52,055 nt of DNA from a virus, in IMG/VR virus record IMGVR_UViG_3300038660_000110, positions 1-52,055 of that record. One strand, given 5' to 3'. Position numbers and translations under genes: made by a program. The notes below the pieces were generated by a model. That model saw only the letters and a list, made by a program, of their open reading frames with translations. It ran no database searches and was not told the origin of the DNA. Shown piece by piece: positions 1-52,055 of this stretch (positions are counted from its first letter, which is position 1; each line of letters opens with the position of its first letter).

Positions 1-264
1 GCCTACCCTGGCCTCCAGCTGCAGGCGCTTCAGAACCTTGTGCGGATCCATGCCCTCAAAGGCTTCAATGTTGTCGGTACACAGCCTGCCCAGCTGGTGA
101 GCCAGGCGGTGGAACTTGGGATTTCGAGGCCGACGAAACTCCACGAACACCAGATCCCCTGTCCGGAATCCCTTTTCCCGTAGCCGCAGCTGCGTTGATC
201 GATCCGCCGGCACGAACTGCCCTTGCTGAACACGCAGCGCGTATCGGTCCTTAGCCTTCGCCAA
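1..264 (-). CDS. DUF1367-family phage protein, truncated copy at contig edge
   Basis: This is the first 88 codons of the gene that is complete at 51514-51981. It begins at a TTG (262-264) preceded by GGAGG at eight bases and runs off the window edge without a stop. Compared with the complete copy, it carries Ser instead of Ala at codon 23, a silent change at codon 18, and Arg instead of Trp at codon 60. It is not a separate gene but the same locus met again because the contig is circular. Confidence 0.85.
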   Translation of the reverse strand, partial: MAKAKDRYALRVQQGQFVPADRSTQLRLREKGFRTGDLVFVEFRRPRNPKFHRLAHQLGRLCTDNIEAFEGMDPHKVLKRLQLEARVG

Positions 265-338
265 TCGGCTTGTCCTCCACGAAGCATGCCGTCCCGTTCA
301 TAACCGCCACGCACGTCTTAGACGCGATTTTGCCCGCC
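1..338. repeat. Left copy of contig terminal redundancy
   Basis: Bases 1-338 match 51718-52055 end to end with three substitutions (positions 87, 198 and 211 of this copy). The repeat covers most of a DUF1367 gene and the 3' end of the P gene. It indicates a circular map or circularly permuted molecule rather than distinct loci. The mismatches mean the two ends came from slightly different templates. Confidence 0.9.
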
Positions 339-772
339 GCCTGGCGCTGGGATTTTTTCCAGTCCGGCTCCGGCAGTCCCTTGGGAAATACCCGGTGGGA
401 TCTTTGCTTAACGGGGTCGTTGACCAGGCCCAGGATCAGCGCAATGTCTGGAAAGCGATACGCGCCATCCCCCTCCGATAATTTGCCTTTGAGCCTCGTG
501 AAGATGCTTTCCAGCTGATCCAGTGAGAACTGTCCCAGTGACCTGGCCCATTCCCGGCGCATGATCTTTAGCTCCTCCTCGCTTTCCCATAGCGTTCCGC
601 ATCGTCCGGTCCCGTAGATCGTTTGGATCCTGGCGAAGAACAGCGAGGCCTTGGCCTTTTCGTCCTTGCTAAACGCCGCCTCAGAAGTTGTCGACGGCGT
701 ATTGCAGATCTGTTTGCTGCCTGATGAGCTCTGCGCTGCGACCTGATCGAGTATTTTTCCGACGTGTTTCAT
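251..772 (-). CDS. P: Replication protein P-like (helicase loader)
   Basis: The product has about 173 residues and directly follows the O-like gene. It starts MKHVGKILDQVAAQ and has a central segment with FFARIQTIYG and, further on, RREWARSLGQFSLDQL, the pattern seen in lambda P-type proteins (a conserved arginine-tryptophan stretch before a helical region). P proteins bind O at the origin and recruit the host DnaB helicase; that role is inferred from family and position. I chose the ATG at 772 because AAGGTGG lies five bases upstream. An in-frame ATG at 799 has only a weak site. The gene overlaps the 3' end of O by about 90 bases in another frame and overlaps the next gene by 14 bases. Confidence 0.65.
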   Translation of the reverse strand: MKHVGKILDQVAAQSSSGSKQICNTPSTTSEAAFSKDEKAKASLFFARIQTIYGTGRCGTLWESEEELKIMRREWARSLGQFSLDQLESIFTRLKGKLSEGDGAYRFPDIALILGLVNDPVKQRSHRVFPKGLPEPDWKKSQRQAAGKIASKTCVAVMNGTACFVEDKPIGEG

Positions 773-1715
773 TGGGTCCACCTTGCTTGCGTTCGTCATT
801 GCGCTCTATGGCCAGTCGTGTCCACTGCTTTCGCAGCTTCTCGGGGCTCAGGATATTTTTATGCCAGAAGTGATGCTGCTGGGACCAAGCGATCAGCGCT
901 CGGATAGCGCCCTCGGGCCGGTTGTCGCGGTGTCGCAGTAACCGGATCTCGTTAGCCCAGCCGATCATATTCCGGGTAGCCGGTGCGTCCTGGCCGATGT
1001 TGTGGTCGACGGCGCGAGCCATGAGCTCCGCGATATCGAGATCAACCTGCTCGCCCCACTTGCGACCGTTTGGGCTTTGAACGACGGCGCCGGTTTTCAT
1101 AGCGACGGGTGGTTTTGCTTTCGGGGAAGGTTTCGATCGATCGGTTTCATCAGCGCGGTCGGTGCTTTGCACGACCATACTCTGCGAAGCAGAGTTAGTA
1201 GTTTGTCTTTTGTCTATTGTGTGTACCCAATTAGGGTACTGAATTGGTACCCAATTACGGTACTTAGTACCCTTTTTGAAAACCGGGGAAATTGGTGCCG
1301 TTTTACGGTTCAAATTCGGGTTCTCTGGCGGGCGGGTTTTCTTGTCAGGCTTTATCCATTCGTGGGTTTTTGTGTTGATCTTTATCGGACCGTGCGAACT
1401 GCCTTCGCGGATCACCACGTTTTTACGCAGCAGCTGGGCCAGGATCTTCGCCGCTTTTTTCTGATTGATCGCCAGGCCTTCGCCCAGCTGAGAGCCTGAG
1501 ATCTTGTCTTTGCCCTTGTTAAAACCGAACGTCTTGCGACAAATGAAGATGCACATGGCCAGCTCAAGGGCGGACAGGCGCGATTGCGGGAGTGCTTCCA
1601 TCACGGAGTTGACTATCCGCGTGTAGCCGTCTGACAGCTGGGGCTTGGTATCTTGGTCGGGGATCTGGTCAGTCACAGCCCCCCCATAACTCGGCAAATA
1701 GTGAACGGCGCTCAT
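681..1715 (-). CDS. O: Replication protein O-like (origin-binding initiator)
   Basis: The product has 344 residues. Residues about 28-120 form the winged-helix domain typical of phage replication protein O (DGYTRIVNSVMEALPQSRLS, then CRKTFGFNKGKDKISGSQL). A low-complexity linker (about 125-215) follows, then a C-terminal part (about 225-340) that probably binds P. O proteins bind iterons and open the origin. In lambda these iterons lie inside the O gene, and here repeated palindromes lie in the linker-coding part (1223-1308). The start ATG overlaps the preceding stop as ATGA, showing translational coupling. The 3' end overlaps the P gene. Confidence 0.85.
   Translation of the reverse strand: MSAVHYLPSYGGAVTDQIPDQDTKPQLSDGYTRIVNSVMEALPQSRLSALELAMCIFICRKTFGFNKGKDKISGSQLGEGLAINQKKAAKILAQLLRKNVVIREGSSHGPIKINTKTHEWIKPDKKTRPPENPNLNRKTAPISPVFKKGTKYRNWVPIQYPNWVHTIDKRQTTNSASQSMVVQSTDRADETDRSKPSPKAKPPVAMKTGAVVQSPNGRKWGEQVDLDIAELMARAVDHNIGQDAPATRNMIGWANEIRLLRHRDNRPEGAIRALIAWSQQHHFWHKNILSPEKLRKQWTRLAIERNDERKQGGPNETRRKNTRSGRSAELIRQQTDLQYAVDNF
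1223..1311. other. Candidate replication origin iterons inside O
   Basis: Two 17-base near-palindromes, GTACCCAATTAGGGTAC (1223-1239) and GTACCCAATTACGGTAC (1247-1263), differ at one base and start 24 bases apart. A half copy GTACCC follows at 1267, and a degenerate copy matching 12 of 17 bases starts at 1295, which is 48 bases after the second. An AT-rich tract (about 1190-1222) lies beside them. The position in the middle of the O gene matches the lambda origin. The repeats also impose a repeated NWV peptide on the protein. Confidence 0.65.
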
Positions 1716-1915
1716 GGGGTGGACTCCCAGCGCTTATCGAGCCTGCTTGTGCCAAGGTCCAGTCGATACAGAGCCAGCTGCTTTTTGAGCGCCTGGTAGT
1801 TCTCATAAGCTGAACTCCCGCCTGCTACGGCATACCGCAAGGCAAAGGCCAGCATCCGCAATCGGATCCGGAATATTGCTTGCTGGCGTTTGCACAAATA
1901 GAGGATTTTTTGCAT
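1712..1915 (-). CDS. Small basic protein upstream of O, unknown function
   Basis: The product has 67 residues, starting MQKILYLCKRQQAIFRIRLR and ending LGTSRLDKRWESTP. It is rich in Arg and Lys at the N-terminus, and I recognise no family. The stop overlaps the O start (ATGA), so it is probably translated with O. The open frame continues upstream to 2122, but that part overlaps a region full of hairpins, so I start at the ATG at 1915. The start codon lies within the -10 box of an antisense promoter candidate on the plus strand. Confidence 0.5.
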   Translation of the reverse strand: MQKILYLCKRQQAIFRIRLRMLAFALRYAVAGGSSAYENYQALKKQLALYRLDLGTSRLDKRWESTP

Positions 1916-1918
1916 AAT
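1890..1918 (+). promoter_or_regulatory. Antisense promoter candidate (P-OOP-like)
   Basis: TTGCAC (1890-1895), a 17-base spacer and CATAAT (1913-1918) lie on the plus strand, opposite the PR operon. Transcription would start near 1925. The -35 box matches consensus weakly; the -10 box matches five of six bases. Confidence 0.45.
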
Positions 1919-1924
1919 TAGATT

Positions 1925-1984
1925 TCTCGCTTCTAGTGAGTAAGCCTCGGTGATCCCTCCAGATCGTTTAGCCGGGGCTTTTTT
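1925..1984 (+). ncRNA. OOP-like short antisense RNA candidate
   Basis: This is an RNA of about 60 bases predicted from the promoter at 1890-1918 to the intrinsic terminator at 1943-1984. It runs opposite the PR operon, in the same direction as the repressor, just upstream of the gene pair that leads into O. This is the location and orientation of lambda OOP RNA, which lies between cII and O. It would pair with the leader of the 67-residue gene. This is an inference from promoter, terminator and position only. Confidence 0.4.
1943..1984 (+). terminator. Intrinsic terminator, antisense to PR operon
   Basis: AGCCTCGG (1943-1950) pairs with CCGGGGCT (1972-1979) over eight base pairs, one of them G-T. 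A run of six T (1979-1984) follows. On the minus strand no T-run follows, so it acts on plus-strand RNA. Confidence 0.6.
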
Positions 1985-1986
1985 AT

Positions 1987-2063
1987 GCCTGAAATTCAGG
2001 CGTGTGTGTCGCACAGTTTCCGCAGGGTGGCCGGAATATGGCGCAAAACTTCTGCGCTTTTTT
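1987..2063 (+). terminator. Second hairpin and backup terminator
   Basis: GCCTGAAATTCAGGC (1987-2001) is a perfect inverted repeat. Downstream, GCGCA (2041-2045) pairs with TGCGC (2053-2057) and is followed by TTTTTTA (2058-2064), a second plus-strand terminator. The stretch 1916-2196 holds no convincing gene; these structures are what I see in it. Confidence 0.45.
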
Positions 2064-2196
2064 AGCCTTCGCGTTGCGCGCACTGCTGATATCTTTGGGC
2101 CGATCCCCACCTCGGCTTGCATAATGGCCAGCTCAGTCAGCTCACCGGCACCAGGTACTCGCCCCTGGCAGGGCGTTGCTCATAGTTGTATGAATT

Positions 2197-2469
2197 TCAC
2201 CCATTACAGGTAATGCTTTTGTGGCTTGGTCGGTCACTATGATCGACAGATTCATACACAAAAGTGCTTTGAACATGCCCGCGTCGAACCAACTCGTTAT
2301 AGACATTTTCAAACGTCGAAACGGTAATGTTGGGCCGTTGCCCGGCTGCAATTTTGACGACAGTGGATCGTGAGATTCCCGCGTTATTTGCGATATCGGT
2401 CCATTCGCCCTCGTTCTTCTGGACTTGCTTGAGTCCCAAGGCCAGGGCTTCAATTAACTTGCTTTTCAC
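2197..2469 (-). CDS. Cro/CII-like HTH regulator
   Basis: The product has 90 residues and is the first gene leftward from PR, in the place of cro or cII. A helix-turn-helix is visible at about residues 25-48 (EWTDIANNAGISRSTVVKIA). The C-terminus is hydrophilic. I start it at GTG 2469, which has GAGG six bases upstream; a further GTG at 2481 is possible but poorly spaced. It would bind operators around PR and PL to direct the lytic or lysogenic choice. I cannot separate Cro from CII by sequence. Confidence 0.65.
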   Translation of the reverse strand: MKSKLIEALALGLKQVQKNEGEWTDIANNAGISRSTVVKIAAGQRPNITVSTFENVYNELVRRGHVQSTFVYESVDHSDRPSHKSITCNG

Positions 2470-2490
2470 GGTAAGCCTCACCTTTTAAGG

Positions 2491-2532
2491 AATGTATTAC
2501 TCACTATACCGCTAATACTTTTCTCGCTGCAA
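2491..2532 (-). promoter_or_regulatory. PR promoter and operator
   Basis: On the minus strand TTGCAG (2527-2532), an 18-base spacer and TATAGT (2503-2508) form a promoter reading into the Cro/CII-like gene. GTATTA (minus 2514-2519) and TAATAC (minus 2494-2499) form an inverted repeat around the -10 box. GTGAGTAATACATT (minus 2491-2504) recurs at PL and near 47.42 kb, the mark of a shared operator. Confidence 0.65.
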
Positions 2533-2536
2533 CTAG

Positions 2537-2542
2537 TAAAAT
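2537..2542 (+). promoter_or_regulatory. PRM -10 candidate for repressor
   Basis: TAAAAT precedes the repressor ATG by about 40 bases, with no good -35 box. This fits a maintenance promoter that needs activation. An A8 run and GGGA precede the ATG at 2581. Confidence 0.35.
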
Positions 2543-2580
2543 TCTGCCAGACGCTGAGTTACAAAAAAAAGGGACGTTAA

Positions 2581-2922
2581 ATGGGAATCCAATCAGTCTT
2601 GGCTCGAAACGCTAAACGTCTGCGCACACTGCAAGGGCGTAGCCAGCGCGATATGGCCATGATTGCCGCCGTGTCGCAAAAAACTATCTCAAACCTGGAA
2701 ACACCGGATTCGCAGATCTCACCAAAACTGTCCACCGTGGCTGCGATCGCTCGCTATTTCCGGATTCACCCGGCGATTATGCTGATGGACGGGATCACAG
2801 ACGATGCTCTGACAGACGCTGAGCTGGGCTCGATGATCGAGCAATTCGCGGGACTACCGCAGCGCCGTAAGCGCCAGATCATGGACCTCATAAGCGATCT
2901 GAGCAGCCTCGGAAGCGACTAA
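2581..2922 (+). CDS. cI: CI-like XRE-family repressor
   Basis: The product has 113 residues. Residues about 6-65 are a classic XRE helix-turn-helix (LARNAKRLRTLQGRSQRDMA, then VSQKTISNLE). The rest (about 66-113) is helical and could dimerise. There is no LexA/CI-type autoprotease domain: no Ala-Gly cleavage site or Ser/Lys dyad is visible and the protein is short. Induction therefore cannot follow the usual RecA-stimulated self-cleavage and may need an antirepressor or another signal. Divergence from the Cro/CII-like gene across PR identifies it as the likely lysogeny repressor. Confidence 0.75.
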   Translation: MGIQSVLARNAKRLRTLQGRSQRDMAMIAAVSQKTISNLETPDSQISPKLSTVAAIARYFRIHPAIMLMDGITDDALTDAELGSMIEQFAGLPQRRKRQIMDLISDLSSLGSD

Positions 2923-3032
2923 AATATAATTGTCTTTTCAACATTGTACAGTCCAGCCTCACGACGATAAGGCGAGGCATGGTATGGTCCTGCATCGAAA
3001 TTCTACACACATTCATCGCAGGAGCTCTTTGA

Positions 3033-3224
3033 ATGGACACTGAACAATACGAAAGCATTGCCCATCACATTGAAAAACTGGATACCGTTCTGACGTTCCT
3101 TTCCGATCCCGAGAAAGTTGGCGCGCCTGACGGCGAGCACGTTGCCGCGATCCTGGCCGAATCCGCTTTACTGAGTCTGCACCAGCTGCAAGATACCCTC
3201 ACCGAACAAAACGACAAAACGTAA
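3033..3224 (+). CDS. Small acidic protein in rex position
   Basis: The product has 63 residues, starting MDTEQYESIAHHIEKLDTVL, acidic and helical, with no recognised family. GGAGCTCTTTGA precedes the ATG. It lies downstream of the repressor, in the same direction, and before PL, as rexA and rexB do in lambda. It may therefore be made in lysogens. Position is the only basis for that; function is unknown. Confidence 0.6.
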   Translation: MDTEQYESIAHHIEKLDTVLTFLSDPEKVGAPDGEHVAAILAESALLSLHQLQDTLTEQNDKT

Positions 3225-3276
3225 CTCAAAAGAAACCTTGACGACCAACATTGTCCACATTTGAGTAAACTAACAC

Positions 3277-3305
3277 TTGAAATAAACCGCAGTGAGTTAT
3301 ACATT
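3277..3305 (+). promoter_or_regulatory. PL promoter and operator
   Basis: TTGAAA (3277-3282), a 17-base spacer and TACATT (3300-3305) read into the recombination operon. GTGAGTTATACATT (3292-3305) covers the -10 box and matches the PR operator at 13 of 14 bases. A GAGTAAAC half-site lies upstream (3263-3270). Confidence 0.6.
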
Positions 3306-3333
3306 ACCCATGAACCTTTGGAGGGATCATGGA

Positions 3334-3684
3334 ATGACTACTGTACAACTTCACAAGAAACACTACTTGCTAGACAGCGACGGCTTTTTCTCCCCCGCTG
3401 AAATGCGCGAGCTTGTCACCTGGGTCCAGGGCCTGACAGTCGACGAATCCGCGTTCATCAACCACGTCTCTACTGAAACCGTGAAAGCACACCGCCGTTC
3501 GTTGCGCGAGAAGACCGAGCAGCATTGTGGCATCGGTGTTCTGACGTTTTGCCTGGTTCACGGCTATATCCGCCCGGTTGAGCTAACCACTACCCGCTTT
3601 TCATTACGCCCGCGATCGACGTTTATCGTCGAATCCGCTGTGTCTGATCAAAAATTAGGAGGATCCATATATGGGCGCCGTTGA
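3334..3684 (+). CDS. LuxR-type HTH protein, first gene of PL operon
   Basis: The product has about 116 residues. Residues 32-85 resemble a LuxR-type helix-turn-helix: GLTVDESAFINHVSTETVKA, then HRRSLREKTEQH. There is no sensor domain. I start at ATG 3334, which has GGAGG upstream; an ATG at 3292 lies inside the PL operator. Lambda's first PL gene is N, but this is not a basic N-like peptide. It is more likely a transcription regulator of early genes or of the host. It overlaps the next gene by 14 bases. Confidence 0.65.
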   Translation: MTTVQLHKKHYLLDSDGFFSPAEMRELVTWVQGLTVDESAFINHVSTETVKAHRRSLREKTEQHCGIGVLTFCLVHGYIRPVELTTTRFSLRPRSTFIVESAVSDQKLGGSIYGRR

Positions 3685-4027
3685 ACAAGACATTGACCGA
3701 CACGCAGACGAGACAAGCGAGGCGAATCTGCCGAGAGAGCGGGCTGAAAAATTCTTCAAACAGGAGCGCGAGAATCTGGCGAGCGAGCTGGCGAGCGGCC
3801 AAGCACTGTACGCAAACAATGCACGGATCCTGGACTTTGATTGTGTGATCGATCGCTTATGCGACGAACTGAGACGTGAGCACCGTGCTGCCTTGCTGCT
3901 GTGTTGTGGCAAGCCAAACCTGGCCGCAGCGCAACTTGACGCGATCATCGATCGCGCAGCGCAGAGCCTGGTTGACGATTTCGAGCAAACCTTTATTGAA
4001 AGCATGGAGAACGCCAATGACTACTAA
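3671..4027 (+). CDS. Hypothetical helical protein before ERF
   Basis: The product has 118 residues, strongly helical and charged, with no recognised domain (MGAVEQDIDRHADETSEANL). AGGAGG sits six bases before the ATG. It overlaps both neighbours (14 and 11 bases), so it belongs to the recombination operon. It may assist recombination or inhibit host nucleases, but that is a guess from position. Confidence 0.65.
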   Translation: MGAVEQDIDRHADETSEANLPRERAEKFFKQERENLASELASGQALYANNARILDFDCVIDRLCDELRREHRAALLLCCGKPNLAAAQLDAIIDRAAQSLVDDFEQTFIESMENANDY

Positions 4028-4868
4028 CGCCGTTGCGGAGCACCGACCGCAAGAGATAACCCAGTCGCGCAATGACAGCGCGGCACCGGAAACGATGAAC
4101 CCCGCACGGATGATTGCGCTGGCCATCGAGAAAGGCGCGGGCCTGGATCAGCTAGAAAAGCTGATGGATCTGCACGAGCGCTGGGAGGCGAACGAAGCGC
4201 GCAAGGCCTTTGTTCGTTCAATGGCGTCGTTCAAATCAGCGCGCCCGACCATCTACAAAAACAAGGACGTGGGGTACAACTCAAAAAAAGCCGAGGGCGG
4301 ATCGGTCAGTTACAGCCACGCCACGCTGGATAACATTGATGAAATCCTGGGCGAGCACTTAAGCCGAGTTGGTATCTCATACACCTGGCGCACCAAGAAC
4401 CTGGAACAGAACTGGGTAGCAGTCACCTGCATCCTGACTCACGAGCTGGGACACAGCCAGGAGACGACTTTGAGGGGCCCGGCTGACGTGAGCGGCAACA
4501 AGAACCCCATACAGATGATCGCCTCAACCATCACCTATTTGGAGCGCTACACATTGCTTGCAGCCACTGGCACATCAGTGCGCGGAATGGACGACGACGG
4601 CCAGGCCAGCGCGCCAAACCCCCGCGTCCAGGCCGCTGCACAGCAGCGAAAAGAGTCGGCGCCAGGCAACCAGTCTCAGGAATCCGGATTCGTTAATGAG
4701 GGCCAGCGCAAATCGCTGCAGAGCGCGATCGAAAAGGCCGGAACCACGACCGAGCAATTTTGCAGGGCCGCCGGGATCGACAGCCTCGCCGGTCTGAAAT
4801 CCGAGCGCTTCAAGGGCGCAATGATGAACCTGGGCGCCAAAGCCAAGAAGCAGGAGCAGCAGCAATGA
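4017..4868 (+). CDS. erf: ERF-family single-strand annealing protein
   Basis: The product has 283 residues. The ERF core spans about residues 40-180: it includes ASFKSARPTIYKNKDVG, YSHATLDNIDEIL and, near the end, ITYLERYTLLAATGTS, then MDDDGQA, as in P22 Erf-type annealases. A variable linker and a helical C-terminal domain (about 215-283) follow. These proteins anneal complementary single strands after exonuclease resection, for genome circularisation and concatemer formation. The stop overlaps the YqaJ start as ATGA, giving the usual exonuclease-annealase pair. ATG 4017 was chosen by the start of homology and the overlap with the previous gene. Confidence 0.88.
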   Translation: MTTNAVAEHRPQEITQSRNDSAAPETMNPARMIALAIEKGAGLDQLEKLMDLHERWEANEARKAFVRSMASFKSARPTIYKNKDVGYNSKKAEGGSVSYSHATLDNIDEILGEHLSRVGISYTWRTKNLEQNWVAVTCILTHELGHSQETTLRGPADVSGNKNPIQMIASTITYLERYTLLAATGTSVRGMDDDGQASAPNPRVQAAAQQRKESAPGNQSQESGFVNEGQRKSLQSAIEKAGTTTEQFCRAAGIDSLAGLKSERFKGAMMNLGAKAKKQEQQQ

Positions 4869-5740
4869 GCGATTTTGAGATTGTCGAATGCGATCAAGGT
4901 GACAACGATTGGCACCAGGCGCGATCCGGAGCAACAACCGCAAGCATGTTTTCCGAGGTCCGCAAGGTCACGGACGGGCTCAACGAGCAGATGCAGAAGT
5001 ATGTGAACGCCATCCGGATCGATGGCCTGGACAAAAAGGACGCCATGGAAAAAGCAGGATACAAAGCGGCTCCGAAATCCAAGCGGATCGAGAGGGCCCT
5101 GGACGGCGAGCGCGTCGGTGACTACACCAGCGCAGCCAAAGACTACGCTTTTCGCCTGGCGGTTGAGCGCATCACCGGCAAGCCGCTGGACGGAGGCTTT
5201 ACTACCTGGGCTATGCAGCGCGGCAACGATCTGGAACCCGAAGCGCGGGATCTGCACGAACGGCGGATCGGCATGATGATCGAACACGCCGGTTTTGTCC
5301 GCACCACCGATGGCAAGTTCGGCGCCAGCGCAGACGGGCTGATCGAGCCCGACGGCGGGGCCGAGTACAAGTGCTTGGTAGATCCGGCCCGTATGCGCCA
5401 GGTCATTGTTGAGCAGGATCTGAGCGAGTTCATGGATCAGATGCAGGGCGGCATGTGGATCACTGGGCGCAAATGGTGGCACTACGGCCTGTACTGCCCG
5501 GATCTGAAAGCCGCAGGCAAAGAGCTGATCCTACACCGCGTTCAGCGCGACGACGACTACATCGAAGCCCTGGAATCGGATCTGGTCGCGTTTGATCGGT
5601 ACGTTGAGCACTGCAAGCAAAAGATCTTATCCGCCGATCTCTATTGCGGCATGGGCGATCACGTCGAAGCGCCGGAGCCCGTCGCCACTAAGCCCGCCAC
5701 CAAACGTCCAAACGTTTTTGCAACAGGAGCCACCGCATGA
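4865..5740 (+). CDS. YqaJ-like (lambda Exo fold) exonuclease
   Basis: The product has 291 residues. The PD-(D/E)XK nuclease signature is visible: an early NDWHQARSGATTASM, then GASADGLIEP supplying the Asp and EYKCLV supplying the E-x-K, followed by DQMQGGMWITG. It should degrade one strand of double-stranded ends and load the ERF protein encoded immediately upstream. Residues about 38-85 hold an insert, with KKDAMEKAGYKAAPKSKRIE, that separates the N-terminal motif from the core and looks like a small helical DNA-binding unit; many YqaJ proteins lack it. Confidence 0.88.
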   Translation: MSDFEIVECDQGDNDWHQARSGATTASMFSEVRKVTDGLNEQMQKYVNAIRIDGLDKKDAMEKAGYKAAPKSKRIERALDGERVGDYTSAAKDYAFRLAVERITGKPLDGGFTTWAMQRGNDLEPEARDLHERRIGMMIEHAGFVRTTDGKFGASADGLIEPDGGAEYKCLVDPARMRQVIVEQDLSEFMDQMQGGMWITGRKWWHYGLYCPDLKAAGKELILHRVQRDDDYIEALESDLVAFDRYVEHCKQKILSADLYCGMGDHVEAPEPVATKPATKRPNVFATGATA

Positions 5741-6807
5741 ACACCTTGAGCCCACAGATCAGCCAGACCCCTGCAGTTCTGAGCTTCAACTATGAGACTT
5801 TCAAAGCACAGCTGGAAAAGCAGCTTGCGCAATATCGAACCGTTGTTACGCAAGACAGCGTGAAAGAAGCCCGCGAGCTGGCCACCGAGCTGAACAAGCT
5901 GAAGACTGAGCTGGATACCCAGCGAAAGGACGCGATCAAATTTGTGTCAGCGCCGATCAAACACGCCGACGACCAGATGAAAGAGTGCGTTGGCCTGGTC
6001 GCCACTGGTCGCCAGGAAATTCTGGATCAGATCGCAAAGTTCGACCAGGCGCGACTGGACGGCTTGCGCGACGAGCTGATCGCCTATCGTCAATATTTGC
6101 GCACAGACGCCGAAATCCTGCCGGAATTTCTCGGGACAGCAGACAACCTGGACGACCTTGTAAAGCTGGGGAGCCTGACCAAAAAAGATCGGTTGACTGA
6201 TAAAGCAGTGCAAGCCGTGGCGGATCGCGTAAACGCTGAGCTGCAGCTGCAGCAATCGGTTGAACGGCGCCTGCTGGAACTCGAAAACGCCAGCTATCGT
6301 GCCGGGCTTTCCTCTCCCCTGGAGCGGGCCCACGTTGAGCACTTTCTGTTTGCAGATAAAGAAGCCTACGACACTAAGCTGGCAAACCTGCTTGACGTAG
6401 AAGTGGACCGTCAGCGCAAGTATGAGGCGAAGATCCTCGACAACGTGTACCGGGAACAAGAGCAGGCTCATAAGCAGCGCCAGGCCTATCTAGAGCGCGG
6501 GGACCGACTTTTCTACGGCGACGGGGAAAATCAAAAAGCCCCTGAACCGGAGCTGGCAAAACCGACAGAACCGGAGCCCCAGGCACAGGCTGCACAAGAG
6601 GCTCCACCGGCCCGCGAGGAAAATGGCGCACAGCTTTCCAGCGGATCGGAGCGCCACTACATCAGCGTTTCGATGGTCGCGACACTGCCTGCGGGCATGA
6701 GCGAGGCAGACGTTCAGGATCAATTCCGCGAGTTTATTGAGGGCCCGGGTAACGTGCGTGTTGAGTGGATCGACGCCGCCCGCGAGGATCAGGAGAACGC
6801 GGCATGA
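5737..6807 (+). CDS. DUF1351-like recombination-associated protein
   Basis: The product has 356 residues. Residues about 15-245 are mostly coiled coil (LEKQLAQYRTVVTQDSVKEA and similar), consistent with DUF1351 proteins found beside phage recombinases. A Pro/Glu/Ala-rich linker (about 268-300) precedes a small C-terminal alpha/beta segment (about 303-350, HYISVSMVATLPAGMSEADV). It starts in an ATGA overlap with the exonuclease gene. The role is not established; a structural helper in resection or annealing is plausible. Confidence 0.7.
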   Translation: MNTLSPQISQTPAVLSFNYETFKAQLEKQLAQYRTVVTQDSVKEARELATELNKLKTELDTQRKDAIKFVSAPIKHADDQMKECVGLVATGRQEILDQIAKFDQARLDGLRDELIAYRQYLRTDAEILPEFLGTADNLDDLVKLGSLTKKDRLTDKAVQAVADRVNAELQLQQSVERRLLELENASYRAGLSSPLERAHVEHFLFADKEAYDTKLANLLDVEVDRQRKYEAKILDNVYREQEQAHKQRQAYLERGDRLFYGDGENQKAPEPELAKPTEPEPQAQAAQEAPPAREENGAQLSSGSERHYISVSMVATLPAGMSEADVQDQFREFIEGPGNVRVEWIDAAREDQENAA

Positions 6808-7142
6808 GCAATCCAGGAGCGGTACTGACACAAAAGCAAAGACGCGACCTGATGGCTATGTCTCGCATCCCCGGATTTTCGCTAACCAAATGTGCCCGCG
6901 TTATGGGCCTGGGAAATTGCAAGCTGAAGGGGATGATTGATCGCGATGACAGCGAGCTTTACGACACTATGGCCAAAGCCTTCCCTAAATCGTTTGGCCC
7001 GGATCCCGAAACTCTCGAGCGTTGGGGCGCCCGACAAGTCGGCTACAAAGATATTAAAAAAATAAAGAAGCCAAGATCGCTGCACACGATCGCAGCAACT
7101 CAGCGATGGGATCGCGACCTGGAGGTAAATGGTGCCGCGTAA
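6804..7142 (+). CDS. Hypothetical protein
   Basis: The product has 112 residues and overlaps the preceding stop as ATGA. The segment about residues 12-50 (QRRDLMAMSRIPGFSLTKCA, RVMGLGNCKLKGM) looks like a helix-turn-helix, perhaps binding nucleic acid. The C-terminus is basic (KKIKKPRSL). No family recognised. Confidence 0.6.
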   Translation: MSNPGAVLTQKQRRDLMAMSRIPGFSLTKCARVMGLGNCKLKGMIDRDDSELYDTMAKAFPKSFGPDPETLERWGARQVGYKDIKKIKKPRSLHTIAATQRWDRDLEVNGAA

Positions 7143-7761
7143 ACTGCAAATAAAGAAGGTGCGCAAAAAGCACGACTCAACCAAAGCCGCCAGGCGCATG
7201 ACCAGCAAGCTGAATACGTGGACCTGGCAATCCCTGGCCGCGATAGGCCCGGGCCCGGCTACCAGCGCAGAAATGAAGATGGGCGGATCCTGGCTCCCGG
7301 TAACGCAAAAGATGCAGTCCGTTTTTTACCGTGAGCCGATGGACTGGATCATTGCCATGAGGGCCCTGTGCGAAGCGCCGGACGGTGAGGTTTATATCGA
7401 GTCAGTTTCGTTCACGTTGCGCAACATGGCGTTGCAAGCGCTATCCCAGGACGAGGCGTTTGATACAGAGCTCCGCCGGTTTCTCATGGAAGACGTGAAA
7501 ATGAGCCAGTGCGTGGACGTGGGCTGGATCGCACACACATTTATGGGCCCATCCTGGGAGCCCGACAGTGACAAGGTAGGCGCCTGGGTCAGTAAGGGGC
7601 TGGGATGGCTAAGCATTGGTTCGCCCTGGCGCAAGCGCCAATGGCACGACATAGATCACGACACCAAACAATCGCAGTTAGAAGGAAAGAAGAACCATGA
7701 GCACGAACCGCACGATGTACCGAGCACTGCAGAGCACCCGGCGGGCGGCGTTTGCCGCTGA
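7129..7761 (+). CDS. Hypothetical protein
   Basis: The product has 210 residues with a strongly basic N-terminus (KLQIKKVRKKHDSTKAARR) and a tryptophan-rich body (WTWQSLAAIG; SKGLGWLSIGSPW). The C-terminal 25 residues are His/Pro-rich and read over the start of the next gene, so the conserved part probably ends earlier. GGAGG lies only three bases before the ATG and six before an in-frame GTG at 7132; the GTG may be the real start. No family recognised. Confidence 0.6.
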   Translation: MVPRKLQIKKVRKKHDSTKAARRMTSKLNTWTWQSLAAIGPGPATSAEMKMGGSWLPVTQKMQSVFYREPMDWIIAMRALCEAPDGEVYIESVSFTLRNMALQALSQDEAFDTELRRFLMEDVKMSQCVDVGWIAHTFMGPSWEPDSDKVGAWVSKGLGWLSIGSPWRKRQWHDIDHDTKQSQLEGKKNHEHEPHDVPSTAEHPAGGVCR

Positions 7762-8080
7762 GCTCATTAACCGCATGACGGTAGTGGCGATGGATCAGCA
7801 CGAGCTGGCCAAGGCAACCGGCATCCCGCGAGATCAGATCAGTCGCTATTGCAGCGCCGGCGCGTTTCCGGGCCAGAAGAACCAGGTTCGACTGGCGCAA
7901 GCGCTGAACTGCGATCGCACGGATCTGCTGAGCAGCTGGAACACCGAGCGCTTAAAGGGCGACTACCTGAGCGTCCGCAACACCAGAAACAACTTAGTAT
8001 CCATCGAGCTCAAAAAAGTCGTCAGCCTGCAGCAAGCAAACCGGATCATGCAGATCCTTGAAACAGACGCAGTAGCGTAA
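7697..8080 (+). CDS. XRE-like HTH protein
   Basis: The product has 127 residues. Residues about 24-75 form a helix-turn-helix (MDQHELAKATGIPRDQISRY, then NQVRLAQALNCDRTDLL). The C-terminal 45 residues are helical. AAGGAAAG lies upstream of the ATG. It overlaps the upstream gene by 65 bases. It is a third putative regulator in the PL operon and could control excision or early shut-off. Confidence 0.7.
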   Translation: MSTNRTMYRALQSTRRAAFAAELINRMTVVAMDQHELAKATGIPRDQISRYCSAGAFPGQKNQVRLAQALNCDRTDLLSSWNTERLKGDYLSVRNTRNNLVSIELKKVVSLQQANRIMQILETDAVA

Positions 8081-8093
8081 CCGAGGCCGCTCT

Positions 8094-8321
8094 ATGTTTC
8101 TGACCAAAGACGAAATCGCAAGACTGACAGGCCGCGCCCGACCCAACACACAAAAGTCTGTCCTGGGCGCGATGGGCATTGCTTACAAAGAGAACGGTAT
8201 CGGTGAGCTGGTTGTGTCGCGAAAGCATGTTGAGCGGATCCTGGGCGGTGAGACGGCGGAGATCCATCACCAGGGCGACAGCAACGTGAGCCTGCCTAAC
8301 TTTTCAGTGATCGGAGGCTAA
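8094..8321 (+). CDS. DUF4224-like small protein
   Basis: The product has 75 residues. The N-terminal MFLTKDEIARLTGRARPNTQ, followed by LGAMGIAY and ELVVSRKHVERIL, matches the winged-helix-like DUF4224 pattern common near phage integrases, where it may help recombination directionality. Here another excisionase candidate lies closer to the integrase. Confidence 0.7.
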   Translation: MFLTKDEIARLTGRARPNTQKSVLGAMGIAYKENGIGELVVSRKHVERILGGETAEIHHQGDSNVSLPNFSVIGG

Positions 8322-8323
8322 AC

Positions 8324-8620
8324 GTGGCAATGAGCGGCAAAGAACGAAAGCGCCGGGAGCGGGAGCGTGAAAAAGCGCTTGGCCTACGGGATCTGCGACT
8401 GAGAACAACCGACGTAGAAAGATCACTGATTCACATATCTGCCTTGGTCGCCGGTTATGAAGACGTGACTGAGTACGTCCTGGATCTGGTGCGCCAGGAT
8501 CGTGACACGTCACAGCAAAAGGTTTTGGACTGTCCGGACTGCCGGGGCCGTGGCTGCTTTACCTGCTGTAGCAGTGAGGCAGAAATCAGAATGCGAGATA
8601 AAACAGGAGCAAGGCCATGA
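8324..8620 (+). CDS. Zinc-knuckle small protein
   Basis: The product has 98 residues with a highly basic N-terminus (KERKRREREREKALG) and a C-terminal CPDCRGRGCFTCC motif of the DnaJ zinc-finger type. The GTG at 8324 has GGAGG six bases upstream; ATG 8330 is the alternative. It overlaps the next gene as ATGA. It probably binds nucleic acid. Confidence 0.65.
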   Translation: MAMSGKERKRREREREKALGLRDLRLRTTDVERSLIHISALVAGYEDVTEYVLDLVRQDRDTSQQKVLDCPDCRGRGCFTCCSSEAEIRMRDKTGARP

Positions 8621-9291
8621 GTGATGAACGACAAGCGTTTGAGCAACTGCATGCTATACCCAGCGGGGCTATATGGTGCGAAAACCGCGATGTTTACATA
8701 CACAAAAACTATTCTGGTCTGGTTCTACACCCCATCAATGAATCATGGGAAGCGTTCTGCGAAGGGGCGCTTTGGCAAGCCAGCCGCGAGGGGGTTGGGG
8801 GCGACTCGGAAAGCATAATCGGCTTCCACAATGCGCTCCAGAGAGTCAAAAAGATTTTTAGTGAATATCGTCAAGATTGGCCAAAATGGGGTAAGCGATT
8901 GGATGGAACGCCTGCCCTCAATGACCTTCCGGTACGAATTGCAGCGGCGTTTAGCGAGCTTTACACGCAACCTGTCAGCTTCGGCGCTGACGACTACCCA
9001 GACTGCGACACATGCGGGGCGTCAATTAATTATATGCCGTGGCATTACTCGAAAGGCACTGATCGACATTTGCATAGCTGTGATATGTGCTGGCCCAAGG
9101 TTAACCCTGCCAGCCGCCAGGCCGTGAGTGTGCCGCAACAATGGCGCGACACGATGGCAGAGCTTGCCGCCGATCTGGAAAGCGAGATTGAAAACCGGCG
9201 CTCTGGCGACCTTGATCGACGCATCGAGCGTGACTTGATTGTGGTTCGTGAAGCCAGGGCTTTGCTGGCAGAGCAGGAGCAAGACCAATGA
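8617..9291 (+). CDS. Hypothetical protein with central zinc site
   Basis: The product has 224 residues. The N-terminal half (about 1-75) has repeated aromatic residues. A Cys cluster at about 129-152 (CDTCGASINY then HSCDMCW) could bind zinc. The C-terminus is helical (DTMAELAADLESEIENRR). No family recognised. It lies in the tightly overlapped chain of small genes leading to the integrase. Confidence 0.65.
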   Translation: MSDERQAFEQLHAIPSGAIWCENRDVYIHKNYSGLVLHPINESWEAFCEGALWQASREGVGGDSESIIGFHNALQRVKKIFSEYRQDWPKWGKRLDGTPALNDLPVRIAAAFSELYTQPVSFGADDYPDCDTCGASINYMPWHYSKGTDRHLHSCDMCWPKVNPASRQAVSVPQQWRDTMAELAADLESEIENRRSGDLDRRIERDLIVVREARALLAEQEQDQ

Positions 9292-9485
9292 CCAGCAGCC
9301 CCTGCACCAAAGTCTGCAAAATCAAAGAAGGCGTATGCACCGGATGCCATAGAACACTTGAGCAGATTCGGGAATGGGGCAGCATGACGGATAAAGAGAG
9401 GCAGGAAGCAATGCGTGAATTGAAATGGCCGGGGCCGGAGTTGCCGCCTATTAATCTTTGGAATGTGCCGAGGGGTGGGGAATGA
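9288..9485 (+). CDS. DUF1289-family zinc-binding protein
   Basis: The product has 65 residues. SPCTKVCKIKEGVCTGCHRT followed by EIREWGSMTDKERQEAM matches DUF1289, a small Cys4 family found in proteobacteria and their phages. Function is unknown. Both ends overlap neighbours by a few bases. Confidence 0.8.
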   Translation: MTSSPCTKVCKIKEGVCTGCHRTLEQIREWGSMTDKERQEAMRELKWPGPELPPINLWNVPRGGE

Positions 9486-9661
9486 AAATTCATGAACAAG
9501 CGGGCAAGGCTGATCCAAAACTAGCAAGGGGCAGGGTCTGGTGTACCGTCTGCGACAACACTGCAAGCATTCAGGCTTCCGTGGCCCTGAAATACGGCTG
9601 GCCAAAATGCTGCGGCTACACGATGACGCTTGATTCGCCGGATGAGCGGGGGAAGGTATGA
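9482..9661 (+). CDS. Small zinc-ribbon-like protein
   Basis: The product has 59 residues with a CTVC...KCCG arrangement (VWCTVCDNTA; WPKCCGYTM) suggesting a small zinc ribbon. The ATGA overlap with the preceding stop supports the start. Function unknown. Confidence 0.6.
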   Translation: MKIHEQAGKADPKLARGRVWCTVCDNTASIQASVALKYGWPKCCGYTMTLDSPDERGKV

Positions 9662-9852
9662 AGCTGATTAAAGCAACCAGGTTCCGCACCGAGTATTTCC
9701 ACCCTGGCAGCGAGCCCGACATTAAGACTCTGAAAAAGTGCATCGATGCCGGCGAGTTGCCGGGCAAGGTGATCGGAACTATCTATTACGTGGACCTGGA
9801 CAAAATGAACAAGTCTGACAACCCACTGGTTAATCGGATTCTCGCAGCATGA
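9658..9852 (+). CDS. xis: Excisionase-like protein
   Basis: The product has 64 residues. The segment DIKTLKKCIDAGELPGKVIG followed by IYYVDLDKM has the form of winged-helix excisionases (helix, then IDxGxLPGxxIGxxYYV). It ends four bases into the integrase gene, the usual xis-int pairing. It would bend attachment-site DNA and favour excision. Confidence 0.75.
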   Translation: MKLIKATRFRTEYFHPGSEPDIKTLKKCIDAGELPGKVIGTIYYVDLDKMNKSDNPLVNRILAA

Positions 9853-10877
9853 GCCCACGCAAACGCGCCAACGACAACGGCATGCCCGCTTACGTTTACT
9901 GGAAAAACGGCGCCTGGCGACTGATGGCACCGCCGCACCTTCGCATGTACCTGCCCGGGCAGAAAACTTGGTACCGGCTGGGGCTGGAAAAGCAGGAGGC
10001 ATTGCTGTGCTACTCGGAGCTGATGGGCAACCTGACCAAAGAAAGCGGCATGGCAAAGCTGCTAAATCGATACCAGGCCGAGGTAATCCCGCACAAGGCA
10101 CCGCGCACTCAGAAGGACAATCTGAAGGAGCTGATTAAGCTGCGAGGCGTGTTTGAGCAGATGCACCCAACACAGATCACCACTCAGCATTGCCAGCAGT
10201 ACCTGGATCACCGGGGCAAGCAGTCGCGCACCCAGGCGAACCATGAGATCGCGCTGCTATCGCACGTTTTCCGCAAGGCCATGCAGTGGGGGATCGTGAC
10301 CAGCAATCCGGTCAAGGGCGTTGAAAAGCACAAGATCAAAGCGCGGGATCGGTACGTCGAAGACTGGGAGCTTGAAGCTCTCCTGTCCGTGGCGCCGACG
10401 TTCATCCGGGCCTATGTAGAGTTCAAGCTGCTGACCGGCCTGCGCCAGGGTGACATTCTCGCCCTGCCGCTGAACGCTCTGCGCGACGACGGCATAGCAG
10501 TGAAGACTCGTAAGACGGGGCGCCGGGGCCTGATATCCTGGATACCGGAGCTGCGCAAGGCGGTGGCGGATCTGAAAGCCTGCAACCAAAAGCAGGGCCT
10601 GACGCTGATCTGCGACCGTGCCGGAAAACCGCTGGGCGAATCCGCGTTTCATAATCGCTGGGGATCGTGTATGCGCGAAGCGCTGGCCGCGTCCGATCTG
10701 ACAGAGCGATTCACCGAGCACGACCTGAGAGCAAAACACGCGACGGACCTGGACAAGGCCGGTGGCAATGCGACGGACAACCTGCTGCACGACGACAAGC
10801 GCATGACCGACACGTATCTGAGGGCGCGCCGATCCACCAGGATCACGCCCATGGTACGCAAAAAAGAGGGCAAGTAA
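9849..10877 (+). CDS. int: Tyrosine recombinase integrase
   Basis: The product has 342 residues. Residues 1-65 are an N-terminal arm-binding domain, about 70-160 the SAM-like core-binding domain, and about 165-335 the catalytic domain. Catalytic residues are visible: Arg in TGLRQGD, Lys in the following KTRKTGR hairpin, His and Arg in EHDLRAKHATD, a second His in LLHDDKR and the Tyr in MTDTYLR. It integrates the phage at the tRNA-Ser site that lies 134 bases downstream. Confidence 0.93.
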   Translation: MSPRKRANDNGMPAYVYWKNGAWRLMAPPHLRMYLPGQKTWYRLGLEKQEALLCYSELMGNLTKESGMAKLLNRYQAEVIPHKAPRTQKDNLKELIKLRGVFEQMHPTQITTQHCQQYLDHRGKQSRTQANHEIALLSHVFRKAMQWGIVTSNPVKGVEKHKIKARDRYVEDWELEALLSVAPTFIRAYVEFKLLTGLRQGDILALPLNALRDDGIAVKTRKTGRRGLISWIPELRKAVADLKACNQKQGLTLICDRAGKPLGESAFHNRWGSCMREALAASDLTERFTEHDLRAKHATDLDKAGGNATDNLLHDDKRMTDTYLRARRSTRITPMVRKKEGK

Positions 10878-10909
10878 TCCCGGTAATATTCGGCCATTTT
10901 CCAAAATCG

Positions 10910-10943
10910 TTTTATACAACTGTATAAAAAGGCTGTTATACAG
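10910..10943. other. Integrase arm-type sites, left arm
   Basis: TTTTATACAACTGTATAAAA is a perfect 20-base palindrome made of two TTATACA half-sites, followed by GTTATACAG. The same heptamer recurs beyond the core. This is the pattern expected of integrase arm sites. Confidence 0.55.
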
Positions 10944-11010
10944 GGCCCGTTTGGGCAAGATTGAAAGGGAAAACGCCGAGACTTTAAGGGCCTGTAATCG
11001 TTGAGGAAAT

Positions 11011-11072
11011 TGGCGGTGGGCCAGGGATTCGAACCCCGGGTACGCTACAAACGTACGGCGGTTTTCAAGACC
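11011..11072 (-). other. attP core: 3' part of tRNA-Ser(UGA)
   Basis: Read on the minus strand, this segment runs from the anticodon stem (CGGTCTTGAAAACCG, anticodon TGA) through a long variable arm, a T arm with GGTTCGAATCC, and the acceptor strand ending in CCA. The 5' half of the tRNA is absent, so it is not a working tRNA. Such a fragment next to an integrase is the phage attachment core: integration would restore the 3' end of the host tRNA-Ser gene. Confidence 0.88.
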
Positions 11073-11124
11073 GTCAAAGGATTGACCTAAAAATGCAGCA
11101 ATTTCAGACCGTTGCACTTCACGA

Positions 11125-11199
11125 TGTATAAATAGATTTGCCCTGCCCAAAAACTTAACTGCCTGATTAGCAATGAGTAATCCATTGCTTTTTATACAG
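11125..11199. other. Integrase arm-type sites, right arm
   Basis: TGTATAAATA (about 11125-11134) and TTTTTATACAG (about 11189-11199) carry the same TTATACA-like motif as the left arm. The stretch 10878-11310 holds no gene other than these attachment elements. Confidence 0.45.
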
Positions 11200-11247
11200 C
11201 TTTCCCCGGGGCGCCTGGAGGCTTTGCGCGCACCTTCACCCTTTAGA

Positions 11248-11263
11248 GGTAAATTATTTTACC
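11248..11263. promoter_or_regulatory. GGTAAA/TTTACC palindrome, left flank of cassette
   Basis: GGTAAATTATTTTACC is an imperfect palindrome upstream of the two-gene plus-strand cassette. Related palindromes lie at 11814-11840. It could be an operator or a boundary of an inserted segment. Confidence 0.4.
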
Positions 11264-11310
11264 GGCCCTGGTGTACGCTTGAGACTTCATCCAGGCATAT
11301 CAAGGTACTT

Positions 11311-11574
11311 ATGACCAACCAGCTCGATAGAGAAGAAGCACACCTACGCCAGCAGCTCAAAAATATACAGGACGAATACCGCAGGCGGGCGGAGCCCGTC
11401 GCAAGGCGACTCGCTGAAATCATCGAATTGCGACAAAGCCCGATTATTCTGACGCGAACCAAGTTTGGAAAGATCACCGGTTACCAGAAAGAAAATATCG
11501 AAGAAGAGCTCCACAAGGAGGAGCAATTCCGCGACAGCGCGCTTTTCAAACGATTCACTCAAAAGGATGATTAG
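11311..11574 (+). CDS. Small coiled-coil protein in att-proximal cassette
   Basis: The product has 87 residues, starting MTNQLDREEAHLRQQLKNIQ. The N-terminal half is a coiled coil and the rest is charged (KENIEEELHKEEQF). No family recognised. An ATG 138 bases upstream would add an unlikely leader across the palindrome at 11248, so I prefer 11311. It lies between attP and the end of the late operon on the opposite strand, a common place for lysogenic conversion genes. Confidence 0.5.
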   Translation: MTNQLDREEAHLRQQLKNIQDEYRRRAEPVARRLAEIIELRQSPIILTRTKFGKITGYQKENIEEELHKEEQFRDSALFKRFTQKDD

Positions 11575-11589
11575 CCAGGGAGACAGATA

Positions 11590-11808
11590 ATGGAAACCAT
11601 ACTCGGCCTGGCGTTCATTCTCCCGGTACTCGGTTTGCTGTGCATGGTCGTTATGCCCAAGCCATGGCAGAACGTGACGGGCTGGCTCATGGTCAGCTAC
11701 ATCGGCATCCCTGGCTTTGTCCTGGCGCTGGCGCTGCTGGTCAACGCGCCCCTGCTGATCGGTGGCGTCCTGTTCCTGCTCGGGATCGCCGCCGTCAGCA
11801 AAAAGTAA
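11590..11808 (+). CDS. Small inner-membrane protein in att-proximal cassette
   Basis: The product has 72 residues, mostly hydrophobic, with two or three membrane spans (ILGLAFILPVLGLLCMVV; VSYIGIPGFVLALALLV; LLIGGVLFLLGIAAV). GGGAGACAGATA precedes the ATG. It is probably co-transcribed with the gene 15 bases upstream. It may change the lysogen's envelope or exclude other phages; only topology and location support that. Confidence 0.6.
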   Translation: METILGLAFILPVLGLLCMVVMPKPWQNVTGWLMVSYIGIPGFVLALALLVNAPLLIGGVLFLLGIAAVSKK

Positions 11809-11813
11809 AATCG

Positions 11814-11840
11814 TTTACCTAATAGGTAAATAAATTTACC
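11814..11840. promoter_or_regulatory. Overlapping TTTACC/GGTAAA palindromes, right flank
   Basis: TTTACCTAATAGGTAAA (11814-11830) is a perfect palindrome and overlaps GGTAAATAAATTTACC (11825-11840), also perfect. The stop codon of the 5405-codon late gene lies inside the second. The palindromes sit between convergent genes and repeat the motif found at 11248. Confidence 0.45.
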
Positions 11841-14800
11841 CTCGCGCTTCCATAACTCTGGTGCTCATAACCTTCTGGATCTTGTTCTTGATCGCCCGCA
11901 ACCGGTCCAGCTTTTGCCGCTTGAGCTCGCCGTCCATATCGGCCCGGCGGATCACGTCAATCTGCTTGTTGATATCGCGTAGCTTGCTCTGTGCCCGGTT
12001 CAGGCTGCGACGGATCATCAGCATCTGCCGGTTGTCCTGGACAGCTTTCGCCGCTTCTTCAAGACGCCCGAGCTCGCGCAGCTCTTTTACGTCCGCGTAG
12101 GCGCGACCAGCTTCACGGAGCCCTTCGTAGAACACGGTACCGTATTTGGTATACCGGTCCTCGTCGCCCAGGTTCTTGTAGAAGCGCCGGACAGGCTGAT
12201 ACTCATACCAGCGCCGGGCTGGATCTTCATGCCCGCTTGCGACTCGCCAAGCTATATCGCCGGAGCTCGCCGCCCAGGTGCCTACCTGGCCAAAGTATCC
12301 GCTTATCAGGTGATCGACTTGCACCGGGCTCAGAGCCAACGGATTGAGCTCAGGATCGCCCAGGGCGCCCACGGTGGCATTGAGCCCTTGGCTGATCCAC
12401 TCGCCCGCCTTGCTGGTGCTTGCCCGCTTGCGCAGCTCAGGCGAAAGCCGATCCATGCCCATGCTTTCGATGGGTCGCTGCGTAAACGCATCGTAGTTGG
12501 CGTACACGTCCAGCGCCGGCTGCATTGCTTGCGGCACAATCGTAATGGCAAAGGTATCGGTGAGCATGTGCTGCATGCGCTCCCGGAACAGCTTTCCGGT
12601 GGCTTTGTCGTCCACAAACTGCTGAGTAATCCGCTCAACCATTGTGGCAATGGCGCCAACCTCAAACGGCTTTGGGATGAAAAACGCTTGATCCCCGATC
12701 CGGAAGAACCAGTACGTATCTTTCTGCCAGTCTTCCAGCTTCTGGTATTCTTCGTCATCCTGGTTGTGCAGGTAAAGCATCATGGTGGCCATCGCCAGGG
12801 CGCCGGTAACCGCCCAAAATCTGCCAGCCGATTGCTTGTCGCTCACGTTGGCATCGTCACCACCAAACACCGACTTCAGCACGTTGTAGCCAGGCTTAAA
12901 GCCGGATCGATAGATCTTATCGAGGCCCTGGATCCTGGCATTCAGGAACGGCACCACGTCGATCAGTATGCGAATGGCAGACCAGGCGCCGTGTGCGGAG
13001 AAGTCCATCAGATCCCGGGATTCAAACGCTGCTTTGAGTTTGCCCTTGTCCTGGTTCTGCGTGAAGATCGCCGCTCGGTTCAGGTTCTCGGTCGCATTGT
13101 TGACGTTGTTCCACCACTCCCAGCTTTTGCGCAGCGCATCGGGGACGCCCTGGGGCCCGTCGATCAGCTTGGCCCCTCGCATATCGCGGGTCAGCTGTGC
13201 GCGCAGCTCGTCGGGATTGGATCCAAACAAGTGACCAAAGTTAAACGAGGCGCCGGAGGCCATCATCTGTGCTTTGATCTTCTGGTCACGATAGGATCTG
13301 GCGCCCCCGATCACGTTAGCAAACGCATTTTTGCTTACGTCGTTGGTGGCCGTCGCTTGCAGTGAGTCACGGATCAGGTTCGCAACCATGAACTGTGGCG
13401 TCGTTGTGGTCATGTTGGTAAACAGGCGCTTAAAGCCTCGCATAACCTTCATCGCCATATTGTTCATGCCAGCGCTGGACAGCGCCGTGATCGACTCAAA
13501 TACCAGCGGGTCGTCAATCTGATAGAAAGACTTTTCGCCGTCGATCAAAACAAACGTCGATGTTTTCTCGTTGCGGTTGCTGGCCTTAACCGGTGTCGCT
13601 ATTCCCAGGTCCATGGCGTTATCGATCGCCTGTTTCGCGGCCTGGTTCTTCAGCGAGGCATCGAGCAGGTGATGGAAGTTCATCATGGTGTTTTCCAGCA
13701 GATCGTTTACATTCTGCGATCCGCCCTTGAGCCTGGTGTAGGCTTTCTGTCGGGACAGTCCACTGGTGGCCAGCTGCCCGGTTGGCTTGTTGTCGTCTTC
13801 AGCGATCCGGTAGAACGGCACGTAGAACTCATTGGCCCATAGATCCCGCTGATCCGTTGTCAGCATATCGTACTCAGAATCGTAGTCAGCCATGCCCAGC
13901 TCTGCGACAAGCTCTTGCTGCAGCTCGCCAATCGCCGCGCTTTCGCGCTCCTCGGCCATTTCCTTCACGTCAATATCATCGGCTCTTGCTGCAGCCTTGC
14001 GCGCAGCCTTGGCCTTGTCGGCCAGGTCTGAACGGATGCCGTGCTTGTTGGCCATGAACAGCGTGGCGTCGTCCGGATCCATCGCCTTGCGCAGCAGCCC
14101 GGCCTGGTCAGCAATCGCCAGCACGTCGTCACGGTAGGCCTGAAACTCCTGGAACACAGACGCATACGCTTCGGCACGGTTTCGGCCATCGGCTAACACG
14201 CCGCGATCCCAGCTTTCCATGGCGGTGATATCTTCCTCGGTAAACAGGTTCTCGCGCCCCTCGTCCAGCAGCTTGCGAGCCCGGTTACCTGCGATCCAGC
14301 CCATAAAGCGCTGAACCTCTTTGCTCGCGCTGTCCGGGTCGTTCTGGCTGGCCAGCTGTGCAAACACGGCGCCCAGGCCTTTCGAATCGCCTTCCTGAAT
14401 ATCAATAACTTTCTGCTTGGCGTCCATCTTGATTCGGCCAGTGTGCAGCATCGTGTGAAGCGCGCCGTTTGCCGCGTTGGCCATCCGGCCCAATACCCAG
14501 GACGAACGGGTTATGTCCTCGCCCAGCATCTTTTCACCCAGCAGCTTTTCGTCGATTGCCTTGAGCGAGGCCAGGCGGTCCACCATGCCCTGGCGGATCT
14601 TGAGCCCGGCGTTGTTCGTCGCTTCTTTCCAGTAGTCCATGACACGACGAGGCGCAGATCTGGGCCCTTGCTTGGCAGCAGCGGCACGGTCAGCGTCGGT
14701 GAAATCGTCAAACAGGTTGCCGCCGCTGATCCGGTCGTTGCTCACCAGGCTGAATCGAACGTCCGTGGTTGCCTGGTTAAACCGCTCGGACAGCGGGATA

Positions 14801-17800
14801 ACGTCCTCGTTGTTGTCGTAGGTGACAGGATCCAGCAGCTTGCGCTGGTTTTTGGCCGGGTTGTTGGTCAATCCCCAGCGATCCAGGTCCAGCGGGCTTA
14901 CCGCCCACTGTTTGCTGCCTTTCGGGCGCTGAGCCCAGGGCATGCTTTGCTGGCCTTCGCCCGCCAGGATATCGTTCACTTCCGACTCGGACAGGATCCG
15001 GTTCACTTTCATGGATCCGGAGATAATCCAGCGCCCGGTCATGTTCGCGTTTGTCTTGTAGCGATACATGCCGTTTTCTGGCATTTCCTCGATATCGGCC
15101 TCGGCCTCGTTGAATCCGCCTTTTTCGGTGCGCCCGTTCTCGTCGGCCTCGCCCTGGTAGTCCACGTCTGCCGCCATTTCGACTTCAGCCCATACCTCGT
15201 CCTCTTTACGGGCAAAGACTTTACCGCTGGGATCCTTGGCGCCGATGTGGGTCGCCAGGGGAATATCCCCGGCATGCCAGCCTGGACGATAGGCCAGGTG
15301 TCCGATCTTCGACTGCACCTTGCGCTTGCCGGTCTTGGACGGCTCGGCCTCCAGGCCTTCCAGCGCGTTAAGCCAAACGTCTTGTGGCAGCGCATCGTTG
15401 GCACCAACGTACAGCGGGAACACTTCGCCACTGGCTGAGCGCTTCACGCGGAACAGCTTGTACGCTTTCTGAGTTTTCTTCGGTGGCGCGTCCCGGCGAA
15501 CTTCGTAAGCGGTGACGCCCTCCTCCTCAATAACGGGTATGCCAGCCTGACGGGCAGCGTCGGCTACCATCTTTTCAGCCAGCTCCATATTGCCGGAATC
15601 AACGGCGTTCATGTATTGCTGATCGGCGTCGGTGGTCGCAAAGCGGGTGCCCTCGCCGCCGGTTGCCTTGCGTCTGCGTAAATACTGGCGGCTCTGCTCG
15701 CCCAGGGCCAGCACGTCGCTGTAAGTCCAGGCAATGGACGGGATCATTTTGCGCAAAAGCTCGCGGATCTTGGCAACGACTCGCTGCCAGGCCTTGGGCC
15801 GGTGCCCTTTTTCCAGCAGGTGCGCGACCATTTCCTCGGCAATCTGGATACGGTCTTCACGCTTGCTGGTGTCCAGGAATCGATACTCTGCTTTGACCTC
15901 GGCCAGGGCAGCGCGCCCCTGGGGGGTGTTTGGCAGTGTCCGGTACAGGCGAAGCATTGCGCTATCGAGCTCGGCGCCCAACACGCCCCTTACGCCCTTG
16001 TGTCCCACTGCTTCATGGACGGCAACCTCAATACCTTCCTGGGTACTGCGTAGGTTATCGGCCACCACAAAGAGCTCGCCATCCACATAGAGCCCGCGCA
16101 CGGATGATTCGTCTACGCCCAGCGATTTCATTTCAGCTTTTGCGGTAGCAGGCAGATCGCCGGGAGATTGAATCACGCGGGCGCCAGCGAGCTCGGCCAC
16201 GTTGGCCAGGCCTTTGCTGATATCGGCGGCTAGAACGTCTCTTGAGGGTGCCGGGGCAGAATTGAGGCTGAACCGTGTCTTGCTTTCGGTCGGGATCGCC
16301 TGCTCAGGCTGGAACGGAATGTAGTGCAACTGACCGCCAATGCTGCGGTAGTCCACCACAATGCCGTCGTAGCCTTTAGCCTTAATGGCGTTGCGGTATC
16401 GGGTTGCTTCGGCTGTGGAATTGAAACTGGGTAGATCCCCGCCATCGATGACGTAGGGCTTGCGCATATCCAGAACGAAAGTTTCAACGTCGCCGTAACC
16501 GGCGGCTTCGCGCTTCCTGGAACTGAAGAACACGCCCAGGCCGGACGATGGGCGCCCGGTGGATACGCCAAAACTGGACTCATTAAAGTCGTCAGGCTTT
16601 AGCCCGCCGGTTCGGGATCCTCGGAAGATGACCGCCGGTTCAGATCCGCTATCGCTTCGTCGACGGATTTTCGTTTTGGACTCGTAATCGGCAGCAGCGT
16701 TCCGTCCTCCAACAGCTCGTCCATTGTTTTCCCGCCCACTCTCGCGTTGTCCGGACTGATTCTGTCTTGCAGCTTGGTATTCTTCGAAGATTCTCTGCGC
16801 TTCTGCTTCATTGGTGTCTTCCTCCACTTCCACCTGGGGGAGAGGCGGCTGTCCGTCCTCCCGACTAAACGATTCTACTTGGCTCTGGCTGGTGGTGCCA
16901 CCACGGATATCAGCGCTGAAATCACGGCGAGGGGCCTGGCGCCCGCGCTTGAAAGCGTCCGATATCGTAGTGATACGCTCACGCAGCTCAGCGGTACCAA
17001 TGCCCTGATCCACCCATCCCGCTTTAACCAGCAGTCGCTTGATCCCGCGCCATAGCTTGCGCCAGCCTTTTTTCATCCAGCTCGGCTGCTCTTGCGCCAG
17101 GGATCCCAGCATTTCTTCAGCGTAAAGACGGTTTGCCTGCTCGTCGTTGAGCCCGGCAGACTCGGCCACGGCCTGATATTCCTTTACCGTCTTGTCCCAA
17201 AGCGCTTTTACTTCCTGGCTTTCGCCCGCCGCCGTCTGAATGTCGCGGTATAGCTGCTCGCGATCCTGTGGCGAAAAGAAGCCAAGGCCTTTGTGAACCA
17301 AGATTTCCTCTTGTAGGGCCTTGAGAACGTCGCTTTCATTGGTGAAGGCTGCAGATACAAGATGCACGGTATCGGTTCGGCTGACATATTCTCCGGCGAT
17401 ACTGGCGCCGGCACTGTCTCGGTCTGCTTTGAATCCGGGTAAAGCGGTTGCACTTTGATGTATTTCGACTGTGACATTATCCGCACCAGGATAGGTTTTA
17501 AGGAACCGATCCACTGTAGCCTGCACCTGGGGCTCAGACAATCCGGTACCGGTGGCGCCCTGGTTGCGCAAGAAAGCAGGCGCATCGCCGGATCCCTTTG
17601 CGGGGCTGTCGTCAAAGCTCTCAACCGCCTCGGCCTCTTTCTTGCCGCCAGCGGCTACCCATTGCTTGCGCATCGAGGGCAGCGCGTTCAGCTGCACCAG
17701 GTCAGACAATGCTTCAGTCACGGCGCTCAGGCGATTGGGCTCAAACGTCGCGGTCATGGTCTTGCCGGATCCAAAGAACTCCATGCCCATGGCAGAGATC

Positions 17801-20800
17801 AGCGGCTGACTGAACTTAACGCGCCTGGCCAGCTCCTCCTTATTGGCCTTGGGCACGGTGATGGTCCACTTGCCGTCGGTCTTCGGAAGCATCCGCACAA
17901 TCTGGTTCTTATCGAACACGCCGCCCGCCCGGCGCAATGCGTCGGTGTTGTTGCGCAGAAACTTTGACAGCGGTGCTTTATCGCGCAAAGCCATGTACTG
18001 GCCACTACCTGCATCCTCAAACGAGGAATCTTTGAACCAACGAGGCAGCATCATGCCCTGGTAGGTGTTGCCGTCCTGGGACGTGAACGAAACGATCCGC
18101 CCGGGGATCGATCTATCAGCGGATGCCGCGATCAAATTGCCGGTGGCTATGAAGCGCTGCTCGCGCATCTCGCCGCCCAGGTCACCCTGGCCTTTGAATA
18201 TGTCGTCCAGCGGTGCCTTGGTGCTCAGCTTCTGAATGAAGATACCGGACGATGGGCGCAGCTTGCTCAAAGGCAGCTCGATGTTGCGGATGCCGCTATT
18301 GACCATGAACGATACGCGGGTCTTTGACAGCGCATAGGCGTCTCCGCCCTTGCCTTTCAGGTTGGTCTTGATACCGGTAACCACGCCGGTAACAACTTCA
18401 TCGCTCAGATCCAGCATGACGTGATCGCCGATCTTGAACGTGCTTTCCAGGGCCTCGTTGGTGCGCTTGCGGGTGTCGTCCAGTCGCGCCTGGGTCAGCT
18501 TGGCCTTGGATACCGCGCTCTGATAATTGCCCTCCAGATCCAGGTACTTCTTGCTCAGTTCTGAATCGTCGCGCAGCTTCGACTGCTCTAGGATCTCGGC
18601 GGGCTCCCCACCTTCTAGCCCGTCCTCTTTCGCCGCTTTTTGGATGGCCGCCTCAGTAGCGTCGACTCGCTCCAATGCGCGCTCGATGGTAGCGCTACGC
18701 CCGGGATGGTCGGCCAGGTCAAGGATCAGCTCGTCGGCAATCTGTTTCGGGGTCTTTCCACCTTTGAGGGTTTCATCCAGTGCGCTCTGCACGTCTTTGC
18801 CCGTCGGCGGCTTGCCCTGATACTTGGCGTCGACCTTGTGCAGCGTCGTGTTACCGCCAAACAGTGACGTGGGATCCTTGCCCTCGTAAACCACTTTTGA
18901 GGCCATGATTCGCGCATCCAGATCAACCGTCTGCGGGTCCAGGTCGTTTTGTCCGGTCTTGGTCAGGTATTCAATGAGCTGTGAAAAGGCCGATTCAATT
19001 TCTTCGTAGGCCAGCTTTTGCGTCTCAACCGGGGTGCGCGCCAGGCGCCCGGTAAACTTCATGGCCAGGCCTTCGGTGGGTCTTGACTCTGCCTCGCCAT
19101 CAGGGCTTGCCGTAAATCCCAGGTCTAGCTCAGTCGCCAGCTCCGGATTGGCAGACAGATACTCGGCCACTACCTGGTCACCGTACTTGTTCAGGATATC
19201 CGGCGCTTCCACGCTGGTATCGGACTTGTCGTTGGCGCTGGTGTTGGCGTTCAACGATTTCATTTTCTTGGACGTGACAGCCAGCGGGCGCTTTTCTGAC
19301 GGAATGTTGAGTCCCATCATAGTGAACTCAGGCTTTACCACCTGCCCGGTACGGTTAATCCGGCCCAGCATCTGCATCAGAATGTTAATGTCTTTCGGCG
19401 CTTGGGCAACGATCATGTGCCTTGGCTTTTGATCTTTGAAATTCTCGGAAGCATGAATCGAAAGGCCAGTGGATCCGGACACGTTCAGAACCAGCGCATC
19501 CAGGCGCCCGGTATTGAACGCATCTACGGTGGCGCGCTTGTCGGTGCGCTCAGTCGGATCGCGCTTGGCCAGGGTCGGCGGATTTGTGCTGTAGTCCAGC
19601 GTCATGTTTCGCCCGGTGATCTCGGACGGCTTCATGCCTGCCTGGGTCATGCGATAGCGCATCAGGTCGATCGGCGACATAGGGATATCGGCAATATCCA
19701 GCTGCTTTATGACCTTTTGCGCTTCCTGGTACGCTTCGCGTGTCGCGGGATCCAGTTCGCTCAGAGATACTTGAACCGCTTCCTTGTCGCCGTTGGGCAG
19801 CTCTCGCGAATATCGGCGGCTGCGCTCCAGGGCGCGAAGCAGCACGTCGTTATAATTTGCCTCAACCGGATCGCCAACTTGAATCCCCATATCGTTGACG
19901 TATTCAGATAGGAACGACTCCATGGTGTTTTCAAGCGCAATAACCGGCTTGACGCCTTTTCTGTGCAGCTCAATCGCCTGGCTGGCTGATCGCTCTACTT
20001 TCAGCCCCAGCAGCAGCTGGCCTATGTAGTTGTGAATAACCGACGAGAAATTCATGTGGTCGACGTTGCCCGCTCGGTTACCGGCGCCCTTTGCACCGCC
20101 TCCGCCTTCCTCCGCCGCTTCTTTAATACCCTCCATGGCCACGTTGTGAAACATCTTGTCGGCGCGATTGATCGCTGACAGCCCTTCCGCCACCTGGTCA
20201 GACAGCTTTTCATGCGCTGCCGTGTTGTCAGTGTCGATGGACGTTGTGATTTTAATGCCCTCGAAACTGCGCTCACGACGGAACAACTGCCCGGCCCGGG
20301 CCAGCATGTTGGAGATCACCGCTTGCAGCTGCAGGCCGCCCTGCGATACCGCCTCGGCCAGCTGGTCGATTTCGTCGACGGCCTTGGACAGATCGGTACG
20401 GTAGTACAGCGGCATGTTGTCCGGGCGCTTGGCATAGGTCGCAGAAAGGTAGGCCACTGGCTTTTCGTTAATCAGGGAGAACATGAAACCGGCACCGGTT
20501 AGCTTCTCGCCGCCGCCTTTGGACGCGGGTATTGATGTTGATCGATTGCCGGAGACGTTGTGCGCTTCATCGAGAACAAAGATCGCGTTCTCGGCCATCT
20601 TGCTCATAACCTGGCGCTGCAGGTTGTCGGTCTGGATCTGCGAGTAGGTCAGGAACAGGGTGTCAGCATCGCCGGGCATCTTCCCGGTTGCGGCCATGGC
20701 CTGCAGCTGGGATTTGTGTCGCTTGCCACCTTCCGATTTGTAGACCTCGCGTTCTTTGTAGGTGATTCGCTCGGCAGAGTTGACGATGAACGGCTTCACG

Positions 20801-23800
20801 TCAAAATCGCCGATATCCTGCAGATCCCCGTACATATCGCTGAACAGGTTGGGGGTGACCGACATAAACACAGGGGTCTTGCCTACCCGGCGGGCATAGC
20901 GAATAATCGCCGCTGCCTGGCGCCCTTTGCCCACGCCGGTCTGGTCGGCAATGATGATGCCCTTGTTGTTCTCGATGTTGTAGATCGCCGCCGCAACCGC
21001 GTCCACTTGCAGCCCCATAAACGACTCGTGCATTTCAGCCACGGTGTCGTAACCCAGCTTTTCCTGAACATAGGTGTCCAGGTCGCCTACTTCGTTTTCC
21101 AGATCCGTCAGGGCCTGCTCAAGCGGTAGGGCCATGTTATTCGGAGTCAATACCGCGTCGTTCTTGCCTTTGCTCTTGGCGTTGTAAGGTGTCTGAAATT
21201 CGGACTTGCTTAGTTTTCCAGGCTTGCCCGCTGTAGATTGCCCACCCAATCCACCAGTGTCTGTTGTTCCAGTGACTCCAGGGCCTTGGGTGTTGTTACC
21301 GGCTTGCTGCTCAGATCCGACTCCGATATCAGCAGGCTCAGATTGTCCGCCAGTAACGCCGCCTCGGCCATCGGTCGAATCCCCGTCACCGGTCCTATCG
21401 CGGTCGCCAGGTCTGGATCCATTATCAGGATCGAGCGCGCCTCCTCGTCCGTCATTTCCTCGTCCGTCGCCATCCGAACGATTTTGTTCGCCAATGACAG
21501 CTTCAGTAGGAACCGGTCCATCCGTTGCGTCGGGCTTGTCGGTACCGCCAGTATCTTCTGTGCGGCTTCCGTCAGATTGCTGGGCAGCCAGACCGCGTTC
21601 GTATTGCGCATACACTTCACTCCAGTTATTGGCTCGCTCGATCACGCCTGACTTGGGTGATACTCGGTTGCTGGCCTGTCTTCCTTTGATCGTAATGACA
21701 CGCACCGGCCATCCGGCGCCCTGTCGGTTGTAAAGATCCCCGTCTACCTCAAAGTGACTGGTTACATTGTAGTTGCGATAAAGCCAGTTAAAGAACGTCC
21801 GATCCGCTGCGGCTATATCGCCTGCCAGCTTGCTGGCGCCAATAATCATGGTTGCCTGGCCGTCGTCCTGCATCGCTTCCAGCGCTTTCGCTGCGATCAG
21901 GTGATCGATCGCCTTGATCGTATAGCCGTCGATCTTTACAGGTTGCGGCTTTCCGGCCTCGTCTTTCAATCGCCCGAAAGGGGGGTTCATTATTACAGAG
22001 TCAACTTGATCCGCTGGGATGAACGTCGTCGCGTCCTCCTGGGATACCTCGATCCCCTGGGCTTCCAGCAATTCAGCGCGCTCTGCATCGAGCTCATTGG
22101 CCACGATGTTGTCAGCGGGCGCACCGATCAGCAGCATGCCGTTACCGGCGGTTGGCTCATAGACGGTCGTGGCTTCGGTAATGCCGGACAGACGGGACGC
22201 CAGGAAGGCCAGGGGCGCGGGTGTGCTGTAGGCCTGGCGCTGCATGCTGCCAGAACTGCGCACGTTCAGATTCGGCTGGGCCGCGTACATGGCTTGCAGC
22301 TCGTCAAAGACAGCCCGATCCGTGCGGGTCGAATCGCGCTGAACGATATCCCGGGCTCGGGTAACCAATGCCAGCTCAAGCGCTTCCTGCGCCTGCTTCA
22401 TCTGTTGGTCGGTCACTTCTTTGGCCGAAACGTCGAAGTGCTCAGCAATGACGGCTTTCAGCTTGCGGTTGTCGGTGATCTCGTCCAGGCGATCGTATAG
22501 CTTGCGGGCCAGGGTGCCCGGCTTGGGCGCATAGTCTGATTCGGGGTTGGTCGCTGGGGCGCTATCGGGCTCTGCATTGTCAGTGGTCTTTACCTGCTCT
22601 GACTGCAGCTCCTCAACAAAGCGCATGACATACGGCTTTGATCCCAGTCCCAGGTACGACACGATCTTGCGGATAAAGGCGCGAAGGTCATCGCCAGCGG
22701 CCCGGGAGTCTTCCAGCATCTTCTTAAAGTGCGGTTTGGCGCGGGCGTAGGTGTCTTCGTCAAACTGCAGGCCAGAGCCTAACCGGCCAGGGCCACCGAA
22801 CAGGTTCTCCAGGGCCTTGAGCGATTCCACGCCAGCGCTGGTCAGGTTGCTGCCGAAACTCTTGGCAATTTCTGCCGCGCTGCGCTCCTGCGGGAGAATG
22901 TCCGGATAATCGTCGTTCAAGTACGGCAGGCGGGCGTTCATTTCCATGCCTGCAGCTTGGAGTCGGCGCATTGCCTGGTCAGGATTCTCGATCTTGATTA
23001 CCTTTTGGCCCGCCTCCGGCTTCGTCAGCGGTGCGCTCGGGCTCACCTGGCCACCATCGCCACCATCGAACTCTGGTTTAAAGTTGACGATCTTACCGTC
23101 TACCCACGCATTGATCGCGTCGACGTTGCCTTGGTTGAATCCGTACAGGTAAAAACTGTTGTTATCGCCTAACCAGCCAACGCTGCGCGCATTGTCCCAT
23201 CCAATCTCAGGCAATGACTTGATCGTAAAGCCTTCGCCTTTCTTGCCGTAAATGTAGTGCGTGTTCTGCAGATTCCAGCGCTTTAGCTGGTCGGCAGCGC
23301 CGGACTTTGTTCTAAAGCTCTGGCCGTTGGCGCGGGTCAACTGCCCACTGTTGCGGTTTTTCTGGATGGTGGCGCGCTGGCGCTTCTCCCGGTCCTGGGC
23401 TTTTTGCTCGTCGGTCTTCTCGGCCCTGGGCGTGTTGGTGGCGTCATTGGGGGTCTTGGTCGTCGGCTCGGTACCGGGCTCGGGCTCGCTTACGGGCTCG
23501 CTTGGCTTTTCGTCGGACACTACATCATCAAACAGGGAGCTCAGATCCTCGCTGCTGATGTTGCTGATCTCGTCGTCCAGGTTCTTCGGTTTTGCCTCGC
23601 CCTCTGCACTGGCCGAATCGTAGCCTTCCAGCCAGGCCACAGATTGCTCACCGGTCAGGTAGCTGGGCGCGATCCGGCGCATGCCTTTCTGGCCGCTCAT
23701 TTTGCCGACTTGCCGGATGCCGCTCAGACCAGACGTTTCCGGTTGCTGGTCTGGCTCGTCCGGTACCGACGTAGGATCCGGGTCTGCGGCTTCGTTGTCT

Positions 23801-26800
23801 TTGATCCGGCGCTGGGCAATTTTGGCGCGGTTCATCATTCTGGACGTGTAATCGTCAGTGATGCCGGATGGCAGCGGCTGGTCTTCTTTTTCCAGCGCAA
23901 TCTGCTGATTTACCTGCTTGACTGTCTCAGCCTCATTGATCGCCTCAACACGCCTGAAGAACCGGCGCTTGCGACTGATCTGATCCTCGTTCCTCGATCC
24001 GCTAACCTTGGTTTCCAGGCGCCCAACAAGCTCCTCGGCGCGACCATCGGACAGTGTAAAGTTCTGCAGGATCTCGTCGTACAGCTCGTTATTGGCAAGC
24101 TCGTAGTCTTGCTTTCGACGGATCTGGCGGGCGTAGTCCTCAAACACGGCCTCCGGATCTGCTTCAGCGGGCTCGTCCCGGATCGGGCGGTTATCGGCTG
24201 CATCCACTTCATCGAACGTCGGCACGTCGTCGCGCTTGCCGCCTACAAAGTCCTGAACCGGGCTGGTACTCTCTGGCACGTTCTCGCCGGGGATGATCTC
24301 CACCAGGTCGGTAGAGATATCGCCGCCGCGTCCGGTGCTCATAAACTGGCTGAACAATTCCTCCATGGCCGCCTGGCTGTCCAGTGCAGGCACGACCAGG
24401 TGCCCGGCTGCTTTGCCGCCAAGGCCTGAGTACAGTTTTACAACGGCCTGGCTTCCGCCATCTTTGGCGAGCTCAACGGCTTTCTTGCGCGCTTCGCCCT
24501 CGCCTCGGCGATCGGGACCATACATGGGCGACTTCGTTGGGCCGGATGCAAAAGACGGGCGCTCTCTGACTTCGGCCTCCTGGTCGTCAGCATAGGCGCT
24601 TAGCTGACGCGACGGCGCTGCGGTACCGTACAGATCCCGCGCATCGGAGTTGAGCGTCGTATTGTCCGGGCGATCGATAACGGGGGGCTCGTCAAACATA
24701 TTGCCCTGGCCAGCGGCTTCGGCCTGGTCTGTCGGGCTGTCCGATCCGGTCAGGTTGAAATCGTTCACCTGCTCGTCGGCGCGGATCCGGTCGTCTTCTT
24801 TCTTGCGAGCGTCGGCCTGGGCTTTCTCGGCCTGCTGGCGCACACGATCGCGCCGGGAAAGATCCCCTTCAGTTTGAGATTCAAGCTCAAGGCCAGGCTC
24901 TGACTGAGGGGCTTCAATGCCTGCAAAGGCTTCCAATTTCCGCTGAATAGCCCGCAGCTCCGGCTCAGAATCGCCTGCTTTGTCCCACTCGTTCAGGGTT
25001 TCGGCTGCTTCGCGGGTAATGGCGTCAAGGTTGCTGCCATCCTCCACGGCCTCGGTGATTCGATCAGCCAGGTCAATCGCCTGCTTCCGGATACTATCGG
25101 GCAACTGACCATCGTTCATGCTGTCGGTGCCCAGCTCCAGCGCATCGCGCAAGATCGTCAGCGAAGCCTCCGCTTCACCCATTCCTGCAATATTGGCCTT
25201 CGTCTGCTGAATAGGGTCCGATTCTTCAACCAGGTCTAGGCTGGGCGCTACCTCTTCTGTTGCGCCTTCAAGTTCTCTGACTTGATCTGATCCATCGGCG
25301 TCTGCTTCAGGTACTGGTTCACCTGCTCCCGGGTCCACCCCTTCGCTAACAGGCGGTTGTTCGCTTGGTGAATCGGCAGGTCGCGGGCTGCTTTGTCCAT
25401 TGACTCTCGGCTGATCTTGCCCTGCTTCATAGCTTTGTAGCTCCTTTTTCAGGTCGCGCACAACGGGCGCTTTCTTTTCGCCATCGGCCACACGGCGAGC
25501 GGCACGGTTGACCATCTCGCTCAGTGTGGGGTTGGTGGATACGCGGTTAATCATATCCAGCGCTTTGGCGCTTTCGTCGGTAATGTCCTGGTTGGCTTCG
25601 GTGGCAATCGAGTTGCCCGCCTCGCCTGCCCGCCCGGCGTTCTTGTTCAGGCTGGCAAACAGGTTCTTATCAAACGTCAGATCCTGCCTCAACGAATTTA
25701 GCACGGACAGGCGGCTTTGCAGCAGGCTGATCTCCTCGGGATCGTCGCCAAACAATCCGCCCTGATCGCCCTGGCTTTGAGCAAAACCGGCGGCTTTGAT
25801 CTCGTTCACCATCAGCTGTCGTTCAAAGCCAGACTTCGGCGCGCCGTTCTGAAAGGCCTTTGCCGCCGCTTCTTGCTCGCCTGAATCGCTGAAGTTGGCA
25901 CCAATGGCAGCACCGTCTTTCTCGCTCAGCTGGCCCGCTGCGACCATGCCGAAAGCGTTGTCTGAAAGGTTGGCCAGCGCTTCGCCGTCCCGAACTACCT
26001 GGTTGTCCGGCAGATTGTTCTGCTTGCGGATCTCGGCATTCGGCAGATCAATGTCGCGAAACACCTTTGCCGCGTCCAGGGGCTCGGCCTTGCCGTCTGC
26101 GATATTGTTCATTGCCGCTTCTGCTCGTGCGGCTGGTACATCGAAACCTTGTGATTCTTCCAGAATGCGAGCGTTGACCGCTGGCTGTCCCAGTCGCTTC
26201 GCCAGATCAAGGCGGTGGTGCCCGTCGGCTATAAACAGGGATCCATCGTTGCGACGGTGAACAATAAGGTCACCCGCCTTGTTTTCGTCCCACTTCTCAA
26301 CGGCATTGAGGCGTCGGTCTACACCTTTCTTGTCCACTTTGGTGCGGAACTGGTATTGCTCCGGATCCACCTGGATCTGGTCAGTAGGCACACGGAAAAC
26401 GCCGGTGCCCTCCTCGGTCATATCAGACTGCGGGCGCTGGCTTTGGCGGTTGGCTGCATCGAGCTCGGCCAGGGCTTGCTCAGTGGACACGCTGCCAAGC
26501 TGCTCGTCGGTCATGCCGTAGTCGCGCAGCTGATTGCGCTGGAACGGGCTAAGGTCGTCGGCAGCAAAGCCGGTGGTACCGTCTTGAGTAGGCGAGGCTC
26601 CGCGTGGCCCACGATCAAGAACAGGCACGCCATCGGCAGGCGGGGGCGGAAGATCAGGAAAGTCATCGACCATCGGCTGGCCACGGTCGGGTCCACGCTG
26701 AATAACTGGTACGCCCTCGGCAGGTGGTGCGGGAGGGCCGGTGGTGCCGTCTTCGTTGACCGGTGGTTGACCGGTGGTTGACTGGCCTGCATCGGCTGCC

Positions 26801-28053
26801 GACTGCTCGTCGTCAAAGGGGCCGTCTTCAAACAGGGGCTGGCCTCGGTCTGATTCGCGCAGTCCGGGCGGCAAGGCGTCCTCGAAAGGTCCGTCATCGA
26901 ACAGGGGCGCGTCAGGTGTGGCATCATCTGGGTCAAAGGGGCCGTCTTCAAACAGCGGACCTTCGCGCTCGGCCTCTTGCGCTGCGCGAAGCTGGTCCAG
27001 TGCGTCCCCACCATCTGATTCAGACTGGCGGCGAGCCGCCTCGATGCGCTCCACTTGAGTCTGAGCCCGGTTGCGCTCGGTAACGCCGGCAATTGGCCCA
27101 AGGCCAGCGCCCATCAAACCGCCGGCCGCCATCTCGTCAATAATATGTTTGTAATTCACCTCGCCCAAGTTCTGGAGCAGCGATTCGCCGTTGGTTTCGA
27201 CCCAGTAGTTGGCATGCTGACCAATAAGCCCCTGCAGGCCTTCGGTGCTGGACTCAACAATGAGCCCGGTTAGCGAGCCTCTTCCTGCCGCTCGGCCCCT
27301 GCTTCGGCCTGCCGTTCTTGTGAGATCGTTCAGTACCCTGCCACTGATCTCGCTTGTGGCCCGGTCGGCCACGTCACCCGCACCCATCTTGCGCAACAAC
27401 AGGAACGGCGTCAGGGCGTCCATCGCGCCCGCGAGAGAGCCGTGAGCCAGGGACACATCGAGCTCTTCCGTCTGGCCCATGATTAAGCCGGTTTCCATGC
27501 CCGCCGACGCCGCATAGGCGCCAAGGCCTTGCCCGGCTTTGATTGCGGTTTGCTTGGCCACTGACCCAGCCAGTAACCGTCCTGCAACGCCACCAATACC
27601 GCCGCCTGCAATGGATACCGCCAACGTGGGCGCAAGGTTACCCGCCGTGTATCGCGCCCAATTAAAGGCTTCCATTGGCCCGGTGATGTCTGTAAAGCCA
27701 TAGCCCAGTGAGTTCTCGCCGGCCTCTTCCATGTTGCGCTGGTACATATCTTTGCCAGCATCCCACACGGTATCGCTTCCAAGCGCATCGCCTGCCGCCT
27801 GGAGTAAGCCGCCGCCCATGGCCTGCACCTGATCGACACCTGCCGATAGTCCGCCCATAAAGCCGGGAGATCCCCCTTCTTCAGTCGCAGATTTGCCGCC
27901 AGGCCCGCCATAATTACCGGTGACATAGCGCTCAAACTGAGAGTCGGAAAAGGTGGAAAACTCGGGTGATTTGCGGATAAGAGACTTTATGTCGTCGTCG
28001 GAGCTGTCACGCAGGTTGGGGTTTTTCTGGCGAAGAGTGTTCAGTATGGACAT
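11836..28053 (-). CDS. Giant polyvalent virion protein: ParB, methyltransferase, helicase, ART and zincin modules
   Basis: The product has 5405 residues; the ATG at 28053 has GGGAG ten bases upstream. Visible order: Gly/Ala-rich hydrophobic N-terminus (about 60-330); acidic PLFEDGPFD repeats (365-415); ParB-like domain (550-660, ADGHHRLDLAKRLG); long charged linkers; N6-adenine methyltransferase (about 1900-2100, EPTAGNGMLL and NPPFG); strawberry-notch SF2 helicase (about 2280-2960, QTGVGKGRQ, LDEAHN, LSATYA, GRINRTGQ) with its C-terminal extension; degenerate zincin (about 3582, EEILVHKG); ADP-ribosyltransferase-like domain (3810-3920); intact zincin (about 4013, HEAVGHKG); and a C-terminal LPD38-like region (about 4880-5200). 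Methylase plus helicase resembles P1 DarB, and Bcep22-type podophages carry a comparable giant protein. It is probably injected with DNA and counters restriction. Confidence 0.9.
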   Translation of the reverse strand: MSILNTLRQKNPNLRDSSDDDIKSLIRKSPEFSTFSDSQFERYVTGNYGGPGGKSATEEGGSPGFMGGLSAGVDQVQAMGGGLLQAAGDALGSDTVWDAGKDMYQRNMEEAGENSLGYGFTDITGPMEAFNWARYTAGNLAPTLAVSIAGGGIGGVAGRLLAGSVAKQTAIKAGQGLGAYAASAGMETGLIMGQTEELDVSLAHGSLAGAMDALTPFLLLRKMGAGDVADRATSEISGRVLNDLTRTAGRSRGRAAGRGSLTGLIVESSTEGLQGLIGQHANYWVETNGESLLQNLGEVNYKHIIDEMAAGGLMGAGLGPIAGVTERNRAQTQVERIEAARRQSESDGGDALDQLRAAQEAEREGPLFEDGPFDPDDATPDAPLFDDGPFEDALPPGLRESDRGQPLFEDGPFDDEQSAADAGQSTTGQPPVNEDGTTGPPAPPAEGVPVIQRGPDRGQPMVDDFPDLPPPPADGVPVLDRGPRGASPTQDGTTGFAADDLSPFQRNQLRDYGMTDEQLGSVSTEQALAELDAANRQSQRPQSDMTEEGTGVFRVPTDQIQVDPEQYQFRTKVDKKGVDRRLNAVEKWDENKAGDLIVHRRNDGSLFIADGHHRLDLAKRLGQPAVNARILEESQGFDVPAARAEAAMNNIADGKAEPLDAAKVFRDIDLPNAEIRKQNNLPDNQVVRDGEALANLSDNAFGMVAAGQLSEKDGAAIGANFSDSGEQEAAAKAFQNGAPKSGFERQLMVNEIKAAGFAQSQGDQGGLFGDDPEEISLLQSRLSVLNSLRQDLTFDKNLFASLNKNAGRAGEAGNSIATEANQDITDESAKALDMINRVSTNPTLSEMVNRAARRVADGEKKAPVVRDLKKELQSYEAGQDQPRVNGQSSPRPADSPSEQPPVSEGVDPGAGEPVPEADADGSDQVRELEGATEEVAPSLDLVEESDPIQQTKANIAGMGEAEASLTILRDALELGTDSMNDGQLPDSIRKQAIDLADRITEAVEDGSNLDAITREAAETLNEWDKAGDSEPELRAIQRKLEAFAGIEAPQSEPGLELESQTEGDLSRRDRVRQQAEKAQADARKKEDDRIRADEQVNDFNLTGSDSPTDQAEAAGQGNMFDEPPVIDRPDNTTLNSDARDLYGTAAPSRQLSAYADDQEAEVRERPSFASGPTKSPMYGPDRRGEGEARKKAVELAKDGGSQAVVKLYSGLGGKAAGHLVVPALDSQAAMEELFSQFMSTGRGGDISTDLVEIIPGENVPESTSPVQDFVGGKRDDVPTFDEVDAADNRPIRDEPAEADPEAVFEDYARQIRRKQDYELANNELYDEILQNFTLSDGRAEELVGRLETKVSGSRNEDQISRKRRFFRRVEAINEAETVKQVNQQIALEKEDQPLPSGITDDYTSRMMNRAKIAQRRIKDNEAADPDPTSVPDEPDQQPETSGLSGIRQVGKMSGQKGMRRIAPSYLTGEQSVAWLEGYDSASAEGEAKPKNLDDEISNISSEDLSSLFDDVVSDEKPSEPVSEPEPGTEPTTKTPNDATNTPRAEKTDEQKAQDREKRQRATIQKNRNSGQLTRANGQSFRTKSGAADQLKRWNLQNTHYIYGKKGEGFTIKSLPEIGWDNARSVGWLGDNNSFYLYGFNQGNVDAINAWVDGKIVNFKPEFDGGDGGQVSPSAPLTKPEAGQKVIKIENPDQAMRRLQAAGMEMNARLPYLNDDYPDILPQERSAAEIAKSFGSNLTSAGVESLKALENLFGGPGRLGSGLQFDEDTYARAKPHFKKMLEDSRAAGDDLRAFIRKIVSYLGLGSKPYVMRFVEELQSEQVKTTDNAEPDSAPATNPESDYAPKPGTLARKLYDRLDEITDNRKLKAVIAEHFDVSAKEVTDQQMKQAQEALELALVTRARDIVQRDSTRTDRAVFDELQAMYAAQPNLNVRSSGSMQRQAYSTPAPLAFLASRLSGITEATTVYEPTAGNGMLLIGAPADNIVANELDAERAELLEAQGIEVSQEDATTFIPADQVDSVIMNPPFGRLKDEAGKPQPVKIDGYTIKAIDHLIAAKALEAMQDDGQATMIIGASKLAGDIAAADRTFFNWLYRNYNVTSHFEVDGDLYNRQGAGWPVRVITIKGRQASNRVSPKSGVIERANNWSEVYAQYERGLAAQQSDGSRTEDTGGTDKPDATDGPVPTEAVIGEQNRSDGDGRGNDGRGGALDPDNGSRPGDRDRTGDGDSTDGRGGVTGGQSEPADIGVGSEQQAGNNTQGPGVTGTTDTGGLGGQSTAGKPGKLSKSEFQTPYNAKSKGKNDAVLTPNNMALPLEQALTDLENEVGDLDTYVQEKLGYDTVAEMHESFMGLQVDAVAAAIYNIENNKGIIIADQTGVGKGRQAAAIIRYARRVGKTPVFMSVTPNLFSDMYGDLQDIGDFDVKPFIVNSAERITYKEREVYKSEGGKRHKSQLQAMAATGKMPGDADTLFLTYSQIQTDNLQRQVMSKMAENAIFVLDEAHNVSGNRSTSIPASKGGGEKLTGAGFMFSLINEKPVAYLSATYAKRPDNMPLYYRTDLSKAVDEIDQLAEAVSQGGLQLQAVISNMLARAGQLFRRERSFEGIKITTSIDTDNTAAHEKLSDQVAEGLSAINRADKMFHNVAMEGIKEAAEEGGGGAKGAGNRAGNVDHMNFSSVIHNYIGQLLLGLKVERSASQAIELHRKGVKPVIALENTMESFLSEYVNDMGIQVGDPVEANYNDVLLRALERSRRYSRELPNGDKEAVQVSLSELDPATREAYQEAQKVIKQLDIADIPMSPIDLMRYRMTQAGMKPSEITGRNMTLDYSTNPPTLAKRDPTERTDKRATVDAFNTGRLDALVLNVSGSTGLSIHASENFKDQKPRHMIVAQAPKDINILMQMLGRINRTGQVVKPEFTMMGLNIPSEKRPLAVTSKKMKSLNANTSANDKSDTSVEAPDILNKYGDQVVAEYLSANPELATELDLGFTASPDGEAESRPTEGLAMKFTGRLARTPVETQKLAYEEIESAFSQLIEYLTKTGQNDLDPQTVDLDARIMASKVVYEGKDPTSLFGGNTTLHKVDAKYQGKPPTGKDVQSALDETLKGGKTPKQIADELILDLADHPGRSATIERALERVDATEAAIQKAAKEDGLEGGEPAEILEQSKLRDDSELSKKYLDLEGNYQSAVSKAKLTQARLDDTRKRTNEALESTFKIGDHVMLDLSDEVVTGVVTGIKTNLKGKGGDAYALSKTRVSFMVNSGIRNIELPLSKLRPSSGIFIQKLSTKAPLDDIFKGQGDLGGEMREQRFIATGNLIAASADRSIPGRIVSFTSQDGNTYQGMMLPRWFKDSSFEDAGSGQYMALRDKAPLSKFLRNNTDALRRAGGVFDKNQIVRMLPKTDGKWTITVPKANKEELARRVKFSQPLISAMGMEFFGSGKTMTATFEPNRLSAVTEALSDLVQLNALPSMRKQWVAAGGKKEAEAVESFDDSPAKGSGDAPAFLRNQGATGTGLSEPQVQATVDRFLKTYPGADNVTVEIHQSATALPGFKADRDSAGASIAGEYVSRTDTVHLVSAAFTNESDVLKALQEEILVHKGLGFFSPQDREQLYRDIQTAAGESQEVKALWDKTVKEYQAVAESAGLNDEQANRLYAEEMLGSLAQEQPSWMKKGWRKLWRGIKRLLVKAGWVDQGIGTAELRERITTISDAFKRGRQAPRRDFSADIRGGTTSQSQVESFSREDGQPPLPQVEVEEDTNEAEAQRIFEEYQAARQNQSGQRESGRENNGRAVGGRNAAADYESKTKIRRRSDSGSEPAVIFRGSRTGGLKPDDFNESSFGVSTGRPSSGLGVFFSSRKREAAGYGDVETFVLDMRKPYVIDGGDLPSFNSTAEATRYRNAIKAKGYDGIVVDYRSIGGQLHYIPFQPEQAIPTESKTRFSLNSAPAPSRDVLAADISKGLANVAELAGARVIQSPGDLPATAKAEMKSLGVDESSVRGLYVDGELFVVADNLRSTQEGIEVAVHEAVGHKGVRGVLGAELDSAMLRLYRTLPNTPQGRAALAEVKAEYRFLDTSKREDRIQIAEEMVAHLLEKGHRPKAWQRVVAKIRELLRKMIPSIAWTYSDVLALGEQSRQYLRRRKATGGEGTRFATTDADQQYMNAVDSGNMELAEKMVADAARQAGIPVIEEEGVTAYEVRRDAPPKKTQKAYKLFRVKRSASGEVFPLYVGANDALPQDVWLNALEGLEAEPSKTGKRKVQSKIGHLAYRPGWHAGDIPLATHIGAKDPSGKVFARKEDEVWAEVEMAADVDYQGEADENGRTEKGGFNEAEADIEEMPENGMYRYKTNANMTGRWIISGSMKVNRILSESEVNDILAGEGQQSMPWAQRPKGSKQWAVSPLDLDRWGLTNNPAKNQRKLLDPVTYDNNEDVIPLSERFNQATTDVRFSLVSNDRISGGNLFDDFTDADRAAAAKQGPRSAPRRVMDYWKEATNNAGLKIRQGMVDRLASLKAIDEKLLGEKMLGEDITRSSWVLGRMANAANGALHTMLHTGRIKMDAKQKVIDIQEGDSKGLGAVFAQLASQNDPDSASKEVQRFMGWIAGNRARKLLDEGRENLFTEEDITAMESWDRGVLADGRNRAEAYASVFQEFQAYRDDVLAIADQAGLLRKAMDPDDATLFMANKHGIRSDLADKAKAARKAAARADDIDVKEMAEERESAAIGELQQELVAELGMADYDSEYDMLTTDQRDLWANEFYVPFYRIAEDDNKPTGQLATSGLSRQKAYTRLKGGSQNVNDLLENTMMNFHHLLDASLKNQAAKQAIDNAMDLGIATPVKASNRNEKTSTFVLIDGEKSFYQIDDPLVFESITALSSAGMNNMAMKVMRGFKRLFTNMTTTTPQFMVANLIRDSLQATATNDVSKNAFANVIGGARSYRDQKIKAQMMASGASFNFGHLFGSNPDELRAQLTRDMRGAKLIDGPQGVPDALRKSWEWWNNVNNATENLNRAAIFTQNQDKGKLKAAFESRDLMDFSAHGAWSAIRILIDVVPFLNARIQGLDKIYRSGFKPGYNVLKSVFGGDDANVSDKQSAGRFWAVTGALAMATMMLYLHNQDDEEYQKLEDWQKDTYWFFRIGDQAFFIPKPFEVGAIATMVERITQQFVDDKATGKLFRERMQHMLTDTFAITIVPQAMQPALDVYANYDAFTQRPIESMGMDRLSPELRKRASTSKAGEWISQGLNATVGALGDPELNPLALSPVQVDHLISGYFGQVGTWAASSGDIAWRVASGHEDPARRWYEYQPVRRFYKNLGDEDRYTKYGTVFYEGLREAGRAYADVKELRELGRLEEAAKAVQDNRQMLMIRRSLNRAQSKLRDINKQIDVIRRADMDGELKRQKLDRLRAIKNKIQKVMSTRVMEARG

Positions 28054-28129
28054 TGGGCGTTGTCTCCCGACAAGCAAAGGTAAAGATGAATCGCATTACG
28101 CGAGGTTCAGCGAGTGCATATCCATCCAC

Positions 28130-29098
28130 TTATGGATTCAGGTTAAGCGGTACGCCGGCTCTCTGAAACTCTCTTATGAGCTGGACTAGGTTGGTGCGCT
28201 GACGGTCCGATAGCTCTCCACTGGCAGCCGGGTCTTCATCTAGTGCGATAAACCTTTGCACCAGAGCTTGTGCCGCCGCAATGGCCTCTTGGTCAGCTTG
28301 TGGCGGGGTTCCGGCCTCCCCTGCCTTGCCTGTGTACCTCATGAATGACGGCCTATTGATTCGTTGCAGCAGCTTGTCAGCCTCATCTTCTAGCACCGTA
28401 AGCTGTTGCTGCACGCCTTGATCTTCCGCTTTTTGCTCACCGACTTTTATGGCACTGCCAAGTAAGCCGCGAAGACTGTCGGGATTGGCGCTCGGCTCCG
28501 GCTGCGCTCCAGGGGCTGGGTTATTGCTGCCGCCTTCACCACCCCGGCCGTTCATAAGCTCGCTGAACTGGCCAGAGCCGGCAAACAGAGCGTTTAGCTG
28601 GACCTCCATAGCGTCCCGACGCTCCATATCCTCTGGCGACACCGCTCCGTACTCGGCGCTGTCGTCGATAGCTTTGATTCGATTCGTGAGCGATTCGGCA
28701 AACGCCTTCTGACGACTGGTCAGCGTCATATCCCTGCCGGTCGAATATTTGTCCAGCTTGTTGCTTTCCGTCTGGCGCTGACCAATGATGTTGCCGTTCT
28801 CGTCGGTCACGTCCTCGTAGTTTCTGCGCCCTACTTCATCGGTGAGTTTGATACGGCCTCTCGCGCTCTCGTCGCGGGCGCCGATCTGCTCCATTTCCAT
28901 GGTCTGACGCTGCTCGTTCTCGCCGCGCTTCAGGCTGCTGGCGTGCGCTTGCTGCTTCATGGTTTCGGTGGTTCGCGTGCCTTCCAGCGCCTGCTGGCGC
29001 TTCAGTTTGGCTTCTTCACGAATCCGGTTGCCAATACCCTTGCCCACTTCTGCACTGCCACCAAGAAACGCTTGCGCCAACAATCCCCCCATGCTCAT
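28130..29098 (-). CDS. Probable internal virion protein
   Basis: The product has 322 residues, hydrophilic and mainly helical, with a Gly/Ala-rich start (MSMGGLLAQAFLGGSAEVGK) and Pro-rich linkers near residues 185-205. No enzyme motif seen. It starts in an ATGA overlap with the preceding gene and lies just before the giant gene, in a block of five low-complexity genes. Such blocks in podophages encode proteins ejected with the DNA; I infer the same here. Confidence 0.6.
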   Translation of the reverse strand: MSMGGLLAQAFLGGSAEVGKGIGNRIREEAKLKRQQALEGTRTTETMKQQAHASSLKRGENEQRQTMEMEQIGARDESARGRIKLTDEVGRRNYEDVTDENGNIIGQRQTESNKLDKYSTGRDMTLTSRQKAFAESLTNRIKAIDDSAEYGAVSPEDMERRDAMEVQLNALFAGSGQFSELMNGRGGEGGSNNPAPGAQPEPSANPDSLRGLLGSAIKVGEQKAEDQGVQQQLTVLEDEADKLLQRINRPSFMRYTGKAGEAGTPPQADQEAIAAAQALVQRFIALDEDPAASGELSDRQRTNLVQLIREFQRAGVPLNLNP

Positions 29099-29724
29099 GC
29101 TTTCATACCTCTCTGTGATGGATCATTGCCTGCGACCTGCTGCCCGCCTTGAGGCATGCCGCCTCCCTCGGCTTCGATCTGTTCAACCATATCCAGAAGC
29201 TCAATGTAGCGCTGTCGCTCGGCCTCGCTTAAGGACTCCTCTGCCGATTCTTTGGCAAACAGCGCCAGGCCATCGAAGAACGCGGCCTCAGCGATCTCCT
29301 TCTCTTGAGTCGGGTCGATAATGCCCTTGTTTTGAGCCACCTCCGATATGGCCCGGATCACCTCAATACCGCCCTGAAATATCACTTCTGGAGCAATCTT
29401 CTTGCCCGCCATACTGGCGCTCTGCACGGTCATGGTCAGTAGCCTGCCAAACAATCGAGCCATGCCCTGCTGAGGGTCGCCACTGGCCTGGACCATCTTT
29501 GCCAGGGCGTCCATGCCCTGCTGGTCATACACGAAGTTCAGCATCTGGCTGGTTGCCACGTTGTAGGCTTCCTGGCTGCTTGCGGCCCCTTGGCCCCCTG
29601 GCGCACCCGGACCCTGCTTATCTTGCTGGCCTGGCTGGCCTGGCGATTGTGGCGCCTGCCCAGCCTGCTGCGTATTTTTCGGGTTTTGTTGGGGCTGCTG
29701 TGCCCCTGAGATCAGACCTTGCAT
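29095..29724 (-). CDS. Probable internal virion protein, Gln/Pro/Gly-rich N-terminus
   Basis: The product has 209 residues. Residues 1-48 are a Gln/Pro/Gly-rich tail; residues 50-185 are helical (YNVATSQMLNFVYDQQGMDA; VIFQGGIEVIRAISEVAQ). AGAGGA precedes the ATG. No family recognised; it is assigned to the virion by operon position. Confidence 0.6.
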   Translation of the reverse strand: MQGLISGAQQPQQNPKNTQQAGQAPQSPGQPGQQDKQGPGAPGGQGAASSQEAYNVATSQMLNFVYDQQGMDALAKMVQASGDPQQGMARLFGRLLTMTVQSASMAGKKIAPEVIFQGGIEVIRAISEVAQNKGIIDPTQEKEIAEAAFFDGLALFAKESAEESLSEAERQRYIELLDMVEQIEAEGGGMPQGGQQVAGNDPSQRGMKA

Positions 29725-29734
29725 AGCGATTCCT

Positions 29735-30787
29735 CTAGTTCGTATTGCTGCGGATCAAACCGGATCTGTATTTCTTCATATCGACTGGCGACCATCCAAA
29801 CGCTTTACCCTGGGGAGCCCTGCTTGCGCTGACGCTTGAGCCGCCAAAGGCATTTTTTGCAGAAGATGCGGTCCCGCCGCCACCTGAGCCAACACTGTTA
29901 GTGTTAGGCGACGAAGGGCTGCTGATGCCAGTCGCTTCGCCCAGCCTGCCAATGTTGGCGGTTGAACGGGCGTTTATGCCCGCGTTGGCCATACCCACCG
30001 CAAGCCCCAATGCAGGCCCCATCGTTGCGGCAGCGACACCCTCGGCGGCATCCTGCGCCATGTTGTTTTCCATCTGGCTTCTGGCCACAGCTGCGCCATA
30101 CTTTGACTCCGGGTTGTCCGGCACCGAACTTACCGCCGCGCTGAGCGCTTTATCAGTTGCTGCTCCAATTCCGGGCACTCCGACGCCAATAGCTCTGCCA
30201 AGCGCTTTCCCAAGAAGCCCGCCCATTGCCTGGCTGGCCATTTCCCCCTCACGGCCTCTGACCATGCCGACGGCCATATCCATGGCGCGCGGGGACATAG
30301 TGCCCTCCTCCGCATCGGCAATCATTGATTCGACCAGACTGAAGGTTTCAGTCTCTGCTGCTGCCTCGTTCGCCCGGCTCTTGGCTTCGCTTGCATGACG
30401 ACTCATTGCGCTTCTGGCTCGCCCTGCTGCGGTCGATCCGTCAGCGCTCGGAGATCCGCCATCGCGGCCCATAGACGAACCGCGCCGACCATCCCTTGCG
30501 CTTCTGGGGCCCGGTGTGTCTCGGCCTCCACGGTTGCTGCTGCCGCCCTGTCTTCCGCCGCCGCCAGCATTGCTTCCTGCTCCGCCATCACCCTGACCGG
30601 GACGACCACCGCCGCCTGAGTTGCCGTTAAGCCCGCCGCCGGGATTCATGCCCCCCGATGAAGATCCGCCGCCTCTGCCGCCTTGGCTTCCGCCGCCGCC
30701 AGCATTGCTTCCTGCTCCGCCATCACCCTGACCGGGACGACCACCGCCGCCGCCTGGCCCTGTGCCGTTATTGCCGCCTGGTCCCAT
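29735..30787 (-). CDS. Glycine-rich virion protein with internal duplication
   Basis: The product has 350 residues. Residues 1-95 are almost entirely Gly, Ser, Arg, Gln and Asn, including two copies of a GRPGQGDGGAGSNAGGGG unit encoded by a perfect 65-base repeat. Residues 110-300 are Ala/Gly-rich helices with small-residue packing (MGPALGLAVGMANAGINAR), suited to membrane insertion. The C-terminus ends WSPVDMKKYRSG. It is probably an ejected internal protein. Confidence 0.6.
   Translation of the reverse strand: MGPGGNNGTGPGGGGGRPGQGDGGAGSNAGGGGSQGGRGGGSSSGGMNPGGGLNGNSGGGGRPGQGDGGAGSNAGGGGRQGGSSNRGGRDTPGPRSARDGRRGSSMGRDGGSPSADGSTAAGRARSAMSRHASEAKSRANEAAAETETFSLVESMIADAEEGTMSPRAMDMAVGMVRGREGEMASQAMGGLLGKALGRAIGVGVPGIGAATDKALSAAVSSVPDNPESKYGAAVARSQMENNMAQDAAEGVAAATMGPALGLAVGMANAGINARSTANIGRLGEATGISSPSSPNTNSVGSGGGGTASSAKNAFGGSSVSASRAPQGKAFGWSPVDMKKYRSGLIRSNTN
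30552..30616. repeat. 65-base perfect direct repeat, copy 1
   Basis: Identical to 30687-30751, offset 135 bases. Both copies are read in the same frame within the glycine-rich virion gene, so the repeat duplicates an in-frame peptide. Confidence 0.9.
30687..30751. repeat. 65-base perfect direct repeat, copy 2
   Basis: Second copy of 30552-30616. No mismatches were seen, which points to a recent duplication or active sequence homogenisation. Confidence 0.9.
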
Positions 30788-30796
30788 GCTGTACTC

Positions 30797-31099
30797 CTAC
30801 CCCTGAGCCGACGAAATCAATCCGCCATTGGTCAGGCTGCCATTAGCCAGATCAGACCAGTCGTACTGGCTTTTGTCGATGTTCGGCGCTTTGGCTAGGG
30901 ACACTTTGCGATCCCAGGCCTTGTCGGTTGCCCGGCGCTCAGCCTTCTGCTTATCCTTTTGCATCAGGTATTTCGCACCGCCAACCGCCGCGCCAGCCAG
31001 CGCATTCGCGGCCCACTCGTTCTCGCTCATGTAGTCGCCCACTGCGCTAAACGCATTCGACGCCATTTCTGTTGCATCGTTGACCCACTGATAGCTCAT
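30797..31099 (-). CDS. Small internal virion protein candidate
   Basis: The product has 100 residues, with a hydrophobic Ala/Gly helix at about 32-45 (NALAGAAVGGAKYLM) followed by a basic stretch (KDKQKAERRATDKAWDRK). The pattern of a short membrane-active segment plus charged tail fits a DNA-ejection protein. No family recognised. Confidence 0.55.
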   Translation of the reverse strand: MSYQWVNDATEMASNAFSAVGDYMSENEWAANALAGAAVGGAKYLMQKDKQKAERRATDKAWDRKVSLAKAPNIDKSQYDWSDLANGSLTNGGLISSAQG

Positions 31100-31114
31100 A
31101 GACCCACCCTCTGA

Positions 31115-31627
31115 TTAAATGGAGTTCCAGTTCTGTTCCCACATCGGCGTGTTCTGAAATAGCAGCTGCATGGCCTCCAGATCCGCATTACGCATATCGA
31201 TCTGCTGAGTGATCATTTTCTGCTTTTCAGCTGCCGGAATGTCAGCGTTGGACTGGATCTCAGAAATGTTGATGTTTGCCTCGTTTACCACGCTGGTGTG
31301 CGAGTCCAGGTACTGCCCGCGCATGTTTGCGAAGGCCTTCGTTCCGATCAGTTCTTGCTCCTGTCCGAGCTTCTGATCGGCCATGGCGCTTTGCATCAGG
31401 TTGTTGCTGTCCTGCTGAGCAATGGGTGATGCCGCGTCAATCATGGCGCCCTGGGACGCCCCGGCGGCCATGGAACTGTTTAGCAGCCCTCGGTTATTGG
31501 CGTATTGCTTGCCCTGGGTTTCTGCTCGCTTCATCAGCGGCGAATCGGATTTGAGCATTTTATCCAGGCGCCCGGCGCCGGTGATGCTCTCGTCTACGGT
31601 GGCCTTCAGCGGATTGAGTTCTTCCAC
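31115..31627 (-). CDS. Internal virion / ejection protein candidate
   Basis: The product has 170 residues, helical. The motif RGLLNSSMAAGASQGAMIDA followed by PIAQQD is one I associate with podophage internal proteins. The GTG start has GAGGA nine bases upstream. It comes first of the block of five likely ejection proteins that ends in the giant protein. Confidence 0.6.
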   Translation of the reverse strand: MEELNPLKATVDESITGAGRLDKMLKSDSPLMKRAETQGKQYANNRGLLNSSMAAGASQGAMIDAASPIAQQDSNNLMQSAMADQKLGQEQELIGTKAFANMRGQYLDSHTSVVNEANINISEIQSNADIPAAEKQKMITQQIDMRNADLEAMQLLFQNTPMWEQNWNSI

Positions 31628-31661
31628 GAAAATATCCTCTCAGTTGGTAACTGGGGCTAAA

Positions 31662-32000
31662 TCAAAAGTTGATTAAACCGTCCGGATACAGTTTTGCCAG
31701 GTAATCTTCCTCGCCCTTGTCCTCGATGTACTGCGCGACGGCTTGATCAAAGCTAAGCCCACTATCGACCAGGGACTTGATCTTCGGCACCTTGTCAAAA
31801 ACGAAAGCCTTGAACTTCTCCCGGTCTTCCTTGCGAATCTGCGCCTGGGCTTCGGCTACGGTGAGCCCTTTGTTGAGCAGCGCTTTGAGCCTGGGGTTAG
31901 CGTTTTTGCCAACAGGTCGGTTGTCGGACGTATACTGGATGCGCCAATAGACGCCAGCGGAAACCAAAGCAACAGCGATAACGATGTAGAGTATTTCCAT
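31662..32000 (-). CDS. Single-span membrane protein, unknown
   Basis: The product has 112 residues. One N-terminal membrane span (ILYIVIAVALVSAGVYWRI) is followed by a soluble helical domain with two similar helices (LLNKGLTVAEAQAQI; LVDSGLSFDQAVAQY), an internal repeat. It follows the desaturase gene by ten bases, so the pair may work together at the membrane; this is inferred from spacing. Confidence 0.55.
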   Translation of the reverse strand: MEILYIVIAVALVSAGVYWRIQYTSDNRPVGKNANPRLKALLNKGLTVAEAQAQIRKEDREKFKAFVFDKVPKIKSLVDSGLSFDQAVAQYIEDKGEEDYLAKLYPDGLINF

Positions 32001-32010
32001 GGGACTCTCC

Positions 32011-32805
32011 TTACGGGTTGAGGGTGTTTTTGTTGGTCTTAATCAGACGGATGAACCAAGCCGCTGTGTCAAACTCCCACCATTTATCTGAGGGATTCCA
32101 GCGGCCCGGGCGAGCGTGATGGTTGTTGTGCCATCCGGTAGCGCCATAGCCCAGCAAATGACAAACCCACGAGTTCTGAGAGTTTTCTGAGGTGTTATGG
32201 CTGCGGTAGCTGCCGGGTAGGTTGTAGTGCAGGAAATAGCTCTGCACCGTAGAGGTAATGGCGAACATGAGCCAAGGGATAAGCACCCCGAAAACCAGTC
32301 CATAAACTCCAAAAACCGCCGCGATTAGTGCCGCCCAGCCCGATACAAACAGCACATAATACTTGTGCATCCATAGGTGGTGCCGGGAATGCATCAGCTT
32401 TCTTGAGGCTTTGATCTGCCCGGTGTTTGGGTATTGGAAAGTCAGTTGCTTAAAAAACCCAGTGTAAAGGTTTGAGTGTGGGTCCAGCTCAGTGTCGCTG
32501 TATTTGTGGTGCGCCCGGTGAACCGCCGCCCAGTCTGCCGGACTGCCAGTCCCGGGCACGACAGTAGAAAGAAGCGCAAGCACTTTCTCGATCGCCGGTC
32601 TAATCCGGTAGGCGTTGTGCGTCACGTAGCGATGCAGATACCCTTCGACAAGAAAAGCCACGGCCACTGCGTTTACGGCCAGGGACAACCACAGCCATTG
32701 TAAGTGCATTTCTGCTGCAACTGCGTAGCCGAGCGCCAAAGCGCCAACTGCGCCCTGTACCCACAAAAATTCGCCCCGCGAACGGGTGATCGTGTGTGTT
32801 TTCAT
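32011..32805 (-). CDS. Fatty acid (acyl-CoA type) desaturase
   Basis: The product has 264 residues. All three histidine boxes that hold the di-iron centre are intact: HRYVTH (about 58-63), HRAHH (about 95-99) and HNNHH (about 227-231). Hydrophobic spans lie at about 14-55 and 150-190. This is the layout of membrane delta-9 type desaturases, which put a double bond into acyl chains using oxygen and an electron donor. The gene lies in the late operon between tail adhesin and ejection genes, on the same strand, five bases or fewer from its neighbour. It is an auxiliary metabolic gene, perhaps altering membrane fluidity late in infection. No electron-transfer partner is encoded nearby. Confidence 0.9.
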   Translation of the reverse strand: MKTHTITRSRGEFLWVQGAVGALALGYAVAAEMHLQWLWLSLAVNAVAVAFLVEGYLHRYVTHNAYRIRPAIEKVLALLSTVVPGTGSPADWAAVHRAHHKYSDTELDPHSNLYTGFFKQLTFQYPNTGQIKASRKLMHSRHHLWMHKYYVLFVSGWAALIAAVFGVYGLVFGVLIPWLMFAITSTVQSYFLHYNLPGSYRSHNTSENSQNSWVCHLLGYGATGWHNNHHARPGRWNPSDKWWEFDTAAWFIRLIKTNKNTLNP

Positions 32806-32807
32806 AA

Positions 32808-33578
32808 TCAGACTTCTCTACGACGAGTAAGCAGCACAAGTGAAGATGCGCTGACGGTTATTTGGTCTCCCTGCTTGGGCTCAAAGACGGTGTTCTCTAC
32901 GATCCGGTTTCCGTTGAGCTGTATGTATCCTCGGACAGTAACTCCGTACTCCCAGTTTTGGTCAATCGTAACGGGCGGGTCATCCGGGGAAAGTACAAGC
33001 TGCTGCACATCGTAATTACTAAGATCGCTGTGAAAAGCAATGCACCTGAAAATTGAGTCAGTGTCAGCAACGATGGTGTACTTTCCCGGGTAGCCGTTAC
33101 CATTCGCTACCAGCGAATCACTTGCGGAGTAGCTGATCGGATCGCGGTTTTCGTTATGCAGAGTAACAGTGCCCTTTACCACATACGTGAACGCGTTAGT
33201 ACGTCCCAGCTCGGCATTCATCGTTTCGGTTTTGATAAAATCCCCAGCGTCTACGATGTAAGTCGCCGCTGTTAAAAACTTTTTACGAAGCAACACCGCT
33301 ACGGCACCGTCCGACTGTTGCGGTTCAGTAGGCTCCGGCTCCGGCTCCGGCTCCGGCTCTACCATTTTTTCCAGAGCGCCGAGATCAACACGCCCAGACT
33401 CCGGTTCGGGTTCGGGTTCGGGCGGTCGAAGCCTCTCTATCTCCGCTGTAACTTCTGCGGCAGACATGCGCGGGTTGTCGATTATTTTATGAGGGATGGC
33501 ATGACTAAACCTTCTCCCATCCAGCCAATCGACCATCATCGTGTTTTTATCGCGGTCAAAGCCCAGTATTTTAAACAA
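32808..33578 (-). CDS. Tail-associated protein with Pro-Glu repeats and cupin-like C-terminus
   Basis: The product has 256 residues. The N-terminal 50 residues form a small folded unit; residues about 52-90 contain two Pro-Glu tracts (PEPEPEPES; EPEPEPEPEPT) coded by hexanucleotide repeats. The C-terminal 150 residues are beta-rich and cupin-like (FTYVVKGTVTLHNENRDPIS). The TTG start has AGGGGA upstream. It follows the adhesin gene with an 8-base overlap, so it may be a fibre accessory or chaperone. The function is not established. Confidence 0.55.
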   Translation of the reverse strand: MFKILGFDRDKNTMMVDWLDGRRFSHAIPHKIIDNPRMSAAEVTAEIERLRPPEPEPEPESGRVDLGALEKMVEPEPEPEPEPTEPQQSDGAVAVLLRKKFLTAATYIVDAGDFIKTETMNAELGRTNAFTYVVKGTVTLHNENRDPISYSASDSLVANGNGYPGKYTIVADTDSIFRCIAFHSDLSNYDVQQLVLSPDDPPVTIDQNWEYGVTVRGYIQLNGNRIVENTVFEPKQGDQITVSASSLVLLTRRREV

Positions 33579-34491
33579 GAATCGGTCCCCTTATAGTTCC
33601 GCCCGTAACCGTTACAGTATTTCCGTTTTTGTCGATAGCAGCACCTGGCGCACCGCCAAGTCCAAATCGGAATGTTATATAAATGGGAACACTACCAATT
33701 GTCTGTCCCATGCTTCCGGGCTGTCCTGGGTCGCCGCCATCTCCACCAGTCAGTGTTGTAGGCGGTGAACTTAGTACGTCTTGGCGAGATCCGTTTCCGC
33801 CCGAGGTCAACGTGCCGCTGCCGCCTGGAACAGTGGGTGTGAAAGGGTCCTCAGTTACGAAATCAAAACTAACTCCCAAATCGCCAGGAGACCGGCCTGC
33901 ACCACCCCCTCCGCCGACAGTGCCTTCTCTATAGCCTTTAAGATTTGAAGCCCTACTTGCCGCGCCCCCGCCGCCCCCGCCGCCCTGGATTACGCCGTTG
34001 GTGTTGTCTACTTCACAATCAAACTCAAATAAAATAGCCGGTCCGCCAGGGTCGCCGTTTAGCTGCGGCCTGAGATCGTCTGTTTTATTATTGGGTGAAA
34101 CTGCGGGGTCAAGGGAGCCGCCCGCTCCGCCAAAACCCGAAACGGTTCCAGTGTTCACAATAACCAGCTCAGACCCTGCCGGAAAAACGCCGGTGCGGAA
34201 CTGATCGGCTGTGCTGGACCCAATAATCGCGGTGTTTTGGAACTCAAACTTGCCCGCCTCGGTGGGCGACCCGAACAGCTCGTATATTGATCCGCCAATG
34301 CGGTCTACGTTGTTTTCCAGTACCTGAACATCGGCTTTGCCAAGGAAGTCAGACAGCGAAATCGGGCCGGTCAGTTTGTCAGCCAAGGTACGGGCGATCA
34401 GGCTGTCGAAGCTGAACGGCGTTTCCGGGAGCAAACCCAGCTCAATGTTGATATCCCGTACCGAGATCGGGCCTTCTGTCTGCAAAGCCAT
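33571..34491 (-). CDS. Glycine-rich tail fibre adhesin
   Basis: The product has 306 residues. Residues 1-60 (MALQTEGPISVRDINIELGL; ISLSDFLGK) look like a conserved attachment segment. Residues about 105-290 contain glycine-rich loops (VIQGGGGGGGAAS; GTVGGGGGAGRSPG; GGDGGDPGQPGSMGQ) separated by variable segments. This resembles T-even gp38-type receptor-recognition tips, where glycine-rich strands pack as polyglycine helices. It follows the fibre shaft gene and is the best candidate for the host-range determinant. Confidence 0.7.
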   Translation of the reverse strand: MALQTEGPISVRDINIELGLLPETPFSFDSLIARTLADKLTGPISLSDFLGKADVQVLENNVDRIGGSIYELFGSPTEAGKFEFQNTAIIGSSTADQFRTGVFPAGSELVIVNTGTVSGFGGAGGSLDPAVSPNNKTDDLRPQLNGDPGGPAILFEFDCEVDNTNGVIQGGGGGGGAASRASNLKGYREGTVGGGGGAGRSPGDLGVSFDFVTEDPFTPTVPGGSGTLTSGGNGSRQDVLSSPPTTLTGGDGGDPGQPGSMGQTIGSVPIYITFRFGLGGAPGAAIDKNGNTVTVTGGTIRGPILV

Positions 34492-34493
34492 TG

Positions 34494-35978
34494 TTAGTAA
34501 CCTTCCCTTTGCGATACCCGCGATTTTAAATCGTCAATCTGCACTTGCTGCTCTTTGATCGCCTCGACCAGCAGACCGACCACGTTACCGTAGGCCACGG
34601 CGTACATAGCGTCGGGATTTTCCTCAGTCGGGCCGCCGCCGACGGCCTGGGGTAGCACCGCCAGCAGCTCTTGCGCGACCAGGCCGGTCTGCTCGGCGCC
34701 GGTGTCTGCTCGTGTGTAGGTGTAGCCGGACAGAGCTTTGACCCTGGCGAGCGCGTCCGATATCGGAGCCAGATTCGTCTTTAGACGACGATCCGATAAC
34801 GCAGTGATATCCCCCTGGCTCACGATCCCGCCGTCGTTATTGACCGCGCACCGCTCGGTGCCCGCGCCCGCCCCTTGTCTAAAGCTGGCGATCTTGCCGG
34901 TGGTCTGCGCCGTGGCTTGGAGCGGAACGGCGGTGGTATCGCTGCGTGGTATGACCGCGCCGGTGAACGGGGCGTTCCGGTATATAAGTTCTGCGGCGTC
35001 TAGACTCAGCGCCGACGCTGCGGCTTCGGATGCTGACACGGCCGCCGCATCGCGGGCGTCCGTGGCGACGTCTCGGGCGTCAGTGGTTACGTTACGGGCG
35101 ACGACAGCGGCGTCTCGCGCCGCTTCGCTTTCGGACTGAGCGAGCTGCGCCGCATCGCGGGCGTCCGTGGCGACGTCCCGGGCGCTGGTGGTTACGTTAC
35201 GGGCGGCGACGGCCGTGTCTCGCGCCGCTTCGCCTTCGGACTGAGCGAGCTGCGCCGCATCGCGGGCACTTGTGGTGACGTCCCGGGCGACGGTCGTGAC
35301 GTTACGGGCGACGACAGCGGCGTCTCGCGCCGCTTCGCCTTCGGACTGAGCAAGCTGCGCCGCATCGCGGGCGTCCGTGGCGACGTCTCGGGCGGCGACG
35401 GTCGTGTCTCGGGCGGCGACGGTCGTGTCTCGCGCCGATTCGCTGGCATTCGCGCTGGTTTCAGACGCCGATGCAGACGCATCTGATTCATCAGATGATT
35501 GGCTTGCAGCGCTGGCCGCGTTCTGCGCCAAGGCTTTGGCAGCCTCTACTTCTGAAACATCGATGGAAAGAGACACAAGGCCGTTGGCGATATTGTTTGC
35601 AAGAACAGTGGACGTATGAAAAACCTGGACCAGATAGAGGTTCTTGCTGACCGGATCGCGGAACACGTCGTTGACCAGATAGTCGGTACCGGTTGCCCAG
35701 TCACCCCGCCATGCAAAGCCATCTTTCACGGCTAGGTTGCCTTCACCGTCAAAGCCCATCACTTTGTTGCGCCTCTGCAGAACGGTTACCGAAAACTCCT
35801 GGCTGGCCATGCCCGGCTCGAAAGGAAACTTCAGAGCCCGGCGGGTGTCCTGCTCGGCCTCAGAAAGCCCGGTCGCTACCTGGTCGAACTTTTCGTCAAC
35901 GGCTTCAGCTTCAGCGATCGTCGCGCTCTGAAAGCGCTGTCCTTCGTCGGAATTATCGTAATAAACCTTTTCAGCCAC
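34494..35978 (-). CDS. Tail fibre with heptad repeats and S74-type chaperone domain
   Basis: The product has about 494 residues from GTG 35978 (GGAGA seven bases upstream). Residues 1-150 form the virion-attachment part. Residues about 165-345 form an Ala/Asp/Arg-rich coiled coil built from 35-residue units (ARDAAQLAQSEGEAARD and variants), each five heptads. The C-terminus carries SDRRLKTNLAPISDALARV and GLVAQELLAVLPQAV, the signature of the S74 intramolecular chaperone, whose Ser-Asp cleavage releases the domain after trimerisation. Confidence 0.85.
   Translation of the reverse strand: MAEKVYYDNSDEGQRFQSATIAEAEAVDEKFDQVATGLSEAEQDTRRALKFPFEPGMASQEFSVTVLQRRNKVMGFDGEGNLAVKDGFAWRGDWATGTDYLVNDVFRDPVSKNLYLVQVFHTSTVLANNIANGLVSLSIDVSEVEAAKALAQNAASAASQSSDESDASASASETSANASESARDTTVAARDTTVAARDVATDARDAAQLAQSEGEAARDAAVVARNVTTVARDVTTSARDAAQLAQSEGEAARDTAVAARNVTTSARDVATDARDAAQLAQSESEAARDAAVVARNVTTDARDVATDARDAAAVSASEAAASALSLDAAELIYRNAPFTGAVIPRSDTTAVPLQATAQTTGKIASFRQGAGAGTERCAVNNDGGIVSQGDITALSDRRLKTNLAPISDALARVKALSGYTYTRADTGAEQTGLVAQELLAVLPQAVGGGPTEENPDAMYAVAYGNVVGLLVEAIKEQQVQIDDLKSRVSQREGY
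35030..35450. repeat. 105-base tandem repeats in fibre gene
   Basis: Three copies of a 105-base unit recur at exact spacing (anchor sequences near 35136, 35241 and 35346), with shorter partial units on the upstream side. The length is a multiple of 21 bases, so the heptad register of the coiled coil is kept. Confidence 0.8.
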
Positions 35979-37446
35979 GGCGATTTCTCCGAATGTCAAA
36001 ATAAAGATCGTAACCAAGGATCTCGTGAGGCTCGCTTGAGTCTTCAGAGAAAATGGCAAAATTGATGCTGGTACCGCTGCCGGTTACATCGATGGCTTCC
36101 TCGCCCATAACAGGAACAGACCATCGAAAGTCGTTCCATTTATCGGCGCCCCAAAAACCACCGCCCAGCTTGTAATCGATCGGAGCGCGCCTCGGCATGG
36201 ACGTTTCTGTGCTGCCGTAATCGAAATCAGGTTGGACCCATATCCGCGCCTGGCTGCCGCTTCGCACGTCAAAGAAGGCTCGCCGGAAGCGCTTGCGGGT
36301 GGCAGAGCTCTTGAGATCGGTAAACGCGCTTGTCATAAACGCCTTGATGGGCGATCCGTTGAACGTGTTGCCAAAGTCCATCCGGAAGACGCAACCTTGT
36401 GTGTCGCCCATTAGCAGCACCTCCTCACCTGTCGATAATTCGTTTGAGCTTGCAACGCTTGCCTGGTGATCAATGACTGCCTGCGTAATGCCGCCAGGGC
36501 TGACCAGAAGAATCGTGCCGTTGTCGAAGAACACGCGATACTGCGCTTTTCTGCGCGAAATGCTCGAGCATACGACCCGATCTGCCAGGCCATCGCGGGA
36601 AAACAGCGGTTCCACGAATCGACCTGGTTGCATGGGTGTGAAGTCGCCGTACTGCTGTGAAGCCTGCAGCGTGGTGATCCCTCGCTCGGTCACGAAGTAT
36701 GGCGTCATTTGTGATTGGGCAGAAAAGGGCCGAACCCCTACACCTGGAACGGTTGTCTCTAGTGCGAAGTTGGCGCTGCTGGTGCCCCTAAGCGTCTGTA
36801 TGCTGTCCCGAGTGCCAATGTGAAGAACTCCGCCGATACCCTTAACCAGGCCGGTGAGCGTCTGGCCTACGCCAATCTCTCCGGCGCCTCCGGTTGCGGC
36901 ATCCCAGCCCGCCGGATCGCCAATGTTGGAATGCTGCAGGCTTCCGGCTCGGATCCCCAGGAACAGGTGATTTTGATGCAGCGCAATCATGGTCGCACCG
37001 GTTGGCGCATTGGCCAGCACGGTCAAGGTTCCATCCTGCTGCAACTCAAAGGGCTTACCTCCGCCCACGCCGTAAAGTGCGGTACCGGCATCCGTAGCGT
37101 AGGGGTTGCCCTCGTCAAATTCATGGCGACCTGCGTTCAGCTCGGATCCAGAGCCCATTAACTCCCACGTCGTTTCATCGACGCTCAGCCGGTACAGCGT
37201 AGCGGTGGTCCCGGCCAGGTCTTCGCGGATCGCGTAATAGCGGTCGTAGAACGTGTACACACCCAGGACCGGGCCAGTCCCTGGCACTTGCGGCCCTATC
37301 TGTGCATAGCCCTGGACGCGACGATAACCGCCGGTTACCGGGCATTCATAGTTGACCGCAGTGAACAGGGTGCCTGGCCCCATCTGACGTTCTGGTGTCA
37401 CCAGGTCCAGGCCTCCACCAAACTTGATATAAGCGGATTTGCTCAT
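35971..37446 (-). CDS. Tail nozzle/hub beta-propeller protein
   Basis: The product has 491 residues, rich in beta strands with repeated blade-like segments (VLGVYTFYDRYYAIRED; MIALHQNHLFLGIRAGSLQH; LVKGIGGVLHIGTRDSIQTL). This type is typical of podophage tail nozzle or hub proteins between adaptor and fibres. It starts in an ATGA overlap with the adaptor gene. The final stretch overlaps the fibre gene start. Assignment rests on fold impression and gene order. Confidence 0.6.
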   Translation of the reverse strand: MSKSAYIKFGGGLDLVTPERQMGPGTLFTAVNYECPVTGGYRRVQGYAQIGPQVPGTGPVLGVYTFYDRYYAIREDLAGTTATLYRLSVDETTWELMGSGSELNAGRHEFDEGNPYATDAGTALYGVGGGKPFELQQDGTLTVLANAPTGATMIALHQNHLFLGIRAGSLQHSNIGDPAGWDAATGGAGEIGVGQTLTGLVKGIGGVLHIGTRDSIQTLRGTSSANFALETTVPGVGVRPFSAQSQMTPYFVTERGITTLQASQQYGDFTPMQPGRFVEPLFSRDGLADRVVCSSISRRKAQYRVFFDNGTILLVSPGGITQAVIDHQASVASSNELSTGEEVLLMGDTQGCVFRMDFGNTFNGSPIKAFMTSAFTDLKSSATRKRFRRAFFDVRSGSQARIWVQPDFDYGSTETSMPRRAPIDYKLGGGFWGADKWNDFRWSVPVMGEEAIDVTGSGTSINFAIFSEDSSEPHEILGYDLYFDIRRNRRG

Positions 37447-38075
37447 GCCAGCGGCCCCGCGAATTCGGCAATAGGCAACTGGGTCTGAGTCATATCCCGG
37501 TGCAATCCGGCCTCACCGGATCGTGCAGCCTGCACCATTTCAGGCGCGTTCTCATAAAGCCCGTAAAACAGCATGGCCCGGTAGACGATCATCAGGTGGT
37601 ACTGATCTGGAAGCCTCGGCACGTCTGCGCCCAACGCCAGAACTTGCGGCGTTCGCCAATACTCAAAGGCAATCTCTCCGGAAGTCTCGGGCGTAGTGTC
37701 CAGCACCAAGACGCCGTCAGGCCTTTGAGCGACGAAACTGGGACTTACCTGTTCGCTGTCCTGAGCAAATCGGCCACGAAACTCCGGCCAGGTCAGTACC
37801 TTCAGCGGCAGGCCATTGCACCGGATCGTGCCCTCGTCCCACACTCGCAGATCTGACGGCGGAGAATAGGTACGAAAATCAGGCTCCACGTTGATGCTGG
37901 CCTCGGCCCAGGCAAAGAGCCATCGCTCGCGGCTTAGCTGAATTTCCCGCCAGGCCTGCTGAATCCAGCTGACAAGACGGGCGTATTCACCATGCTGGGC
38001 TTGAACGCTGGCCGGGCCAGATCCGGCTGCGCCCACTTCTTGTCTTAAGCTCTGGCACAGATCCAAGAAGGTCAT
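37443..38075 (-). CDS. Head-to-tail adaptor protein
   Basis: The product has 210 residues. An early helical hairpin (YARLVSWIQQAWREIQLSRE) is followed by a beta-sandwich region (LPLKVLTWPEFRGRF) and a C-terminal helix with YHLMIVYRAMLFYGLYENAP. This matches the adaptor proteins that bind below the portal in podophages. Operon position between capsid and nozzle genes supports it. Confidence 0.65.
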   Translation of the reverse strand: MTFLDLCQSLRQEVGAAGSGPASVQAQHGEYARLVSWIQQAWREIQLSRERWLFAWAEASINVEPDFRTYSPPSDLRVWDEGTIRCNGLPLKVLTWPEFRGRFAQDSEQVSPSFVAQRPDGVLVLDTTPETSGEIAFEYWRTPQVLALGADVPRLPDQYHLMIVYRAMLFYGLYENAPEMVQAARSGEAGLHRDMTQTQLPIAEFAGPLA

Positions 38076-38078
38076 GGA

Positions 38079-38528
38079 TTACCCTTTTTCAGTGACTTCA
38101 CGAGTGACTTGGAACGGGTAGCTCTGGATGCTCTGGCGGTTCATTTCTGCGTCGTAGACGAACTGCTCGGCGTGTTCGAGGATCTCTTTCACGGACTGGG
38201 TGACAATCACCTTCTTGCCGCGCTGGATCACGATGCTGCGACCATTCATACCCAGCTGAACCGGCTGCTTGTCCTGGTCGTGAGTGGCGATCAGGATCTC
38301 AAACTTGCGCTCTTTATCGGCAGGCGCTGCACCGTCGGCGGTAATAACTTTCGGATCCTTTGTCGCTGTGTCGCCGTCGCCATCGTTTTTGACCGTGCCG
38401 CCCAGGGCTGCATCGATCTTGGCGCCTAGCTTGTCGTCGGAAATGTTGTGGGGATAGGTAACGCCAAGATCGGAAGCCGTGGATTCCAATTCTTCACGGC
38501 TCATGCTGCTGGTATTAACTTCATTCAT
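38079..38528 (-). CDS. Capsid-associated protein, unknown
   Basis: The product has 149 residues from ATG 38528. The N-terminus resembles a small helical SAP/LEM-like motif (SREELESTASDLGVTYPHNI); the C-terminal half is beta-rich (FEILIATHDQDKQPVQLGMN). It lies directly after the capsid gene, separated by a terminator-like hairpin, and shares a 17-base leader with the scaffold gene. It could be a decoration or head-completion protein. Confidence 0.55.
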   Translation of the reverse strand: MNEVNTSSMSREELESTASDLGVTYPHNISDDKLGAKIDAALGGTVKNDGDGDTATKDPKVITADGAAPADKERKFEILIATHDQDKQPVQLGMNGRSIVIQRGKKVIVTQSVKEILEHAEQFVYDAEMNRQSIQSYPFQVTREVTEKG

Positions 38529-38529
38529 T

Positions 38530-38546
38530 GCGGTTCTCCCGAACGG
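38530..38546 (-). promoter_or_regulatory. Repeated leader with Shine-Dalgarno in hairpin loop, copy 2
   Basis: CCGTTCGGGAGAACCGC on the minus strand places GGGA(G) in the loop of a GTTC/GAAC stem, seven bases before the ATG of the capsid-associated gene. The identical 17 bases precede the scaffold gene at 40580-40596. Confidence 0.55.
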
Positions 38547-38559
38547 TTTGATATTCATC

Positions 38560-38588
38560 AAAAGCCCCGGCACAAGGCCAGGGCTTTT
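38560..38588 (-). terminator. Terminator after major capsid gene
   Basis: A 12-base-pair stem (AAAAGCCC... with GGGGCTTTT, one G-T pair) with a five-base loop ends in TTTT on either strand. It lies between the capsid stop and the next late gene, so it may reduce, rather than end, downstream expression. Confidence 0.65.
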
Positions 38589-38611
38589 GAGTTACGGCTA
38601 GATAATCCGGT

Positions 38612-39607
38612 TTACAGCGCTGACGCTGCGGTTTCGATTCGGGCCATCCAGCCCTCGTTGAGGATCTTGCAGACGTAATAAGCCTTCCAGCCTACAGAGC
38701 CACGCTGACCCAGGGGATCGCCGCCACGCGGGGTATCAGGGTTCAACACCTTGGGCGTGATAGCGCCTGCGCCTTTCAGCGGGACCAGGCCGTAGGACTC
38801 TTTGCCCACAATAACGATGGGATAAACGTCTGCACTGGTACCGGTGGTGGATACCACGCCATTGGTGGCCGCTGTGCCGCCTGCATCCGCGAAACTATCC
38901 AGCACAGGGGAGAGGATATAGCGCACGTCCTCAACCTTGCCGATCTCATACGGCAGCGCTTTCATGCTTCCGTACTTCTCGCACGGCGTGAAGTTGGGCA
39001 TATCGCGAATGTCCGCCTCCAGGTCCGTGTGCGCGAAGCCAATGAACGCAGCGTCCACTTGCTCGGTGCCGTAGTTGGTGGTGCTGGCGACCATGCTGGT
39101 CACTTTCTTGGCCCGGTTAGCCTTGAGCGAGCGGGTAACAGCGCGCTGCTTGGCCAGGGTGTAAACGCTGTCTACGCCTCCCCGGGTTGTGCCGTTGGCG
39201 TAAAACACGTTGGTACCGGCACGGATAGCGCCCCAGGTCTGATACTCCACAGTCTCTGCCGCTTGCTCGCCACACAGCATGGACGCATCGGCCAGGACGG
39301 GATCCTCGGACAGGTCGTTGACGTAATCGGTAACCTCGGTCCAGGCGCCCCACTCCTTGATCTGAACGGTCACGTTTTCGTAAGCCATCTGCTGACTGGA
39401 CGGCGTGACGCCCTCAGAAAGCGGGACAGTGATGTTCGCGAACGGTACCGGACGACGGAACTTTACCGTGTCGGCTTTGTTCTTGGGCAGCGGCTTAGAC
39501 TGACCGAACTTGGACAGAACCAGGATCGGCTCTGCGTGATCCAGCATTTCGTTTGCGGCCCAGCCAGCAGTACGCTGGCCGATGTCACCGTAAGAGGTAA
39601 TAGGCAT
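38612..39607 (-). CDS. Major capsid protein, N4-gp56 family
   Basis: The product has 331 residues. The N-terminus (YGDIGQRTAGWAANEMLDHA) and segments VKFRRPVPF, VTVQIKEWGAWTEVTDYVND and the C-terminal GQRGSVGWKAYYVCKILNEG match the N4-gp56-type capsid family with the HK97 fold. Its length is typical of the short members. It follows the scaffold gene, as expected. It forms the head shell around the scaffold and portal. Confidence 0.88.
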   Translation of the reverse strand: MPITSYGDIGQRTAGWAANEMLDHAEPILVLSKFGQSKPLPKNKADTVKFRRPVPFANITVPLSEGVTPSSQQMAYENVTVQIKEWGAWTEVTDYVNDLSEDPVLADASMLCGEQAAETVEYQTWGAIRAGTNVFYANGTTRGGVDSVYTLAKQRAVTRSLKANRAKKVTSMVASTTNYGTEQVDAAFIGFAHTDLEADIRDMPNFTPCEKYGSMKALPYEIGKVEDVRYILSPVLDSFADAGGTAATNGVVSTTGTSADVYPIVIVGKESYGLVPLKGAGAITPKVLNPDTPRGGDPLGQRGSVGWKAYYVCKILNEGWMARIETAASAL

Positions 39608-39643
39608 GGTTTACTCCAATCAAAGGTTTAGCAAAAGGTGGTA

Positions 39644-40576
39644 TTAGCGTCGCCGGGATTTTTTATCGGCGTAATAATCAAAGGCCGCCTCAAAATCGTC
39701 AGGCGCTGCGCCCCGGGTCGCCGTTCCTCGGCGGCTTACGGTTTGAGCATTGGCCAGACGGTTCTGACGCTTATCGCGCTCTTTGGCGCGTCCGTCTCCA
39801 GATCCCGCACTTGGTCCACCCTTGTAGAAGTCCAGTAACGCGGATGCATCATCGGCGTTTTCGGATTCTGCGAGGCCTTGGATCGATGGGTTCTGAGACT
39901 GCAGCCATTCCTGAAACTCGGGCGCATTGACCACTTCTCGCCAATCGTCATGCCGGCTTTCAAGGCGGGCATACTCTGACTTAAGTTGTTGCTGATGGGC
40001 CTGTTCTTGGATGGGTTGCACGGTCGACCGTATTTCTGCGATCTCCCGCTCTAACTGCGCTTGCTTGGCCTGGTCTGCTTTCAGACGAGACTCAAAGGCT
40101 CGCGCCATATCCGGGAAGTCTTCCTTAAACTCGTCCCAGTCCTCCATTCCCATGGATTCCGCCATTCCCTGGCGCTGCTGGTCGTCGTCTTGGGGCTTCC
40201 CGGTGTTTTCGTCGGTGGGTTTCGCCGACTGTTGCTCTTGGGCTTTGCGCTGAAGGTCGTTGATCTGTCGCTGATAGGCGCCCAAACGCCCGCGTTGTGA
40301 AGCATCGGAGTGCCGTAGCTTCTCGTTTTCGGCCTCCAGGGCTTTCAACTTTTCGGAAATGTCGTCCGTATCACGATCGTCAGGCTCTGTGCCGCTTTCC
40401 AGATCGCCTTCCTGGTCTTCGCGGATCTGCTCTCTGTCTATGTGATACTCGTCGCGATCCTCCACGCCCGCGTATTTTCCTGAGAACTCTTTGAAAGCAT
40501 CCTCAAATTCGCTGTCGTCTTGATCGCTGGTGATGGCATCACCATCCTGCGGCTTCTTAAGCGGCTGGTCTGTCAT
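39644..40576 (-). CDS. Scaffolding protein
   Basis: The product has 310 residues, very acidic at the N-terminus (DQDDSEFEDAFKEF), with long coiled coils (LKALEAENEKLRHS; AQLEREIAEIRSTVQ) and a basic C-terminus ending YYADKKSRRR. Acidic-helical-basic composition directly upstream of the capsid gene is typical of podophage scaffolds, which use the basic tail to bind coat protein and leave before packaging. Confidence 0.8.
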   Translation of the reverse strand: MTDQPLKKPQDGDAITSDQDDSEFEDAFKEFSGKYAGVEDRDEYHIDREQIREDQEGDLESGTEPDDRDTDDISEKLKALEAENEKLRHSDASQRGRLGAYQRQINDLQRKAQEQQSAKPTDENTGKPQDDDQQRQGMAESMGMEDWDEFKEDFPDMARAFESRLKADQAKQAQLEREIAEIRSTVQPIQEQAHQQQLKSEYARLESRHDDWREVVNAPEFQEWLQSQNPSIQGLAESENADDASALLDFYKGGPSAGSGDGRAKERDKRQNRLANAQTVSRRGTATRGAAPDDFEAAFDYYADKKSRRR

Positions 40577-40579
40577 TTA

Positions 40580-40596
40580 GCGGTTCTCCCGAACGG
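40580..40596 (-). promoter_or_regulatory. Repeated leader with Shine-Dalgarno in hairpin loop, copy 1
   Basis: The same 17 bases as 38530-38546, here ending four bases before the scaffold ATG. The Shine-Dalgarno sequence again falls in the hairpin loop. Confidence 0.55.
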
Positions 40597-40645
40597 CTGG
40601 GTTGTGCCCTGGTGGGCAGGTCGGGGACTAGCCCCGGCTGATAGC

Positions 40646-40951
40646 TTATTTCTCACTCATAAACTGGCGTAGCAAATAGCCCTCCAGCTGCCAGATCTTG
40701 TTGCGGGCGTTGTCGTAAGCGATCTTGCGCCCCATATCTTCATTGAAGTTGGCCGGGTCCGCACAGGCTGACTCGCCAATGACCGTAAAGCCGTTTCGCA
40801 GCTGCAGGCAGGCCACGGTCACGGTGGTACCGGGGAATACGTGGTAATCGCTTCCTACGATGGTGTTATCGATGGCGTCCGGTGTCAGGCGAGGCGCATT
40901 CAGCCCCTTGTCCTGTATTTCCTGTTCTACTTCGGCTTCGTTGTGATACAT
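40646..40951 (-). CDS. Gp49-like small structural-region protein
   Basis: The product has about 101 residues. APRLTPDAIDNTI followed by VACLQLRNGFTVIGESACAD and a C-terminal KIWQLEGYLLRQ matches the phage gp49/gp66-like family of unknown function, often found near head genes. ATG 40951 is preceded by GAGGA; a frame extension to 40975 lacks a site. Confidence 0.75.
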   Translation of the reverse strand: MYHNEAEVEQEIQDKGLNAPRLTPDAIDNTIVGSDYHVFPGTTVTVACLQLRNGFTVIGESACADPANFNEDMGRKIAYDNARNKIWQLEGYLLRQFMSEK

Positions 40952-40984
40952 GATGGTCTTCCTCTGCGGGCTCATGGTGGGTTG

Positions 40985-41206
40985 TCAGTAATCGGTGTTC
41001 GGCAATTTGTCCGGCTCCGGGCTTATCTCAGTCTCCGGTTCTTCTTTGGAGTAAGCGATAAGGTCGTCAACCAGCTCGATCTTCCCTCGCAACTTGTCGT
41101 CGTTGCGTGTTCCGTTGATCAGGGAAGACAGGCAATCGCTGCGGATAACTTGCAATCGCAGCTCAATGGCGCGCCAGGTGTCGGAGTGTCGATCGATCTT
41201 ATCCAT
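40985..41206 (-). CDS. Small hypothetical protein after portal
   Basis: The product has about 73 residues, starting MDKIDRHSDTWRAIELRLQV, helical with an acidic C-terminus (KEEPETEISPEPDK). ATG 41206 overlaps the portal stop; a TTG three codons earlier is too close to AGGGA. No family recognised. Confidence 0.55.
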   Translation of the reverse strand: MDKIDRHSDTWRAIELRLQVIRSDCLSSLINGTRNDDKLRGKIELVDDLIAYSKEEPETEISPEPDKLPNTDY

Positions 41207-43460
41207 AGCTGTCAAATCCCTGGCTCATGTTCTCGCGTCGCGCGGCTCGCTCGTTCTGGCTGTCGGCAAGCTCCGCAGCCTTGGCGTCTCGCTGGGTGGC
41301 CAGGCTGGCAGCGGTTTCCTGCATCTTGGCCTCCAGGCTCTGCGAGTGCATTCCGATCTTGGCCTCAAGCTGTGCCATGGTGATCCCTTCCTTGTAGGCC
41401 AACTCCATCCGGTCCTTTTCCTGGCGGGTCTGCAGCTCGGCGGCCTTGTACTGCTGCTCCCACTGCTGCTGCTGGGCCTTCATCTTCAGCTCTTGCTCTC
41501 GCAGCTGCAGCTCCTTCATCTTGATCTGGCCCTCTGGCGGCGGCCCTTCCTGCTCGTTCTCGGACTTCTGTTCAAGCTCGTCGTCGGTGTAGGCCACGCT
41601 TTCGACGGGAATCTGAAGGGTGCGCAAGATCTCTCGGTACAGGCCGCTCCACTTGGTCATCTTGGCGAATAACGGGTTGTTGGCGGCGACCTGGGACAGC
41701 ATCATCAGCTTTTCCTGCTGCTCCTCGCGGGCAACCAGGACCGACGTACCTTTCGCTACGATATCGAAATCACCCTTAATTTCCGGGCGATCGGTATACA
41801 TCATGTGGTAGTCGTAGAAGCGCTTTACCGTGGGAGTGGTCACGCCGTCGTCAAAGTTCTTGGTCGCGGATCGCAGCACGATGTTTGAGTTGTTCATCAG
41901 CATCTGCATGCCGCCAAAAGTCTTGGATCCGGCGCCCTGGCTCAGGCCCTCGCCCTGCAGAAGGATCGGCAAGTTCGTCTCTGTGTCGGCCAGCTTCTGC
42001 GCAGACTCAAAGATAGCGAACAGATCCCGCTGGTTGTTGTTGATCTGATACACCTGGAATGCGCTGCCTACTGGCTCGTCTCCGGTATCCCACCAGATCT
42101 TGTTGGGCCTAAGCGTCCAGTCGCCGTCCTGGGGCTCAACACCACGCTTTTTCATCACGATCTGCGGTCCAGCAGATACACCGGCGTTGTCCATGATCAT
42201 GCGCCATGAAGCGTTGACAACCTTTTGAGGCTGGCGCATCAGATACGGGATGCCGAAACCAAATATGCTGCTGTCGTCCGATTCCCAGTTGAAAACGCTG
42301 TACGGAAGATCTCCGGTTTCTAGCGGGTTTAGCGCGGCTTTGATAACGTAACCGCCGACCATGAGCACACAGCCGGTGTATTCCACCAGCGGATCTTCGT
42401 CTATGTCTTCGCAGCCACAGGCCTTTAGTTCTTCCTTGTCCAGCGGGCCCCAGTATTCCCACAACTCGTACTTCTTATCTTTGGTCACGGTGTCCACGCC
42501 GGTGATGGCGCGCAGCTCTGAGCGACGGTCCTCGGCAATTTGCCTGCCTTCGTTGTTTTCCAGGGACTCGCGCAGCTGGTTCAGCATGACGCCAGGTAGA
42601 TCGGCCAGATCTCGCATCTGCTTGCGGTTAAGCAGCTTGCGCTCAAACCAAAATTCAGCCTCGGCGGCGTTGGCCGCTGACATATCCGGGAAGATATCCC
42701 AGGGATCCACACGCTCAAGACCAGCGCGCAGCTCCTGCTTCACTTCCATGGTGCTCTGGCCCGTCTGAGGATCAGTGATCCACGCTCGTCGGGTGCGGTT
42801 TACAACGGTCGGGCCCTTGAGCACACCGGTGCCCAGCTTGCAGGCGTCTTCTATTACGTCCCGGGTATGCGCGTTATAGCCTGCTTCAGCAAAATCATCC
42901 TCGATCTGCTGCTGCATGGCCCGGGCAGCGTCGTCGGCCTGCTCTTTTGCCTGGTCCTGGGGATCTTTCGGCGCGGGCTGGTCAGGGTCAGGCGCCATGC
43001 TCTGCCCCATGCCTTGCATCATGCCCTGCCCCATATCTGGCGCTTGGCCTTGCATCATGCCCTGCTGAATGTCGGCCTGCATCGGGTCGCCATCGGTGGC
43101 GCTCATAGCCGGGATCGGCGTCGACTTAACGCCAAAATTCGTATCATCGTTGGGCAGCAGCATATCGCTCATGCGAGCAATTCCGGCCCGGGTCTTGTTC
43201 CTGGTGATGTTGACGAATACTTGAGATGAACTCTTAGCGACCATCCTGCTAATTTCATCCACGTTGTACTCGCCTTGGTACTGTCGCAAGTCAGCCAGCC
43301 AGCGGGTTTCGATCTGCGCTCTAGCTGACACCTGCTCCTGGGCCAGGCGATCCAGCTTAGTGCCCAAGGAGTTCAAGTCTTCCTCGCGTCGACTCTGAGC
43401 TGACTCCATTTCCTCCTGCGTCATTTCCTCGGCCTCGTCGGGTATCTGCTGGTCTCTCAT
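41199..43460 (-). CDS. Portal protein
   Basis: The product has 753 residues. The N-terminal helices (RDQQIPDEAEEMTQEEMES), a Met/Gln-rich insert at about 125-175, the central stem region (ERVDPWDIFPD; WMI-type strand MIMDNAGVSAGPQIVMKK; FGGMQMLMNNSN), and a long Gln/Glu-rich C-terminal coiled coil (about 625-720) fit podophage portals, which carry an extended barrel at the C-terminus. It follows the terminase genes by one base. Twelve copies form the DNA gate. Confidence 0.85.
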   Translation of the reverse strand: MRDQQIPDEAEEMTQEEMESAQSRREEDLNSLGTKLDRLAQEQVSARAQIETRWLADLRQYQGEYNVDEISRMVAKSSSQVFVNITRNKTRAGIARMSDMLLPNDDTNFGVKSTPIPAMSATDGDPMQADIQQGMMQGQAPDMGQGMMQGMGQSMAPDPDQPAPKDPQDQAKEQADDAARAMQQQIEDDFAEAGYNAHTRDVIEDACKLGTGVLKGPTVVNRTRRAWITDPQTGQSTMEVKQELRAGLERVDPWDIFPDMSAANAAEAEFWFERKLLNRKQMRDLADLPGVMLNQLRESLENNEGRQIAEDRRSELRAITGVDTVTKDKKYELWEYWGPLDKEELKACGCEDIDEDPLVEYTGCVLMVGGYVIKAALNPLETGDLPYSVFNWESDDSSIFGFGIPYLMRQPQKVVNASWRMIMDNAGVSAGPQIVMKKRGVEPQDGDWTLRPNKIWWDTGDEPVGSAFQVYQINNNQRDLFAIFESAQKLADTETNLPILLQGEGLSQGAGSKTFGGMQMLMNNSNIVLRSATKNFDDGVTTPTVKRFYDYHMMYTDRPEIKGDFDIVAKGTSVLVAREEQQEKLMMLSQVAANNPLFAKMTKWSGLYREILRTLQIPVESVAYTDDELEQKSENEQEGPPPEGQIKMKELQLREQELKMKAQQQQWEQQYKAAELQTRQEKDRMELAYKEGITMAQLEAKIGMHSQSLEAKMQETAASLATQRDAKAAELADSQNERAARRENMSQGFDSYG

Positions 43461-43461
43461 A

Positions 43462-44184
43462 TCAATATCCTGCCGTCAGGTCGCCGGGTTGGTTGCTGGC
43501 TGCAGCTCGCTGCATGGGCTTCGTGCTGGCCAGCTCAAGGCGCATAACCGCGTATCTCAGTGCGTCCATAAGATGGTCGTTTTCTTTCACAATCCGGCCC
43601 TTCTCGTCCCGCCGGTATAAGCGGATCTCGCCAAGTGTGTTTTGCAGGGTGTTGAATATCTTCAGACGGCCCGTTGATAGGCGGTCCATAACTTCCATAA
43701 GCCCCGCTTCGACGGCCTTATTGGCCTTGTTCAGGATCAGCCGTTCTTCTAAGTACAGCTTCCAGAGCGTTTTGCCATCGACCTGGGAGCGGCCCCGGGC
43801 AGCTGTGTCGATAACTCCGGGAATCCATTCGCCCCGTAGACGGATACCTTTGGCATGAATCGGCGCTTCAGCCTGTCCTCGGTAGTGCTCGGAGTAGGCA
43901 TAGGCAATGTCCGTATCTCGATCCACGGCCAGCCAGATCGCGGCGGTCTTTTTCCAGCCAACGTCCAGCCCATAGATCCGGTGGTACCAGCCTGGAATCT
44001 GGAAAGGCTCACAAAGAAAATCATCTTCCGGGATCGGATAGATCGCGCCAGCGCCCAGGCTCGGCTTGCCATACCGGCGGGCATCGAGCTGGTGAGGGCT
44101 TAGCGACTTCGACATATCATCTATATCCTGCTGAGAAATGTGCGGGACGTTTGCCCAGCCCGCCTGCACGACGTATCGGCTCAT
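43462..44184 (-). CDS. terL: Terminase large subunit, nuclease half (split TerL)
   Basis: The product has 240 residues: the RNase H-like nuclease domain of TerL as a separate polypeptide. Acidic residues are visible in YGLDVGWKKTAAIW, VIDTAARGRSQVDG and NDHLMDALRYAVM. The start MSRYVVQAGWANVPHISQQD matches the region that normally follows the ATPase domain without a break. The ATG overlaps the preceding stop as ATGA and has no Shine-Dalgarno, so it depends on coupled translation. With the ATPase half it sums to 478 residues, a normal TerL length. Confidence 0.88.
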   Translation of the reverse strand: MSRYVVQAGWANVPHISQQDIDDMSKSLSPHQLDARRYGKPSLGAGAIYPIPEDDFLCEPFQIPGWYHRIYGLDVGWKKTAAIWLAVDRDTDIAYAYSEHYRGQAEAPIHAKGIRLRGEWIPGVIDTAARGRSQVDGKTLWKLYLEERLILNKANKAVEAGLMEVMDRLSTGRLKIFNTLQNTLGEIRLYRRDEKGRIVKENDHLMDALRYAVMRLELASTKPMQRAAASNQPGDLTAGY

Positions 44185-44381
44185 TCAACAACGGTGAGCG
44201 TTGCCGGGCCTACGGTCATTAGCTGGCCTGGCCGTGCCTTCGGATAAAGCTGCCGGGCAATCTTCTTGCTGATGGTCCCTCTTAGGATCCCTTTCTCGGT
44301 CAGCTGCCTCACCAGGTTGTCGCGCACCACTGGGTTACAGGTTTTCGTCGAGGCGTTGATCTGCGTAATAGTTCTGCTCAC
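44181..44381 (-). CDS. 66-residue protein inserted between TerL halves
   Basis: The product has 66 residues, basic (QINASTKTCNPVVRDNLVRQ; GTISKKIARQLYPKARPGQL; MTVGPATLTVVE). No family recognised and no homing-endonuclease motif seen. The GTG start overlaps the ATPase-half stop as GTGA, and its own stop overlaps the nuclease-half ATG as ATGA. A helix followed by a beta end suggests a small adaptor that could bridge the halves, or a DNA-binding peptide. It reads in a frame different from both halves. Confidence 0.7.
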   Translation of the reverse strand: MSRTITQINASTKTCNPVVRDNLVRQLTEKGILRGTISKKIARQLYPKARPGQLMTVGPATLTVVE

Positions 44382-45094
44382 ATTGGTACCTGCTCGCTCC
44401 TGACTTTTAAGAAATCGACGACCAAAGGCGTCAGTCCTGACAGGGGTGTAAAGGTCATAGCGACCAGGCCCCGGGTTGTCATGGTTCGTATCAGGGCTTC
44501 GTCGTAAACGGCCTTCGGCACTTCTTCATCGAGCCAGACGTAATCCTGTTCGGTGCCCTGGAAGATCTTTCGGCCTTGCTCGTAGCTGCGAAGCATCAGA
44601 TGACTGGTGCCGCCGCTGCAGTGTTTTACCGTGATCTCCTCGTAAAGATTGGCTACGCCTCGCGCCGGTATGGGCTTGCCGAGAAGATCGCCAGGCAAAA
44701 GTCCGGTACCAAACTCCGGCGTTCCCCACAGCCCACCAAGCAGCTTGTTCTGGATAATGTCGCGGGTGGTGGTGCTGGTGTCGCCTGCCGCAAGGCACTG
44801 AACCGGACGATAGAATCGGTGCCCCTCCCACCAGGGCGGATACTCGCCCGTCATGTGGTAGGTCAGTTCGGTGCCTCCGGCTACGGTCTTACCCACGCGG
44901 TTTGCGGCCATAAACAAGCGCTCGCGGTGCAGGGATCCCGCACGGAAAAACTCCATGTGCTTCGGGTAGAGCTCGCGCCGGTAGGGCCCAGTCTCCGGAA
45001 ACAGCTGCTTGATCAGGTTGTAGCGCTTTCGCCTGGCCTGCTCTTTTAACCTCCGGTGTAGCTCCAGCTTCGCTGCTGCGTTATCACTGCCCAT
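44378..45094 (-). CDS. terL: Terminase large subunit, ATPase half (split TerL)
   Basis: The product has 238 residues. Walker A is FMAANRVGKTVAGG (about 62-75), Walker B is DYVWLDEEVP (about 189-198), and the coupling motif is MTFTPLSG (about 220-227). The product stops at SEQVPM just after the coupling motif, where other TerL proteins continue into the nuclease. It powers DNA translocation into the prohead. It overlaps TerS by 11 bases. Confidence 0.88.
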   Translation of the reverse strand: MGSDNAAAKLELHRRLKEQARRKRYNLIKQLFPETGPYRRELYPKHMEFFRAGSLHRERLFMAANRVGKTVAGGTELTYHMTGEYPPWWEGHRFYRPVQCLAAGDTSTTTRDIIQNKLLGGLWGTPEFGTGLLPGDLLGKPIPARGVANLYEEITVKHCSGGTSHLMLRSYEQGRKIFQGTEQDYVWLDEEVPKAVYDEALIRTMTTRGLVAMTFTPLSGLTPLVVDFLKVRSEQVPM

Positions 45095-45590
45095 TCCCTA
45101 CCTGCTTCTGCAGCTCGCGGATCTCGGCGTCCAGCTGCTCGTCAGACAGGTTCTTAGGACTCATGGAACCGTCCTCACTGGAGTGATCCACTTTGTCCGT
45201 AAACAGCTTCAGGTGCTTGCCCAGCAGTTCGTAGCCTTTGAACACGTTCGTCGCGTCGTACTTGTAAGCGGGGACCAGCTGGCCGTCTTCCGTCTCAACG
45301 TAAACCGGTGCGCCCTCTCGATCTGTCACGGCCTCGGCTTGCTCGCAGCGCTTAATGTTCTTCGCGATACCGTGCAGCACAAAGTCAGCATCGATCTGTG
45401 TGCGCTGGGCGCGGTCGTTCATCCGCTCCTGTATGGCTTCTTGAATGTTTACTTTCGTTAATAGCTGGGCGGCTTTGCTTGCAGCAGTCTTTGCGCTGTA
45501 TCCGGCCCTGATTGCTGCCTGCCTTCCGTTCAGATCGACAAGGTACTCGTCAACGAATCGGCTTTGCTGTGCGGTTAGTGGCTTGCTCAT
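45084..45590 (-). CDS. terS: Terminase small subunit
   Basis: The product has 168 residues. The N-terminus (LTAQQSRFVDEYLVDLNGRQ, then AAIRAGYSAKTAASKAAQLL) is the helix-turn-helix of the Terminase_2 family. The rest is helical for oligomerisation, with an acidic C-terminus. It recognises the packaging site, for which a repeat lies immediately upstream. The ATG has no nearby Shine-Dalgarno; AAGGAGG lies 26 bases away, before a six-codon TTG minicistron whose stop overlaps the ATG as ATGA. Confidence 0.88.
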   Translation of the reverse strand: MSKPLTAQQSRFVDEYLVDLNGRQAAIRAGYSAKTAASKAAQLLTKVNIQEAIQERMNDRAQRTQIDADFVLHGIAKNIKRCEQAEAVTDREGAPVYVETEDGQLVPAYKYDATNVFKGYELLGKHLKLFTDKVDHSSEDGSMSPKNLSDEQLDAEIRELQKQVGNGQ

Positions 45591-45634
45591 GCAGATACGC
45601 GGCCCAATGGCGGCGCCTCCTTGAATAGGTGCCG

Positions 45635-45682
45635 GGCGTCATCACGACGTGCCAGCGAGGGTTGGCGGCGTCTCACGACGTG
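45635..45682. repeat. Direct repeat upstream of terS, candidate packaging site
   Basis: GGCGTCATCACGACGTG (45635-45651) and GGCGTCTCACGACGTG (45667-45682) are direct repeats differing by one inserted base and spaced 32 bases, about three helical turns. They lie in the 103-base gap before terS, where cos or pac sites are often found. Confidence 0.4.
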
Positions 45683-45693
45683 GCCAAAAAGGG

Positions 45694-45951
45694 TTATTGC
45701 TTCTGAAGGATCCGGACAGCATCTACCAGGCCATGCTGGCGTACACGACACTCCTTGTACCGGGTGCCCCACACAGCCATGACAGGGACGATATCCCCGC
45801 CGGTACCATCAGTCAGGCTCGGCAGAGTCTTGGGAACCTTGGTCAGCAGGTTCTCGGGGATCGTTACCTGCGGCGATGTTATTGAGCATCCGGAAAGAGT
45901 CACTGTCAGGAGGGATGCACACACTGCGAAACACAGGCGTCTGGATCTCAC
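45694..45951 (-). CDS. Rz1: o-spanin (Rz1-like outer-membrane lipoprotein)
   Basis: The product has about 85 residues. A basic start (RSRRLCFAVCASLLTVTLSGC) ends in the lipobox TLSGC, so the mature protein begins with an acylated Cys. The remainder is short and Pro-containing, as in o-spanins. GTG 45951 has AGGGGA upstream; a TTG at 45969 is the alternative. It overlaps the i-spanin gene out of frame by about 140 bases, the usual Rz/Rz1 arrangement. Confidence 0.82.
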   Translation of the reverse strand: MRSRRLCFAVCASLLTVTLSGCSITSPQVTIPENLLTKVPKTLPSLTDGTGGDIVPVMAVWGTRYKECRVRQHGLVDAVRILQKQ

Positions 45952-46189
45952 GAACGATTCCCCTGTCAATAATGGTTTCGGTGGGTTTGATCTTGCTGAT
46001 CTGGCTTTCCATTTCCCTGGCGACGGCGCCCAGGTCTTCGCGGATCTCGTTGGCCATGAGTTGCGCGGCAGTCATAGCTGCCAGGTCTTTCGAGTCTTCC
46101 AGCCAGCCCTTCGCTGTCCAGCCCACGCCAAACGCGACAGCCGCAACGGCAACACCGATCAAGGCTTTGACTTTGAGCCCGAGGATCAT
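45809..46189 (-). CDS. Rz: i-spanin (Rz-like)
   Basis: The product has about 126 residues. The N-terminal anchor is LKVKALIGVAVAAVAFGVGW; a helical periplasmic region (AAQLMANEIREDLGAVAREM) and an acidic tail follow. With the overlapping lipoprotein it should form the spanin complex that fuses inner and outer membranes in the last step of lysis. The host is therefore Gram-negative. The ATG overlaps the preceding stop as ATGA. Confidence 0.8.
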   Translation of the reverse strand: MILGLKVKALIGVAVAAVAFGVGWTAKGWLEDSKDLAAMTAAQLMANEIREDLGAVAREMESQISKIKPTETIIDRGIVREIQTPVFRSVCIPPDSDSFRMLNNIAAGNDPREPADQGSQDSAEPD

Positions 46190-46410
46190 CGTTTGACCTT
46201 CAGCGCTTCGACGGCATTTCCGCCGTAGTAGTACAGCAGGTTGGCACTGAACACCCAAGCTAAGGTTTGCAGCAGAGTGATCTTGTGCTCAGCCACGTTG
46301 ACGGCGAACACGGCAACCAGGACACAGCAAAGACCGAAAAGGCTCACGTAGGCCATTATCCGACGGTGAAACCACCACTTTGCCGGATCTGGATGCTCCT
46401 GCTCGCTCAC
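46186..46410 (-). CDS. Holin candidate, two membrane spans
   Basis: The product has about 74 residues with two membrane spans (YVSLFGLCCVLVAVFAVNVA; ITLLQTLAWVFSANLLYYYG), a charged N-terminus and a basic C-terminus (ALKVKR). The GTG at 46410 overlaps the upstream stop as GTGA. Size, topology and place beside spanins fit a class II holin. Confidence 0.65.
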   Translation of the reverse strand: MSEQEHPDPAKWWFHRRIMAYVSLFGLCCVLVAVFAVNVAEHKITLLQTLAWVFSANLLYYYGGNAVEALKVKR

Positions 46411-46805
46411 TTTCGGTGCTCCTCCGCAAACACCCGGCTCTTGAGTTCGTCTATCTCGTAGTAGAGCTTCTGTATTTCTTTGCTGCACTCAGAGCGCTCG
46501 TTCTCTAATGCGGTGGCGTGTCGCTGATCTTGAGCAGACATTAATTGCGTATAGCGCTGCTCCTGGGCTTTCATTGCGATATCAATGTCAGAAACCGTTG
46601 CATGCAGTCGCGATAGCTCAGATTCCATGTGATCGGCTAACCGAGACTCCCGGGCGCTTACATTCTCGTCCCGGGCGATGGAGTTCTTGCTCTTTACGCC
46701 GAACAGACCGATAAGCATGTAGCAGAACGTCAGAAGCACACCGCTGCCCAGGGCCCACAGTCCACCGCCATCCGAAAAGCTATTGGCTATGGCGCTAAAC
46801 TGCAT
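46407..46805 (-). CDS. Single-span membrane protein with coiled coil, lysis cassette
   Basis: The product has about 132 residues from ATG 46805 (AGGA upstream). One span (WALGSGVLLTFCYMLIGLFG) is followed by a long cytoplasmic or periplasmic coiled coil (about 45-125). It may regulate the holin or the spanins; a pinholin or antiholin role is possible but unproven. Confidence 0.55.
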   Translation of the reverse strand: MQFSAIANSFSDGGGLWALGSGVLLTFCYMLIGLFGVKSKNSIARDENVSARESRLADHMESELSRLHATVSDIDIAMKAQEQRYTQLMSAQDQRHATALENERSECSKEIQKLYYEIDELKSRVFAEEHRK

Positions 46806-46846
46806 GTTGCGTTCCTGAACCGGTGGATTCTTTGCGATTGGGTGTT

Positions 46847-47317
46847 TCAAGGGTACTCCGCGAAGGGATCCCGTATTTCTAGTGTCCATGATGATTGGGA
46901 CTCCAGATGTGCCATCAACAAAGTGAAGGCATCTCGTGAACTCTGCACAGCGAGAGAGTCACGTACTAGGCCGAAGTCCAGACCAGGTGCTATGCACCCT
47001 GCCAGTTCGTGTGGCCAGTTGGCCGGGTGGATCATTATGAATGTGCGCCCGCCGGGCACGTCGGTGACTTCCCAGCCCTGCGTAAACTCCCCGCCGGACG
47101 TGCGCTCTACTACGCCGGATCGGCGCTTTCTCAGTTTATAAACGCCTGGCGGTATGCAGGACTTGAACGGCTGGTTGCCGATCCATGGCCGCTCACACGT
47201 AAAGATCTGCAGGCCGTCAGGCAGCTGGATCGTCCCGAACGTGCCGGTGAGCGGGTGGTTTTCGTTGTTAAACGGTGAGTAATAAAACCGTTGTAGGATC
47301 AAATGTCCTGGGGTCAT
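46847..47317 (-). CDS. DUF5675-like protein, first late gene
   Basis: The product has about 156 residues. TGTFGTIQLPDGLQIFTCER followed by CIPPGVYKLRKRRS, FIMIHPANWPHELAGCIAPG and a C-terminal helix matches DUF5675 proteins. The HPANWPHEL...CI arrangement resembles a small hydrolase or L,D-transpeptidase-like active site with His and Cys, so it may act on the cell wall; this is an inference. No classical endolysin is visible elsewhere. ATG 47317 begins 11 bases after the terminator at 47328-47358 and has no Shine-Dalgarno. Confidence 0.6.
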   Translation of the reverse strand: MTPGHLILQRFYYSPFNNENHPLTGTFGTIQLPDGLQIFTCERPWIGNQPFKSCIPPGVYKLRKRRSGVVERTSGGEFTQGWEVTDVPGGRTFIMIHPANWPHELAGCIAPGLDFGLVRDSLAVQSSRDAFTLLMAHLESQSSWTLEIRDPFAEYP

Positions 47318-47327
47318 GCAATCAGCC

Positions 47328-47358
47328 AAAAAAAAGGCCCGCTGGTTTGGTGCGGGCC
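47328..47358 (-). terminator. Strong terminator just after late promoter (tR'-like)
   Basis: GGCCCGC and GCGGGCC form a seven-base-pair GC stem with a nine-base loop, followed by eight T on the minus strand. It lies between the late promoter candidate and the first late gene, so late transcription needs antitermination. Confidence 0.85.
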
Positions 47359-47388
47359 AAAAGGTGATAGATATGGAGATTAGTCTTA

Positions 47389-47416
47389 AGGGTACACATT
47401 TGTGACAGCATTTCAA
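47389..47416 (-). promoter_or_regulatory. Late promoter candidate (pR'-like)
   Basis: Minus-strand TTGAAA (47411-47416), a 16-base spacer and TACCCT (47389-47394). Transcription would begin near 47382, about 24 bases before the terminator stem. The weak -10 is a caution. AGTAATACATT on the plus strand (47416-47426) sits at its -35 box and matches the PR/PL operator. Confidence 0.4.
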
Positions 47417-47449
47417 GTAATACATTGCGCAGTTGATTACCTTCTTTAC

Positions 47450-47478
47450 TTGCGTTACTCGGTAACTGCATCTATAGT
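47450..47478 (+). promoter_or_regulatory. Promoter with palindromic operator for 47513 operon
   Basis: TTGCGT (47450-47455), a 17-base spacer and TATAGT (47473-47478). GTTACTCGGTAAC (47454-47466), a perfect palindrome with a three-base centre, fills the spacer, a classical repressor site. GGAGG lies before the ATG at 47513. Confidence 0.65.
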
Positions 47479-47512
47479 GAGGGCTCAATCATTGATCTGG
47501 AGGGATCAACCC

Positions 47513-47896
47513 ATGAATGAAACCATCACCCAGCGCATCGACGAAGTGACCAACCTTAAAAACGCGGAGCGCTACCGCCAGGCTGGCGAAAAGTTCCTTT
47601 TCTGCATCGACCTGCTGGATATCTCGGCCTGGAATATGTTTTCTGATCGTGCCGTCGAGATCCTGGAAGATCGCTTTGATCGAATTAACGAAGGTAGGTG
47701 CAGCGGGTACGAACTGCTGGCGCCACACGATCAGGTGGAGCTGGATACGCTGACAGAGCGCAGCGAGCACCGGGACACCATGCGCTTCACTTGCACCGAC
47801 GCGGATCGGCTAGACGATCTGGAAGAACAGGTGCGCCAGCTGCAGAACCTGATGGACATTAAAGCATCCCAGCGCGCAGAAGAGCGTTCAGCATGA
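47513..47896 (+). CDS. Hypothetical protein, first gene of six-gene operon
   Basis: The product has 127 residues, starting MNETITQRIDEVTNLKNAER, helical with a C-terminal coiled coil (DRLDDLEEQVRQLQNLMD). No family recognised. It is the first of six genes joined by four-base ATGA overlaps, transcribed away from the late operon under an operator-controlled promoter. Confidence 0.65.
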   Translation: MNETITQRIDEVTNLKNAERYRQAGEKFLFCIDLLDISAWNMFSDRAVEILEDRFDRINEGRCSGYELLAPHDQVELDTLTERSEHRDTMRFTCTDADRLDDLEEQVRQLQNLMDIKASQRAEERSA

Positions 47897-48066
47897 ACAA
47901 ACCCACTTACAGAATTCCGTCAGGCATGGGCGGCATCTTTATCGTGAAGATCCAGCACGACGCTGGAAACGGCATGGTGCGGGTCCGGATCTACATGCCC
48001 GGCAACCCCGACTTTCACGGCCACGTACTGACCGTCAAACGCGACAAACTGGAGCTGGAACAATGA
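47893..48066 (+). CDS. Small hypothetical protein
   Basis: The product has 57 residues (MNKPTYRIPSGMGGIFIVKI and onward), beta-rich, with several His residues near the end (DFHGHVLTVKR). ATGA overlaps at both ends support expression. No family recognised. Confidence 0.55.
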   Translation: MNKPTYRIPSGMGGIFIVKIQHDAGNGMVRVRIYMPGNPDFHGHVLTVKRDKLELEQ

Positions 48067-48338
48067 GCCTTGGCCCTATGAACATCGATTCCCAGGCGCG
48101 CATACTCGGCGCCTTTCTTCGCCGGATGGACAATCACGACCTGGAAATCGTTGCCGATATGGTCGCGCAAGCGGACCAGGCAGGCGAGCAGCTGGGCACC
48201 TCGTCCCAGGTTGTGGTCCATCAACGTCTGGATTTTTTCCTCAATGCCTGTCTGCTGCGGATCAACCGAACAGATCGCGGCTCCATGGTCGCCGTCATCA
48301 ATCAAGAAATGGAAAAGACAAAGGATCTCTCACAATGA
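48063..48338 (+). CDS. Hypothetical protein
   Basis: The product has 91 residues, helical (ILGAFLRRMDNHDLEIVADM; RLDFFLNACLLRIN). No family recognised. Both ends share four bases with neighbours. Confidence 0.6.
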   Translation: MSLGPMNIDSQARILGAFLRRMDNHDLEIVADMVAQADQAGEQLGTSSQVVVHQRLDFFLNACLLRINRTDRGSMVAVINQEMEKTKDLSQ

Positions 48339-48679
48339 GCAACAACCTAAAAGAGGCCCAGGTGCTGATTGCCGTAATGGAAACGCTCGACGCAAGCGGC
48401 TATCGCCTGGTCAACGTATTCGACTCGCAAGAATGGATGGGGCGGGACGTTACGGCGGAAGCTACCCGGGATGAAATCCTGGAATGGGCCATGGCATCCG
48501 ATATGGGCGCCATCCGATACCTGGACACTCACGGCGAGCGCTTCACGCTGCACATGGTTTACGGGAATTCGCCGTGGGAAGTGATCGCTGACATCTCCGG
48601 CAAGGATCACGAGACGATCGAGCGAGGCAACCGCTTAATCATTCCGATCACTGACAAAGCAGAGGCAACACTACGATGA
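48335..48679 (+). CDS. Hypothetical protein
   Basis: The product has 114 residues. An alpha/beta appearance with EATRDEILEWAMASDMGAIR and a following strand YLDTHGERFTLHMVYGN resembles small phage proteins that are common but uncharacterised. Both ends overlap neighbours as ATGA. Confidence 0.6.
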   Translation: MSNNLKEAQVLIAVMETLDASGYRLVNVFDSQEWMGRDVTAEATRDEILEWAMASDMGAIRYLDTHGERFTLHMVYGNSPWEVIADISGKDHETIERGNRLIIPITDKAEATLR

Positions 48680-49014
48680 GACTTCACGACGTACCCCTGG
48701 CATTGCGCGAACTGGCCATTGACGAGCAGAAGATCCAGACCCACAAGCGCCAGATCCATCAGCTTGAGACCCTGAAGCGGGATCGTTGCAAAAAACTTGG
48801 ACTGATCCTGCAGGCCGGGCTAGATCCGGACAACTTCCCGCTGCGCATTCAGCTCGGTAGAGGCTTTGAGCTCAGAGTGAGCGACGAGCTGATGGAAGAA
48901 GGCGAGGATCACGTTCAACGGCAGCTACAAGTTCAACGGCATCTACAAGTGTGCAGATCGGAGCATTTGGAGGAACCCCAGTTAATAAGACTGCTTGAGG
49001 GGTGCGGTAAATGA
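48676..49014 (+). CDS. Hypothetical coiled-coil protein with short tandem duplication
   Basis: The product has 112 residues. A basic coiled coil (EQKIQTHKRQIHQLETLKRD) precedes a globular part. Near the 3' end an 18-base unit, GTTCAACGGCAGCTACAA, is repeated once with one base changed (48912-48947), giving QVQRHLQV-type repetition. This local duplication may be recent. Function unknown. Confidence 0.6.
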   Translation: MRLHDVPLALRELAIDEQKIQTHKRQIHQLETLKRDRCKKLGLILQAGLDPDNFPLRIQLGRGFELRVSDELMEEGEDHVQRQLQVQRHLQVCRSEHLEEPQLIRLLEGCGK

Positions 49015-49184
49015 CCATGACTGGCGCTGAGCGGGTTAAGGCCCATCGAGCCCGAAAGAAACTCAAGGGCATCGACGTGAACGAGGCTACGCTGCAGAAG
49101 TTGCGCGCCTATCAGCAGCGCTGGGAGCTCCCCAGCCTGACCGTTGCCATCAACCACGCCGTTACCTTTAGTCGCCCCGAGTAA
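49011..49184 (+). CDS. Small ribbon-helix-helix-like protein
   Basis: The product has 57 residues with a basic N-terminus (GAERVKAHRARKKLKGI) and a segment resembling a ribbon-helix-helix (DVNEATLQKLRAYQQRWELP). It may bind DNA and autoregulate the six-gene operon. Its 3' end overlaps the convergent Q-like gene by 17 bases. Confidence 0.5.
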   Translation: MTMTGAERVKAHRARKKLKGIDVNEATLQKLRAYQQRWELPSLTVAINHAVTFSRPE

Positions 49185-49650
49185 CCCCGCCCTTCAACTC
49201 CGGCGCCAGCAGCAAAATCAGGCGCCGGTATCCCCTGCTGATTCTTTGTCGAAACGCTTCTTGAGTTACGCCCAGTCTGCTCGCTATGAGATCATCACTG
49301 TACCGAACAGGCCCGTCCTGTTTTGTGCTCAGGGTCTTGCCACGGCAGAGCCGGTCAATCAGAACGGCCTGGCGGTGATCCATCGTCAGCTTTCCCAGCA
49401 GATCCCTGGCGACCTGGTAGCGATCAGGCCAGTCGTTCAGTGTCGCGGTCTGCTCCCATACCCTTGATATCCCGGAATAGCCGGATCGGGCTGGCTGGTG
49501 CCCCTTCAGATCGAAGAACCTGCCAAGCGGGTGATTGCCCCCCCAGCCCGCATCTCGGTCACTGCTCAGTATCATCGTAACAACTCGATCTACCGACAGC
49601 TCCGCCCGGATCCTGGCATCACGAACCTGGCTTTTGGTGGTCTTGCTCAT
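49168..49650 (-). CDS. Q: Late antiterminator Q-like protein
   Basis: The product has 160 residues. The C-terminal part has a sigma-region-4-like helix-turn-helix (YSDDLIASRLGVTQEAFRQR, then ISRGYRRLIL) preceded by LTMDHRQAVLIDRLCRG. This is the form of phage Q antiterminators of the phage 82/21 group. It is the last gene of the PR operon, as Q is in lambdoid phages. The expected target, a promoter followed by a strong terminator, lies at 47328-47416. The ATG overlaps the upstream stop as ATGA. Confidence 0.7.
   Translation of the reverse strand: MSKTTKSQVRDARIRAELSVDRVVTMILSSDRDAGWGGNHPLGRFFDLKGHQPARSGYSGISRVWEQTATLNDWPDRYQVARDLLGKLTMDHRQAVLIDRLCRGKTLSTKQDGPVRYSDDLIASRLGVTQEAFRQRISRGYRRLILLLAPELKGGVTRGD
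49199..49230. other. Inverted repeat at convergent gene ends
   Basis: CCGGCGCC and GGCGCCGG form a perfect eight-base stem 15 or so bases after the stop of the plus-strand operon, inside the 3' end of Q. No T-run follows, so it is not a standard terminator, but it may protect the 3' end of the plus-strand mRNA. Confidence 0.35.
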
Positions 49651-49913
49651 TCAGCGCTCCGCTTAAAGTGCTCTTTCCAGACGACTCGCCAGCCATTATG
49701 CCTGTGATCCCGCGACTGCATCCGTATCTGCCGGGTCGCAATTTCATTGACCATGGTTTGGTAATGGGTTCCATGCCGTTGCCCCAGGCTATCCAGCATC
49801 TGGCGGTACCCTTCCCGATTTTTGGCATCGGCCAGGTCAACCAGTCGATTCGCCAGGCAATGGATTGGCTGGATCCCCAGCTGCTTCGATAGTGTCTGGT
49901 CGTTTTCTGTCAT
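49647..49913 (-). CDS. Hypothetical protein upstream of Q
   Basis: The product has 88 residues, helical and basic (QLGIQPIHCLANRLVDLADA; MQSRDHRHNGWRVVWKEHF). ATGA overlaps with both the upstream and downstream genes. No family recognised. Confidence 0.6.
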   Translation of the reverse strand: MTENDQTLSKQLGIQPIHCLANRLVDLADAKNREGYRQMLDSLGQRHGTHYQTMVNEIATRQIRMQSRDHRHNGWRVVWKEHFKRSAE

Positions 49914-50524
49914 TTTGACAGGATCTCGTCGATCTGAAGCCAGCGCGTCAGCGTGTCCCGGGCTTCCTTCACGTCCTGGCGCAGGGTCTTTTTGCCGTTG
50001 CGCTGGCCCGATAGCAATAGCTTTTTGCTGGCATGGTGCAGACAGCCAGTGTCGTCCTTCACGCGAAACAGGCCATGCACCATGTAAACGTCTATCTCTT
50101 TCAGCTGTGACACGTCACGAAAATAATCCGGGTACAGCTCGGCCATGGCAGGGCTCGGATCGGTAACCGGATTGCGCGGTCCTGCATGCGAGCTTATCCA
50201 TTTTTTAAATTCTTCGAATTCTCCCAGTGGTTTACCAGCACTCGGCGCCAGTATTCCGCCGCAAAAAGCGCCCGGCAGATCGCTATCCAAAGGCGACCTG
50301 CAGATCCTGATTGCCCGCTCACTTTGGATAGTGTCGACTCCGCACGTTACGCAGGTAAATTTCATCCCCTTACTCCAGATCGGCATTGGTTCAAGTTTCC
50401 CTCGGCATACTCCAGGCGTCGTCAGCGAGGGAGATAGGCAAACGGGCTGGCCATTGACGAAAAAATCGCTGGCATGCTCTGGCAGATCTTTCTGCGCCCC
50501 GCAAACATTGCATTGATATTTCAT
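49910..50524 (-). CDS. Double zinc-ribbon protein with NinX/DUF3310-type helical C-terminus
   Basis: The product has 204 residues. Two Cys-rich units are visible: CNVCGAQ...VCRGKL (about 5-40) and CVTCGVD...CRSP...FCGGIL (about 57-90). The C-terminal segment IDVYMVHGLFRVKDDTGCLH, then ASKKLLLSGQRNGKKTLRQD, is a helical motif found in several phage small proteins of the nin region. It may bind nucleic acid. Position in the early operon between RusA and Q matches a nin-region gene. Confidence 0.6.
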   Translation of the reverse strand: MKYQCNVCGAQKDLPEHASDFFVNGQPVCLSPSLTTPGVCRGKLEPMPIWSKGMKFTCVTCGVDTIQSERAIRICRSPLDSDLPGAFCGGILAPSAGKPLGEFEEFKKWISSHAGPRNPVTDPSPAMAELYPDYFRDVSQLKEIDVYMVHGLFRVKDDTGCLHHASKKLLLSGQRNGKKTLRQDVKEARDTLTRWLQIDEILSK

Positions 50525-50527
50525 GCG

Positions 50528-50881
50528 TTACTCCATTTCCGTAATGATGATTGCGCCAGCCTCGCCCCACAGCTTCGTTACCCGGCTGTCCCATACCGTG
50601 CAATCCTCTGAAAACACGGCATCTAAAAGGCTTTTTTCGAGGTTGTCTTTATCCGGACGGACCTGGTGAGGTTGGCCGTCCATAACGTCGCGCTTTTTCT
50701 GCGACCAGCTTTTCGGCATCGGGATGATGAACGTGATATGCGCCCCGCTTTCCGGCACTGATACCTTGCGAAGCCTGCATTCGTCCTTAAACGCCCAGTA
50801 CCTGGCTGTGGCTGGCCGCTTAATCCACTTGTCACGTTGGGTCATGCGAGGTTTTGGCACTGGCGTTATTGGGTATCTCAT
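50528..50881 (-). CDS. rusA: RusA-family Holliday junction resolvase
   Basis: The product has 117 residues, the usual RusA length. The start VPKPRMTQRDKW and the segment RPDKDNLEKSLLDAVFSEDC contain the three conserved Asp residues of the catalytic site. It cleaves four-way junctions and branched DNA before packaging. It lies next to the YbcO-like nuclease, as in other lambdoid phages. Confidence 0.92.
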   Translation of the reverse strand: MRYPITPVPKPRMTQRDKWIKRPATARYWAFKDECRLRKVSVPESGAHITFIIPMPKSWSQKKRDVMDGQPHQVRPDKDNLEKSLLDAVFSEDCTVWDSRVTKLWGEAGAIIITEME

Positions 50882-50901
50882 GCGGCGCCCTTTACCTCGA
50901 C

Positions 50902-51294
50902 TTATTCTGCAATTTTGAGCAGGCCCATGTTAAAAAGGTGCTCTTGTGTTTTCAGTATCGCCTTATAATGGAGCAAGTCCCTCTCATCTCTGGTGATCCC
51001 ATATTTCACATATTCGCCGTCGATCAGTGCATGGCATGCCGAGCAAGCCCAGGCTCCCATCCAGTCCGGGTGCTTTGCGCCTATACCTGCGCCGTTAAGA
51101 TGCGCCAGAACCACGGTTTCCGGGTTGCCGTTGCAGATATGCGGTGTGCCAACGGTGCAAGCCTGGTTGCGGGCGCTCTGCCGGATTTTGCTAACCTTGG
51201 GTCTGCTCGCGGATTTCATGGGCGCCTTGGCCTTCAGCGAGGACTTTGCCTTGAGGGGCTTCTTGGTTTTCAACGGCGTTTTGCGTTGTAGCAT
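50902..51294 (-). CDS. YbcO-like HNH nuclease (DUF1364)
   Basis: The product has 130 residues. A Lys-rich N-terminus (LQRKTPLKTKKPLKAKSSLK) precedes a zinc and HNH-like core: CTVGTPHICNGNPETVVLAH, then WACSACHALIDG. This matches DUF1364, whose characterised member YbcO from a cryptic lambdoid prophage is a nuclease of HNH type. It is likely to process branched DNA together with RusA. The start shares a base with the previous stop (TGATG). Confidence 0.85.
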   Translation of the reverse strand: MLQRKTPLKTKKPLKAKSSLKAKAPMKSASRPKVSKIRQSARNQACTVGTPHICNGNPETVVLAHLNGAGIGAKHPDWMGAWACSACHALIDGEYVKYGITRDERDLLHYKAILKTQEHLFNMGLLKIAE

Positions 51295-51524
51295 CAGACT
51301 TCCGCACTCGCATCGAACGACGCGACATACCGGCGTTTTACGTCCGGATCACTTTCGTCCTCCCTGGCGATCTTGCCGCCGTGCGCAAGGAATCGATTCG
51401 TCTGAGCTGCAATCGTTTCGCTTGCCTGTATTTTCTGTTGCTTGGTCGTCGGTATAGCGCCGGATCTGATTCCTTGCTGATCCCGGCCTACCACCAGAAA
51501 CGGAACGTGGTTTTTATGTCTCAT
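51294..51524 (-). CDS. Hypothetical protein
   Basis: The product has 76 residues (MRHKNHVPFLVVGRDQQGIR and onward). An N-terminal strand-rich part precedes an acidic C-terminus (DESDPDVKRRYVASFDASAEV). It overlaps the DUF1367 gene by 11 bases. No family recognised. Confidence 0.6.
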   Translation of the reverse strand: MRHKNHVPFLVVGRDQQGIRSGAIPTTKQQKIQASETIAAQTNRFLAHGGKIAREDESDPDVKRRYVASFDASAEV

Positions 51525-51981
51525 CGATCATTGCTCCCGCCATATCTTCAATCTGTTGAGGGTCCAGGCCTGGCCAATATCGCTTGGCAATATGTCGGCA
51601 GAACCCCTGCATGACTTCGTAAAATTCGCTCTGGTCCATGGACTCGTAGCTCAGACTGCGCGGTATCAGATGCAGACAGGCGCCCACTTCCGGAACCACG
51701 ATGGCCATTTCGTCGCAGCCTACCCTGGCCTCCAGCTGCAGGCGCTTCAGAACCTTGTGCGGATCCATGCCCTCAAAGGCTTCAATGTTGTCGGTACACA
51801 GCCAGCCCAGCTGGTGAGCCAGGCGGTGGAACTTGGGATTTCGAGGCCGACGAAACTCCACGAACACCAGATCCCCTGTCCGGAATCCCTTTTCCCGTAG
51901 CCGCAGCTGCGTTGCTCGATCCGCCGGGACGAACTGCCCTTGCTGAACACGCAGCGCGTATCGGTCCTTAGCCTTCGCCAA
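51514..51981 (-). CDS. DUF1367-family phage protein, complete copy
   Basis: The product has 155 residues. The N-terminal VQQGQFVPADRATQLRLREK and VFVEFRRPRNPKFHRLAHQL match DUF1367, including the conserved PRNPxFHR motif. The TTG start (51979-51981) has GGAGG eight bases upstream. It lies between P and the YbcO/RusA genes. DUF1367 has no proven function; its neighbourhood suggests a role in replication or recombination. Confidence 0.82.
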   Translation of the reverse strand: MAKAKDRYALRVQQGQFVPADRATQLRLREKGFRTGDLVFVEFRRPRNPKFHRLAHQLGWLCTDNIEAFEGMDPHKVLKRLQLEARVGCDEMAIVVPEVGACLHLIPRSLSYESMDQSEFYEVMQGFCRHIAKRYWPGLDPQQIEDMAGAMIDET

Positions 51982-52055
51982 TCGGCTTGTCCTCCACGAA
52001 GCATGCCGTCCCGTTCATAACCGCCACGCACGTCTTAGACGCGATTTTGCCCGCC
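51718..52055. repeat. Right copy of contig terminal redundancy
   Basis: This is the second copy of bases 1-338, with 335 of 338 bases identical. Joining the ends restores one continuous minus-strand operon in which the P gene is followed by the complete DUF1367 gene. Confidence 0.9.
51968..52055 (-). CDS. P: Replication protein P-like, 3' fragment at contig edge
   Basis: This is the last 29 codons or so of the P gene whose full copy is at 251-772. It is a consequence of the overlapping contig ends and not a second gene. Confidence 0.85.
   Translation of the reverse strand, partial: AGKIASKTCVAVMNGTACFVEDKPIGEG

Follow-up and report, generated by a model that had tools for sequence, protein, structure and literature searches.

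Organization of the terminase locus

The DNA analysed here, referred to as the window, is the IMG/VR virus contig IMGVR_UViG_3300038660_000110, taken over its whole length of 52,055 bp. On its minus strand, the terminase small subunit gene (TerS) is followed by a gene for the ATPase half of the terminase large subunit (TerL), a 66-codon gene, a gene for the TerL nuclease half and the portal gene. The features are:

45084..45590, minus strand: terminase small subunit gene, 168 aa (Pfam Terminase_2, 8.6e-29; phrog_51, 1.8e-38)
44378..45094, minus strand: TerL ATPase half, stand-alone gene, 238 aa (Pfam Terminase_6N, 9.6e-17; phrog_31467, 1.4e-67)
44378..44381, minus strand: GTGA overlap of the ATPase stop and the small-gene start (from the sequence)
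44181..44381, minus strand: 66-codon gene with a GTG start, between the halves (36 distinct homologues; dN/dS mostly 0.12-0.28)
44181..44184, minus strand: ATGA overlap of the small-gene stop and the nuclease start (from the sequence)
43462..44184, minus strand: TerL nuclease half (RNase H-like), stand-alone gene, 240 aa (Terminase_6C, 9e-10; phrog_5653, 2.7e-26)
41199..43460, minus strand: portal (head-tail adaptor) gene, directly downstream of the nuclease gene (phrog_332, 2.2e-34; phrog_1216, 8.9e-13)

The TerS gene and the start of the ATPase gene overlap by 11 nt, and the ATPase, small and nuclease genes are read in three different frames. A sequence-only reading of the window had proposed a TerL split into this overlapping three-gene array; the sequence, the motifs and the relatives described below all bear it out. 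Since the 3' end of the small gene overlaps the nuclease start, before which inspection of the sequence revealed no clear ribosome-binding site, translation of the nuclease half is probably coupled to that of the small gene, whose reading would set the amount of nuclease half made. The identifiable head genes of the window (portal and major capsid protein) are intact.

Both halves have kept their catalytic motifs. The ATPase half carries Walker A (NRVGKT), Walker B (DYVWLDEE, at residue 184) and the coupling motif (TFTPLSG, 214-220), as expected of the N-terminal domain of a Terminase_6 protein, and the nuclease half carries the acidic motifs of the C-terminal RNase H-like domain (GLDVGW at 72, DTAARGRS at 126 and ENDHLMDALRY at 201). 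The third feature of that family, a hinge joining the two domains in one polypeptide, is lacking in the window and its split relatives, where the halves have separate frames, starts and stops. The sequence-only reading had the ATPase half ending right after the coupling motif; the border is correctly located, but 18 residues follow the motif. It was right that nothing is lost: the halves sum to 478 aa, the size of fused homologues (480 aa in EBPR podovirus 1, 474 aa in phage CV-1-33). The 261 positions of phrog_31467 span the TerL ATPase half only and the family is labelled 'unknown function'; it is probably an unannotated packaging gene family.

Elsewhere in the window, a single ORF of 5413 codons (28077..11836, minus strand) occupies about a third of the record. 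Homologues, 53-60% identical across the first 350 residues, stand at the same position after the tail genes in Kushneria, Halomonas and Chromohalobacter prophages.

Recurrence of the split among relatives

Relatives were collected by scanning viral contigs with each protein and species genomes with the nuclease half, and loci with both halves were taken. Clustering at 95% left 86 TerLs, 56 split and 30 fused, a ratio biased by the use of split halves as queries and not to be read as a frequency. Among the split ones, 25 have the small gene, 24 have no insert and 7 have other inserts. When the 56 split rows are compared with fused relatives, the break always falls in the interdomain linker: in fused proteins a stretch of 3-16 residues links '...TPLSGLTxLVxxFL' to 'RYVVxAGWDDVPHL', and in its place split ones carry a stop and a start codon. 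These scans, the kind of check suggested at the outset, recovered the three-gene order in many independent contigs and in isolate genomes. Changes between the fused and split states number at least 8 on a quick tree and 7 on a reduced one, counts that are silent as to direction (splitting or refusion), and the AU test rejects a tree in which all split rows are forced into a single clade (p = 2.4e-6).

Sequencing or assembly frameshifts, or a decaying prophage terminase, might give a similar picture, and a few contigs (L024, L033 and L034) do have frameshifts in these genes. Nevertheless, the arrangement is shared by many contigs and isolate genomes, dN/dS is low in all the genes and the motifs are intact. 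A one-off assembly frameshift is excluded because a second contig, L002, carries an ATPase gene identical to that of the window in the same arrangement. Assembly error is thus contradicted by the relatives, and we consider artefact or decay extremely improbable. In three isolate prophages the head modules around the split are complete and syntenic, and prophages that carry the split may nonetheless be defective.

A scan with the L043 nuclease brought out a second TerL group, in which L043 itself is counted. Its ATPase and nuclease genes are separated by 1.2-5.5 kb containing other genes, some of them tail-like (L186, L193, L195, L198, L200, L205, L211 and L236); many of the loci in our collection are metagenome contigs, in which chimeric assembly could mimic some gene separation or reassortment.

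The split was not found in any cultured lytic phage; MW202785, the sole GenBank phage entry that shows it, was assembled from environmental sequence. StenR_269 (Stenotrophomonas), like the remaining GenBank relatives that were checked, encodes TerL in one fused gene. In the open-licence literature we found no earlier report of a terL divided between its two domains into separate genes without splicing. The two annotated terminase genes of Escherichia coli phage HC-25922 were considered as a case of the same split and rejected, since the break lies inside the nuclease domain.

The 66-codon gene and its product

The small-protein family comprises 36 distinct sequences, mostly of 62-101 aa, with identities to the window's member down to about 21%. 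It was found in a single clade, that of the window, mostly (pro)phages of Halomonadaceae, which comprises 25 clustered rows and includes isolate genomes of Halomonas sp. McH1-25, Litchfieldella xinjiangensis and Chromohalobacter canadensis. Because the small gene has dN/dS values of 0.12-0.28 in the majority of pairs (0.03-0.12 for the halves, likewise in most pairs), the sequence comparisons indicate a protein under purifying selection, in agreement with the initial view that a complete gene lies between the halves. The exceptions are the most closely related pairs, namely the window and L003 (0.92, on very few changes) and L025/L027 (0.31), and one saturated pair.

This family is previously undescribed. 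No significant relative of the small protein was found in Pfam, PHROGs, NCBIfam, PDB sequences or Foldseek searches of the PDB and viral structures, nor did Pfam, PHROG and further homology searches give any endonuclease match. The best matches, RickCE (0.04) and MazE7 (0.036), were taken as chance, as was a Roseobacter CRP-13 match of P0002 inside terL (E=3). An AlphaFold2 model built with 29 homologues has a modest pLDDT of 80 and a helix-strand-helix-hairpin fold; it led to no identification.

It could be supposed that a full-length TerL is still produced by frameshifting, ribosome bypassing or splicing of the insert. The halves do sum to a normal TerL, and intron splicing had been raised from the start as something to check. 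This is very improbable, however. Insert lengths, 196-1555 nt within the clade and as much as 5.5 kb outside it, fall into every reading frame; the insert itself is conserved coding sequence with a start codon of its own; and the two halves are each complete with start and stop codons. In the window, a programmed frameshift would have to span a 196-nt gap filled with a coding gene. The initial impression that no intein or homing-endonuclease intron is visible was confirmed: group I/II intron RNA structures gave no Rfam match at gathering thresholds, and the insert is out of frame, with no Intein_splicing match in P0002 (the positive control, L015, matches at 1.5e-11).

The small protein was initially thought of as a tether holding the halves together or as a new subunit of the packaging motor. 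A dedicated third subunit, bridging the halves in place of the missing hinge in this clade, would account for the presence of the small gene in nearly all clade members, always within the terminase operon and under purifying selection, and for its staying beside the TerL halves while other genes at the junction change. Several relatives argue against it. The Kushneria aurantia prophage (L162) belongs to the same clade and its halves are 68-69% identical to those of the window, but they are joined by ATGA with no insert, and no member of the small family was found in the whole Kushneria aurantia genome. At its junction, CAGGAGCCGGTATGAGCCGC, one ATGA holds both the ATPase stop and the nuclease start, and a ribosome site is present; in such empty relatives the ATGA starts the nuclease gene directly (GTATGAGCCGC, L162). 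The portal, scaffold, capsid and following genes of this prophage keep the gene order of the window. L036 is likewise split without insert, and many other split lineages show no sign of the small gene. In L097 a gene of the family lies upstream of the ATPase gene, outside the junction. Moreover, L006, L007 and L010 have a truncated, decaying duplicate of the small gene beside an intact copy, and, judged by dN/dS, the small gene changes at about twice the rate of the halves or faster. A bridging role thus seems doubtful. The simplest reading of the gene content in Kushneria is that the small gene was lost there, because Kushneria groups with small-gene carriers on the tree. On these comparisons, the split neither depends on the 66-aa protein as a tether nor was caused by it; the protein may be an accessory, either a modulator of packaging or one unrelated to it.

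Contents of the junction

In most cases the small gene immediately precedes the nuclease gene, and varied genes are found between the small gene and the ATPase gene. Examples of this cargo are an 80-aa phrog_1048 protein, an 81-aa phrog_419 protein and a phrog_5086 gene. For the 80-aa protein (L014, L023, L034 and L085) a Tad2-like identity was considered; Pfam and NCBIfam did not uphold it, and only phrog_1048, of unknown function, was matched. In L101 two other ORFs separate the small gene from the nuclease gene. Endonuclease genes are also present: an HNH gene following the small gene in L164 (3.6e-7), an endonuclease VII-type gene in L098 (7.6e-23) and an HNH-like gene in L065, while the junction of L157 (MW202785) holds a 46-aa remnant of a phrog_99 HNH endonuclease. 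The small-gene duplicates represent turnover within the junction. Taken together with the bare ATGA-joined splits (L162 from Kushneria aurantia, L036, L052, L064 and L111), these contents are best read as marking the TerL junction as a tolerated site of gene insertion and exchange.

Mobile elements and possible reassortment

The split could go back to the insertion of a homing endonuclease gene into terL, with that gene later lost from the window and the small gene a subsequent occupant. The HNH genes in L164, L098 and L065 and the remnant in L157, all at this same junction, point in that direction, and precedents have been reviewed, such as mobE splitting nrdA in phage Aeh1 (PMC2988022). However, the window has no endonuclease, many splits are bare ATGA overlaps, and L164 and L098 carry their HNH genes in addition to the small gene, perhaps as later arrivals. 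We put this origin at somewhat less than an even chance. It concerns only how the split arose and can be true alongside a terminase that works as two chains.

Close relatives also carry inteins, or what look like them, and these too speak for an endonuclease origin. In-frame inserts of ~310 residues lie inside both active-site motifs of split TerLs, after 'AANR' of Walker A and inside 'ENDH' of the nuclease. The 'ENDH' insert of L015 (nuclease half at L015:5920-7605) matches Pfam Intein_splicing (1.5e-11), and further inserts at this site occur in L014, L023, L034 and L035. Those in Walker A of the ATPase half (L038:3855-5522 and L100:767-2410, also L098 and L035) have no significant Pfam match and look like inteins by their placement and splice-like ends. 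The TerL of this group is under repeated attack by mobile elements, which fits, without proving, an endonuclease origin of some of the splits. A further insert, of 736 nt, interrupts the major capsid gene of the Kushneria aurantia prophage (L270:7347-8082); it holds a LAGLIDADG-like ORF of 165 aa, the motif being read by eye, and gave no Rfam intron match.

The halves of some close pairs differ widely in dS, one half being shared and the other not, the ATPase value being 0.04 and the nuclease value 1.28 for L007/L008, 1.60 and 0.07 for L007/L024, and 0.17 and 1.28 for L002/L003. Fused TerLs used as controls, mostly from one group, show no such discordance. This is suggestive only of reassortment of ATPase and nuclease halves between phages, the contigs being metagenomic and the controls mostly of one group.

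A probable two-chain terminase

The explanation that we consider quite likely, judging from gene content and conservation, is a natural two-chain large terminase assembled non-covalently, with the junction as an insertion site and the small protein as an accessory. Overlapping genes with coupled translation would yield the ATPase motor and the headful nuclease as separate chains; the two chains would then meet at the portal and package DNA, the motor being re-formed without covalent link or hinge. In the window's clade the junction would have gained a small conserved accessory gene, and in relatives also cargo genes and homing endonucleases. The steps that the sequences support are the two intact catalytic halves, the linker split, its recurrence in several lineages, the empty and occupied junctions and the distant halves. 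A motor of three proteins, in which separate ATPase and nuclease subunits are coupled by a dedicated small protein and the modules are exchanged between phages, is unlikely.

The main counter-evidence is that T4 gp17 split at the linker retains ATPase and nuclease activity while DNA translocation is abolished (PMC3012670, PMC9958956). A precedent for function in pieces is provided by Aeh1 NrdA and 43A/43B, which are active as two polypeptides (PMC2988022). Thus, the split of TerL is real and recurrent, its interesting part is the possible natural two-chain motor, and a tethering role of the small peptide is unlikely.

Comparison with known systems

T4 gp17 has the same two domains as the window's TerL, in the same order and with the same motifs (Pfam Terminase_6N and 6C). 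In the leading T4 model, the ATPase domain drives the nuclease domain through a covalent hinge, reported to be essential for translocation within a single chain (PMC9958956, PMC3012670), whereas the window encodes the domains in two genes, as two chains. Should natural terminases of this kind prove to package DNA, non-covalent coupling would be enough and the hinge no universal requirement; these phages make the one-chain requirement derived from T4 testable.

Other terL genes come in pieces for different reasons. The terL of Jug phages also reads as 2-3 fragments, owing to group I introns whose splicing was observed in RNA reads (PMC12363816); no intron was detected in the window, where the two halves are each delimited by start and stop codons of their own. 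Intein-containing TerLs, with insertions at Walker A and the nuclease active site, are found among close relatives, whereas the window's insert is out of frame and without a splicing domain. MW202785.1 (Podoviridae sp. ct2G2228) also has two adjacent genes, both annotated 'large terminase protein', but what lies between them is the HNH remnant and not a member of the 66-aa family. A terL that is an exchangeable two-gene module matters for terL-based phage taxonomy and for annotation, the latter because the ATPase half falls in a family of 'unknown function'.

Parallels are offered by Aeh1 NrdA/mobE, Aeromonas 43A/43B and T4 topoisomerase gene 60, where an essential phage enzyme likewise consists of two polypeptides whose coding sequences are separated by a gene or spacer (PMC2988022). 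As in Aeh1 nrdA, a gene that is intact in relatives is divided into two ORFs; the endonuclease gene expected at the split site is absent from the window and present in L164, L098 and L065. Those cases are replication enzymes interrupted by a homing endonuclease or an untranslated spacer (PMC2988022), whereas here the enzyme is a packaging motor and the intervening gene encodes no endonuclease. Unlike them, the linker split of TerL has been repeated independently at one site.
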